Shown piece by piece: positions 1 through 64,000 of a DNA stretch of 64,000 bases. The notes under the pieces were generated by a model that had not been told where the DNA came from, did no database searches, and saw only the letters and a program-made list of their open reading frames with translations. Numbering within the stretch: position 1 is the first letter of the stretch; each line of letters starts with the position of its first letter. The translations under genes were made by a program, and so were the position numbers. The DNA lies in assembly GCA_023055425.1 (NCBI GenBank), contig JALGPY010000006.1, positions 71,766,127 to 71,830,126 on the forward strand, in the 5' to 3' direction. Origin of the DNA: Linanthus parryae (lineage: Eukaryota > Streptophyta > Magnoliopsida > Ericales > Polemoniaceae).

Positions 1-256
1 ACATCTACCACAATTCCTGAAAATTACTTAACAGAAAAATAAAATAAGCTTTTCTAAATATTGCTTTATTTACTGCAAATTTGTTGAGTATAATCACATC
101 CCAACCTTCCTCCTTTTTACGAGCTTTGCATCTAGTTCTATTTCTAATAAGTAAAACTTAAACTGTTCTCGAGGGTTCGACAATCAGAGTCATAAATACA
201 TACTCTATATTACTTGATCGTACACTTGCGAAAAAGCAGATAGGTTTACGCTGTCA
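1..256 (+). repeat. 3' portion of the Athila 5' LTR
   Basis: It matches the last 256 bp of the complete 3' LTR (11347-11602) and ends in the same CTGTCA. The primer-binding site begins 6 bp further on. Differences from the 3' LTR are at position 4, in the TTTG/TTAG near position 90, and a CpG-to-CpA change near 230. Confidence 0.93.
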
Positions 257-262
257 AGTTTT

Positions 263-280
263 TGGCGCCGTTGCCGGGGA
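263..280 (+). other. Primer-binding site (tRNA-Asp)
   Basis: The 18-mer TGGCGCCGTTGCCGGGGA is complementary to the 3' end of plant tRNA-Asp(GUC) including CCA. It lies just inside the 5' LTR. This primer choice is characteristic of Athila and Tat Gypsy elements. Confidence 0.92.
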
Positions 281-486
281 ACGGTTACAGTTTTTCTTAA
301 AAGAAATTAGAATAAGTCTCAAAGCTTTTTCTTTTCTTTTACGTTTATTTTCTTTTAACTTATTGCTCTTGAATTCTGATTTTCAGGCTATTCTAGTATA
401 TGCCCAGATTGCCTAGCAAACTGGTATCACCACTTGAAGATCCCGAAAAACTTTTCAGATAGCAAAGTCGCAGACACCGATCCGCG

Positions 487-2764
487 ATGTCTGAGCACGG
501 AGAAGACGCGCCAACCGATGCAGGAACACCCACAGGACAGCAGCAACGCACCCCAGCACAGATGGCTCTTTACATTGAGGAGCTGATAGCAGCAGGCTTT
601 GCTGCCAGGAACAATCAGAGGACTTACAACAGGTCTGGAAGGGCGATAGTCGAAAACTTTGAAGTCCCAACCGGAGGACATCAACCAGCTATCGTGGTGC
701 CACCCATTACAGCAGAGCACTTCGATAAAATCATCCACCATCCAAACCGCCCAGACTCACTGTCCTTTCAATGGGAAAGCAGATGAAGATCCAAACGACT
801 TCCTTGGAAAGTTCGAAGACTACTGCAACAAGATTAAGTACAGAGGAGTTGAAGCGGATACGCTAAAGCTAATTCTATTCCCATACTGCTTGTTCGGAAC
901 AGCAAAAGACTGGCTGGAAGCAAGACCACCGAGGTCTACCACTACCTGGGGGGGATGTGTTACTGATTTTTTGGCAAAATTATACCCCGCATCCCGTGTT
1001 ATCAAGCTGCAGAGTGAGATCTTATCTTTCAAACAGAAGATGGGGGAAACGGTGGTAGACGCATGGGACAGGCTAATGAGACTCGTTAAAATATGCCCCA
1101 ATCACGGCTTCGGGGACGCAAAAATTCTGCAGGTATTCTACCATGCTCTTGAGAGGGAGAATGCTGACAGGATTGATAGGGAAGCTGGGGGTAACTTTCC
1201 ATACCATGTTGATAAAGATGGAGCCTACGAACTGATGAAACAATTAGCCAAACAGGATACTCGTCTGTTTGATGACCGCAGGCTCACAGCGCTAGCAGAA
1301 CCAGTGGCTGATGACAGGATTGACAATCTCACGAAAGTGGTACAAGACTTAGTTAAAAAGGTGTATACAGAGAAGAATCCCGTGGCATCAGTGGATGAAC
1401 CTGACCTTGACGCAGCAATTCTGGAGCTTCAGACCGAAGATGCCAATTATGTTCAGCAGCAGTGGGATCGAAGCCGCTACAGGCCTGGCACACGTGACCA
1501 TCCAGGGTTCCGTTATGGAAACCCTAATGCAGCAGTTTATGCGCCAGGATTCCAGCACAGGCCACAGGCACAACAGACAGCCCCAGCACAGCACGCTCCA
1601 GCAGCACCACCACAGCTAAATCTATCACAACAACATTTTGAGTCCTATATGGAGAAATTCAATAAGCAGTGGGAAGCTAGATTCTCGCAGATGGAGTCAT
1701 TAACTGCCGATGTAAGCCAAATGAAAATTGCTATCCGCAACTTGGAGGTACAAAATGGTCAGCTTGCACAGAACCAGGCAGAACGAGCCCCAGGGAATTT
1801 ACCATCAAATACAGTGAACAATCCACGCGCTCAAATCAATGCTATCACAACTCGGAGTGGAATTGCACTGCAGGATCCGCCGTATCCCAGTCATGCACGT
1901 GCAGAAAAGTCAAAGATCATTGAACACGAAGTGTTTGACAGGGAAGACAGCTCAACCGCTAACCCTCAGAAAAGGGGTTCGGTCGAACAGGAAGCAGAGC
2001 AGACTGATGAGGGTAATCCAGAAACAGTGCCAATCTCTAAGGAGGTACCTTACCCTCTGAAGACACGTAAGAGAGATGACAGCAAAGACTACGCCAGATT
2101 TCTGGAGGTATTCAAGCAATTACAGATAAACATACCTTTCGCCGAAGCACTTGCCAAAATGCCTACTTACGCTAAATTTCTCAAAGACATATTGTATGGG
2201 AGAAGGCGGATGAGCGACTTCGAAACGGTGAATCTGACGGCAGAAGCGAGCAGTTGTGTGAAAAACGATCTACCACTGAAGAAGAAAGACCCTGGCAGTT
2301 TTGTTATTCCAGTAACCCTGGGTAGTGAATACACAGGAAAAGCCTTATGCGACTTGGGTGCCAGCATCAACCTGATGCCACTAACCATCTTCAAAAGTCT
2401 GGGAGTCGGAGAACCACGGCCAACAAGAATTATGCTTCAAATGGCTGACAGATCTGTGAAACCTGCCTATGGAGTAATTGAAGATATCCTGGTAAAAGTT
2501 GGAGAGCTTATTTTTCCAGCAGATTTTGTGATACTGGATATGGAGGCCGGAGAGGTTCCGCTAATCTTGGGCAGACCCTTCCTAGCAACTGGTGAAGCCA
2601 TAATTAACTGCAAAAGTGGAGAGCTGTCCATGCAAATCAATGAAGAAAAAGTGAAATTCAACGTCTTCAAATCTCTCCAACTTCCTGATCATTATGGGCA
2701 TGAAAACTGTTTTGCAGTTGAAGTAATTGATGATCTGGAGAGTGAGGAGATGGAAAATTTATGA
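487..2764 (+). pseudogene. gag-pro: Athila gag-protease ORF with one frameshift
   Basis: The ATG at 487 opens a proline/glutamine-rich N-terminus in frame 1. Homology then moves to frame 2 at about 745-770, so one frameshift separates the N-terminus from the capsid-like region. The capsid-like part (about 775-1290) has the plant retrotransposon gag pattern with FLGKFEDYC and GTAKDWLEA. A proline/glutamine-rich linker and a coiled-coil-like stretch (about 1630-1790) follow. The aspartic protease lies at about 2290-2680, with active site DLGAS followed by INLMP and a later ILGRPFL. The frame ends in TGA at 2762-2764, and the pol frame continues without shift beyond it. Gag packages element RNA in the cytoplasm and protease matures the polyprotein. 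Confidence 0.87.
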
Positions 2765-5700
2765 AAGGAATTTGAGGACATGTATCCAGAGGAAACAGAG
2801 GAGCACCAGGCTAAGCAGATCATGGGAACAGAGAGCTGGGTCACTCTATATAAGGATGAAGGAGGCGAGCAGAAAATGACACTGGTCCCATCACTCCAGG
2901 AACCATCAGTCCTGGAATTGAAACAGTTGCCAGACCACCTCAGGTACGCTTTTATTGGTGAAAATAACACTCTGCCGGTAATTGTTTCGTCTCTTCTATC
3001 TCAAGAACAGGAACAAAAGCTGCTGGAAGTACTTCGAGAGCATAAAGAAGCTATCGGATGGACAATTGCGGACCTAAAGGGAATCAGTCCTGAGTACTGC
3101 ATGCACAAAATAAGAATTGAAGAAGGAAAAAAGCCAGTCATCCAACCTCAACGGAGACTAAACCCAATTATGAAAGACGTGGTACGTAAGGAGGTCATGA
3201 AGTGGCTAGAAGTAGGGATTATATACCCCATATCAGACAGCACCTGGGTTAGTCCTGTCCAGTGTGTACCAAAGAAAGGGGGTACTACAGTAGTACAGAA
3301 CGCTGATCAGGAGCAGATCGCCCAGCGCACTGTCACTGGCTGGCGAATCTGTATGGACTATCGGAAACTGAACGACGCAACACTGAAAGACCACTTTCCG
3401 CTGCCATTCATGGACCAGATGTTGGACAGATTAGCCCACCATGCTTATTACTGCTTTCTTGACGGGTACTCTGGCTACAACCAGATCTATATAAATCCAG
3501 AAGATCAAGAAAAAACGACGTTCACCTGCCCATACGGAACATTTGCCTTTAGACGAATGCCATTTGGATTATGCAATGCTCCAGCAACATTCCAAAGATG
3601 TATGATGGCCATTTTCTCTGACATGATAGAGAAAAATTTGGAAGTTTTCATGGACGATTTTTCGTTATTTGGGGACAGCTTTGATGATTGCTTATACCAT
3701 CTGGCCAGAGTTCTGATTCGATGCAGAAAAACTAACCTGGTACTCAACTGGGAAAAATGCCACTTCATGGTTACAGAAGGAATAGTGCTGGGACACAGGA
3801 TTTCCAGCAAAGGACTGGAAGTAGACAGAGCAAAGATAGAGGTGATCAAGCAGCTACCATATCCAACCACAGTGAAGGCAATCAAGAGTTTTTTGGGCCA
3901 TGCAGGATTTTACAGAAGGTTTATCAAAGATTTCTCCAAAGTTACAAAGCCACTATGTAATTTGTTGGGAAAAGATGTGCCCTTCATATTTGACGAAGCC
4001 TGCAAAGAAGCCTTTGACGTACTTAAAGACAGGCTGACAACTGCACCCATTATCACAACGCCATATTGGACCCTCCCATTCGAGCTGATGTGTGACGCCA
4101 GTGATTACGCAGTGGGCGCAGTGCTGGGACAGCGAAAAGATAAAGTGTGCAGTGTCATTTATTATGCCAGCAGGGTCCTGAATGAGGCACAGATTAATTA
4201 CGGGACTACAGAGAAGGAGCTGCTGGCAGTCGTTTTTGCCCTGGAAAAGTTCAGATCCTACCTGGTAGGTTCAAAAGTCATCATATTCACAGATCACAAT
4301 GCATTGAAATACTTACTGGAGAAAAAGGATGCAAAGCCAAGGCTGCTGCGTTGGATTCTGCTGATGCAGGAATTTGATGTCGAAATCAGGGATAAAAAGG
4401 GAGTTGAAAATGTGGTAGCTGATCATCTATCTCGCCTGGAAAACCCTACAGAAGAAGTGGTGCCAATTCAAGAAAATTTCCCAGATGAGCATATTATGAA
4501 GATCAAGACCAACAGACGCCCCTGGTATTACGCAATAGCCAATTATTTGGTCAATGGAGCACTCCCTGAAGACATCACCCCTTGGCAGAAAAATAAGTTT
4601 ATTTCAGAATGCAGGCACTATTTCTGGGACGATCCTTATCTATTCAAGCAAGGGGCAGATAATATTCTCTGTCGCTGCATCCCATGTCACGAGATTTTGG
4701 AGGTAATTCAGCACTGCCACTCAGCACAATGTGGGGGACACTTCAGCGGTCTGAGAACAGCCCACAAAGTGCTGCAGTCAGGATTTTTCTGGCCAACAGT
4801 CTTCAAGGATTGCCATGATTATGCGCAAAGTTGTGATCGCTGCCAACGTACAGGAAATATTTCCCAGCGAAATGAGATGCCTATGACACTTTGGCAGGAG
4901 GTTGAGCCTTTTGACGTTTGGGGTATTGATTTTATGGGTCCATTCCCTTCTTCTCTGGGAAATCTCTACATCTTACTGGCAGTAGACTACGTGTCAAAAT
5001 GGGTGGAAGCTATGGCCTGTCAGAAGAACGATGCGGCAGTCGTGGAACGATTCCTCAAACGCAACATGTTTACCAGATTCGGAACGCCAAGGGCCATGGT
5101 CAGTGATGAAGGTTCTCATTTTATCAATAAGGTCTTCGCCAAGGTTCTAAAGCAGTACGGGGTGTCTATCCATAAGGTGTCACTGCTTATCACCCTCAGG
5201 CAAACGGGCAAGCAGAGGTGTCCAACAGGGAGATAAAGAGCATACTGGAAAAAACTGTGAATCATGGACGTAAGGACTAGTCATTAAAGCTGGATGATGC
5301 GCTCTGGGCATACAGAACTGCTTACAAAACCCCGCTGGGAATGTCCCATACCAGCTGGTGTTTGGAAAAGCATGTCACTTACCAGTAGAATTGGAGCACA
5401 GAGCATACTGGGCAATCAAGCAGATGAATATGGATCACAGCTTATCTGGAAACAAACGGAAGATGGCACTCCTCGAACTAGAGGAATTCCGTAAAACCGC
5501 TTATGAGAGTGCCAAAATTTATAAAGAGAAGACGAAGAAGTGGCATGACAATCGCATTCTACCAAAGAAGATAGAAATTGGGCAGAAGGTTCTCCTTTAC
5601 AACTCAAGGATGAAATTCTATCCAGGGAAGCTGCGCTCAAGATGGTCTGGACCATTTATTGTGAAAGACATTACATCATGGGGAGTGGTGGAACTGGAAA

Positions 5701-5807
5701 ACCCAAGGGATAATACAGTTTTCAAGGTGAATGGGAACAGAGTCAAGCCATACAGAGATCCTCAGGAGATCATAGAGGTAGAGGCAGTCTACCTTGACCT
5801 TCGTTGA
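2765..5807 (+). pseudogene. pol: Athila pol: reverse transcriptase, RNase H, integrase (broken in integrase)
   Basis: The frame is the same as protease, separated only by the TGA at 2762. Reverse transcriptase spans about 3140-3700, with [12 protein letters not shown], the [11 protein letters not shown] block and the catalytic VFMDDF (YxDD equivalent). RNase H spans about 4080-4440 ([37 protein letters not shown]). Integrase starts near 4680 with the His/Cys zinc module ending CDRC, then GIDFMGPF and SDEGSHF. Near 5180-5190 the reading moves to frame 1, a TAG stands at 5278-5280, and near 5345 it moves to frame 0, which stays open to TGA at 5805. With two frameshifts and a stop in integrase, this copy cannot make full-length enzyme. 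Pol normally copies element RNA to DNA and inserts it into chromosomes. Confidence 0.9.
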
Positions 5808-5857
5808 TCACAACAGAGGTAACAAAGTCGGGCTGTCGACTGTAAATCACAAGCGCT

Positions 5858-5878
5858 GGTTGGGAGGCAACCCAACGT
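5858..5878 (+). other. Conserved post-pol hairpin of Athila-type elements
   Basis: Just after pol the sequence GTTGGG-AGGCAA-CCCAAC forms a 6-bp perfect stem with a 6-nt loop. I recall similar GCGCT(T/G)GTTGGGAGGCAACCCA text after pol in other Athila-lineage elements. Its role is unknown; it could act in splicing or translation of the third ORF. Confidence 0.5.
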
Positions 5879-5989
5879 AGATTAGTTGTTTTTATATATT
5901 TAATATTTATTATAAAATGTTCATAATTTGAGAGAAAAGGGACAAAGAGGGGTTTAATATTGAATTCAGTGTTTCAGGAATCATAGGCA

Positions 5990-6548
5990 TGCGTTCAAAC
6001 GCAGGAGATGTGCGTCTAAACGCACGCGTGCGTTCAAAAGCAAAAGGCGCGTTCAAACGCAGAACCGCCACCCAACCGCAGAAACCCTGAAAAATGGCTA
6101 ACACTTCTGCTTTCAAACGCAGATCACGTGCGTTCAAACGCAGATCATAAAATGAAGATTTCCAGCTAACACATGTGCGTTCAGACGCACGAGATGCGTT
6201 CAAACGCAAGAGAAAAAGAAGGACTGGAAAAGCCTAAGGACATGCGTTTAAACGCAGAAGGAGCATTTGAACGCAAGAACCAATCAGCAGAAATTCTAAA
6301 GAGAAGGCATGCGTCTAAACGCAGTGTGCGTTCAAACGCAACTCATCAGAGGAATTGCAGAAACAAGCAGTGCGTTTAAACGCAGATCATGTGCGTTCAA
6401 ACGCAGTTCACCAAACCCAGAATATTCAGAGAACATCAAGCAGTGCGTTCAAACGCACCGTGTGCGTTCAAACACAGATCAAGAAAGTTTCAAATTTCCA
6501 GAAAAAGTGAAGCACTGCGTTCAAACGCAGAAGCTGCGTTCAAACGCA
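5990..6548. repeat. Internal cluster of 18 palindromic 14-mers
   Basis: Copies of TGCGTT-NN-AACGCA or one-to-three-base variants start at 5990, 6011, 6029, 6048, 6108, 6129, 6176, 6195, 6243, 6262, 6310, 6327, 6371, 6392, 6444, 6463, 6516 and 6535. They often come in pairs 17-21 bp apart, and the spacers are not conserved. Those with TA at the centre are perfect palindromes. The same motif is clustered in the LTR at 10216-10513. The cluster lies between pol and the third ORF, upstream of a TATA-like box at 6634. Confidence 0.95.
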
Positions 6549-6633
6549 CAATCAAGCGGGATCAGAAAATTTTGAAAAAAATTTGAAAAAATTTGAATTT
6601 CAGGGGCCATTCTGCACTTTCTAAAAGTTCGCC

Positions 6634-6641
6634 TATATATA
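6634..6641 (+). promoter_or_regulatory. Candidate internal TATA box for the third ORF
   Basis: TATATATA lies 86 bp after the last palindromic motif (ends 6548) and 288 bp before the ATG of the third ORF. In the LTR the same motif cluster ends 84 bp before TATAAAAGG at 10597. The matching layout suggests an internal promoter; this is inference without expression data. A possible leader intron would run from GTAAGA near 6841 to a pyrimidine-rich AG near 6888. Confidence 0.5.
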
Positions 6642-6921
6642 CTGTACGGGTGAAAGTGACTCATTTTCACTCCAGTCAACCAGTTGCCCTAGCAGCCTCC
6701 AGAAGAAAGTCATCCGCCAGCAATCTCCGACTACCACCGCAGGAACACCAGAAAGTCAGAAACAGTGTGGGGGTGGTCACACACATCCGATCCAAACATC
6801 TACAGATCCGCTTCACAGAGCAGTTTCCAGATCTGTACCCGTAAGATTCACTCCGGGTAGCCAGGTTCTGTCTTTTCTCTCTCTTTGAAGATTTCCGTTT
6901 TTTTCTGCTTGAATTTTTGAA

Positions 6922-8607
6922 ATGGATGAGGACAGACCGTATATGCGGCCTGATAGGGCAATCGCACCCTTGAACATCATAGATTGCAGACTGCTTAGGG
7001 TTGACCATTTGTGTGACCATAGGTTTGTCAATATGGAGGCTCACCGTTTCTTCCTGCAAGACAAAAAGATTAGGTATGACATACCCGCTGAGAGAACTTT
7101 TCCTCGTGATAGAGTGGCTATGGGGGACGACCTGTTCAACTTTACTGGGCATGATCATTTTGGGGACTTGTTTACCGGCTTTACCAATCTGCAAGTCAGT
7201 TCTGTGCTGGCTAAGGAGATTTTCAGTAATCTCCAGCAGTGCATGAACAGCGAAGCCCAGTAAATTGACTGGATTTACTGCAGAAAGAGATGGATTCGGA
7301 TCACCCCAGAGAGTATTCGAGAGAGTTTGGATCTGGAATTAGTGTTAGACGATTGTCAGTTACAGGAAATGAGGCGTCATCCCTCCGAACACCTTAGCGA
7401 ACAAATCCTTCACACCTTGTGTGCGGGTGTACCAGGCGCTGCCTGGTACTACCCTCACCGGAGTCCTTCCTACCGGAAACTCCCTGCTACCTATTTGATT
7501 CGAGAGGCGAGATGGTGGACTGAGTGGATCAACAACCGGATTGTGAGCATTAAACACTTTACCCATATAGATTATAATGTTGCCCTTTTGGTGTACTGTC
7601 TGATGGCCAGAGAGCCTGTGAGACTCCCGGAGATTATCTGTGAGTTTTTTCGGGAACGAAGAGAGTCCCACAGTAAGAAGGGTTTAGGTCTTCTGGGGAT
7701 GTTGACTAAAATGGCACAGGATTATCAGGTGGCCATTCCTGGTGAGCTGAGAGATATCCGACCAGTGCAGGTACGCAAGTACCGCAAGATGAGATGTGCT
7801 TTGCATGAGGCTCTGCATGGGCCTCCAGAATATGTCGAAGTGGACGACGACGATGATGATGATGATGATGGTGCTCCGCCTCATGGTGGGGGTGATGGCA
7901 TGCCACCGCCACCTCCACCCGGTGAGGGGGGTTTTCCAGCCTTACCAGGTCCCCTTCGACTACCCCGATCTGCTAGTTCCAGTGAACACAGGCAGACCGA
8001 GCCCGACCTAGGGTAGTCTAGCAGAGGGGCCATGCGCAGTTCTTTTGGGCGCCTGGAGAGGACTGAGCATGAGGAATGGGTCAGGAAGAAAATTAAGGCC
8101 CAAGAAAAAATGCAGAACTACCTGGTAAGGACGGTAAAGAAAATGGCCAGGGGTCTTGGAAAGTTGTTCAAGACCCAGAAGCATATTTACCACGCTAACA
8201 CCGCTGCTTTGAGAGCTCATGAGGCGGCTCTCGCTGAAATTCAGAGCAATATGCGTGGTAAGAAATTTAACTTTCCGGACCACTATTCGAGTGATAATTG
8301 TCCAAGTTGGACAATGGAGGATAGTAGGCCATATGACAGCTTCTCTGGCCATGACCCCACACGGAGTCCGGAACACGCAGACAGTGTTGGTGACCCCGGC
8401 AAACCCGGTACCCAGTACCCACCCAGGCAGCATGTAGACCCAGGGGCCAGCAGTGCCCATCCCGGTGCCATCCATGCTGGTACCGCTGCCGCAGCTCGAC
8501 AGGCTGCGAGGAAACGCCCTAGAGGGCGAACCCCTGAACCATCTCCAGAGCCGACCGACCAGTCTACTCCGGAGAACACAGATTCAAGTTACAGGCCAGA
8601 TCAGTAG
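6922..8607 (+). pseudogene. Athila third ORF (env-position protein) with two in-frame stops
   Basis: Three open stretches (6922-7263, 7264-8016, 8017-8607) share one frame and are separated only by TAA at 7261 and TAG at 8014. Without them the ORF would span 562 codons including the final stop. The first two thirds look globular, rich in W, R and H, and resemble the plant-transposon-protein type domain found after pol in Athila-lineage elements. A run of nine Asp (about 7843-7869) and a His/Gly/Pro-rich linker follow, then a basic, possibly coiled-coil segment (8041-8250) and a Pro/Ser/Thr-rich tail. I see no signal peptide or convincing membrane segment, so calling it an envelope protein is not supported. 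Function unknown. Confidence 0.75.
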
Positions 8608-9908
8608 TGTCGCGAGGACGCGCCATCTCTAGTGTGGGGGTGGGGAATCGTGTCCTCCTGCATAGCCATGTCAGCATATTTTTGTCAATTTTATTTTAAT
8701 TTTGTTTTCATTTTTGAGTCAGCACGTTTATTATGTTGAGTCTACCCACCGACTTTTCTGACCTTGCATATATATATAAAAAAAAAATAATAAAAAATAA
8801 AAAATAAAATAAATAATATTTAAAAAACTTTTGAGAAAGGGCAACTTAAGACCTAGAAACTGAAGAGAATCCAATGAAAGAGCTCATGAGAGTAGGAAGC
8901 ACCGTAGTGGGGATACTTCAAATTTTAGTATTTTGTGCGCAAGTCTCACGACAGGATGTCCCGGGTATTCAGGAATGGTGAAAGTAGATAACAGGCATAC
9001 TTTTGGCTTCTCTAGTGTGCTAGGTGGATTTGGTCTTTAGATAGTTGAATACTCCGTTTCCCGTGGAAACTTGTGGACTCTTGGAATCTGGGGTGGACCT
9101 TCGTGTAGAGTTGGTTTCATGTGGTACAAGTCTTCGGCCTAAGCGAAGTCGGGGAGTGTACACCACCATCCCTTAAGGTGGTTCCAAGAGAAAATCCTAA
9201 AAAGCCCGCACTCTTAAAACTCTACTGCACAGTTGTAAAAACAGAGGAGGTATATAAAAAAAAAATCTGAAAAGAAAGAAAAAAAAACAAATGAATATTT
9301 TTGTGCTTCAAGGAGAAACAACATAATGTGCTTCCGTTCACGCGGAAAATTTGGATTCAATCCAATCTAGAGCTTAGGAGGGAAACTAAAGTCAAGCCGT
9401 ATTACACAGGAGCTGTGTCTCCCAGCAATGGGACAATTTGCAATTCAAAAGCAATAACGGCTAAGAGGGTCTGAAAACCTCAAATGACTTGGCGAAGAAA
9501 AACCATCTAGTGACTTAAGATGCCTGGACCCTCTGAGTCAAGAGACGTGCTGTATCTTGGTTTGGTTTGGTGGATGTTTGGGGACACCTTAGTGAGTTTG
9601 TGCACAGGATCATTTTATACCATTTCTTGCTACGTGTTGTGGAATTTCAAAGTTAGCTTGTGAGAATTTGATGATTTCAGTTTATGATAGAGAGGTTGCC
9701 CAATCTTAGGAAAAAAAGAAAAAATATATATAAAAAAATGTGTCTTGATTCAGTTTGTGTATATTCTGCGTCTGAGTCAGTAAGCTGTTGAGTCTTTTGG
9801 TCTGTAGCATGAATCTGTGATAAAGGGGAGAAGTATGCAATAGAAGTATGCAAAAGAAGGGTCTGCAAGGCAGTATGCAAGGGTCTGCTCGGGACGAGCA
9901 GAGTTTAA
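8608..9908 (+). other. Athila 3' non-coding region
   Basis: No ORF is supportable over 1.3 kb between the third ORF and the polypurine tract. It begins with a second TGTGGGGGT motif (8633) and holds several A-rich runs (around 8775-8825 and 9250-9290). A long non-coding stretch before the 3' LTR is common in Athila elements. Confidence 0.7.
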
Positions 9909-9917
9909 TGTGGGGGT
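9909..9917 (+). other. Polypurine tract region before the 3' LTR
   Basis: TGTGGGGGT lies immediately upstream of TGATAG, where the 3' LTR begins. It would prime plus-strand DNA synthesis. The same nonamer occurs at 6766 and 8633. Confidence 0.75.
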
Positions 9918-10215
9918 ATTTTGATAGCTTGAAAATGGGATTAGTTTGGGACATCTTTTTACCATTGGTTCTAACCCTGTGAGAGTTTAGTTTGCCCATT
10001 TTCGGCTTATTTTCCACTTGATACGAGGCAGAGACTTATAGGACATGATCATAAGATTTGAGTAATTTCATGTATAATTTTGTTTGTTGGATATGATCGC
10101 GGGTACATGTTATGATGTGCAGGTAACAGGTGCCGAGAAATGCATGAGATTGACTTGGATTTGGAGGCAGCGTATCAAGAAAGCTGAGCAGAAAAGTGCA
10201 GAAAAATTCAAGTTG

Positions 10216-10513
10216 TGCGTTCAAACGCAGGACCTGCGTTCAGACGCACAACCTGGCAGCAGAAAGGAAAAAGGCAGAAAAAAGGCTAAGGCTGTGCGTT
10301 CAGACGCACAGACCTGCGTTCAAACGCAGGTCTCGACTCCAGGATTGTGAAGACCAAGTTGTGCGTTCAAACGCAGGGGAGCTGCGTTCAGACGCACAAG
10401 TCCGAGAAGCCAGAAGAAAGAAGAGGAGAATTGTTTAAGGCCTGCGTTCAAACGCAGGAGATGTGCGTTCAGACGCACTGCGTTTAAACGCAGGGGGGCT
10501 GCGTTCGAACGCA
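10216..10513. repeat. LTR cluster of 10 palindromic 14-mers
   Basis: Copies start at 10216, 10235, 10295, 10315, 10362, 10383, 10443, 10464, 10479 and 10500. All fit TGCGTT-NN-(A/G)ACGCA. The copies with TA (10479) and CG (10500) at the centre are perfect palindromes. Several pairs are spaced 19-21 bp start to start, about two helical turns. They lie in U3 just upstream of the TATA box, where an enhancer would be expected. Confidence 0.95.
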
Positions 10514-10596
10514 CGTTTGGTTTCCAGAAGCTTCCAGGACGGGTTTTTGCAAGGGTAGAACAGGAATTTCGTGCATCAGTTTAGAGACTGTGGCAG

Positions 10597-10605
10597 TATA
10601 AAAGG
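10597..10605 (+). promoter_or_regulatory. LTR TATA box
   Basis: TATAAAAGG lies 84 bp after the last palindromic motif in U3. Transcription would be expected to begin about 30 bp downstream, near the 'cacagattagggttacac' stretch. Confidence 0.75.
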
Positions 10606-11602
10606 AGGTGTCCCAGCACAGATTAGGGTTACACACTCACACATACACAATCATCATCACAGAAGCCAGTATCAGAGCCGTCAGGATTGGAGCAGAGCAG
10701 GATTAGAGCAGTTTTTCAGTATTCAGCCATAAACTCGTTTGATCTTTTCTTTCTTTTATGAAACAGTGTTTTTCAATAATGCAAGCTAGCTAAACCTTTT
10801 TCCTAGGTTCTTGGTGAACCTAGGGTTTATGAATTCAGCAGACTGGTTTGTTTGATTCTCAGATCCATGACTAGTTGAAGTCTTAATACAGGATGGATTG
10901 TTTATTATCTTGTCTTTGATTTTATGTACATACATGAATGGCTTGATCACCCAGGAGTGTTATAGACAGGATCTGGTGCGCGAGAGTGGCCAGTGAGAGT
11001 TAGGAAGAAAAGACAGGATTTAATACCCTATCTTGATGGACCGAGAGGTGAAAAGAACCAGGGTGTTAGCCAGAAGCATTAGACTAACTGCTAGACGTTT
11101 AGGGGGAGACCGAGAGGAGAACCTGTAACCCTAGCAGACTTAGAGCAAACTTGCAGATTTAGGTGGACCGAGAGGACCCAAAATCTGCAGGAGAGTGACA
11201 CGTACATGAGACCGAGAGGAGATTGTACTATTGGTATGCTGGCATAAACAAAACTGCTGTGTGTTTCTGAAATTAAGTACACCAGGCAAGCTGGAAAGTA
11301 ACCCTAGGGGATCCTGGGACCTAGATTCTTAGAATTATCAATTTTTACAACTACCACAATTCCTGAAAATTACTTAACAGAAAAATAAAATAAGCTTTTC
11401 TAAATATTGCTTTATTTACTGCAAATTAGTTGAGTATAATCACATCCCAACCTTCCTCCTTTTTACGAGCTTTGCATCTAGTTCTATTTCTAATAAGTAA
11501 AACTTAAACTGTTCTCGAGGGTTCGACAATCAGAGTCATAAATACATACTCTATATTACTTGATCGTACACTTGCAAAAAAGCAGATAGGTTTACGCTGT
11601 CA

Positions 11603-12700
11603 GTGATTCGGGATTGATGCTCATATCTCATCCTAGCTAGTTAAAGTCACTGTCGCGCACTTCACTAGCCAACTAACGGTTCCAGTTAATTACTCCATCA
11701 CCATTAAGAATTAAGCATAGAATATGAACAATTGAGTGAGAACTTAATTAACTTTAAGCATGATTCATCCTATTAGCAAAACCAAGTTCAAGAATATTAG
11801 TTCATCTCCTAATCGTGTCAATAGACTAGGACCGTTAACAAGATTCAAGAACTACAATCCGTTCAATAAAGAGAAATCACTAGCATGAAACAAAGATTAA
11901 AACCCGGAAAAACTCCATCGTCTACATGAACCGTAGACTCTCTATAGAAGCCTACCAAAGTATTTAGCTAATCAAGATTAACCAAAAAAGGTACAAGAGC
12001 TTTTCCATAACAAGATTGTGAGAGGAAGAAGAAGAAGAAAAACCTAGATCTTCAATGGAGGAGCCCTCCTCTTCAACCCTAGCCTTCTTTTCTTTTCCTT
12101 GCGTGAGTGTTCTCCTTGCAACGTGAGTCTTTTTTTCTCTCTCTTCCGTGCGTCCCTCTAATAAAAGATTCTTGTTCTTTTATTTTTTTTCAAGTATTGT
12201 GATCTTGTGATCATAGGATCACATTGTGGTTTTGCGAGTGATCTTGTGATCACAATTTGTGATCCTGCACTTCCAGTGAGTTCTCTCACGTATGGAAAAC
12301 GAAATTTCAATAAGTGTTTGGCCATTTTTCATCTAGGGGGTTAAAGTGTCATTAGAGAAACTTCATTAAATTGCATTTGCCTCCCCTCTTCATGTATTTT
12401 CACTCTTTCTTTCATGATTTCTTCATCGTTTTAGCTCCCGATTAATCTCTCAAGCTTGTTTCTCCTATCCGCTTCATCTCCAAGCTTAGCTTCCTGTCAA
12501 AACAACACGAAACAAAACCCGTGCGATCAAACGTGAAAAATAAATACATAAAATCATATGAGAAACGCTATGATTAACGAATTCATGCACAAAGCTAAAC
12601 TTCTACGTTTTCTCAACATTCGTAGTTTAAAACTGAGGTTATAAACCCGAACATCACGCAAACCGATATAAATTGCGCAAGAAATATAACTCTAATATAG
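11603..12700. other. Unassigned repeat-like DNA
   Basis: No coding region is visible. The text is AT-rich with pyrimidine-rich stretches ('aaccctagccttcttttc' near 12075) and a GTGATC/GATCAC-rich segment near 12190-12270 that can fold back. It may be a remnant of another LTR, but I could not find its ends. Confidence 0.4.
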
Positions 12701-12713
12701 AGTTAACGTTGGG

Positions 12714-13268
12714 ATGCGACATGTGATAGGGGATGGTCAAAGTACACTTATCTACATACATATATGGCTTCCTATGGGGAGAGGGAGGAAGGTCTACAAC
12801 TTTCCAGTTTTAGGGAGAGATGCTAAGGTGGCTGATCTTATGGATGGTGAAGGTCAATGGAATACTGAGCTTATTACTCAATCCTTCGCTACTTGTGAAG
12901 TAGAATGCATTTTGCAAATCCCACTTTGTCAACATAAAGTAGAAGACAACCTAATCTGGGGTCACACAAGAACTGGGGAGTACTCTGTTGCCTCTGGTAT
13001 CATTTTGCTACAAATTTGTGAACGTCTCATAATCACGAAGATGGTCAAGAAGGTACTAGTGCACAAAATAGATATGTCTTTGAGAAAAGTGTCAGGAAGT
13101 TATCTCTACCAGAGAAGGTACGTATTTTTGCGTGGAGATTATACAAAGACTATCTGCCTTTATACTGTAATATGAGGAAAAGAGGTATGCTTATACATGT
13201 TCTATATCCTTGTGAGAAAGCTGTTGAGGATAGATATCATCGGTTCTTGAATTTTCCGGCGCTGAGGT
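12714..13268 (+). pseudogene. LINE zf-RVT region, frameshifted
   Basis: An open frame from 12714 to 13175 matches the C-terminal extension of plant LINE reverse transcriptases (IGDGQST at the start, IPLCQHKVEDNLIWG in the middle). The conserved continuation toward the zinc-binding motif lies in another frame from about 13110, so at least one frameshift is present. The catalytic RT core is absent. Confidence 0.75.
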
Positions 13269-13270
13269 AG

Positions 13271-14020
13271 ATGTGGAGATGCTCTTCTTTAGGACATAAG
13301 CTCTATAGCCCTGAAATTCTGAGATTAGATTTTCATCTGGTTGAGCAGCTTAAGCCCCCGGATCTGAGAAAGTTTGTTGTTATTTGCTGGTTGACCTGGA
13401 ATCGAAGATATGAGTTAGTAATGGAAGGGAAGAGATTTGATATTCAATCTATTGAACACGATACAGATCGATATATAGAAGAAGTTGACTTAGCTTTTTC
13501 TAGAAGTCAAACTTGTCAAATCCCGCGAGAATCCATCCCTCAGATTTGGTCCCCTCCGCCGGAGAACTGGGTCAAACTTAATTCCGATGCTGCTATGGAT
13601 TTGAGGAATAGTATCGCTTGGGCTGGAGGTGTGGTGCGAGATCACCATGGAAAGTTTGTCGCTGCAATACATGGACATATCCCCTTCTCGACTGATTCGA
13701 CTCTTTGTGAAGCAAAATCCCTCAATTTCTGTTTCAACTGGTTTAAAAACCTTTCATCGGCGCCGGTTCATATTGAAGCCGATTCCCAAGCATAGGTTCA
13801 ATGCATTCAGAAGGGAACAATTGATTTTACGGAGAGAAGAAGGTTCATGAACGAGCTGAAGAGGTGCCTAGGGAGTGAAGCTGTAAATGCATTGAATGGT
13901 GTCCGGAGGAATGCGAACCAGGTGGCTCACCATCTTGCCAGCGTTGGGCTACAGAAGAAGGCTTGGGCTTCTTATGTAATCACTCCGCCAACTTTTTTTA
14001 TTGGGCCTTTTAGCCCATGA
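13271..14020 (+). pseudogene. LINE-encoded RNase H domain with premature stop
   Basis: The frame runs through WVKLNSDAAMD, GGVVRDHHG and EAKSLNFCFNW, the pattern of plant RVT_3 RNase H. The first catalytic Asp (NSDA) and the Glu (CEAKS) are visible. A TAG at 13793 interrupts it directly after HIEADSQA, where a third acidic residue is kept. The same frame then continues through NANQVAHHLA to TGA at 14018. Confidence 0.82.
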
Positions 14021-14190
14021 CCTAGAGTCCTAGTTTGCTTGGTTTTTGTATTTCACCTGTTTTAGCATTTGGGTCAGGTTTGGTCCCCCCAATTTGCTTT
14101 AAAGGGTTGGAAGCCCTATTTTAATCTAAGAGGGTAGTACCGTCCTATCACCGAGTAGGTTCTTTCAAAAAAAAAAGAAAAAAAAAAAAT

Positions 14191-15895
14191 TCGGGTGACC
14201 AATTGCCCCTTGAAGTAGTACTTAGTCCGTTTACTCTCTATCTTCCACGTTTGACTTTTTCTTCCGTAACCGGGTCACTATTTGAATAGCAGGACGATGT
14301 AATTTTTTTATAATTTTTTTTGGTGTTGTAGAGTAAGATTTACTCAACAACACCTTACAAAGTTTACCAAATTCATGCATCGTTTTACTAATCAAATCAC
14401 GTAACTAAAGTGATCTGAATAGTGGCAAAATGCAAACTTGGAAGGTAGAGAGAGAAGAGTCCCCCGGGCTCTTTGCACTGAGTTTTTCCCCAAGTGCTTT
14501 CAGCCCATTTTTTCTACATTGCTCCAAACGTTCGAACTAACTTGCTATTTCAGCTGCAGAAGACGATCGAAGAAGTCGGTCCGAACGATCCGGGCGGCAA
14601 AATACGCCCTGAGAACCGATTCTCCGGCGTGGTAGAAATCCCGGACAGGAGATCTTTGAGATGGGCGATTCTGATACAAAAACAACTGTTGGAGAGTTAT
14701 CTTTCTATCTCATCTTGCTGGACGAAACGAGCAAATGAAATCTTCTTCCTCTTCCGCGGATGAGTTTCTTTCATGAACCTGTAAGTGCGAGTACGTTGCC
14801 TACAATTCAGTCCTTTCTTTGTTTCATGGGCATGATCGTGGGTTTTTTGTGGTTTTCTTTCACTGCGAAATAATAGTAATAATACAGTGCCCACTGGGTG
14901 TTTGATAGAATGAAAAGCTGAGCTAATGTAAAAGCTCTGAAAAAACCGCCATTATAAGGCTACACATATAATAATAGAATGCCAACAAGGTGTTTGATAA
15001 TTTGACAAGCTGAGCTAATATAAGAGCTTTGAAGAATCATTCATTCTAACGCAAATTTGAGACCCATTCCGTATGTGCATTCTACAGGGTTATGGTTACT
15101 GCTAATGACCAATTCAATTTCCTTCAACAGATACATTACCTTTTCAGCCAAACACACAAGGGACATATGGAAAAGAGGCCAAAAGTAAGAGCAACTAGGC
15201 TCTTATTTCGTCCCCTGAGCTGGTTGCCTTGCAGTTGCACGATAAAACCACTAGCACAAACGAGGTACGGCTTACGGCCGTACGCGTCTCGAGATCGTCT
15301 CTGGCCTCTTGTGTCGAGTTGCATTCGCTAGCTAATATAGAGAGTTAAAACAACACCTGTTTGCCTGAAACTAGCAGTCCTGATGTGGATCTTGAATCTT
15401 CGTCCTTGGCTACATCCACTGAATCCGTATCAGCACATTGCTCTGGACTTGTCAGGACACGTCGTGCGGCGTCAGAGTAGTCGTTATTTAATTACTTAAT
15501 AAGTCCGGGGTTTTTTATTTAAGTTATTAAGAGTTTAGGGTGCGTTTTTTTTTGTTTTTTGTTTTGTTTTTAATATTAGTTAATTGTTAGCGGGGCTTTG
15601 GGGGGTAATTAGCTATAGTTCGATTAGTATTTATAGGTTGCTTCGGTTCAGTATTGTTTTAGGGATTGAATGAATGAGAATTAAGTTTATTTAGTAGAAC
15701 CCTAGTTTTGGAGATCCACAACTTCTCGAATTGCTGTACCCGGAGATCGTAGCTTCTCGAATTGCTACTACTATCAATAGCTATTGCTATCAGCCACCTC
15801 TACCGGGAGCACTATTTCGGGAACTTACTAGGGATAACTGTATTGGTTAAGGAGAATATTTACAAAGGACCGTGGATCGCCTCTGACACGGGATG
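14191..15895. other. Unassigned DNA with gene-like and LTR-like pieces
   Basis: Around 14490-14765 a frame of 89 codons follows a good acceptor-like 'ttgctatttcag', but I recognise no protein. Near 14890-15035 an imperfect direct repeat of about 50 bp contains 'gtgtttgata...aagctgagctaa'. Positions 15480-15890 look like the transcribed part and leader of an LTR ('gattgaatgaatgagaattaag', then 'acttctcgaattgctg' and a second, similar 'agcttctcgaattgct'). No complete element could be bounded. Confidence 0.35.
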
Positions 15896-16171
15896 ATGGA
15901 TGTTTGCAATAACTATGCTAACTTTGCTAAGATACTCGAGGACAGTAAAGGTGTTTTGAAACTAAACATGGATGTGATAAACCTATGAAAGGGGATGCCG
16001 TGAAGTTATACAGAGTTAGTTGTTGGTGACTAATGAAGTTGATTTTGGGCGGGCAAAGAAAAGTCAGTGTGATGATGGATTCAATAGATGGGCTAGGAAT
16101 AGAAGCTTGGGTGACTTTGGAACAATAAGACATGTTTTTCTTTGAAAATAACCAAGAATTTGCATATCTAT
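15896..16171 (+). pseudogene. BAHD acyltransferase C-terminal fragment
   Basis: From the ATG at 15899 the frame reads MDVCNNYANFAKILEDSKG and on to a TGA, matching the region of the intact BAHD gene (43051-44388) that contains MCNNF. After that the signature lies in other frames: a degenerate DFGxG motif near 16028-16045 (here DFGRAK) and then MMDSIDGLGIEAWVTLE with a TAA, followed by FFENNQEF. Several frameshifts and stops make it a pseudogene. It abuts LTR-like text on its left. It is about 27 kb from the intact paralogue, in the same orientation. Confidence 0.8.
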
Positions 16172-16174
16172 GAC

Positions 16175-17143
16175 TGTAAATTCAAATGTTCTACAGTCTA
16201 AACTACTAGGTACAATTGTTAGGTCTCTTGTCATCTGAATTGATCTTGTTTTTCCTTTCGTTGGTTGAGCTTTATGATCTGTGTCTTAGCCTCTTGAATC
16301 TCTTTATGTTATGTCTTCCCAATATGGATAAAGGATTGTTCCACCATTCCATGAATATCTTAGACTTGTGAAATGTATCTATCAACCTATAAGTGATGCC
16401 AACCAGCTCTTTTGTATTTGATAATGCCATAAACTGTGATCATCCTTCACACCCTATGACTAGTTGAGTGTTGTTTTCATAACTTTTCATGTGATTTTTA
16501 CGATGACACAAGAATATTTCACATGATTTTTTTTGGAGTGTCTTCGATGGGTAGAATATTCAGCAGCAGCAGCCCTCAAACATAGATTTTAGAACACCGA
16601 AACGTAATTGCATAAAGCACTGCTCGTGATCTGCGTTTCACCCTGGAACTTGCTAAACAATAATTTAAGGCGAACATTAGATTAGGAGTCAGGTTCTGAT
16701 GTCCCTCTCCGCCTCTTAGCCTGGGTGGAACATCTTTCTGCCTTTGCACTGAAGACCGTGTGATATGAAACGTGAGCAATGATTCTGTAGTAATTTGCAA
16801 ACTAACATTGTCTCGTCTCTCGTATTTATACGCATAAAACCATCATAATCGGTCCATCGAAGAAAAACTTCAGTTCCTCTAACTTCTTTGGACTATTATG
16901 TGATACTGTCCTTATTCTATTTTTTTGAGGGAACTCCTTATTCTATTTTCAATGGCTCACTTATGGACATAAAGAATCAAATTGATTTGTACTTAAATGT
17001 GTGTCCTGCACTACTGAGATTTATTCAGCCATGATTATAACATAATGTCCACTTTGTTAAGATATTTTTATCTCAGTAAAAGAAACAAAATTTTCATATT
17101 TAACACTCATAGCTGACAGTGATTTCTTGGTATTTGACAGGAA
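16175..17143. other. Non-coding interval between BAHD and P450 relics
   Basis: I see no gene or bounded repeat. The last 150 bp are AT-rich and may hold the former P450 promoter. Confidence 0.5.
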
Positions 17144-18762
17144 ATGGATTTCCACTTTTCCTTCTCTTTGATTTCTTTCTTGGTTTTGATCTTTGGGTCT
17201 TGCTTCTTCTTGTTCACAGGATTACATAAGGGAAAAAAGGTCAGGATTTCCACGAGGTCTGCCAAAGCTACCCCTCATTGGGAACATCGACCAGGTGATG
17301 TGTGGCATACAGCACCCCGTTGGAGAGATTGACGAGGAAACACTGCCCCTCATGCACATCCAGATTGCTGAAATGTCTGTGATTGTGGTGTCATTTCCCA
17401 GACTAGCCGAAGAAGTATTACCACTCACGATCTTGTTTTTGGCAAAGGCCCGAGTCAGCTGCTATTAAGCTTATGTTCGGGATCTAGGGACAGGACTTAG
17501 GCATTGCTCGTTACGGGGATTAATGGAGGCAGATGCCCAAAATCTAAGTGCTGGAGCTTCATGTCTGGTCTTTCCATTCTATGAGTGAAAAAAACATTTG
17601 CATACTTGTGACGTCTATGCGTTCATCAGCAGGATCTTTCATCAATCTCTCGCGACACCTTTCTTCGCTAGCCAACTCCATAGTTTGGAGGGCGGTCGTG
17701 TGCAAGAGGAAAACACCTTTCTTTAAGGTTATTAGAAATTTGTGTTTTGACGAGGAGGTCGTGTGGTGGCCGACCTTTTTCCCTCTCTCAAGTTCCTTAA
17801 CCTTTCTGGCAAGACATTGTCCATATTAGAAAGGATCAAGCGAGAAAGGTAAATTCATCCACATCATCATCAAGGAGTGCAGAGAGATACAAGCGGACTC
17901 AAAAGAATGTGCAGCGAAAAATGTACTTGATGTTATTCTAAGACTTCAATACTGGATACTCTTGAATTCCCACACCTCGACAAGTTTCAAAGGAATCTCC
18001 TGGTATGCTCTTTCCTCTTTTGTTTGGTCGCTTATCAGTATGTTAATGTTCATCTATACATTCTAGGAGTTATAAAGGCGGAGAGAGACTTGGTAAAGCC
18101 TTATTCACTCAACTACGGATGCCCCTCAAGATAATAGGAACTTATTGTGACATTTGTCATAGCAATTAAGAAACTCCCAGAATTCCTTAAATCGTCCTCT
18201 TTCACCGTCTTCGGATCGGTTTGCAGTTACTTCATTTCTGTGATCTTCATTTTATTTATATTAATAATAATAATGATCGAATTAAAAACACATCTTTATT
18301 GTTATTGTTATTATTCGTAGTCATAATTTACATTCTCTTCGCCTGTGCCACACATTCTAGTACTAATAAGATTTGGAAGAAGAAGCTACTAATACATATT
18401 GTCACATGATATGTTCCTTGGCAGCACTGACACTAACGTCGTTAGCCACTGAGTGGGCTTTGTCGGAACTGAAGGAATCTAAGAGTTATGGAGAAAGCAG
18501 TGGCTGTGGTGAGGTTAGCTATTGTTTGAAAGAATAGTTTTACTGAGAGTGACATTCAGGGATTGAAGTAATTGAAGTTGGTGATAAAATAAACATTAAG
18601 ACTACAACTTCCTGGTCCTTACTCACGAAAGTAAGCAGAGAGGAATGTGAGAGCTCATTATTAATTCTTGAGCGATAGGAAGAGATCCTGAATGTTGGCA
18701 TGATCGTGAAATGTTTATAACCAAGAGTTTGAGGGAAGTCCGGTGTTTATGGAGATGAGTAC
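17144..18762 (+). pseudogene. CYP71-like cytochrome P450 pseudogene, exon 1 and start of exon 2
   Basis: Exon 1 starts at ATG 17144 with an N-terminal membrane anchor (about 22 hydrophobic residues). After a frameshift come the proline-rich hinge and GFPRGLPKLPLIGNID, then PLMHIQIAE and the 'THDLVFGKGP' region in shifted frames. Later blocks (SINLSRHLSSLANSI, then FFPLSSSLTFL) correspond to the substrate-recognition part of CYP71 enzymes. The exon ends near 18000, with an intron of about 410 bp. Exon 2 begins about 18411 with the I-helix (GSTDT, a degenerate A/GGxDT motif) and runs to 18762, where a Copia element is inserted. The rest lies at 32915-33122. Many stops and frameshifts; no protein is possible. 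Confidence 0.85.
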
Positions 18763-19176
18763 TGTTATGAAAAAACGAAAGATGCAAAGAGAGAGAATCT
18801 AAACACACATATTTACGTGGTTCGGCAAAACAGCCGACATCCACGGAGTTTCAAAGATTTCACTAAAACAGACGAAACGTCTCACAGAGATTACAAGAGA
18901 AATCAGAAACGCTCAACATACTTGCTACCAACCCTAAGAACTCTATAAATAGACGACCTATTAAACCGGGCCGGATCCAAGCCCAAACGGGTCAAACCGG
19001 GTTAGAATATTTTTTTTTGGGACCTCTGCCCCCGAATTCCTGCGAGACATGTTCGTGATCGCTACGGGCCCAAGTCTTCGCTCAACGAATCGTGTCTACT
19101 TTTTCGGGTCGTAGCAAAACATGAACCGGGTCGGTTCATAAAACGGGTCGCCCGCAAACTAGGTTCCACCCCAACA
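18763..19176 (-). repeat. 3' LTR of the Tork-like Copia, 414 bp
   Basis: On the + strand it runs from TGTTATG to CCCCAACA, so on its own strand it is TGTTGG...CATAACA. It is followed at 19177-19190 by the complement of a polypurine tract (CCAAGTGGGAGAAT on the minus strand), typical of Tork elements. Confidence 0.8.
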
Positions 19177-19269
19177 ATTCTCCCACTTGGAGACATGTTC
19201 GACATCACGTACCAGAACCACATCCCCTAACATAATCAAGCTCCATCCCTGCAACTCAAATCATCTTCT

Positions 19270-19788
19270 TCAAGAAAGAAGACCCAGACCCACTGAAGTT
19301 GCGCACAACTTCAGTTTCTCAAGAGTTACAACCTTTGTCAACATGTTTGCCGGGTTCTCACTTCCACAAATCTTCTCAAGCTGTAGTTGACAATCATCAA
19401 GTAGCTCACGGATGAAATGATACTTTGTCTCAGTATGTTTGGTCTTAGAATGGAACGCTAGTTTTTTAGCAAGAAAAATAGCACTTTGATTGTCACTGTG
19501 AAGCGTGCAATGCTCCTCTATCTTCCCCAACTCTCTTAAGAACCTCCGCAACCATACCATCTCCTTTACAGCTTCCGTGATAGCAATATGCTCCGCTTCC
19601 GTTGATTAAAGAGCAACAACCTTCTGCAAGTTAGAATCCCATGACACTGACGTACCAACCAAAGCGAACACATACCCTATAGTGCTCTTCCATTTATCAA
19701 GATCACCATCAAGATCAGCATCAACAAAAACCTTAAGTTTCAAAGCACCTACACCGAAAGATAAGCACTTGTCCGAAGAACTTCTCAA
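19270..19788 (-). pseudogene. Tork-like Copia RNase H, fragmentary
   Basis: Two minus-strand frames carry RNase H text: 19606-19788 (VFVDADLDGDLDKWKSTIGY) and 19270-19560 (HCTLHSDNQSAIFLAKK, HTETKYHFIRE). In the family these form one domain; here a stop at 19603-19605 and frame changes separate them. Confidence 0.83.
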
Positions 19789-20395
19789 GTATCTTAAGAT
19801 CCATTTAACCGCCTTTCAATGTTGCTTTCCTGGAAAACTCATGCTCACAACTCCCACTGCATGGGCGTTATCTAGCCTAGTACAAACCATAACATACATC
19901 AACGAATCAATAGCTTAGGCATATGGAGTCTTACCCACGTGTTCCTATTCTTCAACTGTCTTTAATGAATCAGCTTTACTCAATCTAATGACTCCTAAAC
20001 GGAGTGTTCACAGTCTTAGCATATCCATGCTGAATCTGATAAGCACCTTCTTCACATTCTCTATCTGTCTGGGTTAAAACTGGCTCTATCTTTTACTATC
20101 CTCATGCCAATAATTTGACTTACAGGCCCCAAATCCTTCATGGAAAACTATGTAGACTACTTATTCTTGAAGTTGTTAATCTCATCCAAACTGGATCCTG
20201 CAATCAACATATTATCTACGTATAAAAACAAGATAATGTATGAGCCATCAAATTGTCTAACATAGCAACAATGGTGCATGACATCTCGCCTACTCTAAGC
20301 TGCACATGAAACTATAAAATTTGATGTTCCATAGCCGAGGAGCTTGTTTCAGATCATAAGCTGCACATCTCGCCTACTCTTCTATAATCGGCACA

Positions 20396-20690
20396 TTAGA
20401 TTCTCCTTCTGCTGTACCTCGAAACCCTATGGCTGATGCATATATAATTCCTCCTCCAAGTCACCATGAAGGAATGCAGTCTTGCATCTAACTGCTCAAA
20501 ATGTAAGTCTTCTGTAGCAACCATACCCAACACCAGCCGGATAGTTGCAAGCTCCACCACACGAGAAAGTATCTCATTAATAATCAGTTCACTGCTTTTG
20601 CTGGTACCCTTCACAACAAGTCTTGCCTTATACCGTTTACTTCCATCAGATTTTATTCTTAACACGATATACCCACTTGTTATGAGGTGC
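20396..20690 (-). pseudogene. Tork-like Copia RT, N-terminal fragment
   Basis: The minus-strand frame reads KRYKARLVVKGTS and ATIRLVLGMVATEDLHFEQLD, the start of the Copia RT. It is cut at 20692 by the Angela-like LTR insertion and resumes at 30397. The region 19790-20395 keeps only scattered RT similarity; the catalytic YVDD block is not readable. Confidence 0.8.
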
Positions 20691-21037
20691 CCTCTTTGTT
20701 GGAATTGTGCCCTAGAGGTAATCAATTTATCGTGACATTTATTTGGACTTACTATTCATCATGTTATGGATATGGAGATATGTTAACACGAATGAAGTCC
20801 TTGGAATATTAATGTTATATTCTTAAATATCCCTAGTCGAGTACTACAGTTAACTAGGATGACTGTATTGCATCGAGACTAGTATGTGGGTAGATTGATA
20901 TGGGGATATCAAGTCTAGCACATGGGTACACATTAGGAGTAATGGTGTACTGGATTGACCCACCATGAAAATGCTACATGGGAGTTATTTGAATGTCACA
21001 AGCGCTTCTCATAGTGACAATGGTGTTGTGATCCTTC

Positions 21038-24000
21038 TGAAAGAGTTGCTAGGGTTTCATAGAACAACCAGAGAAGAAGCAGCGAGAAGATGAAAGAAGA
21101 AAATGATTCATTGAAGACTGAACGGTTACAAGGAGGTATTTATAGGACAAATCCAACGGTAGGATTTGGCCGTACAAGATCTAACGGTAGGAATCATTTT
21201 AGGGTTTACAGAAACACACAAAAGACAAAAATGACCCTAACTAATGTAAAGAATTACAATAATAATTTAAACAAGAGTCGGGCTTCTATTTGGGCTTAGA
21301 CATTGCAGGCTTCTTTGTTGGGCTTTGATCTTGACAAGTGGGCTGAATATTTTGTGTGGCTTAATACGCCCCCTTAAACTGATGGGGGAGAAGAGCCCAT
21401 CAGTTTACTTCGAAAACCTTCAAATTGAGCTGCTGGCAAGGACTTCGTGAAAAGATCAGCTACTTGTTCTGCACTGGGAAGAAAAGAAACAGTAAGATGC
21501 TTAAGAAGAGCCTGTTCTCTAACATAATGATAATCGATTTCGATGTGTTTTGTTCTAGCGTGGAAGATAGGATTATAAGTAAGAGCTAATGCAGAAATGT
21601 TATCAGTGTGTAATAAAGGAGGATGAGGCAAGTAAAGATGTAAATCATGAAAGAGCTGCCTAAACCAAGAGGAGTCAGCAGCAACAGTAGCCAATGCCCG
21701 ATATTCAGCCTCGGTAGATGATCATGATATGGTGGGCTGTTTTTTTGCAGTCCAATGGACCGGATTAGGCCCAAGAAACACAACCAGCCCAGTGGTGCTG
21801 CGGCGATCAGTAGGATCGCCGGCCCAATCTGAGTCGGAATAAATTTGAAGAGGCAAGTGACCTTTTTTGTAATGAAGCCCAAAAGCTTTAGTGCCTTGAA
21901 GATAGCGAAGAACACGTTTTGCCCCACTTAAATGAACAGCAGTTGGGGCATGCATAAATAGACAAAGATGGTTAACGGCAAATGCAATATCAGGACGTGT
22001 AAATGTCAAATATTGTAATGCTCCCAACAGTTGGCGATAGGGAGTAAAATCAGGAAGAAGTTCTCCCTGGTTTAGATGATATTTGATGCCACCAGCAAGG
22101 GGGGTGGGACTGGGTTTACAATTAGACATGTTAAACCTTTTAAGAAGATCAAGAATATATTTTTCTTGATGAATGTAAATGCCAGTAGAGTTTTAAGTGA
22201 TTTTTAAACCAAGAAAATAAGTGAGTGGACCGAGGTTTGTCATCTGAAATTCTTGTCCTAATTGTGTTATGAGAGTCGAAATAAAGTGTGTGTCATTACC
22301 GGTAACAATTATATCGTCGGCGTAAAGTAATAACAGAGTTAATTTGTGATTGTCATGACGAATAAATAACAAACAATCGGCATAAGAAGCTGTAAATCCA
22401 AGAGAAGATAAAAAAAGGTAAAACGTTCAAACCAAGCCCGTGGGGCTTGTTTGAGTCCGTATATAGACTTGTTGAGAAGGCAAACATGATTTGGGTATTT
22501 TTTGTTTTGAAACCCAGTGGGTTGTTTCATATAAACTGTTTCGCGTAAAAAACCGTGAAGGAAAGCGTTTTTAACGTCTAACTGTTGTAAAGGCCACGAA
22601 AAAGTAGCAGAAAGAGCTAAGATGGTACGAACAGTGGCGTGTTTTACAACTGGGCTAAACGTTTCATCATAATCCAACCCAGGGGTTTGATGAAACCCCT
22701 TTGCTACTAATCGTGCTTTATAACGCGAAACAGTCCTATTTTGGTTGAATTTAGTACGAAATACCCATTTGTTGCCTATGACATTGACATTTGGTGGAGG
22801 AACCACCAAAGTCCAAGTCTGTTCCTCTATGAGGCTGTCAAACTCAGAGGCCATTGCTTGGCGCCAATGAGTATGTTTGACAGCTTCTGTGTAAGAAGTG
22901 GGATCAGTGTGTGTATTGTGACAAGTAGTAGCAGAAAAACCAACAGTAGTACGAGGAGAAGCATAATAAACAAGCTTCTTTTTGCTAATGCCTGATTTGC
23001 TGCGAGTTTGCATAGGGTGGCCTCCTTGAGTAGAAGGAGGAGGAGAGGGGTTAATCATCATTGGGTTACCTGAGTTTGCCAAGCCAGGGCTGGGAGAGGT
23101 GGAGTGTGCACCATGAGGGACATAAGGTCCGGTAGTATCTGTGGGGTGTGTAGTATCTGTACACTGAGATTGTGACACTGCCACACTTTCACCAGGTGGC
23201 TGCAAAGAGTCAGGACCCTCAGAAATGGGGGTGTCTGGTATGGGACCAGACATGAACCCAGATGGGAACTGGGTTATAATGGGAGGGTCAGTGCCTGAAA
23301 CAGAAGAAGAAGATGGAGAGTAAGTAGCAGTTGAATTGGCATAAGGGAAAGAAAATTCATCAAAAAGAACATCTCTGCTTATATAACATTTTTTTGAGAT
23401 AGGTTCATAGCATAAATAACCCTTATATCCAGAAGCATAACCCAAAAAGATGCATTTTTGAGTTTTTGGGTCTAATTTAGATAAAACATAATCAGTGAGT
23501 CTAGGAAAGCAAGCACAACCAAAGACCTTTAAGTGTTTATAATCAGGAACAGAATTAAATAAGAGTTCATATGGAGATTTGTTTGATGTGTTTTTACTAG
23601 GTAACCGATTGATTAAATAAACAGCAGCAGCCACAGCATGATACCAGAACAACTTAGGTAAAGAAGCATTATGAAGTAAAGTAATAGCAGTTTCCATTAT
23701 ATGTCTGTGTTTTCGTTCAGATATTCCATTTTGCTGAGGAGTGTAAGGACATGATTTGATGTGCATAATACCATTATCTTTGAGAAGGTTTTGAAAAACA
23801 AAAGCAGTATATTCACCTCCTCCATCAGAGTGAAGAATTTTAATTGAGTAACCTAGCAGTTTTTCAATAAACAGTTTAAATGTGGCAAATACAGAAGAAA
23901 CATCTGATTTTAATTTTAGAGGAAAGAGCCAAGTGAATCTGGAAAAGTCATCAACAAAGAGAACATAGTATTTAAAACCATCATAAGACAATGTAGAGGC

Positions 24001-26076
24001 AGGTCCCCATACATCACTGTGAAGCATGTGTAATGGTGTAGTAGAAGCAGAAATAGAAGCAGTGTAGGGTAAACAACTAATTTTGCCAGCCATACAAGAT
24101 TCACATAGAGAACCTAAAGTATTAGCAGATAATTTAACAGATGGTGATAAGCATTTAACACAATTTGATAAAACAGAAGCAGAGGGATGACCAAGTCTTG
24201 AATGCCATAAATGAGATTTGACTCTTTGACCCAAAAAGGCTTGAAGATTTGATGAAGCAGACACAGAAGATAAAGGGTAAAGCCCATTTTTACTGGGTCC
24301 CTGAAACAGAGTTTGACCCGAAGACTTGTCCTGAACACAAAAAGAGTCCTTATCAAAAATAAATCTGGCATTGTGATCGGTGCAAAACTTATGTACAGAC
24401 AACAAGTTAACAGATAAAGAGGGAACATGTAGTGTATTATGTAACGAAAAAGAATGATTAGAAGTTGAGAGATAGGTAGTACCAGAATGTTGAATAGGGA
24501 GAGAAGATCCGTTACCGACGGTGACTGTGTCAGAACCATAGTAAGGTTCAGCAAGAGATAGATTGCGAAAGTCTGCAGTCATGTGGTTTGATGCGCCTGT
24601 GTCAGTCAACCAGAGATCCGAGGACGGTGGTGGAGATGGCTGGGAAGAGGTGGAAGCAGCCATGGCAGACAACTGCTCCGGTGGTAGGCGGCCTTGATAA
24701 GCAAAATCCATACGGTGATAGCAATCGAGAGCAGAGTGATAATCATAGCCGCAGATTTGACAGTTAACCGGAGTTGAACGGCCACGACCCGATCCACCAC
24801 GCCCTCTGGATTCGGAGCGACCCGAACCGCGACCCGACCCGGAGGAAGACCCATTTTGATAACCCGAACCGGGTCCAGATCCGGATCCATATCCGTTGCC
24901 GTGGTTGGAAGTGTACCCGCCTGGCGATCCTGATCCAAACCCGGAATAAGAACGACCACCACGGGCATCTGAACGGCCTCCTCCGGCGGATCGGTTACCA
25001 AACCGGCCACCACGGTGGTTTTGGCCACTCCGACCACCGCGGTTATGATAGAAAGCGGTGGTAGTTGACAGATCTGGAGGTGGCGACTGTAAGGCATGCA
25101 TATGCTCTTCAGCTTTGAGGAGAACATGAAGTTCTTCAAAGGGGATCGGGGCGGAGTGAATACGCAGAGAAGATCTGAATAAATTGTATTCTGGGGGTAG
25201 CCCATTTAGAGCATAAAGAAGCAGATCTTCATCGGCGGTAACCACCCCAGCCACTGAAAGTTTGTCCCGAATCATTTTGAGGCGCTGCATGTACAGATCA
25301 ATGGAATCGGACCCCTTGCGAAGAGAGTGAAACTCAGCTTCGAGCGATAATATGTTGGATCGAGTAAGGGACGCATAGCGGCGCTCAAGAACTGACCAAG
25401 CCTCAGCAGATGTGGTAGATCCAATCACCAGAGTAAGCGATTCTTGAGTGAGAGTGGCGTTTAGTATGGTAAGAATGGCCTGATCTTGAAGGTGCCAGGC
25501 CGTATAAGCAGGATTTACAGTATGAGATCCATTGGAGGATGGAAGAACAGGGGAAGGACATGGAATCGTCCCATCTAAGTAACCGTATAGTGTATGGGTG
25601 CGAAAAATAGATGTGATTTGGTGTTTCCACAAAACAAAATTGGTGGAATCGAGTTTAAAGGAAGAAGATTATGTATGTTTGAGAGCAAATAAAGAGGCGG
25701 TGAAGCATGGGTAGTATTGGCGAGAGCCATGAAAGGGCTCTGATACCATGAAAGAGCTGCAGGGTTTCATAGAACAACCAGAGAAGAAGCAGCGAGAAGA
25801 TGAAAGAAGAAAATGATTCATTGAAGACTGAACGGTTACAAGGAGGTATTTATAGGACAAATCCAACGGTAGGATTTGGCCGTACAAGATCTAACGGTAG
25901 GAATCATTTTAGGGTTTACAGAAACACACAAAAGACAAAAATGACCCTAACTAATGTAAAGAATTACAATAATAATTTAAACAAGAGTCGGGCTTCTATT
26001 TGGGCTTAGACATTGCAGGCTTCTTTGTTGGGCTTTGATCTTGACAAGTGGGCTGAATATTTTGTGTGGCTTAATA
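21038..26076 (-). mobile_element. Nearly complete Ale-like Copia element, 5039 bp
   Basis: The LTRs are 21038-21366 and 25749-26076; they differ at about two places near their outer end and look otherwise identical, so the insertion is very recent. CCTTC duplications flank it (21033-21037, 26077-26081). On the minus strand the primer site (TGGTATCAGAGC, initiator Met tRNA) abuts the right LTR and a polypurine tract (GTTTAAGGGGGCG, complement of 21367-21379) abuts the left LTR. The LTR ends read TATTAAG...TTTCA, so TA stands in place of the usual TG in both copies. Confidence 0.93.
21374..25728 (-). pseudogene. gag-pol: Ale-like Copia gag-pol with few lesions
   Basis: The main open frame, 25632-22339, holds in order: gag (LYGYLDGTIP, YMQRLKMIRDKLS), a Gly/Arg/Ser-rich stretch, a Cys/His knuckle (CQICGYDYHSALDCYH), protease (LTDTGASNHM), the pre-integrase His/Cys motif (HSRLGHP, CESCMAGK), integrase (HSDVWGP, HSDGGGEY) and the RT start (KARLVAKGFHQ, DVKNAFLHGF). 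The remaining RT and RNase H lie in other frames: a frameshift near 22420, a stop near 22193 and a stop at about 21721 just before SSTEAEYRA. A further frameshift near 25660 separates the likely ATG at about 25728. With near-identical LTRs it was probably inserted already damaged, or was mobilised in trans. Confidence 0.9.
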
Positions 26077-26166
26077 CCTTCGACCTGAAGTCATTAGATA
26101 CTCTAGTTGTGAATTATTATGTTTTTGATATCGTCAAACGTTACACCGTAACTGGGTAACTATAAA

Positions 26167-29100
26167 TGTAATACCCCGTTATTTTAGGGGGTATTTTTGG
26201 GAGTTTAACGAATATTCGGGGCGATTATGCAAAGTTATAAAAGTAATTTTTTCCTTTATTAATTATTATTTTTTCCTTCTATTATTATTATTATTAATTA
26301 TTTTATCAAAAGTATTTTATTTAGATGACATTTGTTTGTAGTTAGTAGTATGTAGAACAATTGACATTTAACTACCATGCAGTTTGACACTCCTGACACT
26401 TTAGTGCATGCAGTTTCAAAATTGACACTAAACTACCATGTACTTTGACATTCCTGACACTTTGGTGCACACTGTTTCAATATTGACACTGTTTCAATGC
26501 CGTATGCAATTTATCAACATCCCGCTCCAATCCGATGACTGCGTCACTTGCAAATCAACTAAATGCGCCATCAAAATTGGAGCGTGTTGTCGGTAATATA
26601 CATAATGCGTGCGCTTAAGTGTCAATTTTGAAACCGCGTGCACCAAAGTGTCAGAAATGCCAAAAATGCGTGCACTTAAGTGTTAATTTTGAAACTGCGT
26701 GCACCACAGTGTCAGGAATGTCAAACTGCATGGTGGTTAAGTGTCAATTGTTCTTGTATGTATAATAATAGTGGTGAAGTGTAGCGGGTTGTGTAACATT
26801 TATAGCGTGACCAAAGTGTAGCTTCTAGTTAATTATTACGAAGCGAACCACCGCGATAACTGGTGCACCCGCCACACCGTGAACAACCTCCCACCATCTT
26901 CATCCCTTCCATTTTTGGAGCAGATTTCACTGCTCCTGATTTTCCGGCGACCACCCTCGCGGCAATTCAATAACCCGACCTCCCTTTCTCTTGATTTTCG
27001 TCCCGATTCATCCTTAGCAAGTCAAAGCCTCAATCTTGGTCATCAATTCCGCCAATTCGACATTCCAATTCGAACCCGAAAAAAATTCTCTGAGTGATTT
27101 GAAATATCCCGATCGATTAACCCAAGCAAAACAAAAACCTAGCTCTCTCTCTCTCTCTCTCTCAGTTCTCTTTCACTGCCTCCCCCCCTCTCTCTTTTGG
27201 TCTCCCTCTCTCGCTGCTCTGTTTTGCCGAGACCCAACCGGCGAAGCGAACCCAGCCGGCGAAGTCCCCTCTGCGCCGCCCGCTCGCCGCCTCCTTCTGC
27301 CCCGTCGCCGTCCGTTGCTCTCCGTGCGTCTCCCCTCTGTCCGACGATTAAAACCCAGCAACAGCGCCGGATTTTCCCCTTCTCCGCCATCTTCTCCGCC
27401 ACAACTTTTCTCCATTCGGTAAACACAAATAATTTTTTTTTTCCAATTCCGATCCATTCCATTTTTTTCCAACTTTACTTCTAATGTGCTAGGTAAATCT
27501 TGTTCAAAATGGGTTGTATGTATTTTGGGTGTGGGTTAATACTTAATCTTCTCGTGAGTGTTACAGTGGTTGGTTTGGGAAGAAACTGAAATGAATTGTG
27601 GGTACCAACTTGGGGGCTTATTTTGTTTGATCCGAAACTACGGGGGTATCTTCCATATGATTTGAACATATCGGGGGTCTTGTTGTACTTTTAGGAACGT
27701 GATTGTATGTAGTTGTTTTTTAAAAAAAAGGCGGTTCTCCATATGTTATACATAACTAGCATTTTTGCAATTTAATGCATCTAGCCTTTCTTCTATATAC
27801 GTACACTATAAATATATATATAAATATATATAACTTTAACGATCTTTTTCTGAAAATAAAATATATCTTTTCTAATTAGTAAAAGTGGGGTTTTGTGAAG
27901 AAGGTTAGCATAATATTTATATTATATTTTTCTTAAACAACTAATTAGCCTTGTTTTATGTATATTGGAAACGAAGTCCTTTATTAAATAACAATGTTTT
28001 CGTTTATATAACTTTGTTTATAAAAATAGCTAAGCTTTTCTGTTAATAAAACTGTGACCCTAATAATCTAATCGTTAAATAATGACTACCTTTTTATACT
28101 AAATAAACTTTTATATTTATAAGCCGCTATTTTCTTATTTATAGTATTTTCTAAACATGCAATTCGTGACTAGTAAAATATAACTTGTTTGGGTGAGTAC
28201 TTGGGGGGTTTCACTTGCATTCATATAGGAGCCTTTATATGATATTGTTGTGTGGCTGAATATCTGTTAATATAGGAATATGTGATATTGTAGATTCCGA
28301 GTTCGTAGGAGGCGAGTTCATCGAGGACCCCTACTACTAAGTTTCGTGCTGCTTGTGTTGAAATCTCTCTCTCCATTTTTCCAGGTAATTACATATGTAC
28401 AATGTCTTCAACTATCAAAATGTGCTTTGGTGTGAGTTATAATGAATTTTGACATATCGTGCGTTACTCTTCAAAAGTTACTTCAAAGTTTATGGTTTCT
28501 GTCAAGACAATTTTGGAAAGATTGTTTATCTTGGAAACAAATTGAAATTTTGGATTTAATGAACGATAATGGATATGGGGCGATGTACAGAGGATGTGCG
28601 TGAAGGACACTACGGCCAAGGACGCTTATAGGCGATCCTTCGGGTGATAATACATAGGATATTACATACCCGCCCCCGTGGTTGATCGACATACACCGAG
28701 GTGATGCGGTCGCGGGGTTTTATAAGGCGTGAAACTATAGAGTACTACCTATGCTGACGTAGGTCACTGCGGTATAGGGGTGTCGACACTTAAGGTCCTA
28801 TAGTATGGTTCGAGCGGGGTATGTGTAGGGCTACCTTCTAACGCTCTTGGTGAATTGGGACGGGCGATGTCCCAAGACGTACCTTTTTATATATTGCATC
28901 GTGACCTCTCTGTGGATATACGTTACCTGCTGGGTTTTCATGCCTCAGTCAAACTAATAAACGAAAGTGGTACTCTTTTATATCCGACTTAATTCCAAAG
29001 TTCTCTCAATCATGCATTTTATACTCGCGTTATTTTAAAGATTCTTATAATCATGTTTGTTCTAGCCAAAAACTCTTGTTTTACTCATTGTAGTATGTGC

Positions 29101-29380
29101 TTACTTAGTTGTTACTAACCAAAATTTTCTGCGGTCGGCTATCGCTATTTCAAAACCCGCTGGTCAAGAATAAGCTAGCTGGGGGTGGAAACGCGCACAA
29201 GCTAAGGAGTAGTACCACGCTAGCAAACAATTTAGTAGATGTTTCATTTGGTTTAAGACATGTTGAACTTTCTATTTAATAATGTAAGGAGGGTTTCTCC
29301 TTTACTTTTATTTCAATAAAGCACTCTTGGATTTCGTTAAGTTGTACTAGCGAGGAACCGTAGGTTCCCGGGTTGTTTCA
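26167..29380. mobile_element. 3.2-kb solo LTR-like element (TGTAATACCCC...GTTTCA)
   Basis: It is flanked by ATAAA at 26162-26166 and 29381-29385, and the Angela-like LTR continues directly across. The ends are inverse-complement-like (TGTAATACCCC and GGTTGTTTCA). No pol or gag is visible. The + strand has gene-like features: CT-rich runs near 27145-27175, GC-rich text to 27420 and a splice-donor-like 'cggtaaac' near 27419. These features would suit the transcribed part of a long Gypsy LTR. It could instead be a non-autonomous large derivative. The 26354-26755 part is a separate foldback insertion. Confidence 0.65.
26354..26755. mobile_element. Foldback/MITE-like element with tandem subunits
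   Basis: The left arm begins GAACAATTGACA and the right arm ends TGTCAATTGTTC. Each arm contains two imperfect copies of a ~65-bp unit with 'ttgacac...accatg...tttgacattcctgacactttggtgca'. Only a short central part is unique. It is non-coding. The duplicated target is not certain; 'tatgta' occurs near both sides. Confidence 0.65.
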
Positions 29381-30469
29381 ATAAAGGTTTTGATTGGACA
29401 TGATATGAAGCAAGCTTAGAGATTGTAGTGATGTAGATAGGATTTGTCCCTCCCACATAACGGGAGTAAATATCCACGACCACTCGATGAGTGAGACTTA
29501 GAGAAATGCATGGCCATGCTCAAGATAGTAATATTATTTGTTTATCTAAGTCTACTCACAGATCGAGAAACTTTGGATTGGATATACAAGTGTGACACTC
29601 CATGTCTTGTGTCCAATCCGGATAGATGAGACAAAGGGATTATGCAACACGGTAACATTGGTCAGAAAAGGTTTATCTGATCACTGACTATTCCTATTAG
29701 TTGGGTAACATTGATGTGTTGCTAGATACTGCTCAATGTTTGTAATTGTTACTACCAACGTAATATGAACCTGTAGGGTCACACACCAAAGGATTAGAGT
29801 GGAAGTAGATGTTAATTAGTTGGACTAGTTAACCGTTAAAGGAATCAAGGATCAAAGTGCAACAATATGCATATTTAGTTGGACTAAATAGCAAACTGGA
29901 CTAAAACGAAAGTTAATCCAAACCGTTGGATTTAATTAGTAGTGGGGCAGGTTTATAATTAATAAAGAGTTATTAATTATAAAAGAATAAGTCCATCCCT
30001 AATTTCATAAGGATGAAAATTAGAGCACTCGGAAAAAGAGAGAAGGAGGCCGCCCCATAGAAGTCGACGACTCCAAGAGGGGGACGGCCACCTCCCTCCT
30101 CCCTCCTCCATTGTTGCATGCTCCAAGTTTGATTGGATCAAGCTGCTTTGACGATACCTCCTCCTACATTACTAGCACAAACAGTAGATGAAGTTCTAGT
30201 TGGAGATCCTACGGTGTGGACTTCTGCAGAGGTGTGGACACTATTTCTACACAAAGTGATCGTCCCAGCTATCAGGATGAGGTAACCCTTCTTCCTTCAT
30301 CATGTTATGATGCTTCACCTGCGATTCATGGAGGGTTTTGAGCAGGGTAAATTTTGTATTTCCGCTGCGTAGCCTGCATCAAAACCCTACACTCTTCCTT
30401 GTTGGAAGTTCGGTTAACTCCCATGTTTGATTCCCAAGCTAAGAATCCATATCATCATTCATTGCTGAC

Positions 30470-32823
30470 TCTCATTTGCTAGAGTTAACATCCTGCAAAG
30501 TCTCTGCACAAGTCTCAGGCTTTCCAACATCAGTAAACAATATATAATTAAGACTAGGGGAGTAACGCTCTAGGGCATTTCTATTCCTTTTTCCCACCCG
30601 TATCCTAATATAGGTCTTCAGAGGAGTGTTATTGTCTTTTGCAGCTGACTGTGACTCAGTAGTGTCGGGCACACTAGACTAATCTTGCGGAACATCATCA
30701 TTGGAAGCGGCATCCTCAAGAGTATCAGGAAAAACATATTGAGGAGTAGCTCGATCCTCTGTATCAGTAGCAACACTCACCCTATCCTTATACATCATCT
30801 TCTCATGAAGATAACATCTTTGCTTCTTATAATTTTCCTGCCAAAGCAATAAAGAAACAAATCTTGGATTTTGCATCTAGCTTACTATGACTGGAAGCAT
30901 CAATATGCACATAAGAAACACAGTCGAAGTCTTTCAAATGATCAAAACTGACCTCTTTTCTGCTCCATACCTTTTTTGGTAAACTCCAACGGAACTGACG
31001 GTCACGGTTTATGCAATAAACAGCTGTGCTAACTGATGTGCCCAGAAAGTCATTTTAACCCATAACAAAGCCTCATGCTTCTAGCTCTCTCATTGGTGGT
31101 CCTATTCATGCGCTCAGCCACACCATTTTGTTGTGGTGTCCGGAGAAGGGTATTTTCGAGTCTAACTCAATGCGCAACACAATAATTCTTAAGTCCACCA
31201 TCAATGTACTCTCCACCGTTATTAGATCTCTGACACTTCAATTTCAAACCTGTTTCAGTTCAACCACGACTTTCCATTTCTTAAAAGTTTCAAACACATC
31301 ATATTTATTTTTCATAAAATAAACCAATGCCTTCCTGCCGAAATCAGCAATGAAGGTGACATAGTATTGAGATCCTCCTAGCAACACTACTAGTGAAAGA
31401 CGCAACACATCTGTGTGCACGAGCTTTAGGTTGCTTGATCTCAAGGCACGATCACCTTTCAAGAAACTGACTCTCTTATGCTTTTCCATAGTAAAGCTCT
31501 CACAAATACCCATATCGATGGGATTGCAATACCTTAATACCTCTGTGACTCATGTGATCAAGTCTACATTGCCACAAATCAGCGCCTTGCTGAGCTTCAG
31601 CAACAACTACTGTGTCGCTCGGTCTCGAAGTCATGTACAAAGTTCATTTTTTCTTACCATGAGCAAGTATCATGGAAATCTTTCAAAACCTTCCATGCAC
31701 CACTTGAAAAGACCACATAGTTACCATCATCATCAAGCTGTCCCACCGAAATCAAGTTCTTTCAGGAACATATCTCACCTTCCGTAAAGTCCATACAAAA
31801 CCACTTGCAAGCTTGACATTAATATCACCCTGACCAACAATATCCAAAGGCTCCCCATCTCTCAAGTACACCTTTTCGAAATCCCCACCAGTATAGTTTT
31901 GCATTATTTCACGGTGCGATGTAGTATGGAAAGAAGCACTCGAATCTAATATCCAATTATCAATGGGACTATACACAGCAAGAAGAAAAGCATCTTGAAT
32001 TTCATCATTGACTGCATTCACCGAATTTCTAGTGTTTCCTCTATTTTTCTTCGGTGCCTTACAATCACTCTTAAAGTGACCTGATTTACCACATTTCTAG
32101 CAATTACCCGTGTTTCTATCCCTGGTATGCGATTTTCCACGAATGTTACCCCTATGCTTAGATTGTGATCTTGCCCGATTATTATTATTCCTCTCATTAG
32201 TTCTGCTACGATTATCAACATTAAAGGCTGAACCCGAAGGTTTCACCATAATCTTTGCGACGCACTTCCTTAGCCAAAATTAAATCACGTATGTTATCAT
32301 ATTTGAGCTTTTCCTTTCTATCTGAGTTACTAACAACAGTTCGCATAGATTCTCAACTATAAGGTAATGACGCTAATAGTATTAAAGCCCGTAACCTCAT
32401 CACTAAAGTCGATATCAATCGTAGACTGATTCGTAATATATCGTAATCAGTAAGATGTCGAGCAACCAACATACCTTCTGACATCATCAAATTGAATAAA
32501 CGCTTCATCAAATACACCTTGTTATTAGCAGATCGAGTCTCGTACATTCCTCACAATGCCTTTATATGCGAAGCTGTAGTCTCCTTAATGACGTTGTGCG
32601 CAACCGACCTTGACAGTGTCAAACGAACAATGCGCAGAACCTGTCGATCCAAAGCCTCCCAGCCTTCCTCCTTCATGGCTTCAGGCTTTACCCCGTCCAG
32701 TTGAGCGTGTAATTTCATCCCATACAGATAGTCCTCTATCTGCATGTTCAAGTATGCATAATCCGTGCCGTCAAACTTTTCAATTCCAGATCCCTTCATC
32801 TCATTTGCCATCGTTTCTCCCAA
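30470..32823 (-). pseudogene. Tork-like Copia gag to integrase-RT linker, degenerate
   Basis: Read leftward: gag from about 32823 (KFDGTDYAYLNMQIEDYLYG, LTLSRSVAHNV), continuing after a frame change (SANNKVYLMKRLFNLMMSEG, LILLASLPYS); protease near 31960 with DSSASFHTT, where the catalytic Gly of DSGAS is Ser; pre-integrase; an integrase stretch near 31500-31250 (KLVHTDV); and the linker with ALERYSPSLNYILFTD near 30580. The coding frame breaks many times. This is the 5' half of the element whose 3' half lies at 18763-20691. Confidence 0.82.
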
Positions 32824-32853
32824 ACCCTATCCGACGAGGCTCTGATTCAAGTT

Positions 32854-32908
32854 GTTAGGAGATTATGTACCGCGAGAGACGAGCACCATAGTATGATTTG
32901 GGACACCA
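32854..32908 (-). repeat. Short right-end LTR remnant of the Tork-like element
   Basis: It follows a mutated Met-tRNA primer site (complement of GGCTCTGATTCAAG, about 32840-32853). About 55 bp remain, ending GACACCA before the GAGTAC duplication. It matches 59846-59905 (GCGAGAGAYGAGCACCATAG) rather than the 414-bp LTR at the other end. Confidence 0.55.
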
Positions 32909-32914
32909 GAGTAC

Positions 32915-33122
32915 CCGTACATTCCATTTGGATTAGGACGAAGAATGTGTTTTTGGATTTGTTTGGTCTTGTTGTTGTGAGATTGCGCTAGCTCAATTAA
33001 TTTATCACTTCAGCTACACACTACCCGATGGTGTGAAACCAGAAGACTTGGACATGACCAAGTCTCCTGGCACCATATGCAAGAAGAACAAGGAATCACA
33101 CATAATCGCCACCCCTTCTTAG
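32915..33122 (+). pseudogene. CYP71-like P450 pseudogene, 3' end of exon 2
   Basis: Continues the exon interrupted at 18762. It reads YIPFGLGRRMCFW, the heme-binding FxxGxRxCxG motif with the last Gly changed to Trp, then in a shifted frame EIALAQLIYHF. It ends with LPDGVKPEDLDMTKS and IIATPS followed by TAG at 33120. This C-terminus fits CYP71 enzymes. The matching text proves that the two parts were one exon. Confidence 0.87.
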
Positions 33123-34013
33123 TACATGGATAGAGGATATGCCAATATATGTCTATTTGGATTGGCAATGCTGTAAACTTGTTTCTTTCAAACTTGTTTG
33201 TGTAAGCTCATTTTTCTTTTTCATTTTGGGTTTATAGTGAAAACTCTTGATTGACCTCCCAACAAGGCCTTACAGCTCTGACATAATCACCAATCCTATT
33301 CTTATTTCTTCACTCTGGGCCTAAACTTAACTAGAAAAGCTGAAGCGATTCAACATACTTTTTTGGAGGATGCTTTGAAAATGCTTAGAATGTGCTTCAT
33401 GATTTTTGATAGTGTACCTTGAAACTTTGTGTGTGCACGCCTGCGGTGTCTGTTTTGGGAGCTTATATATATATATATATATATATATATTTTCCGAAAT
33501 TTGGCTTTTATATTTTAAGCTATTGGTTAAACCACTGCCAATTTAGGACCCTATTGACTTTTAACCAAACTTGATAGGGTTCCCCCACTATTTGATGTAC
33601 TAGGAAAGGAACCACAAATTCAACAGTTTTACATTCCAACATAACAGTCATGAAAGTTATTGATTCGCCATGCTGACTACCAATCACATTTCTGACCGAG
33701 TAAAAAGAAAGGTATTGAACTCCTATCTGGAATGGCTTTGCTTCAACCTTCACTGATTTTCATCCTATTGCATGATTCTAATAGTTACGACAGTTGAACC
33801 TTCTGTATACTTTGTTTTCTTGAAAGTACATCTGCAATAGAGAAACACATAAAAGTACATCTTATTTCTACCATTTAAGCTTTGAAGTTGTATCGTTTCT
33901 TACAATCATGAATAATCGCCTACTCTTCAGGAGGTCGAGATCACCTAGGATATATACATAGTGACATCGTAATCACAATAGAACATTTTAAAAGATAAAA
34001 GCATAAGCTTCCA
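33123..34013. other. Intergenic region between convergent P450 relic and GH9 gene A
   Basis: Contains a (TA)n run at 33464-33490 and the 3' flank of GH9 A. The final 130 bp resemble the 3' flank of GH9 C (about 53990-54060), so the duplication extends past the stop codons. No gene seen. Confidence 0.6.
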
Positions 34014-36242
34014 TTACTTAAAATAGTTCCATGCTAAGTGTGCCAGAGGTCCAACAATGGCAGCATTAGTGTACGTCGTTGGCTCTGAGCGACCAGAGTC
34101 ACTTCGGTTATCTGGGAAGGAGTCGTTTTGAAAAGGACCGCCCACGATTGCCCCGACTAAGATGTTAGGATTAGGATCCGCCGTGTGGAAAAATTGATAA
34201 CCAGCGTCACAGCCTAAGGATTGAGGTTGGGATGCCTTGGATGGAAGAGAGGATCCTCTATGGTGAATCCTCTTTGGGAAGTTCTCCCCGAATCCAACCA
34301 TGTAGGACATGTTCAAAGGGTTCACTCCTAATATGTAATCCACCTGCAAATTTACCATGTACCAATATTACAAGATCCAACATCACAAGACATATTAAGT
34401 TCGAGGAATGAGTCAAATTAGGGGACTTTAGTTTCAAAATACCGAAATGGGCTGAGAAACCTCATATTAGATTTGTGACTTCTGTGATTTTTGGTCTGAC
34501 AACCTTAAAACCATATGAAAAACCTAAAGGTTTCCCAAACTCCCCCATTTTGGTGTTTTTTGCCCCAAACGTCCTTATTTTGAAGAATTAGTTTGCCTCG
34601 ACCCCCAAATAGTACTGAGTAATGAAAGTTGCCTGTTTCTTTGCAAGTTTTCTGAGGGTGTGTCGTTTGACAACTAAGTTTCCGCATTTGAATGTGTGTT
34701 TTGTGGAAGCCATGTACTTGCTGTAGGTTGATAGTAAGAAGGAGATGGATGTGACATACTGGAGATTGACTGCACTCAGTTTATACATCAAACCACCTGC
34801 AATTAGATGAACAAAATGCTTGAGTAACAACCAAATTTTAAATGTGACTTGAACTACGTTGAAGTAATTACCCGGTGTGTATTCGGTACTTGAAGAAGGA
34901 GAGTTTGGTAGGATTCGGCACATGAACTCTTCGGCTTGTTCCTTGAACAGCTCAAAATCCTCTTTGCTTTTTACAAAGAATTCCTGCTTGTTGAAGGGAT
35001 GTTTGGAGTGGTCAGAAGAAATTCTAGATAAAAAAACCGCTTGACTATGGCCATGCTCGTGGACTACGTCCTTAGATCTTTTACATTTGGGGAACAGAAA
35101 GAAATTATGTAAAACTGAAAATGTACTATTTGAAAAAGAATTAACAGAGTTTAGCAATTCAAAACAGAGCTTAAAAGTGACTTCCCATTCATAGGAAATT
35201 CTCTGTATGCTAATTACCCTTGCTAGGAGAACACGGGCACCGGCAAATTTGTTGTCCCAGCTGAAGAGATCGGTTGTGTCGTTACTTGCCACAGCTTTAA
35301 TCAAATGCAAATACCTAGCCTTTTTCGTGGCCCTGTACAGCCATGCCGCTACCCAGAGCAATTCATCCTGCCAAGTTAAAAGATGTAACAAGGTTTCCTA
35401 CAAGATGTAACAAGTTAAAAATGGAGTAATGATTACCTTGTATCCAGAGACTGAGCAATAAAATGGGCAAAGTTTGTCACTATAGGCACCTCTATATTTC
35501 TTTGCAAATTTCATCACCTTTTTTGCTGTCTTCAACAGCAATTTTGAGTATTTGGCATCATCTTTCTTGAAAACCATAGAGGCTGCCGCCAATGCAGCGG
35601 CAGTCTCCGCGGCTACATCAGACCCCGGGTTACTCGCCGATACCGAGTATACATTGCGTGGCGTATCCATGTCCTCAGGTCGTTCCCAGCACCTGTGATC
35701 AGCATTTGGTTCACCAACGCCCACGTAGAGCTTACCAGGCGTGGCCTTGGCACACTTTAACAGGTAGTCTGTGGCCCAACGGATAGCGGTCTGGGCGTTT
35801 TCTAACTCAGGTCCCAGCTTTTTGCGGTAATCTAACACACTCCATGAGAGCATGGTGGTGGTGAAAGCCATAGGGAAATTGAACTTTACGTTGTCTCCGG
35901 CATCATAGTAGCCTCCGGTTAGATCAACCTGATTGTATATACCAATTCCAAGTCAAATTGTTAGCGAAATTGTTAGTCAAATATCGGTTATATGTAATTA
36001 CATGTACTTACACCGGCTAGTGAACCGTCGGAGAGGCCCGAATCGGACCGCCAATCGATTTGCTGGTCGCCTCCGGTGGGGATCCTCCCTGACCTCTGAC
36101 CCTGAAAGAAGAGGATGGACTTTTCTAGGGCTTCTTTGTAGTTGGGTTTCCCTTGGACAGAAACATTGCTTAAAAACATGGAATCAACAGAGAAGAGGAA
36201 GAGGAATAAGGCAGTGCATAGAGAAGCTCGCATAATCGCCAT
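34014..36242 (-). CDS. GH9 endo-1,4-beta-glucanase, copy A (six exons, intact)
   Basis: Family 9 endoglucanase, secreted, cutting beta-1,4-glucan in the cell wall. Exons on the minus strand: 36242-36012, 35928-35437, 35367-35218, 34983-34872, 34796-34633, 34343-34014. They join in phase to 492 residues, the usual size of secreted class-B GH9 without a binding module. Residues 1-30 form a signal peptide. Catalytic motifs are present: YYDAGDN (D86, D89), [17 protein letters not shown], and the proton-donor Glu in [10 protein letters not shown] (E470). Intron 5 has a GC donor. Compared with copy C it lacks four residues before CPFYC and has Ser for the Tyr in the usual D-Y pair upstream of the catalytic Glu. 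A TATATATA at 36304-36311 lies about 60 bp upstream. Probably functional; activity may be altered. Confidence 0.9.
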
Positions 36243-36303
36243 ATGGATATTTCCGCAGAGTAATCACCAAATCTGATACATTTCAACCATGACATAAACG
36301 CCA

Positions 36304-36311
36304 TATATATA
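36304..36311 (-). promoter_or_regulatory. TATA box of GH9 gene A
   Basis: TATATATA about 62 bp upstream of the start codon. Gene C has the same element at the same distance. Confidence 0.65.
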
Positions 36312-37950
36312 GCTTCAGGGATCACTTCAAATGAATTTATTCCCCAATCGCAAATTTAGGCCTTTCAAAACAGGGAGAAAGTTGAGAGTCTCAATTATCC
36401 CCATGCTTAGGCATTTTCCCCGAAAATTTAGTGTTGCAAGGCCTGTAAAACTGTAGTCTGTCCAAATTTAGAAGCTAGATCTTGATAACCGTGAATCATG
36501 TTGCCTGAGATGTGAATTATTAAAACATGCATAAATTGTTTCGTATATAACTGGCTGATTAGGATCCATGTGTAGAAATGTCAGTAATACAAAGGGCATA
36601 ACCATTGTCAGCACTTCCCATTCTATTGAGAATTCTAGTATTTATAGAACAAAGCCTATTCTCTCTGGTATTTCTTGATCGGTGTTGTTGAGTCTTGTTA
36701 GATCTAATTATGGAGTGTAACATTTCTATGATATTTGGGGTACTTTTAAATTTGCAACTATGTCTTTTTCTTCAATGAGCTACATGAAATTGAAAGGAAG
36801 TAGCCCAAAGAAATTGTTGTTATGTATAAAATTAGGTCATTGACCCACCAAAAATTGGTTGGAAATCAATGCACCTACTGAGCCTTGGGCTATTTTAACA
36901 ATTGCAGAGTCTCATAATTCATGTGAGATACAAAATCTCACGCGTACTATTTTTAGGACAATATTATTATATGCTTATATATGTACAATTACAGAAAAAC
37001 TGTATCTTTATAAAAATTCTAGGGTTTATCTTGACCTTTCTTTGTTAGAGGTTCCCATCTCTCATTCCAAGTGATGCAAACAATTTTTGTACGCACCTAA
37101 CTCAGCAAACCCACCGAGGGTGTCTTACTTTGAGAAAATTAATTTTAGATGTAGTGTCTTTTTGCCCAGAAAATAGAGGAAGAGTAGAAAGATTAACAGA
37201 ATCCGAAGCTGTGGGCTGCAAGAACTTAAAAGCCACCTGGATTTTTGTTCAAAGGGCAGCCTTTTCATACAGGGAGCCCCCAATTGATTACACACACATG
37301 AATCTTTAACCTTATTTTATATTATATATATTAAACTCTCCAAGTAAAAATAGTTCATTACAGACCCTGTGTGAAAGTTTAAAAATTAAAAAAGGGGGCA
37401 GTGTCTCATTAAGTTTCCCTGACGAGTGTTTGGTGTAAAAAAAGTAACTAAAATACCGTGATACACCATGTATTTTGATGTGTCCTCCAACACGGATACA
37501 ACCCTGATGTGGAGTGTCCTTGCATTCCTAGAGTTGAAGAGAGTAAGATACTATCTTAACTCGGAAGAACATGCCACACTGTAGCTAATGGAGTCATGTT
37601 ATTTTTAATTCCCAAGGGCATGCTATTTGTTATATAATAGAGTTTTGGTATCTACTTTGGCAACCATACGGCGGGGTCTTCAAGAAAGATGGAGGGCATA
37701 TTGGTCAGGCAAATTGTTACCCAATATGCTTAGTGTGCTTTTATACTAGGTAGGTAGATCAGGAAATCAGATATGGTGTTGAGTAGCTTTCCTATGATTT
37801 GGATATTTACTACCTTCCACTGATGACCCATCCAGCCACCAAATTCAAAACCTTCACAGAGGGACGATCCAAATAATTTCCTGATGAGAAAAATGTGCCT
37901 GGATCAGTTTGTGCACACCTTAGCATGCCATGATTTTGTAAATAGATTTA
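36312..37950. other. Duplicated GH9 upstream spacer, copy 1
   Basis: No gene seen. It is collinear with 50640-52320 (shared text such as the 'cagaccctgtgtgaaagtt' stretch near 37357 and 51641), so both descend from the same duplicated segment. Confidence 0.7.
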
Positions 37951-38448
37951 GCCTTAATTTCTCCCTTTCCAGTTTGGGAAATGACACTTTCACACCTCAA
38001 GTGTGTCAAAACTCAGGACACTCACACCCCTTAATTGTGAAGCTGTTATTCTGGGGCTGAGGGTTCGTCACTGACCATAGTTTCTAGGATAAATTAGCGC
38101 TCTTAGTATGGAATGACCATTGAAGCCCCCATTGGAATATATAAGTACTACCATTGAACGCCTGTTGATGTCACAAGTGGTATGACTCCTAATTTAGAGA
38201 AAAGCTTGGTTGAGTTGTAATTTTACATTTAATGGGGCTTCAATGGTCATTCCAGACTCTAAGAAGGCCAATTTGTGACAACTGTCACTGACAGACTCCA
38301 CCCCCACAGTAGTGGCATCATAATCAGGGAGTGCAAGTGCCTGATGTTTGGCACATTAAAAAGGTGAACGTGTTCTTTTCCAATCTGAAAGGGTTGGAAT
38401 TGTCTTTGTGTCAAACTTAAGAGGGTTAAAGTGTTCCTTACCGTAGAA
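37951..38448. mobile_element. MITE-like insertion, about 500 bp
   Basis: The paralogous segment near 52320-52335 reads straight through ('aatttaatccaaatttcgg'), so about 500 bp were inserted here. The ends are inverted-repeat-like: 'ccctttccagtttgggaaatgacactttcac' on the left, and the complement of 'tttgtgtcaaacttaagagggttaaagtgt' text on the right. A similar element lies in intron 3 of GH9 C. A second foldback is nested inside (38098-38270). Confidence 0.65.
38098..38270. mobile_element. Small foldback nested in the 38-kb MITE
   Basis: The arms are GGAATGACCATTGAAGCCCC near 38115 and its inverse complement near 38235-38255, extended by TTAG/CTAA at the outer edge. About 170 bp in total. 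Non-coding. Confidence 0.65.
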
Positions 38449-38909
38449 TTTTATCCAAACTTCGGATGAGGACTTTGGTTGTATGCAGTTGACATTGGAA
38501 CATCTTCTCTCAGCAATTCACTTTTAGTTATTCTGTAGCAAAAATATGAAGTATGACTAATGATTATGTAGTATTTCACTTTTAATGAACATCGAGGAAC
38601 CAGAAAACAAAAATGTATCCCCAACATCTCTTCGTACTTGAGTTGATACTCGGAGCTAGCTGATGTCTAATCCATCTGATCAGTAATGGAGTCGCACACA
38701 TGATCTTGTGTTTCCAGATTGGAGCAGAGTCAGTTGCATGCTACCAAGCTTTTGTTCTAGGACAGAACTTATGGTGGGGTTTCTAAGCAAGAGAAGTGTC
38801 AGCATAACAGCGATCAGCAGAGTCAGTTGCATGCTATCAACTTCTTCCTGGCCCAGAAACATAACAGCAATCAGCATGTGTTCCTGGGGCAGCGCAGAAC
38901 CTACAAATA

Positions 38910-39400
38910 CATGTTCTCACATGGTCTGTTCCTTGAAAGCACAGACACTATGCGGATAGAACTGAGTGGGCCCTGTTTGAACTGGTCAGGAATCCAAGGG
39001 TTATGGAGAAAGCAGTGACTGAGGTGAGTTTAGCTTTTCATGGAAAGAATAAGAGTTTCGCGAGATTCACATTCAGGGACTGAGGTACATGAAGTTGGCC
39101 ATAAAAGAAACATTAGGACTACACCATTCTGGCCCTTTTGTTATACCCAAAAGTAAGTAGAGAGGAACGGGAGACTCGGGTCCAAAACACTGCTGATAAT
39201 AACTGCTTGGGTGACAGACTGACAGAAAGAGATCCCCAGAGTTGGCATTACTTGGAGATGTTTATACCTGAGAGATTTGAGGGAAGCTTGGTGGATTTTT
39301 ATCGGAGATGACTACCATTACATATTTATTTGGAGCTGGGAAAAGGATGTCCCAAGATTTCATTTCGCCTAGCCATTGTGAAAAGGTCAAGAGTACATGC
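38910..39400 (+). pseudogene. CYP71-like P450 exon-2 relic, copy 2
   Basis: It starts with the I-helix text GLFLESTDT and goes on in mixed frames: RVMEKAVTEV, AFHGKN, MKLAIKETLGLH, GPFVIPKSK, MFIPERFEGS, then a heme region beginning FGAGKR with the Cys frame lost. It stops near 39400, before the C-terminal part. Exon 1 is absent. Just upstream (38715-38870) a segment with 'agcagagtcagttgcatgcta' occurs twice. Homologous to 18411-18762/32915 and to 52640-53110. Confidence 0.83.
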
Positions 39401-39585
39401 TGAAGAGCCCACTGTGAAAAGGTCTAATAAGTCGTGACTTTCTTCAGGATGTTTAACTTTTAGTAATCTTATAGCATTCTTACGTATACGACAATATGTC
39501 TATCTGGAATACTACCTGTCCTTCAAACTATTACTCTTAATTACTCTGTTTGGCTGAGTTAGATTATGAGATTGTGAGATGACAC

Positions 39586-40146
39586 TAGGGATGGCAATAT
39601 GGTCCGATCCGATCTGAGATCAGAGCGATCCGAGCTGAATGGATCGAATCCGAATCCGATCCAACTGAAAATGGATTGGAGTTGGATCCTGAAAGCCAGT
39701 CCCGATCGGATTTGGAACTGGATTTGGATTGGAGGGCAGATCCACCAGGTTCTGACCCGATCCGATCCGACGTATATGTGTGCTTTTTGAATATACCCCT
39801 ATTACCTCCCCACTTACACTTCCAAGAAGAATACAATAGTAGCTCCAACTTACAAAGCCATTTCGTTTTTGTTTTAGGCTCCGTAACTTACGAACATGCT
39901 TTGGCGTATGAAATAGTGTTTATTTTTATATTATTTTTTGTTTTTATTGCAAATCTGAGTCTTATTTTTTGTATTTTTTGTATTACGGATCGGATTTGGA
40001 TCGGCTGAATAAAACACGATCCAATCCGATCTGAACCCGGTGATGATCCGAACGGATCTGGATCATATCTGGATCCCATTTCTCTTGGTCGGATCTGGAT
40101 TGGGAAGTGCCTGATCCGATCCAGATCCGACCCGTTGCTATCCCTA
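39586..40146. mobile_element. hAT-like MITE, 561 bp, rich in GATCCGA
   Basis: Terminal inverted repeats TAGGGATGGCAA and TTGCTATCCCTA, flanked by the 8-bp duplication GATGACAC (39578-39585 and 40147-40154); 8 bp is the hAT hallmark. The paralogous segment at about 53358-53372 is an empty site with one target copy. Both subterminal regions are packed with GATCCGA/TCGGATC motifs. No transposase. Confidence 0.85.
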
Positions 40147-40435
40147 GATGACACTCAATCTAGCTATGAAAATCCCACAATGAGATGTTGGTGCCAAAAC
40201 TCGGATCCTGCTTGACAAAACCCATATCTTGCTTCCTTTCATTCGGAGAAGTTTTCCGCCACTGAGGATACATTGGTGTGGCAAAACCGGATCCTGATGT
40301 ATAGCATTTGTTAAAATTTTATTGATTTTCGCTACCCAAACGGGGAAGATTTATTGAGATTATAATCTCATTATCTCTTTCAATTCATCCCTTCCAAACC
40401 AACCAATTTTATACTCCAGGGTATGTATTGTTTTG

Positions 40436-40672
40436 GTTAGGACCTGCCACCATTGCCCCGACTAAGATGTTTGGATTAGGATCTTCTGTAGTGAATTCTC
40501 TTCGGATAGCTCTCCCGGAATCCAACCATGTATGACATATTTAAAGAGCTAACAGGCAACAGATAACTAACTGTTACAAATTAGGCCATTAACCCAGCGA
40601 ATTTACAGAACTAGGACCAGTGCCCAATGAATTTTTCTAACCATGCATGTCTTTGCAAGTTTCTGAGGGTGT
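40436..40672 (-). pseudogene. GH9 exon 6 and exon 5 edge, relic
   Basis: On the minus strand it keeps the text for SYMVGF-like sequence and the NPNILVGA region of GH9 exon 6, but the stretch between them is deleted: a GGATTAGGATC on one side joins CTCTGTAGTGAATTC on the other. A piece of intron 5 and the exon 5 end (CTTTGCAAGTTTCTGAGG) follow up to 40672. The relic at 53700-53810 has the same deletion. Confidence 0.75.
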
Positions 40673-40688
40673 CACAGAAGAAAGGAAA

Positions 40689-42370
40689 ATTTGCACCATT
40701 GGTACCCATATTATACGTTTTGTTACACTTTCTTACCCACATTTTTAATTATTGCATCCGTAGTACCCACATTTTCAAATTGTTGCACCGTGGTACATTT
40801 CCCTAACGTTGTTAGTTTTCTTAACAGTTAGTGAGGGTATTTTAGTATTTTGGAAAGATAAAAAAGCAACAGTAGTACCCATATTTACGACTTTGTTACA
40901 ATTTAGTACCCATATTTTTAAAATTGACAAAATTAATGCCCATAATTTTATTTTGTTGCAAATTTGGTATCCTCGAGTGCTAAAATGACAACAATACCGT
41001 TACATATGTCACAAGACTATTTGATTCATTGAAAAGCCGCTTGGTGATCCTTTCTCAATATCATGTACGTATATTATTTTAAATGTTTTGTCTCCTTATT
41101 TTTTTCTTGACAACTTTTATGTTTTTTTTTGGAAAAAAGTCATCTTTTTAAATCCTTTGAATTGCATATTATCCTTTTCTATGACACCTAACAACCCTGT
41201 GAAATAATTCTAGGTGAAACCCCAACAAAATTGGGCTTTTAGTGACCAAATTTCATGTATTTCATTTCAATTTAGTTAACATAATTCTGTATGTAGTTTT
41301 CGATATTATACGTTTATATGGGTATTAGAATTCCTTTCATTTTGCTGGCCAATTGCCTTGCCCAGTCCTTGTAATCTTTCCTAGCAATCAGCAATGTATG
41401 AAGTTCATCAGATCATAAGGTACAAACAAATTGTGATATTGGTTGTTGATGAAAACATGAAACATGAGTTCGGTCGGGAGACACACTTTGGGGGATTCGC
41501 TAGTTTACAAATGAATTAGAGCATGAATGATAAACATAGTCAGAATCACTTTTACTGAAAAGAGAGATGGAACCAATTTAAAGTGATGACTGCAAAATAA
41601 GTAGAGGAAAAAATGTTCCCCATTTGATGAAAGAGGTATTGTGAGGAGGTTAAAGAGTGCTTGAAGGGTGTGGTCATCAGCATTAAAGTCGTCAGGCATT
41701 CTCATGAATCAGATACTGGATGACACGAGAAGAAAATTTGATAGCCTTGGAGCGGATGTGGTAGGGTATGTGCTAGCAACTTCTATTACCGTTAGCTTGA
41801 GAGACATAGAAGTAACCTCCCCTACCAAGGTAGAAATAATTGACAAATTCTTACAAATAGTTCACTCATCAAGGCCTACCATGATTAAAATATGTGGTAA
41901 CAAGTTGAAATATTGACTTCTTTAAAAAAAAGTAAAAATGATATAAGAAAGAAGATCAAACATTTAAAAATAACATAAATACACGATATTGAAGAAACAT
42001 CATCAATCGGTTTTTCAACGAATAAATAGTCTTGTGACATATGGTATTTAAGGGTACTATTGTCATTTTAGCACTCAAGGATACCAAATTTGCAACAAAA
42101 TTAAAATTTGGGTATTAACATTGTCGATTTTAAAACTGTGGGTATTAAGTTGTTACAAAGTCGTAAATATGAGTACTACTAGTGCTATTTCATCTTTGCA
42201 AAATACTAAAATACCCTCACTGAAAGTTAAAGAAAACTAACGGCGTCAGTGAAATGTACCATCTGTGCAACAATTTATAAATGTGGGTACTGTGGATGCA
42301 AAAATTGAAAATGTGGGTATGAAAGTGTAACAAAACGTATAATATGGGTACCACTTGTGCAATTTTTCTG
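40689..42370. mobile_element. Long-TIR element (MULE-like, non-autonomous), 1.7 kb
   Basis: The left (40689-~41100) and right (~41930-42370) arms are inverse complements over about 420 bp with moderate divergence. The arms are made of degenerate ~30-bp units of the type 'gtagtacccatatttt..aattgttacaa'. The central 0.8 kb has no recognisable transposase; an 82-codon frame at 41668-41916 is unremarkable. It is inserted in the GH9 relic. I could not identify a clean target-site duplication. Confidence 0.75.
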
Positions 42371-42992
42371 CAAACTTATTTTAACATCTATGGGTGTGAT
42401 TGTTGTTAGGATTATACATTAGGAAAATGTGAAAATTGTAAAATATTTATAGATACTTTTAATTCTTTTTAATTTCCTTTTCTTCTGATCCTCAAAACAA
42501 TAGTATTTCCATTCCTGATATAGTATTTTAGTCATGCATTCATCTTAAATTCATTGTATCATAATTACTCATAGTTCAACGGATGAAAATATTTCTAAAA
42601 ATATTGAGATGCATGAACATCGAACTTATCAAACTTCATCCTGGTTAAATGAGCTTGAAAATCTTGTATTTATGCACCTGTCAATCCTAAAAATTCAATG
42701 TCTTTGCGACTAATGTTACACTTGTTAAGGTTATATGTAATGGAGAAGCTGGCGTCTCAATATTTGATTGGCACTTATATGACATGTGTATGGCAATTGA
42801 GAAAAATGCTAAAAATGACATTTAAGGAATGCTAACAAATGACATTTAAAGAATGCTTTTCAAGATGATGGGCGATGGTGTATATTGAGTATTCAGTTTA
42901 TATTTATATTAAAATAAACCAACCAACATTTATTCAAGCAATACATGAATCATGAGTTACCACCGTCACAGTTTGTCCTGGACAATTATCCC
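42371..42992. other. Upstream region of the BAHD gene
   Basis: AT-rich, without coding signal. It contains the duplicated phrase 'aatgctaa..aatgacatttaa(g/a)gaatgct' near 42800-42860. Confidence 0.5.
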
Positions 42993-43000
42993 TATTTATA
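42993..43000 (+). promoter_or_regulatory. TATA box of the BAHD gene
   Basis: TATTTATA lies 51 bp upstream of the ATG at 43051, giving a short predicted leader of about 25 bp. Confidence 0.6.
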
Positions 43001-43050
43001 GGCCATAATTGTATTAGGGTGAATCATTGTACTTGCTGGATAAAATCCAA

Positions 43051-44388
43051 ATGGAACAATCAAAAGGATTGAGAGTTGAGGTTGTTAGTAGAGAAACAAT
43101 TAAGCTATCTTCTCCTTCTCCCACTCCTGGTCATCAAGGAAGCTTTAAGTTCTCTTTGCTGGATCAGTTCAGTGCTCAAATTTATGTACCAACACTACTT
43201 TTCTACAAAGCTACCCAACCCAAAACAACCGAGTCTGAAATATCTCAGCGGCTGAAATCATCGCTCTCTGAAACATTAATTCGCTTCTACCCATTTGCCG
43301 GAAGGCTCAAAGACCCACTCACTATCAGTTGTAATTATGAGGGCGTCGATTATTTGGAAGCTCAAGTACTTAACTGTTCCCTCTCTCATGTCCTTGAGAA
43401 GCCCAACCCAACACAGCTGAATCTTCTTGTTCCTAACGAGTCCCCAGATCTGACAACACGCCCGCTGCTTCTTGTCCAAGTGAGCTTCTTTGAATGTGGT
43501 GGAATGGCCCTGGGAATGAAATTCCACCACAGCGTTGCCGATGCAGCCACATTCGCCACTTTCACTAACGAATGGGCAAATTCCGCTCTTGGAAATATCA
43601 AATCAGTGATACCAGATTTTAGCGCATCTAATCTTTTCCCCCCAACAAACTCATTACCACTCAGCCCAGAAATCCAGCCAAACCAGAACCTGCCTAGCAT
43701 AAGAACTGGTAGATTTGTATTTGGGTCATCTGAATTGGCAGCCTTGCAGGCTAAAGCCACTGGCACAAACAATCCCCAACCTACACGTTTCGAGGCAGTC
43801 TCTGCCTTTATATGGAAAATTGCGGCGCTATCTAAAAGAGAATGTAGAACCGAGTTAAAGAAATTATCACAACTCACCTGGTCAGTAAACCTGCGGTCGA
43901 AGCTACAACCACCTCTACCTGAGCATTGTTTTGGGAATTTGGTAGGACAGGCAGTGCATGAAGGTGAGGTTGACGGAGAAGACATACCTAGTTTAGCTGG
44001 TCACATCAGACGTGGTACGATAGATATGTGCAACAACTTCACTCAGACACTTAAAGGGGACACAAGTGTTCCGGGGATTTTCGAGATACTGATGAATGCA
44101 AGAAACATATTCGAGAGAGCGATTGCTGGAACTGTAGAGTGGTGCTTCATAACTAGTTGGTGTAAGTTACCATTCTATGAAGCTGATTTTGGATGGGGAA
44201 AGCCATTGTGGGTGACTAATGGAGGTTTGCATCAGTTCCCAAACGTGATTATGCTGATGGATACAAAAGATGGGCATGGAATAGAAGCATGGATGTGTTT
44301 AACGGAAGCAGAGATGAGTGCCTTTGAAAGTAACCAGGAGCTGAAGAAGTATGCATCTTTTAACCCAAGTATTTCCCAGTATGAATGA
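43051..44388 (+). CDS. BAHD acyltransferase, intact single-exon gene
   Basis: Encodes 445 residues, normal for the family. BAHD enzymes transfer an acyl group from acyl-CoA to an alcohol or amine of a plant metabolite in the cytosol. The catalytic HxxxD is HSVAD at residues 160-164 and the structural DFGWG is at 379-383. The N-terminus (VEVVSRETIKLSSPSPTP, then FSLLDQ) and single exon place it with the vinorine-synthase-like clade (clade III), whose members mostly acetylate alkaloids, volatiles or terpenes; the substrate cannot be read from the sequence. The start is the ATG at 43051; the frame is open for a few codons upstream but without another ATG. A TATA-like box lies 51 bp upstream. A pseudogene fragment of the same family lies at 15896-16171. 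Confidence 0.94.
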   Translation: MEQSKGLRVEVVSRETIKLSSPSPTPGHQGSFKFSLLDQFSAQIYVPTLLFYKATQPKTTESEISQRLKSSLSETLIRFYPFAGRLKDPLTISCNYEGVDYLEAQVLNCSLSHVLEKPNPTQLNLLVPNESPDLTTRPLLLVQVSFFECGGMALGMKFHHSVADAATFATFTNEWANSALGNIKSVIPDFSASNLFPPTNSLPLSPEIQPNQNLPSIRTGRFVFGSSELAALQAKATGTNNPQPTRFEAVSAFIWKIAALSKRECRTELKKLSQLTWSVNLRSKLQPPLPEHCFGNLVGQAVHEGEVDGEDIPSLAGHIRRGTIDMCNNFTQTLKGDTSVPGIFEILMNARNIFERAIAGTVEWCFITSWCKLPFYEADFGWGKPLWVTNGGLHQFPNVIMLMDTKDGHGIEAWMCLTEAEMSAFESNQELKKYASFNPSISQYE

Positions 44389-45082
44389 AATTATGTTTTA
44401 TTACAACGCTGTGTACGTTCTCTCATGCTAGGCAGAAGTGCTCCTTTCGCGAAGTGAACGTTAATATACATTTATGTAGAATATACTATAAACACCAAGA
44501 ATTTTCAACAAAGTTATACGAGTACAATCATACAGAACTACTTCTCCTCATAGCAGAGCCAATGGTGATTCCAATAGAAATACTTAATTGAGCATGTGAC
44601 AGTGTAAATGCAAATGGACAAATATGTTGCACGGGTGCTTCTGATTGGTCGCACACCCGCACCGGGTGCTTCGCGGGTGCTTTGTGGATAAGGCAGGGTC
44701 ATATTTGAAAGTTTTAGTTGAGAGGTCTTACAAATACAACTAGAATTTAACAAAGAAATGTGCATCTAGAACACTTTTTAACCTTGTATCTTCAAATGTG
44801 TGTATGAATTTCTTCACAGCTAAGAACAACGACATGAAGAGATTATACTATTGATATAGTAACCTTGTATCTTCGAATGTGTGTATGAATTTATATTCAA
44901 TTATAATATATACGATCCCTATTATTGTCGTTATTATATTAGTATAATGGTATCACTAATAATATCAGATAAAAATATAAATAATGTGGTCGCACTCCCG
45001 CCGCACCCGCACCCTTGGTTTTTGGGAATTTGCAGCACCCGCACCCAGTTCCCGAACCAGCACCCGCACTCGTGCTACATTG
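44389..45082. other. BAHD 3' flank with a probable MITE
   Basis: Between about 44628 and 45078 the ends are inverted and rich in CACCCGCA/TGCGGGTG motifs ('gcacgggtgc' on the left, 'gcactcgtgctaca' on the right), as expected for a small hAT-type MITE. The centre is AT-rich. It ends next to the truncated exon 2 of GH9 B. Confidence 0.5.
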
Positions 45083-45538
45083 TCTCTATAATGGTCGAAC
45101 TGCAGAGCCAAGTTTGTCACTATAGGCACCTCTATATTTCTTTGCAAATTTCATCACCTTTTTTTTGTTGTCTTCAACGGCAATTTTGAGTATTCAGCAT
45201 CAACTTTCCTGAAAACCATGGAGCCTGCCGCTAATGCAGCGGCAGTGTCCGCTGCTACATCAGACCCTGGGTTAGTCGCCGATACCGAGTATACGTTACG
45301 TGGCGTATCCATGTACTCGGGTCGTTGTCAGCACCTGTTATCAGCATTTGGTTCGCCAATGCCCATGTAGAGCTTACTAGGCGTTGCCTTGGCACACTTT
45401 AACAGGTGGTCTGTGGCCCAACAGATAGCGGTCTGGGCCTTTTCCAACTCAGGTCCCAACTTTTTGTGGTAATCTGACACACTCCATGAGAGCATGGTGG
45501 TGGTGAAAGCCATTGGGAAGTTGAACTTTAATAGTCGT
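45083..45538 (-). pseudogene. GH9 copy B, exon 2 (3' part)
   Basis: Homologous to exon 2 of genes A and C: a readable minus-strand stretch contains [18 protein letters not shown] and LGPELEKAQTAICWATD, then the frame breaks. It carries several changes at conserved sites (CWERPED is altered to a Cys without W). Exons 3-6 are not attached. A short-LTR Copia is inserted within the exon at AACTT; the exon resumes at 50171. Confidence 0.87.
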
Positions 45539-46509
45539 AGGACTCGTCGTGTAATTAGTAGAGAACTAATTGTGTAATTAGTGTTATAATTACTATTTAA
45601 ACACTATGAATACTGAATGAAGGACACGGGAAGATTTCTCCCACTTTCATAGTCGTAGGACTCGTCGTGTAATTAGTAGAGGACTAATTGTGTAATTAGT
45701 GTTGTAATTACTATTTAAACACTGTGAATACTGAATGAAGGACACGGGAAGATTTCTCCCACTTTCATGGTATCAGAGCCCTAGCAGCCTCGTTCACCGC
45801 CGTCGCAGGTCCGCCTGTTGCGTCGCCGCTGCCACCGCTGCCCTCGCGGCTCGATTCACCCTCGCACCTTCTTCCGCCTCCCTTCCCGTCGCACCTAACG
45901 ATCGATTGTACTCCCCACCGCCGCCCATTGCGACGGTGAAGCCCCTCTGCTTGATTCAGTTCTTTGCCGCTCAAAACCCTCTCATCGTCGTCGTCCACGT
46001 CTTCTGCTGGTACCATCGTCGACGTCCCCTCCTTCTGCTTCTGCTTGCCAATCGTTCACTGTGCAGAACGATTATTGCTCTTTGTGCCCTAATCGACGAC
46101 CTCAACGCCGCCAGAATCACCGGCGTTCTTCCCAGTTCTGGCCGCAAGTTGTGTGCCGTCGAGATCGCACCAGTCTTCGGCCCTTCCAGTTCTTCCGAAG
46201 CCGCCTATTCGCGCCGTCCTCAGCAGTTAGGGCACTCTTCTCTACTTCTGTTTTGTTTTCTCCGCTCCAGCGTAAAGTGTGCTTCAGGTTTGGGCACCGC
46301 ACCAGAGACACTTAGTTGCAAGTGTTTGATCGGTGGCCACGTCAGTTTGTGGCTTTGTTAATCTAACACTTCTTTGTCAGTTTGTGGCCTAGTTTGTTTG
46401 TGCCCTTGTGGGGGATACAATCAACATTACTTGCTGGTGGATATTTTTTATTCAAAATTCAATTGTTTGAAAGGTGGTGAGTTAGTTTTTTGTCAAGTGG
46501 TCACTCGTC

Positions 46510-47299
46510 ATGTCGACAGCCAAGCAAACAGCTTCTCCTCCCCAAGCACATCGAGGCAATAGTAATCGTCGCCATTCTGGCCGAAAAGGTCGGGTACACA
46601 TTCAACAGTATCTTGCACCTCCTGCCTCTTCTCACGGCAACTGGGTGTGGTGTCCTCCCCCATCGTCCCTGACTGTTCAGTCGGGCCCATATCCCCCGAC
46701 ACCGGGTTGGACACAGTCAGGACCCTCTCAGCCTACAGTTACGTCAGGTATTCTTGGTCCAGGACCTTCTCAGCAAGGCCTCACAGCCGCTTCTGCCTAC
46801 CCGACTGCTATTGATTTGGGATCTCAGTTCTCTGGCATGACACTCAACGTTCCGGATCAGACTTGGTATCTTGATTCCGGCGCATTTGCTCATCTCACTC
46901 CGCAGTCAGGTATACTCTCCTCTCTCTCGTCATCTTGTTCTTTTCCTAACATACTTGTGGGAAACGGCTCTAGCATTCCAGTGAAAGGATCCGGCAATCA
47001 CACCCTTACCACCAACTCCCGTTCCCTTCACCTTAGAAATGCCTTACTCACCCCAAACGTTATCAAAAACCTAGTTTCTGTTCGTCAATTCACTACTGAA
47101 AACAATGTCTCCGTTGAGTTTGATCCTTTTGGTTTTTCTGTAAAGGACCTACGATGGGGAGCTCTTTTACAGAGGAGCAACAGTTCGGGTGATCTCTATT
47201 CATTCCATTCTGTCCCACCACCGTCGTCTGCTGTCTCTTTTGCTGCTCTTCCTGCTTCCGTTTGGCACAACTGCCTTGGTCATCCCTGGCGTCTAGTTT
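46510..47299 (+). pseudogene. Short-LTR Copia: gag end, protease, pre-integrase
   Basis: The frame 46510-47301 holds a Pro/Ser/Gln-rich gag tail, protease with TWYLDSGAFAHLT (D-S-G-A catalytic site) and WHNCLGHP at its end. The sequence from 45782 to about 46500 does not show the normal gag core, so most of gag is missing or destroyed. Confidence 0.82.
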
Positions 47300-48652
47300 A
47301 AGATTCGCCTCGTAATAGTCATTTCATTTCTTGTAGTAGGCATAATTCAGAATCTCTTTGTCATGCTTGTCAAATTAGTAAACACGTGCGTTTGCCTTTT
47401 TTACCATCTACTTCTTCTACTTCTAGTCCATTTGACATTGTTCACAGTGATTTATGGACATCTCCGGTCTTAAGCAAATCGCACTACAAATACTACCTAC
47501 TACTATTAGAATGACTATACCCATTTTCTCTGGATTTTCCCACTTAAACAGAAAAACGAAGCGATATCAAAATTTAAACAATTCACTACCTTCGTACAAA
47601 CTCAATTTGAGCGACCCATCAAAACTTTTCAATGTGACCTTGGTGGAGAATTCGATAATGGCTCTTTTCACTCTCACGCCATTAATCATGGACTTGTCTT
47701 CCGGTTTGCGTGTCCCTAGACGTCATCTCAAAATGGCAAAGCTGAACGCATGATTCGTCGAATCAATGACACCAGTCGTACCCTCCTAGCTCAGGCCTCC
47801 CTTCCAGCCTCTTTCTGGGTTGAGTCTCTTCTGGCTGCTGTCTACCTTAATAACATTCTTCCCACCAAAGTCCTTGGCAACAATATTCCTACTGTAGCCC
47901 TCTACCATCGCTCACCATCCTATGAGCATCTCCGCACGTTCGGATGCTTGTGTTACCCGAACCTCTCTGCCACCTCACCTCACAAGCTTGCACCACACTC
48001 TGTTCGATGTGTCTTTCTGGGGTACCCTCTTAATCAACGTGGGTACAGGTGTCTAGACTTGAGTACTGGTCGGGTTCACACTTCTCGTCATGTCACCTTT
48101 GATGAGACAGTGTTTCCTTTCTCCACTTCTGGGTCTGTGTCTCCCTCTGTCCACAGGACGTCTGATCCCGATGACAGTCTTCCGTCTCCCCTTTTCACTC
48201 ATCGTGCTCATAACCCTGTGACACACACACCCTCACCCACCCCTCCTAGGGCATCCACATCACCACCCGCACCTACTAGGGCACCCACACAGCTTTCCCC
48301 GTCCAGGACCCTTGTGGAACCTTTTCCTCAACACTACGCTCGTCGGTCTGTGTCCACTCGCCCTCCTCCTGTACCCTCTGTGCCTGTGTTACCAGACCCC
48401 CCTAAGTCACCCACACCGAGCCCAGTGGCCACTTCTCCTCCCCATCTCTCTCCTCAGATGACCGCTAGATCCATGCATGGCATAGTCAAACCAGTCACCC
48501 GTCTCACTTTAGCGGCCCAGCCACCAGACCCCATCTCGCCCCTTCCCAAATCCTCCATCCTCGCCTTGTCGGATCCTCACTGGAAAGCGGCCATGGATGA
48601 TGAGTTTGGAGAACCACACTTGGGATCTGGTTCCTCGCCCGACAGGGGCTAA
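47300..48652 (+). pseudogene. Short-LTR Copia integrase, frameshifted
   Basis: After a stop at 47299-47301 integrase text continues in changing frames (CHACQISKH near 47360, FDIVHSDLW near 47430). The frame 47750-48652 carries the C-terminal part (LPASFWVESLLAAVYLNN, YEHLRTFGCLCYP, VFLGYPLNQRGYRC) and a Pro/Ser/Thr-rich linker. Confidence 0.82.
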
Positions 48653-50058
48653 TGTTCTGCGATCTATGTGGCTCTTTTGCCACAAGTTTCGCGCTGATGG
48701 TAGTCTGCAGCGCTATAAGGCGCGATTGGTAGCTAATGGGAAGTCCCAGATGGTTGGGATTGATTGTGAGGAGACTTTCAGCTCGGTTGTCAAACCGACC
48801 ACCATTCGTACAGTTCTCAGCATTGCCGTCACGCGCTCTTGGCCTATCCGTCAGCTGGATGTCAAATTCTGAGACGGTATAAATGCATCAGCCCCCTGGC
48901 TACCGCGGCACACGCCATCCTGACTTTGTTTGCCGGTTACGCAAATCCTCATATGTTCTGAAGCAGGCTCCCCGTGCTTGGTTTCAGCGATTTGCCACCG
49001 TCCTCACACAGACTATCGGTTTCTCTGGTTGCTCGTGTGATGAGTCTCTCTTCGTCTACAGTCGTGGCTCGGACATCGTCTACCTCCTGCTATATGTGGA
49101 TGATATCGTCATCACTGGGTCGTCTCCGGTTGTCTTGGATCAGATTATCTCCCAGCTCTCCGGAGAGTTTGCTATGACTGACCTGGGCCATCTGCATCAC
49201 TTTCTGGGCATTGCTGTCACCCGTGATTCGTCCGGCCTGTTCCTGTCTCAGCATCAGTATGCGACCGACATTCTTCGTCGTGCCTCTATGTCGACTTGTA
49301 AGTCTACTGCCACCCCTGTTGAGGTAGGAAGTAAACTCACAGCTACATCTGGCCCACCGGTTGCTGATCCTACAGTATACCGCAGCCTTGCTGGGGCCTT
49401 GCAGTACCTCACGCTCACTCGACCAGACATCCAGTAAGCAGTTCAGCAGGTCTGTCTCTTCATGCATGACCCCCGTGAGACGCACTTTCATGCCCTGGAG
49501 CGTATCTTACGCTACATGAGTGGGACTCTTGATCATGGTCTACGGCTCTCTGCCTCAACTGCCGATTCTCTCACCGCCTACACTGATGCTGATTGGGCTG
49601 GTTGCCCGGACACGCGCCGCTCCATTTCTGGTTACTGTGTCTTCTATGGAGACAATCTTCTTAGTTGGTCGTCCAAACGTCAGGCAACGGTCTCCCGCTC
49701 TAGTGCTGAGGCTGAGTATCGCGGTGTTGCTAACGCCGTCTCCGAACTCTGCTGGGTCCGGAATTTGCTTCTTCAGCTTCGTGTCAACCCGCCTCGGGCC
49801 AGTGTCGTGTATTGCGACAATGTGAGTGCTGTCTATCTCTCTGGTAATCCTGTTCAGCATCATCGTACTAAACATGTTGAGATTGATCTACACTTCGTTC
49901 GTGAGAAGGTTCGTTTGGGTCAGCTTCGCGTGTTGCACATTCCTGCTGATTATCAGTACGCCGACATCTTCACCAAGGGTCTTCCTCGGCCCTTGTTCCA
50001 GCGCTTTCGATCCAGTCTCAGTGTTGGCGCGCCTAAAGTTTCAACTGCGGGGGAGTAA
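48597..50058 (+). pseudogene. Short-LTR Copia RT and RNase H
   Basis: RT is split into 48597-48872 ([27 protein letters not shown]) and 48883-49437, with the catalytic LLLYVDDIVITG near 49090. A TAA at 49435-49437 truncates the 'RPDIQ' end, and RNase H follows in 49462-50058 (AYTDADWAGCPDTRRS, SRSSAEAEYRGVANA, FTKGLPRPLF). The lesions are few compared with integrase. Confidence 0.88.
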
Positions 50059-50170
50059 TAGTCGTAGGACTCGTCGTGTAATTAGTAGAGGACTAATTGT
50101 GTAATTAGTGATTTAAACACTGTGAATACTGAATGAAGGACACGGGAAGATTTCTCCCACTTTCAAACTT

Positions 50171-50558
50171 TACGTTGTCTCCGGCATCATAGTAGCCTCC
50201 GGTTAGAACAACCTGATCATATATCTCAAGTCAAAATAATTAGTTTGTCTTGAAGCTGTCTGATCCTGTCATAACTCGGCTCTTGATATCATTATTAGCA
50301 AAATGAAGGTTAGATGTAATGACATTTATTACACCGGCTAGTGAACCGTCGGAGAGGCCCGAATCAGACCGCCAATCGATCTGTTGGTCGCCTCTAGTGG
50401 GGATCCTCCCTGACATCTGACCCTGGAAGAAGAGGATGGATTTTGATAGGGCATCTTTGTTGGGTTTCCCTTGGACACACACTGCTCAAGAACAGGGAAT
50501 CAAAAGAGAAGAGGAAGAGGATTGTGGCAGTGCACAGGGAAGCTCCCATAATCGCCAT
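50171..50558 (-). pseudogene. GH9 copy B, exon 1 and start of exon 2
   Basis: Exon 1 spans about 50558-50333 on the minus strand: MAIMGASLCTAT signal peptide, a one-base frameshift after FLSS, then [20 protein letters not shown] and [12 protein letters not shown]. The splice donor GTAATA follows. Exon 2 begins at about 50205 (GTTGTTCTAACC) and is cut at 50171 by the Copia. The frameshift and missing exons 3-6 make B a pseudogene. Confidence 0.87.
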
Positions 50559-50561
50559 AAT

Positions 50562-50563
<2 letters not shown>

Positions 50564-50620
<57 letters not shown>
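50564..50620. repeat. (TA)n microsatellite
   Basis: About 28 uninterrupted TA units, only a few bases upstream of the former GH9 B start codon, at the place where genes A and C carry leader and TATA box. Confidence 0.97.
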
Positions 50621-50623
<3 letters not shown>

Positions 50624-50639
50624 TCACAAATCAATTGAA

Positions 50640-52330
50640 ATGAACTCATTCTCCAAACGCTAATTTAGGCTTAAATTGGTCCGCCATGCTTGGCATTTCC
50701 CCTGAAACTTTAGGGTTGCAAGGCCTGTCAAATTGTATTTCATTCAAATTTAGATGTGAAATTTGATAAACCTGAATCATGTTGCCTGAAATGTGAATTA
50801 TTAGAACATGTATAAATTATTTCATATGTAACTGGCTGATTAGAACCAGTGCCTAGATATGTCGTAATATGAATGGCATAACCATTGTCAACACTTACCC
50901 GTATGTTGACAATTCTAGCATTTATAGAATAAAGTCTATTCTCTGTGGTATTTCTTGATCGGTGTAGTTGCGTTTTGTAGATCTAAATATGGAGTGTAAC
51001 ATTTCTTTGTTATTTGGTATACTTCTACATTAACAACAATTTTTCTTTTTCTTCAATAAGCTAATTGAAATCGAAAGGAAGTAGCCCAAAAAACTGATGT
51101 TGCATACAAATTAGGTTGACTTACCTAAACTTTGCTGGAAATCAATGCACCTAATGAAGCCTTGGACTAATTTAACATTAGCAGAGTCCCATAATTCTAG
51201 TGAGATACAAAATCTCTTGGGAAGACATAGTACTATTTTTAGGACAACATTGTTATATGTTTACAATTACAGAAAAACTGTATCTTTATTAAACAACAAG
51301 GGTTTACCTTGACCTTTCTTTGTTAGAGTATCCCATCTCTCATTCCGAGTGATGCAAACTAGTTTTTTATTCTACTAACTCAGCAAACCCGCTACGCATG
51401 TATTTTGTAAAAAATAATTTTAGACATGTCTTTTTACCACAGAAAATAGAGGAAGAGTAAAATGATTATCAGGATTTGAAGCGGCGGGCTGCTAGAACTT
51501 TTAACGTCACTTGGATTTTTGTTCAAAAAAGGCACCCTTTTCAGGCAGTGAGCCCTCAATTGGTTACACACTGGTATATCTTTTACCTTATTATATATTA
51601 TCATTAACTATTTAGAGTTAAAATAATTCATTACAGACCCTGTGTGAAAGTTCAAAATTTACAAAAGGGGGCATTGCTGTGTCTCTTGAAGTTTCTCTGA
51701 CGAGTGTTCAGTTTAGTAAAATTATCTAAAATACCCTGGGACTCACGCCAGTGGAGTGTCTGACAGGTATGTCGGGGTGTCCTATAAGTGTCCTGAACAT
51801 CCAACACGAATACAACCCTGATTTTGAGTATCCCTGCTTCCTAGAGTTGAAGAGAGTAACATACTATCTTAAATACAAAGAACATGCCACAGTGTAGGTA
51901 ATGGAGTCGTATTAATTTAACTCCCAAGGGCATGCCATGTGTTAAGTACTGGAGTTGTGGCGTCTACTTTAGCACTTAGCAGGCATACGGCGGAGTTTCA
52001 AGAATGATTGAGGGCATTTTAGTCAGACTAAGTGTTACCTAATATGCTTAGTGTCCTTTTATAGATAGGTAGGTCGATCGGGAAACCAGAGATGATGTTG
52101 AGTTGTTTTCCTATGATTTGGATATGATTGTGTCACTACCTTTCTGTTCTTCCCTTCCAACTCGAATGTACCTCATAATACTTACTACCTCCTACTGATT
52201 ACCCTTCCAGCAGTCAAATTTAAAATCTTGACAAAGGGATGAACAAAATTTTTTCCTGATAAGAGAAATGTGCCTGGGATCAGTTTATGAACACCTTAGC
52301 CTGCAATGACTCAGTAAATGAATTTAATCC
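50640..52330. other. Duplicated GH9 upstream spacer, copy 2
   Basis: Collinear with 36312-37950; no gene seen. It lacks the MITE found at 37951-38448 and so gives the pre-insertion state. Confidence 0.7.
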
Positions 52331-52639
52331 AAATTTCGGATGGGGAGTTTGGTAATATGCAGTTGACATGGGAACTTCTTCTATCTTGCAGTAAGACAAA
52401 AATATGAATAATGATTCTCTAGCAAATCACTTTTAATTAACCTCGAGCAACCAGAAAACAAAAATATATCCCCAACATTTCTTGGTACTTGAGTTCATAC
52501 TCGGGGCTAGCTGATATCAATTTTAATCCACTGATCAGTAATGGAGCTCCACACATGATCTTGTGTTTGCAGATAGGCCACCCTCAGCTGCATGCTATAA
52601 GCTTTTGTTCGAGGGACAGGACTTGTGGTGGAGCTTCTA

Positions 52640-53112
52640 AGCACAGATCTGTTCCGTGGCGGCACTGACACTACATGGATAGCAACTGAGTAGGCCCTGT
52701 CTGAACAGCTCAAAAATCCAAGGGTTATGGAGAAAGCAGTGGCTGAGGTAAACTTCGCTTTTCATGGAAAGAATAGAGCAAGCGATATTGACTTTCAGGG
52801 ACCGAGGTACTTGAAGTTAAACAAACATCAAGACCACACCCTCCTGGCCCTTTGTTACACCCAAAAGTATGTGGAGATGAATTGGAGATTGACGGGTCCA
52901 CGATTCCCGCCAAAATGCTGCTCATAATAAATGCCTGGGGGATGGGAAGAGATCCCTAGAGTTGGCATGGCCTGGATATGTTTATGGCCCCCGAGAGATT
53001 TGAGGGAAGTTTGACCGATTTTTATGGGAGATGACTACCATTACATTCTCACTTTGGAGCAGGAAAAAGATGTTCCAGGATTTCATTTCGTCCAGCCGTT
53101 GTTGAGATTTCA
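52640..53112 (+). pseudogene. CYP71-like P450 exon-2 relic, copy 3
   Basis: It reads DLFRGGTDT with the I-helix threonine kept, a TAG in place of the Trp in ATEWAL, then RVMEKAVAEV and AFHGKN. Later pieces in other frames include MFMAPERFEGS-like text and FGAGKRCSR around the heme Cys. It stops near 53112 without the C-terminus. Exon 1 is absent. It is collinear with copy 2. Confidence 0.83.
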
Positions 53113-53699
53113 AGCACCATTTTCAAGAAGAGAACACATTTGCTGGTAATCGCCCACTTCTATAATCCTGAGCTCACTGTGGAAAGGTCAAGAGTATAAA
53201 TGCTGAAGGGCCCACTTTGGAAAAGTCTAGTAAGTAGTGACTTTCTACGCGATGTTTATTGGTTTAGTAATCTTTTAGTGTAATACGACAATATGTCTAT
53301 CTGGAATACTACCTGTCCGTCAAACTATTTTGTTAATCACTCTGTTTTGTTGAGCTAGATAATGAGATGAAACTTAATATAGTTTTGAAAATCCCACAAT
53401 CTAAGGTTATTAGTGCTAAAACCCGGATCCTGCTTGACAAACCCAGGATTCTTCCATTAACTGTGAGAAGTTTCTGGCCACTGAGTACACGTAGCGCTAG
53501 TACATTGGCGTGGGAAATCCGGTTCTTGCTCTGGCAAGCCCTGATCCCGATTGGCACTTGTAAAAAAATCTAGAATTGATCTTCGATACTCAAACGGGGA
53601 AAGATTAACTGAGATTATAATCTCATAATCTGTTTTAATTCATCTCTTCTGAAGCATCCCATTTTATACTCCAGTCTCCAGGGTATGTATTGTTTTGGT

Positions 53700-53812
53700 T
53701 AGGGACCTGCCATGATTGTTCAGACTAAGGTGTTTGGATTAGGATCCTCTGTAGTGAATTATCTTTGGATAGCTCTCCCCAAATCCAACCATGTGTGACA
53801 TCTCTAAAGAGC
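53700..53812 (-). pseudogene. GH9 exon 6 relic sharing the deletion of the 40.4-kb relic
   Basis: Same order and same internal deletion as 40436-40550 (GGATTAGGATCCTCTGTAGTGAATT). It lies between P450 copy 3 and GH9 gene C. The shared deletion shows that both relics were copied together with the P450 relic. Confidence 0.75.
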
Positions 53813-54131
53813 TAACATGCAACATATGACTAACTATTTCAAATTAGGCCATTAACACAGTGAAACTAGGAGTCTAGGACCAGCGCGCAATGAAGATTTT
53901 ACCAAGACAGTAACCAAACAGAAGAAAATAAAATTACTGGAAGTAAATCTGCAATAGGGAAAGTAACATTTTATTTCTACCATTTAACCTTTGAAGTTGT
54001 ATAATTTCATACAACCATCACTCGCCTACACTTCAGGCGGCGGTGATCACCCTCTTCGGGGAGTCAACATAGGTGAAACTATATTAACAGAGACACAGTA
54101 CTAGTTAAGAGTTAAACACGACCTTCCATTC

Positions 54132-56907
54132 TTACTTAGAATAGCTCCCTACTAAGTGTGCCAGAGGTCCAACTATGGCAGCATTGATATACGTGGCAGG
54201 CTCTGAACGAGCGTAGTCATTCCGGTCATCTGGGAAGGCGTCGTTTTGATCAGGACCGCCCACGACTGCCCCGACTAAAATGTTAGGGTTAGGATTCGCC
54301 GTTTGCATGAACTGAAAACCGCCGCCACAACCTAAGGATTGAGGGTTGGATGCCTTGGATGGCAGAGAAGATCCTCTGTGGTGAATTCTCTTGGGATAGT
54401 TCACTCCAAATCCAACCATGTAAGACATCTTCAAAGGGTTCGCCCCTAATATGTAATCCACCTGCAAAATTGCAAATGTACTATTTCAAATTATTCCATG
54501 TACAAGTATTGTAGGATTCAACATCATAGTATTAGAAGTGACAGGTTTAGTACGAGGAGCGGGCCAAAACAGGGGACTTAAGTCTTCAAAATGAGGCCAG
54601 AAACCTCAAACTCGGCTTGGAGCAAAGTTGAGAGTTCTAGAATTCCCTCATTTTGGGTATATTTGCCCCAATCTTCCTTTTTTTTAGGACTTTAGTACAG
54701 ACTAACGAAGCTTGCCTGTTTCTTTGCGAGTTTTCTGAGGGTGTTTTGGTTAACAGCTAAGTTTCCGCAGTTGAATGTGTGTTTTGTGGAAGCCATGTAT
54801 TTGCTGTAGGCTGACAGTAAGAAGGAGATGGATGTGACATATTGAAGATTGACTGAACCTAGTTTGTACATCAAACCACCTGCAATTAGATGAACAAAAT
54901 GCTTTAGTAACAGCTAAATTTGATTGCAATTACTGACTTGAACCGCGTTTAAGCGATTACCCGGTGTGTATCTGGTACTTGAAGAAGGAGAGTTTGGTAG
55001 AATCCGACACATGAATTCCTCAGCTTGTTGCCTGTATGGCTCGAAATCCCTGTTATTTTCCACCAAGGATTTCTGCATATTAGGCGTAAAATGTTTAGAG
55101 TGGTCAGATAAGAAACCGGTTGACAAGAACAAGAATTAAACAACTTAGCAGTTCAAGGTCAGAGGTTTAAAAAAATCATAAAAGAGGCTTTCACCCCCTC
55201 AAGTTTGATGCAAAGACACTTTAACCCTTCCCAGTTTGAGAAATGATACTTTCACCCCTTATATCTGTCAAATTTCAGGATATTTACACTACGTAATTGC
55301 GATGTCGTTAGTTTGGGGGAAGTTGTCCGTCACTATAGTAGTTTTGGGACAAATTTACTCTCATGATAAGTGTCCTGAAGTTTAGAACACAAAGTGGGTG
55401 AAACTCTCATTTCCCAATTAGGAAGGGGTGGGAGTGTCGTTGCATCAAACCTGAGGGATTGAAAGTGTATTTTACCCAAGAAAATGACATTTGCTTCATT
55501 GGAAATTCTCTTAAAAGGATAATTACCCTAGCAAGGAGTACACGGGCACCGGCAAATTTGTTATCCCAGCTAAAAAGATCAGTTCCGTCATTAGCTCCCA
55601 AAGTCTTGATAAAATTCAGATATGAAGCATCATTGGTAGCCCTGTAAACCCATGCAGCTCCCCAGAACAAGTCATCCTGCCAAGAATAAAAGATGTAATA
55701 AATTGAGAGAGTTTCACGCGAGGCAATTTGGTCAAAATTACAAAGATTTGCCAAACTACTTACCTTATATCCCGAATATGAGCAATAAAATGGACAAACT
55801 GCTGAGCCAAGTTTGTCACTGTAGGCACCTCTATACTGCATAGCAAATTTCATCACCTTTTTGGCTGTCCCCAGCAGCAGTTTCGAGTATTTTGCATCCA
55901 CTTTCCTGAAAACCATGGAGGCTGCCGCCAATGCGGCAGCGGTCTCCGCCGCTACATCAGACCCTGGGTTACTTGCCGATACAGAGTATACAGTACGTGG
56001 CGTGTCCATGTCTTCTGGTCGTTCCCAGCACTTGTGATCAGCATTTGGGTCGCCTACGCCCACGTAGAGCTTACCTGGTGTGGCCGTGGCACACTTTAGT
56101 AGGTAGTCCGTGGCCCAACGGATAGCAGTTTGGGTGTTCGCTAACTCAGGGCCCAACTTTTTGGCGTAATCTAACGCGCTCCACGATAGCATGGTGGTGG
56201 TGAAAGCCATAGGAAAATTGAACTTTACGTTGTCTCCGGCGTCGTAGTAGCCTCCGGTTAAATCCACCTAATTATATATTATCCCAAGTAAAGTAAAATA
56301 TATATGAGGCTCGGATGTCAATGAGTAAGTAGATACACTACACTAACATCAGACACTTAAAATATATGATAAACATGTAAGCCAGCCATAACCATTAGAA
56401 TTACACATAGTTCATATTCTTCTCTTTCTTCCTGTGATTTGATTAGTCATATGATACAACTTTTTGGTAATTTGAATTGCATGATTTTGCTATCCAAATT
56501 ACCTTGTCAAAGTGATATGGCTACGGATGAAAAAGTCAAAACTGAAATAAAGAGAAGAAACATACCAAAATATCAGTTAAGCGAAGACACAGTGTCTTCG
56601 TTGTCAAAGCATATGTTCTTGATGAAAAAATCAAAATAAGAGAGCGAAGGTACAATGCATAATTTATACATACATGGGCTAATGAACCGTCGGAGAGGCC
56701 GGAATCGGACCGCCAAGCAATCTGTTGGCCGCCGCCGGCGGGGAGCCTCCCTGACCTCTGACCCTGGAAGAAGAGGATGGACTTTGCCAGGGCTTCCTTG
56801 TAATTGGGTTTCCCTAGGACACAAACACTGCCCAAAGACAGGGACCCTAAAAACAAGAGGAAGAGGAATGAGGCAGTGCTTAGGGAAGCTCCCATAATCA
56901 ATGCCAT
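54132..56907 (-). CDS. GH9 endo-1,4-beta-glucanase, copy C (six exons, intact)
   Basis: Secreted cell-wall endoglucanase of family GH9. Exons on the minus strand: 56907-56674, 56267-55764, 55676-55527, 55072-54961, 54879-54716, 54461-54132. They join in phase to 497 residues. Start: ATG 56907 (MALIMGASL) aligns with the start of gene A; the frame is open upstream, but that part would not be a signal peptide. Visible motifs: signal peptide to about residue 30, YYDAGDN (D87, D90), [27 protein letters not shown] (415-418), and RNDYARSEP with D470 and proton donor E475. No membrane anchor or C-terminal binding module. Intron 5 uses a GC donor; intron 3 holds a MITE. TATATATA at 56968-56975. This is the best-preserved gene copy. 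Confidence 0.94.
55185..55482. mobile_element. MITE in intron 3 of GH9 gene C
   Basis: About 300 bp with inverted ends ('tttcaccccctcaagtttgatgcaaagac' against the complement of 'gtcgttgcatcaaacctgagggattgaaagtg'). Intron 3 of gene A lacks it, giving the empty site. Related in sequence to the 37951-38448 element. Confidence 0.72.
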
Positions 56908-56967
56908 AATGGATTTTGCCTCTATGTGATCACTAAATTGGATACATTTCAACATTTTCATTCACCC

Positions 56968-56975
56968 TATATATA
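56968..56975 (-). promoter_or_regulatory. TATA box of GH9 gene C
   Basis: TATATATA 61 bp upstream of the ATG at 56907, the same spacing as in gene A. Confidence 0.65.
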
Positions 56976-56999
56976 GTCTCAGAAATCAACTCAAATAAA

Positions 57000-59845
57000 T
57001 TCATACCCCAAACGCTAATTTAGGCTTTTCAAACAAAGAGTAATTTTTTAGAGTCCAAATTGGGAGATCACTGGGTGTTAGTGGATCTCTTGGACCATGT
57101 TTAGGGATGTCCAACAATTTAGGGTTGCAATGCTTGTAAAATTGTAGTCCACTCATTATGGCAAAATTATGATAATCGTGAATTATATTGTCCGCATGTC
57201 TGGAATTGCAGATTATTAGAGCATGTCCAGCAGTAGGAGGTGAAGAAAATGTAAAATGTGAAGAAAATGTAAACGTTACATGTTTTAAATTTTGCATGTC
57301 ATGCATTTGTAATTTATTTTATAAACTTCATAAATATGAGAAGTCAAAATAGGCAAATGTGGAATGCATGAGAAGAGGGCAATAGATACATTATTTTCCC
57401 TCTACTGTTTACTTGGCTAAATATAGAAATGATAATGCATGTTTATTTGCATAATCAATTTGACCTCAATATTTCTCTGTCTTGGAGATGCTCTTAGAAC
57501 ATGTATGTTGCGTCGCTTTATATCCAAATATTTCTATGATATTTGGCAAGTCATTCAAAAGTTGCACATTTCTTTTTTCTCCTCTGAGCAACTTGAAATC
57601 AAAAGGAAGTGAACCAAATAAATCAATGCTTCATACAGATTTAGGTATTGACCCACTAAAAATTGGTTGCAAATAGTGCACCTGATGAAGCCTTGAACTA
57701 ATTTAACATCTGTAGAACCCATTGGTTTTGGAAAACACCCGCGGTACTATTTTTAGGATATCATTGTTATATTCATACAATTACAGAAAAACGGTGTAAC
57801 TTCATAAAACGCCTTTCCGTGTACATGTTTCAAGTTGCAACTAACCGATTCTTTCCATGATTTTGTTTGAATCCTGAAGTTAATTACTCACATCTTGCTC
57901 ATATCTTCCATATCTTCATTTGCTAAAAACAAGTGTGTGTTTCTGATGTCAAAGTTACACCTAATTAGTTAATGCATACAATATGGTAACTTGCTAGATT
58001 AGATTCATTTATCGATCAAGGGATAGGAACACACAATGAAAAAGTACTTAAAATTAACATAACACACGCTAGAAATGTATACTTTGTAAGGAACAAATCG
58101 CGAGCTTTGAAAAGGCTACCACTCCTTGGTTTCCAAACTAAGTTAGCGCCGCATCTAAGGGTGTAATATTAATAATTCATTGTTTGATCTTAATTAGGTT
58201 AAATATGGCAGCTTAGAGTTAGATTATTAATTGAATGCATGGTTTAGTTGCTTCCCATTGGATTCTAATATAGTCTTCTTCTGGGGATCTCCTCTTATCT
58301 AACTTTCTGCCATTACTTTAGGGTCAAGATCAGGGTCATTTTAAGCTTTAAAAGAAAGATTAGGGTCATTATTGTATTAGTTCTTGTATATTTCGATAAC
58401 ATTTTTTTTAGAAACTATATTTCAATAACATGAAATCATAGAAATAAGTTTTTTTTTTTTTTTTTTTCATATGTTGTATACTTCTTAATTCCATTGGTAG
58501 AGTAGTAATTCAAGAATGAGCAAATATCACAACTTTTTATCAAGTAATTTCGCATGTAGAAGATTAAAACTTTAGGTCCACAATTTGTGATTTCACATAA
58601 GTTGCATTTCTTGTTTTGGTATGTGAATGTGGTACTCATAATCCCCATGCAGTACATCTATTTGATTAATCTTTAATGGATTACGGAAAGAAATGGCGCG
58701 ACTAGTTGAAATGGTCAACCATAGCTGAAATTCAATGTCAATGAGCGTTATGACTGCATCTAGGGCCGGAGACATAATTTTTGTGTCATGGGGGTGCAGT
58801 TACCACTAAAACTATATCATGAGGAAGAATATACCCATGGGTTATGTATTATCCAAAAGTGGTGAATATCTGAATCAAATGATGCATATGAATGCATCCT
58901 AGACTGGAGTCCTTTATAAACAGTGTTGTGGAAATTTCAAAGCAACTTCTTAGAAATCTTGAGAAATATTAGTAGAGTTTTTGCAGTGAGGGCATGGGAC
59001 TCCAGTGGTGTCAATGTGAGTCCGCGCCATTGAGCATATCTTTAATTATACTGCATTTGACTGAAATTCGACATAATAACAAGTTTCACATATTATCCTA
59101 AGTAAAACGACAATGAGTAGCAGGCTGACGAGTAGTGAAGAAGAATGAGAGTGATAGGTAATCATCTCTAGATACTTTATCACTCTCACATAAAGTGAGG
59201 TGCGGGTTTTTTGCATAAGCACAATGGTCTAGTTATTGTGTCTCTGCATAGTAACACCTTAGCTGGTCCGAGACCGTGGAAAAGTTACTCACATACAAGA
59301 GGGCTCTTGCAGTCAATGGAATGGCAATGAGTATAGGCTTTACAAGATCAGTTGATTAGATTGAAAGCTTCCAAAGTTGATCATCATTGGATATCATCCT
59401 CTCACAATATTCTCAGAATAATTCTCTATGACAGCTCTTAGCTGCAGTTTGAAGAAATGGGAAATATTCTCTAAAGAGTTGCAACAATATATTCAAACAT
59501 CGAATTAATGTTTTGAGTCTTTTTATGCATTGCATTGTGCTTTGCATTGTAGCTACTATTCTAAGTTCTAAGCATAAACTAATGATAGTCTAATCAATTG
59601 ACCTTTTAAAATTTGCAGTTTTAATCTCTTGGTTTCCTTGCGACCTTTTATGCGATAATTGGCTTTTTCATACACGATGGAGGTGGCAGTCGTCTATCAA
59701 ATAAGTGAATGAGTTAAGACTCTCCCTGATTAAGTGAATGAGTAGCATTTTCCTTAAGAGGGCTGACTTTAACTCCAAATTGTTGAATCTCTTACGGGTT
59801 TTACGTGATTAATAAAACTATCGGAATGATTGTGTACGTAGAGAG
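57000..59845. other. AT-rich intergenic region
   Basis: The first 800 bp keep patches of similarity to the GH9 upstream spacers ('tattgacccactaaaaattggtt' near 57645 and 36840). Beyond that I see no gene or bounded element. A poly-T run lies at 58448-58468. Confidence 0.55.
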
Positions 59846-60180
59846 TGTAGGGAGATTAAGCACTGCGAGAGATGAGCACCATAGTATGAATTGTGACACC
59901 CACCTACCCAAAAGGCCGACCTTGAGTTAGGATCCAAAACATACTATTTTAACCATGAACCACTTATCCAAAATGTCAACCTTATGAGTTATGACCCAAA
60001 TCATACTATATTAACTTTAGAGATTATGTCTACCATGGCACCATCCCGATGTGAGACAAACTGCTCACACATGATACCCAACAGAGAGTGAAGCCAAGCA
60101 CCAAATGAGCCTAACTCCCACTTATCCCTAATTAGTCCTTCATATAGTTGGTGTTTAACACCTTCTCTGTCGTGGTGTCC
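59846..60180. repeat. Repeat fragment related to the right end of the Tork-like element
   Basis: 'gcgagagatgagcaccatagtatgaattg' near 59866 matches 32873-32900. About 330 bp of similar style follow, ending near a 'gtcgtggtgtcc' that could be the far LTR end. Probably an LTR remnant; boundaries uncertain. Confidence 0.45.
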
Positions 60181-60257
60181 AAGGGCGGGCTGGCCGGGCT
60201 GGACTTTGGGGAGGGACTGGACCAGTCCCGCACATACACCCGTGGGTTTAAAGGTTA

Positions 60258-60277
60258 GGGGGGGGGGGGGGGGGGGG
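60258..60277 (+). repeat. Poly-G tract of 20, next to a (TA)n run
   Basis: Twenty consecutive G, followed within 10 bp by about 20 TA units (60286-60327). Such tracts are prone to slippage and to assembly error. Confidence 0.95.
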
Positions 60278-60283
60278 TGTTCT

Positions 60284-60327
<44 letters not shown>

Positions 60328-60329
60328 AT

Positions 60330-61100
60330 ATTTATCTATTATATATGTATATCTAAAGTTAATTTATATTATAAATATATGTAAGTAAATAAAAAATAAA
60401 TAGTTATAAAAAATGTGATTTTTTTTTGAGAAATAAAAAATGTGAAATTGAATATAGAATTAACCGTTGTTGTCATCGTCTTGAAGCTGACACTAAAAAA
60501 AAACTACTACTACATGTTTCCCGTCATCGGGACTGAAATTGCATGTTGATTCCTCAAGTGCTTATATATATCTCGGTGCCGGGACCGTACACAAATTACT
60601 CGTTTTATTAATTCTCCCTTCTTCCTTTCATTTGTCATCCTAAAATATTGTCAAACTGGGCTTGAACATATTTTTTGCAGACAATAATACTCGAGAGCCG
60701 AACTTGAGAGTAACAATAACTTGACCAGAGTAGTAATGGGTGTAGTAGTTGTTGGAATGTAATTGAATGAGGATGTAGTGCTACTTATAGAAAATCAGAG
60801 GGTTTTTATCTTCCCAAACTTTTTCCCTAAAACTAACCGTTTTATGTGGGTAGGGTAAAAAGTTGTTTAAAAATAAATTCAGGTTGTCCAAATTGCCTTC
60901 ACTAGCCATTATTAAAAAAAAGTCGGGGGTAAAGTGGACCAAAAGGGATAAAGTAGTTTTTTTATGTTTGTTATTGGGGTTGACAGCCTAGCAACGGGGC
61001 GGATTTAGGGGCGGGCTAGGAAGGGAGGGGTTGGAGTTAGGTTTGGGGGTAGGATGGGGACGGCCTGGGTTTGGGGTAATTCGAGTCACACTACCACTTA
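60330..61100. other. Non-coding, AT-rich, then G-rich
   Basis: No gene seen. The part 60995-61075 is G-rich ('ggggcggatttaggggcgggctagg') and resembles text near 60185-60225. Confidence 0.5.
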
Positions 61101-61101
61101 T

Positions 61102-61560
61102 AAGTTTGTTGCAATTATACTTGACATTTCCAAGACATTTGATAGGGTTAGGTGGGATTTCCATTCTCAACACCTGCATCAAATGCATTTTCTCCCTAAA
61201 TTTCATAATTTTATTATGTAATTTGTTACAATTATCTCCTACTCCATTCTTATTTATGTCTCATACACACCTCCATTCTTATTAAGACATGGTGATACCC
61301 TATCGCCATTTCTCTTCTATTTATGTACTGAAGTGCTCTCTTATAACTTGCGTTATCAGCAACAACTGAGAAATCTTTCAGAAAGCTTAACTTCTTCTAG
61401 AGCCCCCCCCCCCCCCCCCCCCCCCAATATCTCACCCTCAATTTGCGATTGAAAGGATGCTCTAGTTCACTATCACAAATGACACTGCTTTGCTTACATG
61501 CCCTCTTGACAACCTATTGTGCTCAATCAGGACAACAAATTACTTTAAAAAAAATCTTCC
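61102..61560 (+). pseudogene. LINE reverse-transcriptase fragment with a poly-C insertion
   Basis: From about 61108 the frame reads VAIILDISKTFDRVRWDF, the conserved start of the LINE RT palm, then HGDTLSPFLFYLCTEVLS, the QGDPLSP block. After SSRAP a run of 23 C (61403-61425) interrupts it. ISHPQFAIERML then follows where FADD should be, so the catalytic pair is lost. No ends or poly-A are visible, and an Angela-like LTR cuts in at 61572. Confidence 0.78.
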
Positions 61561-61571
61561 TTTGTGCTTAG

Positions 61572-62063
61572 TGTTGGACTAGATGCCCTAGAGACAATTT
61601 ATATTTGGTATGAACATTGTTTTTGGCTAGAATATTCATTTACTATTTATGGAGATATTTAATATAATGAAGTATAACTTGTTGTTTATCTTAAATATCC
61701 ATTGTCAGTATATTGATTAACATGACAATCACTATAGACTAGCATGTGGGTAGATTGATATGGAGATATCAAGTCTAACACATGGGTATGCATTAAGAGT
61801 AATGGCATATTCCTAATGTTAACTTATGTGGGTAGATTGACCCACCACGAGAAGGGTACATTAATTATGTTAACGTCACAAGTGCTTCTCGTAAGTGACA
61901 ATGGTATTGTAATCCTTAGACTTGAAGTCACTAGATACTCTAGTTGTGGAATATTATGTTTTGATCTTGTCAAACACTACACCGTGATTAGGCAGCAATA
62001 AAGACGGTTATCAGACATAATAGGAAGCAAGCTGAGAGGTGGTAGTGATGTAGAGATGATTTG
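61572..62063 (+). repeat. Angela-like Copia LTR, 5' third, truncated by the next element
   Basis: Starts TGTTGGACTAGATGCCCTAG and is collinear with 20697-21037, 26082-26166 and about 29386-29440. It thereby bridges both insertion sites of that LTR. It is cut at 62063, where TGTAACACCCC begins. Confidence 0.8.
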
Positions 62064-63910
62064 TGTAACACCCCATGATTCCCAGACTTTCCGTTCCGGA
62101 CCGGAGAGCCCGGGTGGGTGCTATTAAATATGAAATGGCGGAAATCAAGAACAAACACTGCCATAATTATAAATTACATAGCCCAACTGTCTTAAACATT
62201 GTCTTAAAATATTATTACACAAAAGATTCAAACCGTCTAGTAGTTCGAGTTACTAAGCATACTGATAATACTAGGTGAGTCGGCGTCCCCCGATCTAAGC
62301 CAAGCCTTCGTCGTCTAGACCTGCGGTGGGAATAAAACAGGAACCGCAGTTTTTCTAAAGTCAGCAATGAAATACTGAGTAAGTAAACACCCAAGCTTGT
62401 AAACAGATTGCGAGGCATATCTTTTCAAAAACAAGTATAAATGAGAATGATCAATACCGAGTAAATGCTTGAAGAATAGAGTGCGAATACTGGAACACAT
62501 ATGAAATTCTCTTTCTTGTTACTTTGCATCTCAGTCCTTTTCTTGTATCAAAACGGGGAATATCATTCCCAATCTATCTCTTCTTTCCTTTCATAATAAT
62601 CTCTTTCTCAAAGAACTTCATATTATTAACTTGTTGATACGGTGAAGATCTACTTTCACTAAGCTACCAAGACCTTAAGTGCCGGCACCCCCCTAAGACT
62701 CCTCGCGGCCAGAGAGGTGAGTACATGGAGCGACCCGTCAGGTTGCGACCGGGTTAAATAATACGGGTCGAGTGAACGAAGTCAACACGACCAATCTAGC
62801 AATAATATAACGATCCCCGCACAACTCTTTCCACTTTACATCATTAATGGATTATTTATTTCGTGTGACATTCTCAAAACATTCATCTCAAAACATAATC
62901 AATCTCAAGTTAAGCTTGCAAGTCATAAAACATATTTTGAGACAATTTATAAAATCACATTTCGACACGAAAGAACCTAGTCACGCTAGACTTGGCATAT
63001 TTACTTACCTCAATAATACGGCAAATAGCACGTAAGCTTCTACAGGTAGACGTAGCCCTCGTCTACAAATTCGTCACCTACAAATTTATAATTTCTAATT
63101 AATCGGGAGTCTAACTATCACGTAATATGCAAGTGATGACGTGAGAAAGTCCAATACTACGTCTAAATCTTTCTTCGTGACTATAATTACCAAGAGTGTG
63201 CTAGTTTACAATAATCCTATCTTTCATTCATAATTATATATTAGTAGTACTTGATTTTACAAATAATACACTTGTATTTTAAATAGTGCGAAAATAATAT
63301 AATTACTTTTTAGAATTTCCCTGAGTATAAATCTCACAATAGGAAAACATTAGCTTAGACTTTATTATAAAGGACCACATTTTATTCTCAATATTTTAAC
63401 AATCATATTTAAATTTTCTATAATAAATTATTTATAGCAAATAAATTATTTAATTAATGAAATTAACTATTGGGGACATATTCTTAATAGTAAAATAAAA
63501 AGACTATATACTAACTTGTTGAGGAGATGACATCATAAAATATTTATTAAGAAACAAGTGTGATATAATATATACTTATAAGTATGAGAAATAATTATTT
63601 TAACTTTTAGATAAAGATATTAGTTAAATTAACCATTCATAAATATTTCTCAAATTTTTTCATAACCTATTTTACCCTTAGACGATATTTAGATAGTCAA
63701 TTTATTTAAAATATCAACTTACAATATTTTGAGATTAACTAATTAAGTAAAATCGATATTAATTATTGAATATATAGGCTTAGGGTATTAAACGACTCTA
63801 CTTTACTTTATAGCAACTATTTATTGTAAAATTACATTATCCAAGTCATTTATATTTATAATAAATAGAAGTTTAGAAATTAACTTTAAATTTCATATCT
63901 TTAATATTTT

Positions 63911-63984
<74 letters not shown>

Positions 63985-64000
63985 TACAAAATTATGTAAC
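62064..64000. mobile_element. Start of a further LTR-type element, runs off the window
   Basis: It begins TGTAACACCCC inside an Angela-like LTR. Pieces such as 'agaccttaagtgccggcaccccc' near 62671 match the inverse complement of 28770-28800, so it seems related to the 3.2-kb element at 26167-29380 but in the opposite orientation. No coding region is visible. AT-rich to the window end. Confidence 0.5.
63916..63984. repeat. (TA)n(CA)n microsatellite
   Basis: About 28 TA units followed by about six CA units near the window end. Confidence 0.95.

Follow-up and report, generated by a model that had tools for sequence, protein, structure and literature searches.

Why would a retrotransposon carry, directly before the gene that follows pol, the same array of short palindromes that stands in its LTR, and why would both arrays end at nearly the same distance from a TATA box? 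This question is raised by an element in a 64,000-nt stretch of the Linanthus parryae genome (assembly GCA_023055425.1, contig JALGPY010000006.1, positions 71,766,127 to 71,830,126; hereafter the window), for which an earlier note had proposed a second, LTR-like promoter upstream of the third ORF.

All features of the element described below lie on the forward strand of the window unless stated otherwise. The 5′ LTR begins upstream of the window (it is covered in locus L040), and its 3′ end, a repeat of 11347-11602, occupies positions 1-256. Next to it, TGGCGCCGTTGCCGGGGA can be read directly at 263-280, and we take it to be a primer-binding site of the tRNA-Asp type. The primer-binding sites of Diaspora and Calypso are of the tRNA-Asp type (PMC1142308). 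A gag-protease ORF (659-2764; Pfam Retrotrans_gag and Asp_protease_2) is followed by pol, with reverse transcriptase, RNase H and integrase (2780-5236; RVT_1, RT_RNaseH, Integrase_H2C2 and rve), which places gag, protease, RT, RNase H and integrase in gypsy order. According to the ORF list, the C-terminal part of pol continues in another frame at 5358-5807. The third ORF (ORF3) spans 6922-8607 as several ORFs and is of the Transposase_32 type, the Pfam match (PF20167; E 9.1e-12, 45.6 bits for a cut-off of 45) falling on its middle piece only. A polypurine tract (9909-9919) adjoins the 3′ LTR, which is 1681 bp long (9922-11602, TGATAG...CTGTCA). Based on the domain order and on the sense third ORF with Transposase_32 between pol and the 3′ LTR, the element is, on this sequence evidence, an Athila-type Ty3/gypsy retrotransposon. 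The target-site duplication GTGAT flanks it on both sides and the LTRs differ at 21 of 1681 sites (K2P 0.0126), which indicates a fairly young, complete insertion; the pol frame change after 5236 and two in-frame stops in ORF3 (7261 and 8014) mean that the window copy is broken.

Several other features of the window were recorded alongside. The core of the polypurine tract, TGTGGGGG at 9909, recurs before ORF3 (6766) and just after it (8633), with TGTGGGGGTGG at both places; the copy at 6766 is found in five of the five aligned rows displayed, and locus L005, which represents a second subfamily, also has three such sites. Multiple copies of the polypurine tract are known from Sireviruses (PMC2829016). 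Rfam at gathering thresholds gave no match on the window besides one snoRNA in gag, an antisense snoR71 match (1004-1110, reverse strand) that scored exactly at the gathering value of 40 bits and is probably due to chance. Pfam also identified two Ty1/copia elements (22339-25632, reverse strand; 46510-48652, forward strand, split into several ORFs) and pieces of host genes, either glycosyl hydrolase family 9 (34588-35391 and 55407-56267, both on the reverse strand) or, at 43027-44388 on the forward strand, a PF02458 transferase. The two places with glycosyl hydrolase family 9 pieces are about 20 kb apart and are perhaps parts of one gene.

The palindrome TGCGTTNNAACGCA had been reported 18 times between pol and ORF3 and 10 times in U3, and both counts hold when up to two mismatches are allowed. 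The internal array (5990-6548) contains 10 exact copies, 7 with one mismatch and 1 with two, and the U3 array (10216-10513) 6 exact copies and 4 with one mismatch; the window has two more matches with two mismatches, both outside the arrays. Over the whole window, 47 matches with at most three mismatches were counted versus 19.07 ± 3.83 in shuffled sequences, and none of 100 shuffles reached 47. The centre of the motif varies (TCAA, TCAG, TTAA, CTAA, TTGA or TCGA) and, in both the internal and the LTR set, T5 and A10 each reach a constancy of 0.99 or more, so that the real site looks like TGCGT-N4-ACGCA. Both arrays are rich in CpG, with observed/expected ratios of 1.34 and 1.09 versus 0.41-0.66 in the other stretches measured.

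Most of the motifs are paired. Internal motifs are mostly paired 17-21 bp apart and, from 6108 on, the starts of the pairs follow each other at 61-73 bp. In 29 internal loci (L010-L038), the short steps measured 19 bp in 158 cases, 21 bp in 86, 18 bp in 26 and 14 bp in one, while the 29 LTR loci (L040-L068, L040 being the 5′ LTR of the window element) gave steps of 21 bp (87), 20 bp (31), 15 bp (27), 19 bp (20), 16 bp (1) and 22 bp (1). At the end of the LTR array (10443-10513), two pairs separated by a 15-bp step make up a quartet, an arrangement also seen in L005 and in the LTR locus L008; the internal array of L005 has a similar 15-bp step near its start.

The statement that the sequences flanking the motifs differ between the two regions is true in the main, with one reservation. 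With motifs masked, 66 of 200 shuffles scored as high as the real sequences for the full regions, 22 of 200 for the arrays and 42 of 200 for the downstream parts. The stretches just before the motif pairs (-26 to -4), by contrast, show a weak likeness between the two arrays: 0.374 versus 0.317 after shuffling in the window copy (1 of 500 shuffles as high) and 0.424 versus 0.313 in L005 (0 of 500), the shuffles here preserving letters and not dinucleotides. Most motif pairs of both arrays are preceded by AAG at -6 to -4.

To what extent, then, do the two arrays stand equally far from a TATA box? Counted base to base, the 86 and 84 bp given by the earlier note correspond to 85 and 83 intervening bases, and the near equality stands. 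The last internal motif ends at 6548 and the TATA box TATATATA occupies 6634-6641, leaving a spacer of 85 nt (6549-6633); the last LTR motif ends at 10513 and TATAAAAGG occupies 10597-10605, with 83 bases between. At the element's own rate of TATAWAW, such a box begins no more than 2 nt from any one given spacing with a probability of about 0.007, a value that applies to a spacing spotted post hoc. Genome-wide, the 1.51-Gb assembly contains 26,642 exact TGCGTTYRAACGCA sites and 3 of the mirrored control. A TATAWAW located 81-87 nt from an exact motif was matched 1186 + 1465 times, a count that includes overlapping matches and a reverse-strand, AT-rich class 5′ of the internal array, and 0 times with the mirrored control. 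Among the matches listed (about 100 places, all on contig C1), 20 LTR/internal pairs 3.8-4.2 kb apart could be recognized by eye; one copy, at C1:25069632, is an exception, with only about 68 nt from the last motif to the TATA box in the displayed match.

Conservation was then assessed in other copies, all comparisons being made within this one genome. A search with the internal core and leader returned 884 first-look candidates and a search with the LTR core 1485; for each, 40 were scored and the best 30 read, which gives close relatives of the window copy more than their share. The loci read include the window copy itself (L009, L039 and L040), and 16 of the 30 LTR loci make up 8 pairs that we took, from distances of 11.3-12.5 kb, as the ends of single elements. 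All 30 internal loci carry an array of 14-18 motifs. The box TATATATA is intact in 27 of them and mutated in place in L021, L036 and L038; the gap is 81-85 nt in 26 of these 27 and 94 nt in the remaining one. The 30 LTR loci all have 8-10 motifs and TATAAAAGG, with a gap of 82-84 nt in 29 and 94 nt in one (the two 94-nt exceptions are L033 and L051). A block of 16 columns at the internal TATA box shows a mean pairwise identity of 0.976 over 31 rows. The prediction that related copies would keep the motifs and a spacing of about 85 nt was thus borne out in the internal and LTR loci examined.

Most copies share this spacing by descent. Four further loci were picked from motif places and not by spacing, L005 because of its two clusters about 4 kb apart. 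In L005, 18 of 18 internal and 13 of 14 LTR motifs are exact, and the gaps are 83 and 84 nt; L008 has 12 motifs and a gap of 84 nt. The spacing is kept as well in a divergent LTR family, represented by L006 and L007, where 11 and 12 motifs end 85 nt before CAGTATATAAAG; the U3 of L006 upstream of the array is only about 50% identical. The 81-87 spacing pattern itself served to select two additional loci, L069 (no blastn match to the window LTR core at E 1e-3; 10 motifs, gap 84) and L070 (an internal variant; 19 motifs, gap 84), which are therefore uninformative on spacing by themselves. Searches of other collections were also performed. Viral contigs yielded no relative with the motif dyad or the RT, and the 600 stretches in them that matched the peptide pattern of an ORF3 piece gave no confirmed hit. 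None of the contigs in a collection of genome contigs had the motif dyad, and 9 pattern matches to pol there gave no confirmed one. With the ORF3 piece, 460 candidates from a large protein collection included none at E 1e-3, and solved structures gave no match; tblastn of the RT on plasmids retrieved three distant RT records (24.6-39.9% identity).

Such conservation may reflect selection or a low mutability of the motifs. The window copy and L005 are separated by a dS of 0.39-0.76, and their internal arrays, with 18 copies each, allow a clean comparison: 205 of 215 positions in the motif arms are identical versus 204 of 300 in the linkers (Fisher P ~1e-15). Identity is 0.52 in the short linkers and 0.71 in the long ones, 0.82 in the leader and 0.86 at the start of ORF3. 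In the LTR array, 100 of 100 outer arm positions are identical, though the units do not all correspond; since the copy number is 10 versus 14, the linker identity of 0.58-0.59 found there partly compares non-matching units. The 5′ and 3′ LTRs of one element are identical at insertion, so that differences between them reflect later mutation. In the eight inferred LTR pairs, motif sites (copies with at most two mismatches only) differ at 19 of 1088 positions (1.75%) and other sites at 144 of 8089 (1.78%). The motifs therefore differ as much as the rest of the LTR, which argues for selection during replication and not for low mutability. From these alignments, the motifs appear to be kept only along replicating lineages and to undergo the same mutation as everything else once inserted. 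We take the conservation of the arms, together with the unreduced mutation in LTR pairs, as the strongest evidence that the motifs serve the element. The protein downstream is also maintained: when the window copy is compared with L005, the pol pieces give dN/dS ratios of 0.03-0.04 and the three pieces of ORF3 ratios of 0.07, 0.10 and 0.09, by which the ORF3 protein is under purifying selection.

A CpG-rich array of paired palindromes ending about 84 nt before a TATA box is what an upstream activating sequence looks like. On the sequence features assembled here, the arrays probably represent one cis-regulatory module that serves two promoters of the element, that of the LTR and an internal one for ORF3 in sense orientation; in each, the palindromes would form the part that activates from upstream. 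A dimeric factor would bind each TGCGT-N4-ACGCA, the sites being paired mostly 19 to 21 bp apart, or about two helical turns, and the array would activate a core promoter with a TATA box from about 84 nt upstream. The LTR promoter would drive the genomic gag-pol RNA, and the internal promoter, located between pol and ORF3, would give an mRNA of its own, in sense orientation, with a 5′ end near 6663 and with ORF3 on it. The steps that we infer are the binding of one factor to both arrays, the use of the internal TATA box for transcription, and the translation of ORF3 from the resulting RNA.

The predicted start at 6663 is a pyrimidine-purine step that follows the TATA box by 29 nt, placed by the rule that relates the position of a start to its TATA box. 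Downstream of it, the leader of ORF3 (6664-6921) contains no ATG and includes the polypurine-like TGTGGGGGTGG at 6766. The ORF3 start codon lies 288 nt after the internal TATA box in the window and about 313 nt after it in most loci read, and in 26 of 29 scored leaders no other ATG lies between the predicted start and the ORF3 start codon (30 were tried, one of which could not be placed). A leader free of ATG is weakly unusual by itself, as 17.6% of shuffles lack an ATG for the window copy and 10.3% for L005. The zone around the predicted start is conserved no better than the leader (0.829 versus 0.824 when the window copy is set against L005). The leader also contains, shortly after the TATA box, a possible 3′ splice site, an AG at 6691-6692 preceded by a pyrimidine-rich stretch, and the AG is conserved in 31 of 31 rows; a spliced RNA could thus also deliver ORF3. 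The window copy misses about 28 nt of the pyrimidine-rich stretch: this CT-rich part of the leader is absent at 6684 and present in the four other copies displayed.

The main rival to the internal promoter is built on this splice site. ORF3 would be translated from a spliced RNA started in the LTR. The internal array would then serve as enhancer either of the LTR promoter or of the spliced RNA, with no use made of the internal TATA box. Precedents exist, since splicing has been reported for the env-like gene of BAGY-2 (PMC7264820) and acceptors have been predicted for BAGY-2 and Athila (PMC2829016), and the AG here is conserved and follows a pyrimidine-rich stretch. However, AG dinucleotides are common in the leader, a site near 6890 that looks stronger by eye is not kept in L005, and this explanation does not account for TATATATA at an LTR-like spacing that is also kept in the second subfamily. 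We regard it as rather unlikely, though it deserves the most attention among the alternatives. A different role for the palindromes would be as RNA hairpins, involved in packaging, RNA stability or translation, or as a source of host small RNAs, as in the LTRs of maize Sireviruses. Compared with 60 dinucleotide shuffles, both arrays fold far better (for the window copy z is -7.6 and -7.9, for L005 -9.7 and -11.0), and the leader does not (z 0.7); Sirevirus palindromes, for their part, show an enrichment of small RNAs (PMC10760457, PMC5311732). Every palindrome array folds well, though, and the z-score consequently does not discriminate between an RNA and a promoter function. Hairpins would leave the fixed distance to the TATA box unexplained, and selection within the element would not favour a structure whose sole effect is to attract silencing. 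Moreover, the U3 array precedes the LTR TATA box and is thus absent from the 5′ end of the genomic RNA, being present only in its 3′ part. A hairpin function seems doubtful to us on these grounds.

A further alternative denies the arrays any function. Slippage during replication and template switching could have multiplied minisatellites that do nothing for the element; Retand elements often contain tandem repeats in the region from pol to the 3′ LTR (PMC11963269), the units show weak similarity to each other and their copy number varies. Slippage, however, would homogenize the linkers along with the motifs, whereas the linkers have diverged about as far as synonymous sites and the motif arms have not, with a mutation rate of the motifs that is not lower in paired LTRs. 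This explanation is already disfavoured, and we consider it very improbable. Equally hard to credit is an internal array that works as a two-way promoter, also or mainly directing antisense transcription into pol. A reverse-strand TATAWAW does lie before the internal array, 91-93 nt away in the window copy and 82-84 nt away in L005, and this class is part of the genome-wide count. But the stretch that contains these boxes (5893-5916) is AT-rich, their distance from the first motif ranges from 73 to 108 nt, and they are absent in 4 of 31 rows, a picture of sequences under no constraint.

If the two arrays belong to an LTR promoter and an internal promoter, what protein might bind them? The half-site TGCGT fits the T[G/A]CGT rule for NAC factors. 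NAC palindromes combine this half-site with a CGT-N7-8-ACG spacing (PMC4081100), and the N4 spacing found here led us to reject NAC as the binding factor. The VOZ site is GCGT-N7-ACGC (PMC6321167); VOZ was rejected likewise, the element having GCGT-N4-ACGC. Neither the motif nor its N4 form, as typed, was found in the literature searched. As a lead only, the ORF3 protein itself is a candidate binder of the palindrome. A sunflower Athila ORF with a Transposase_32 domain is predicted to be nuclear (PMC11728184), and the last ORF3 piece in the window has a basic patch, RKRPRGR. An AlphaFold model of the middle piece, obtained from the single sequence, reached a pLDDT of 56.3. In an extended and unlikely version of this idea, the palindrome would be a private response element: a nuclear ORF3 product would bind it and activate the genomic promoter and its own, or shield them from silencing, which would make ORF3 a self-reinforcing regulator and not an envelope protein. 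VANDAL DNA transposons, with their VANC anti-silencing proteins, have arrays of short motifs in their non-coding parts. They differ from the present element in being DNA transposons, and in both the bound motif and the protein.

The closest known arrangement is that of the Sireviruses, a Ty1/copia genus, in which Bousios et al. (2010) described high-copy palindromic RM boxes in the LTR shortly upstream of the TATA box (PMC2829016). In the same study, boxes also precede ENV in the nine tabled members with both RMs and ENV, CpG islands cover the boxes in the LTR and upstream of ENV, and the authors suggested an internal ENV promoter, which they could not identify. On average, the island extends about 45 bp beyond the last box and the TATA box follows about 37 bp after the island; by our own arithmetic, these averages sum to about 82 bp, strikingly near the 83-85 nt measured here (PMC2829016). 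The element resembles these Sireviruses in having CpG-rich palindrome arrays both before the LTR TATA box and before the third gene. It differs in superfamily, being Ty3/gypsy with an Athila-type ORF3, and in motif, with the arms TGCGT and ACGCA instead of the CGG-CCG core, which it lacks. Unlike in Sireviruses, a TATA box is visible before the third ORF at an LTR-like distance, and the pairs are 19-21 bp apart. Membership of the Sireviruses was considered and rejected: the domain order is not that of Ty1/copia, the RT being of the RVT_1 type and the integrase following RT and RNase H. The present element would work like a Sirevirus without being one: it shows their layout in a different superfamily, built from a different palindrome and with a visible TATA box ahead of the third gene. 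In maize Sireviruses, the palindrome clusters of the LTR are hot spots of small RNAs (PMC10760457, PMC5311732).

The nearer relatives by classification offer a different set of likenesses. Transposase_32 is shared with sunflower Athila 14 (PMC11728184), and for the third ORFs of Athila, Calypso and BAGY-2, expression by splicing has been reported or predicted (PMC2829016, PMC7264820). We found no description of an internal promoter with a palindrome array for Athila in the literature searched, outside of which lie the primary Athila4/Calypso and BAGY-2 papers. With Athila, Calypso and BAGY-2, the element has in common the gag-pol order, a sense third ORF between pol and the 3′ LTR, and probably the type of primer-binding site. 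Grande, from the Tat/Retand lineage, has an accessory gene between pol and the 3′ LTR with its own promoter (PMC7264820); that gene is antisense, while ORF3 is in sense and one motif array is common to both promoters.

These results bear on the expression and role of the third gene in plant env-class retrotransposons, for which splicing has been reported or predicted and internal promoters have been suspected (PMC2829016). The element offers a concrete and testable internal promoter, with a predicted start, a 14-bp site, a spacing rule and a signal of selection separated from the mutation rate. Its 26,642 exact motif sites constitute a large and dispersed pool of putative binding sites in the genome of L. 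parryae. That a Ty1/copia genus and a Ty3/gypsy lineage share a layout of this kind would suggest convergent evolution of co-regulated promoters for the LTR and the third gene.
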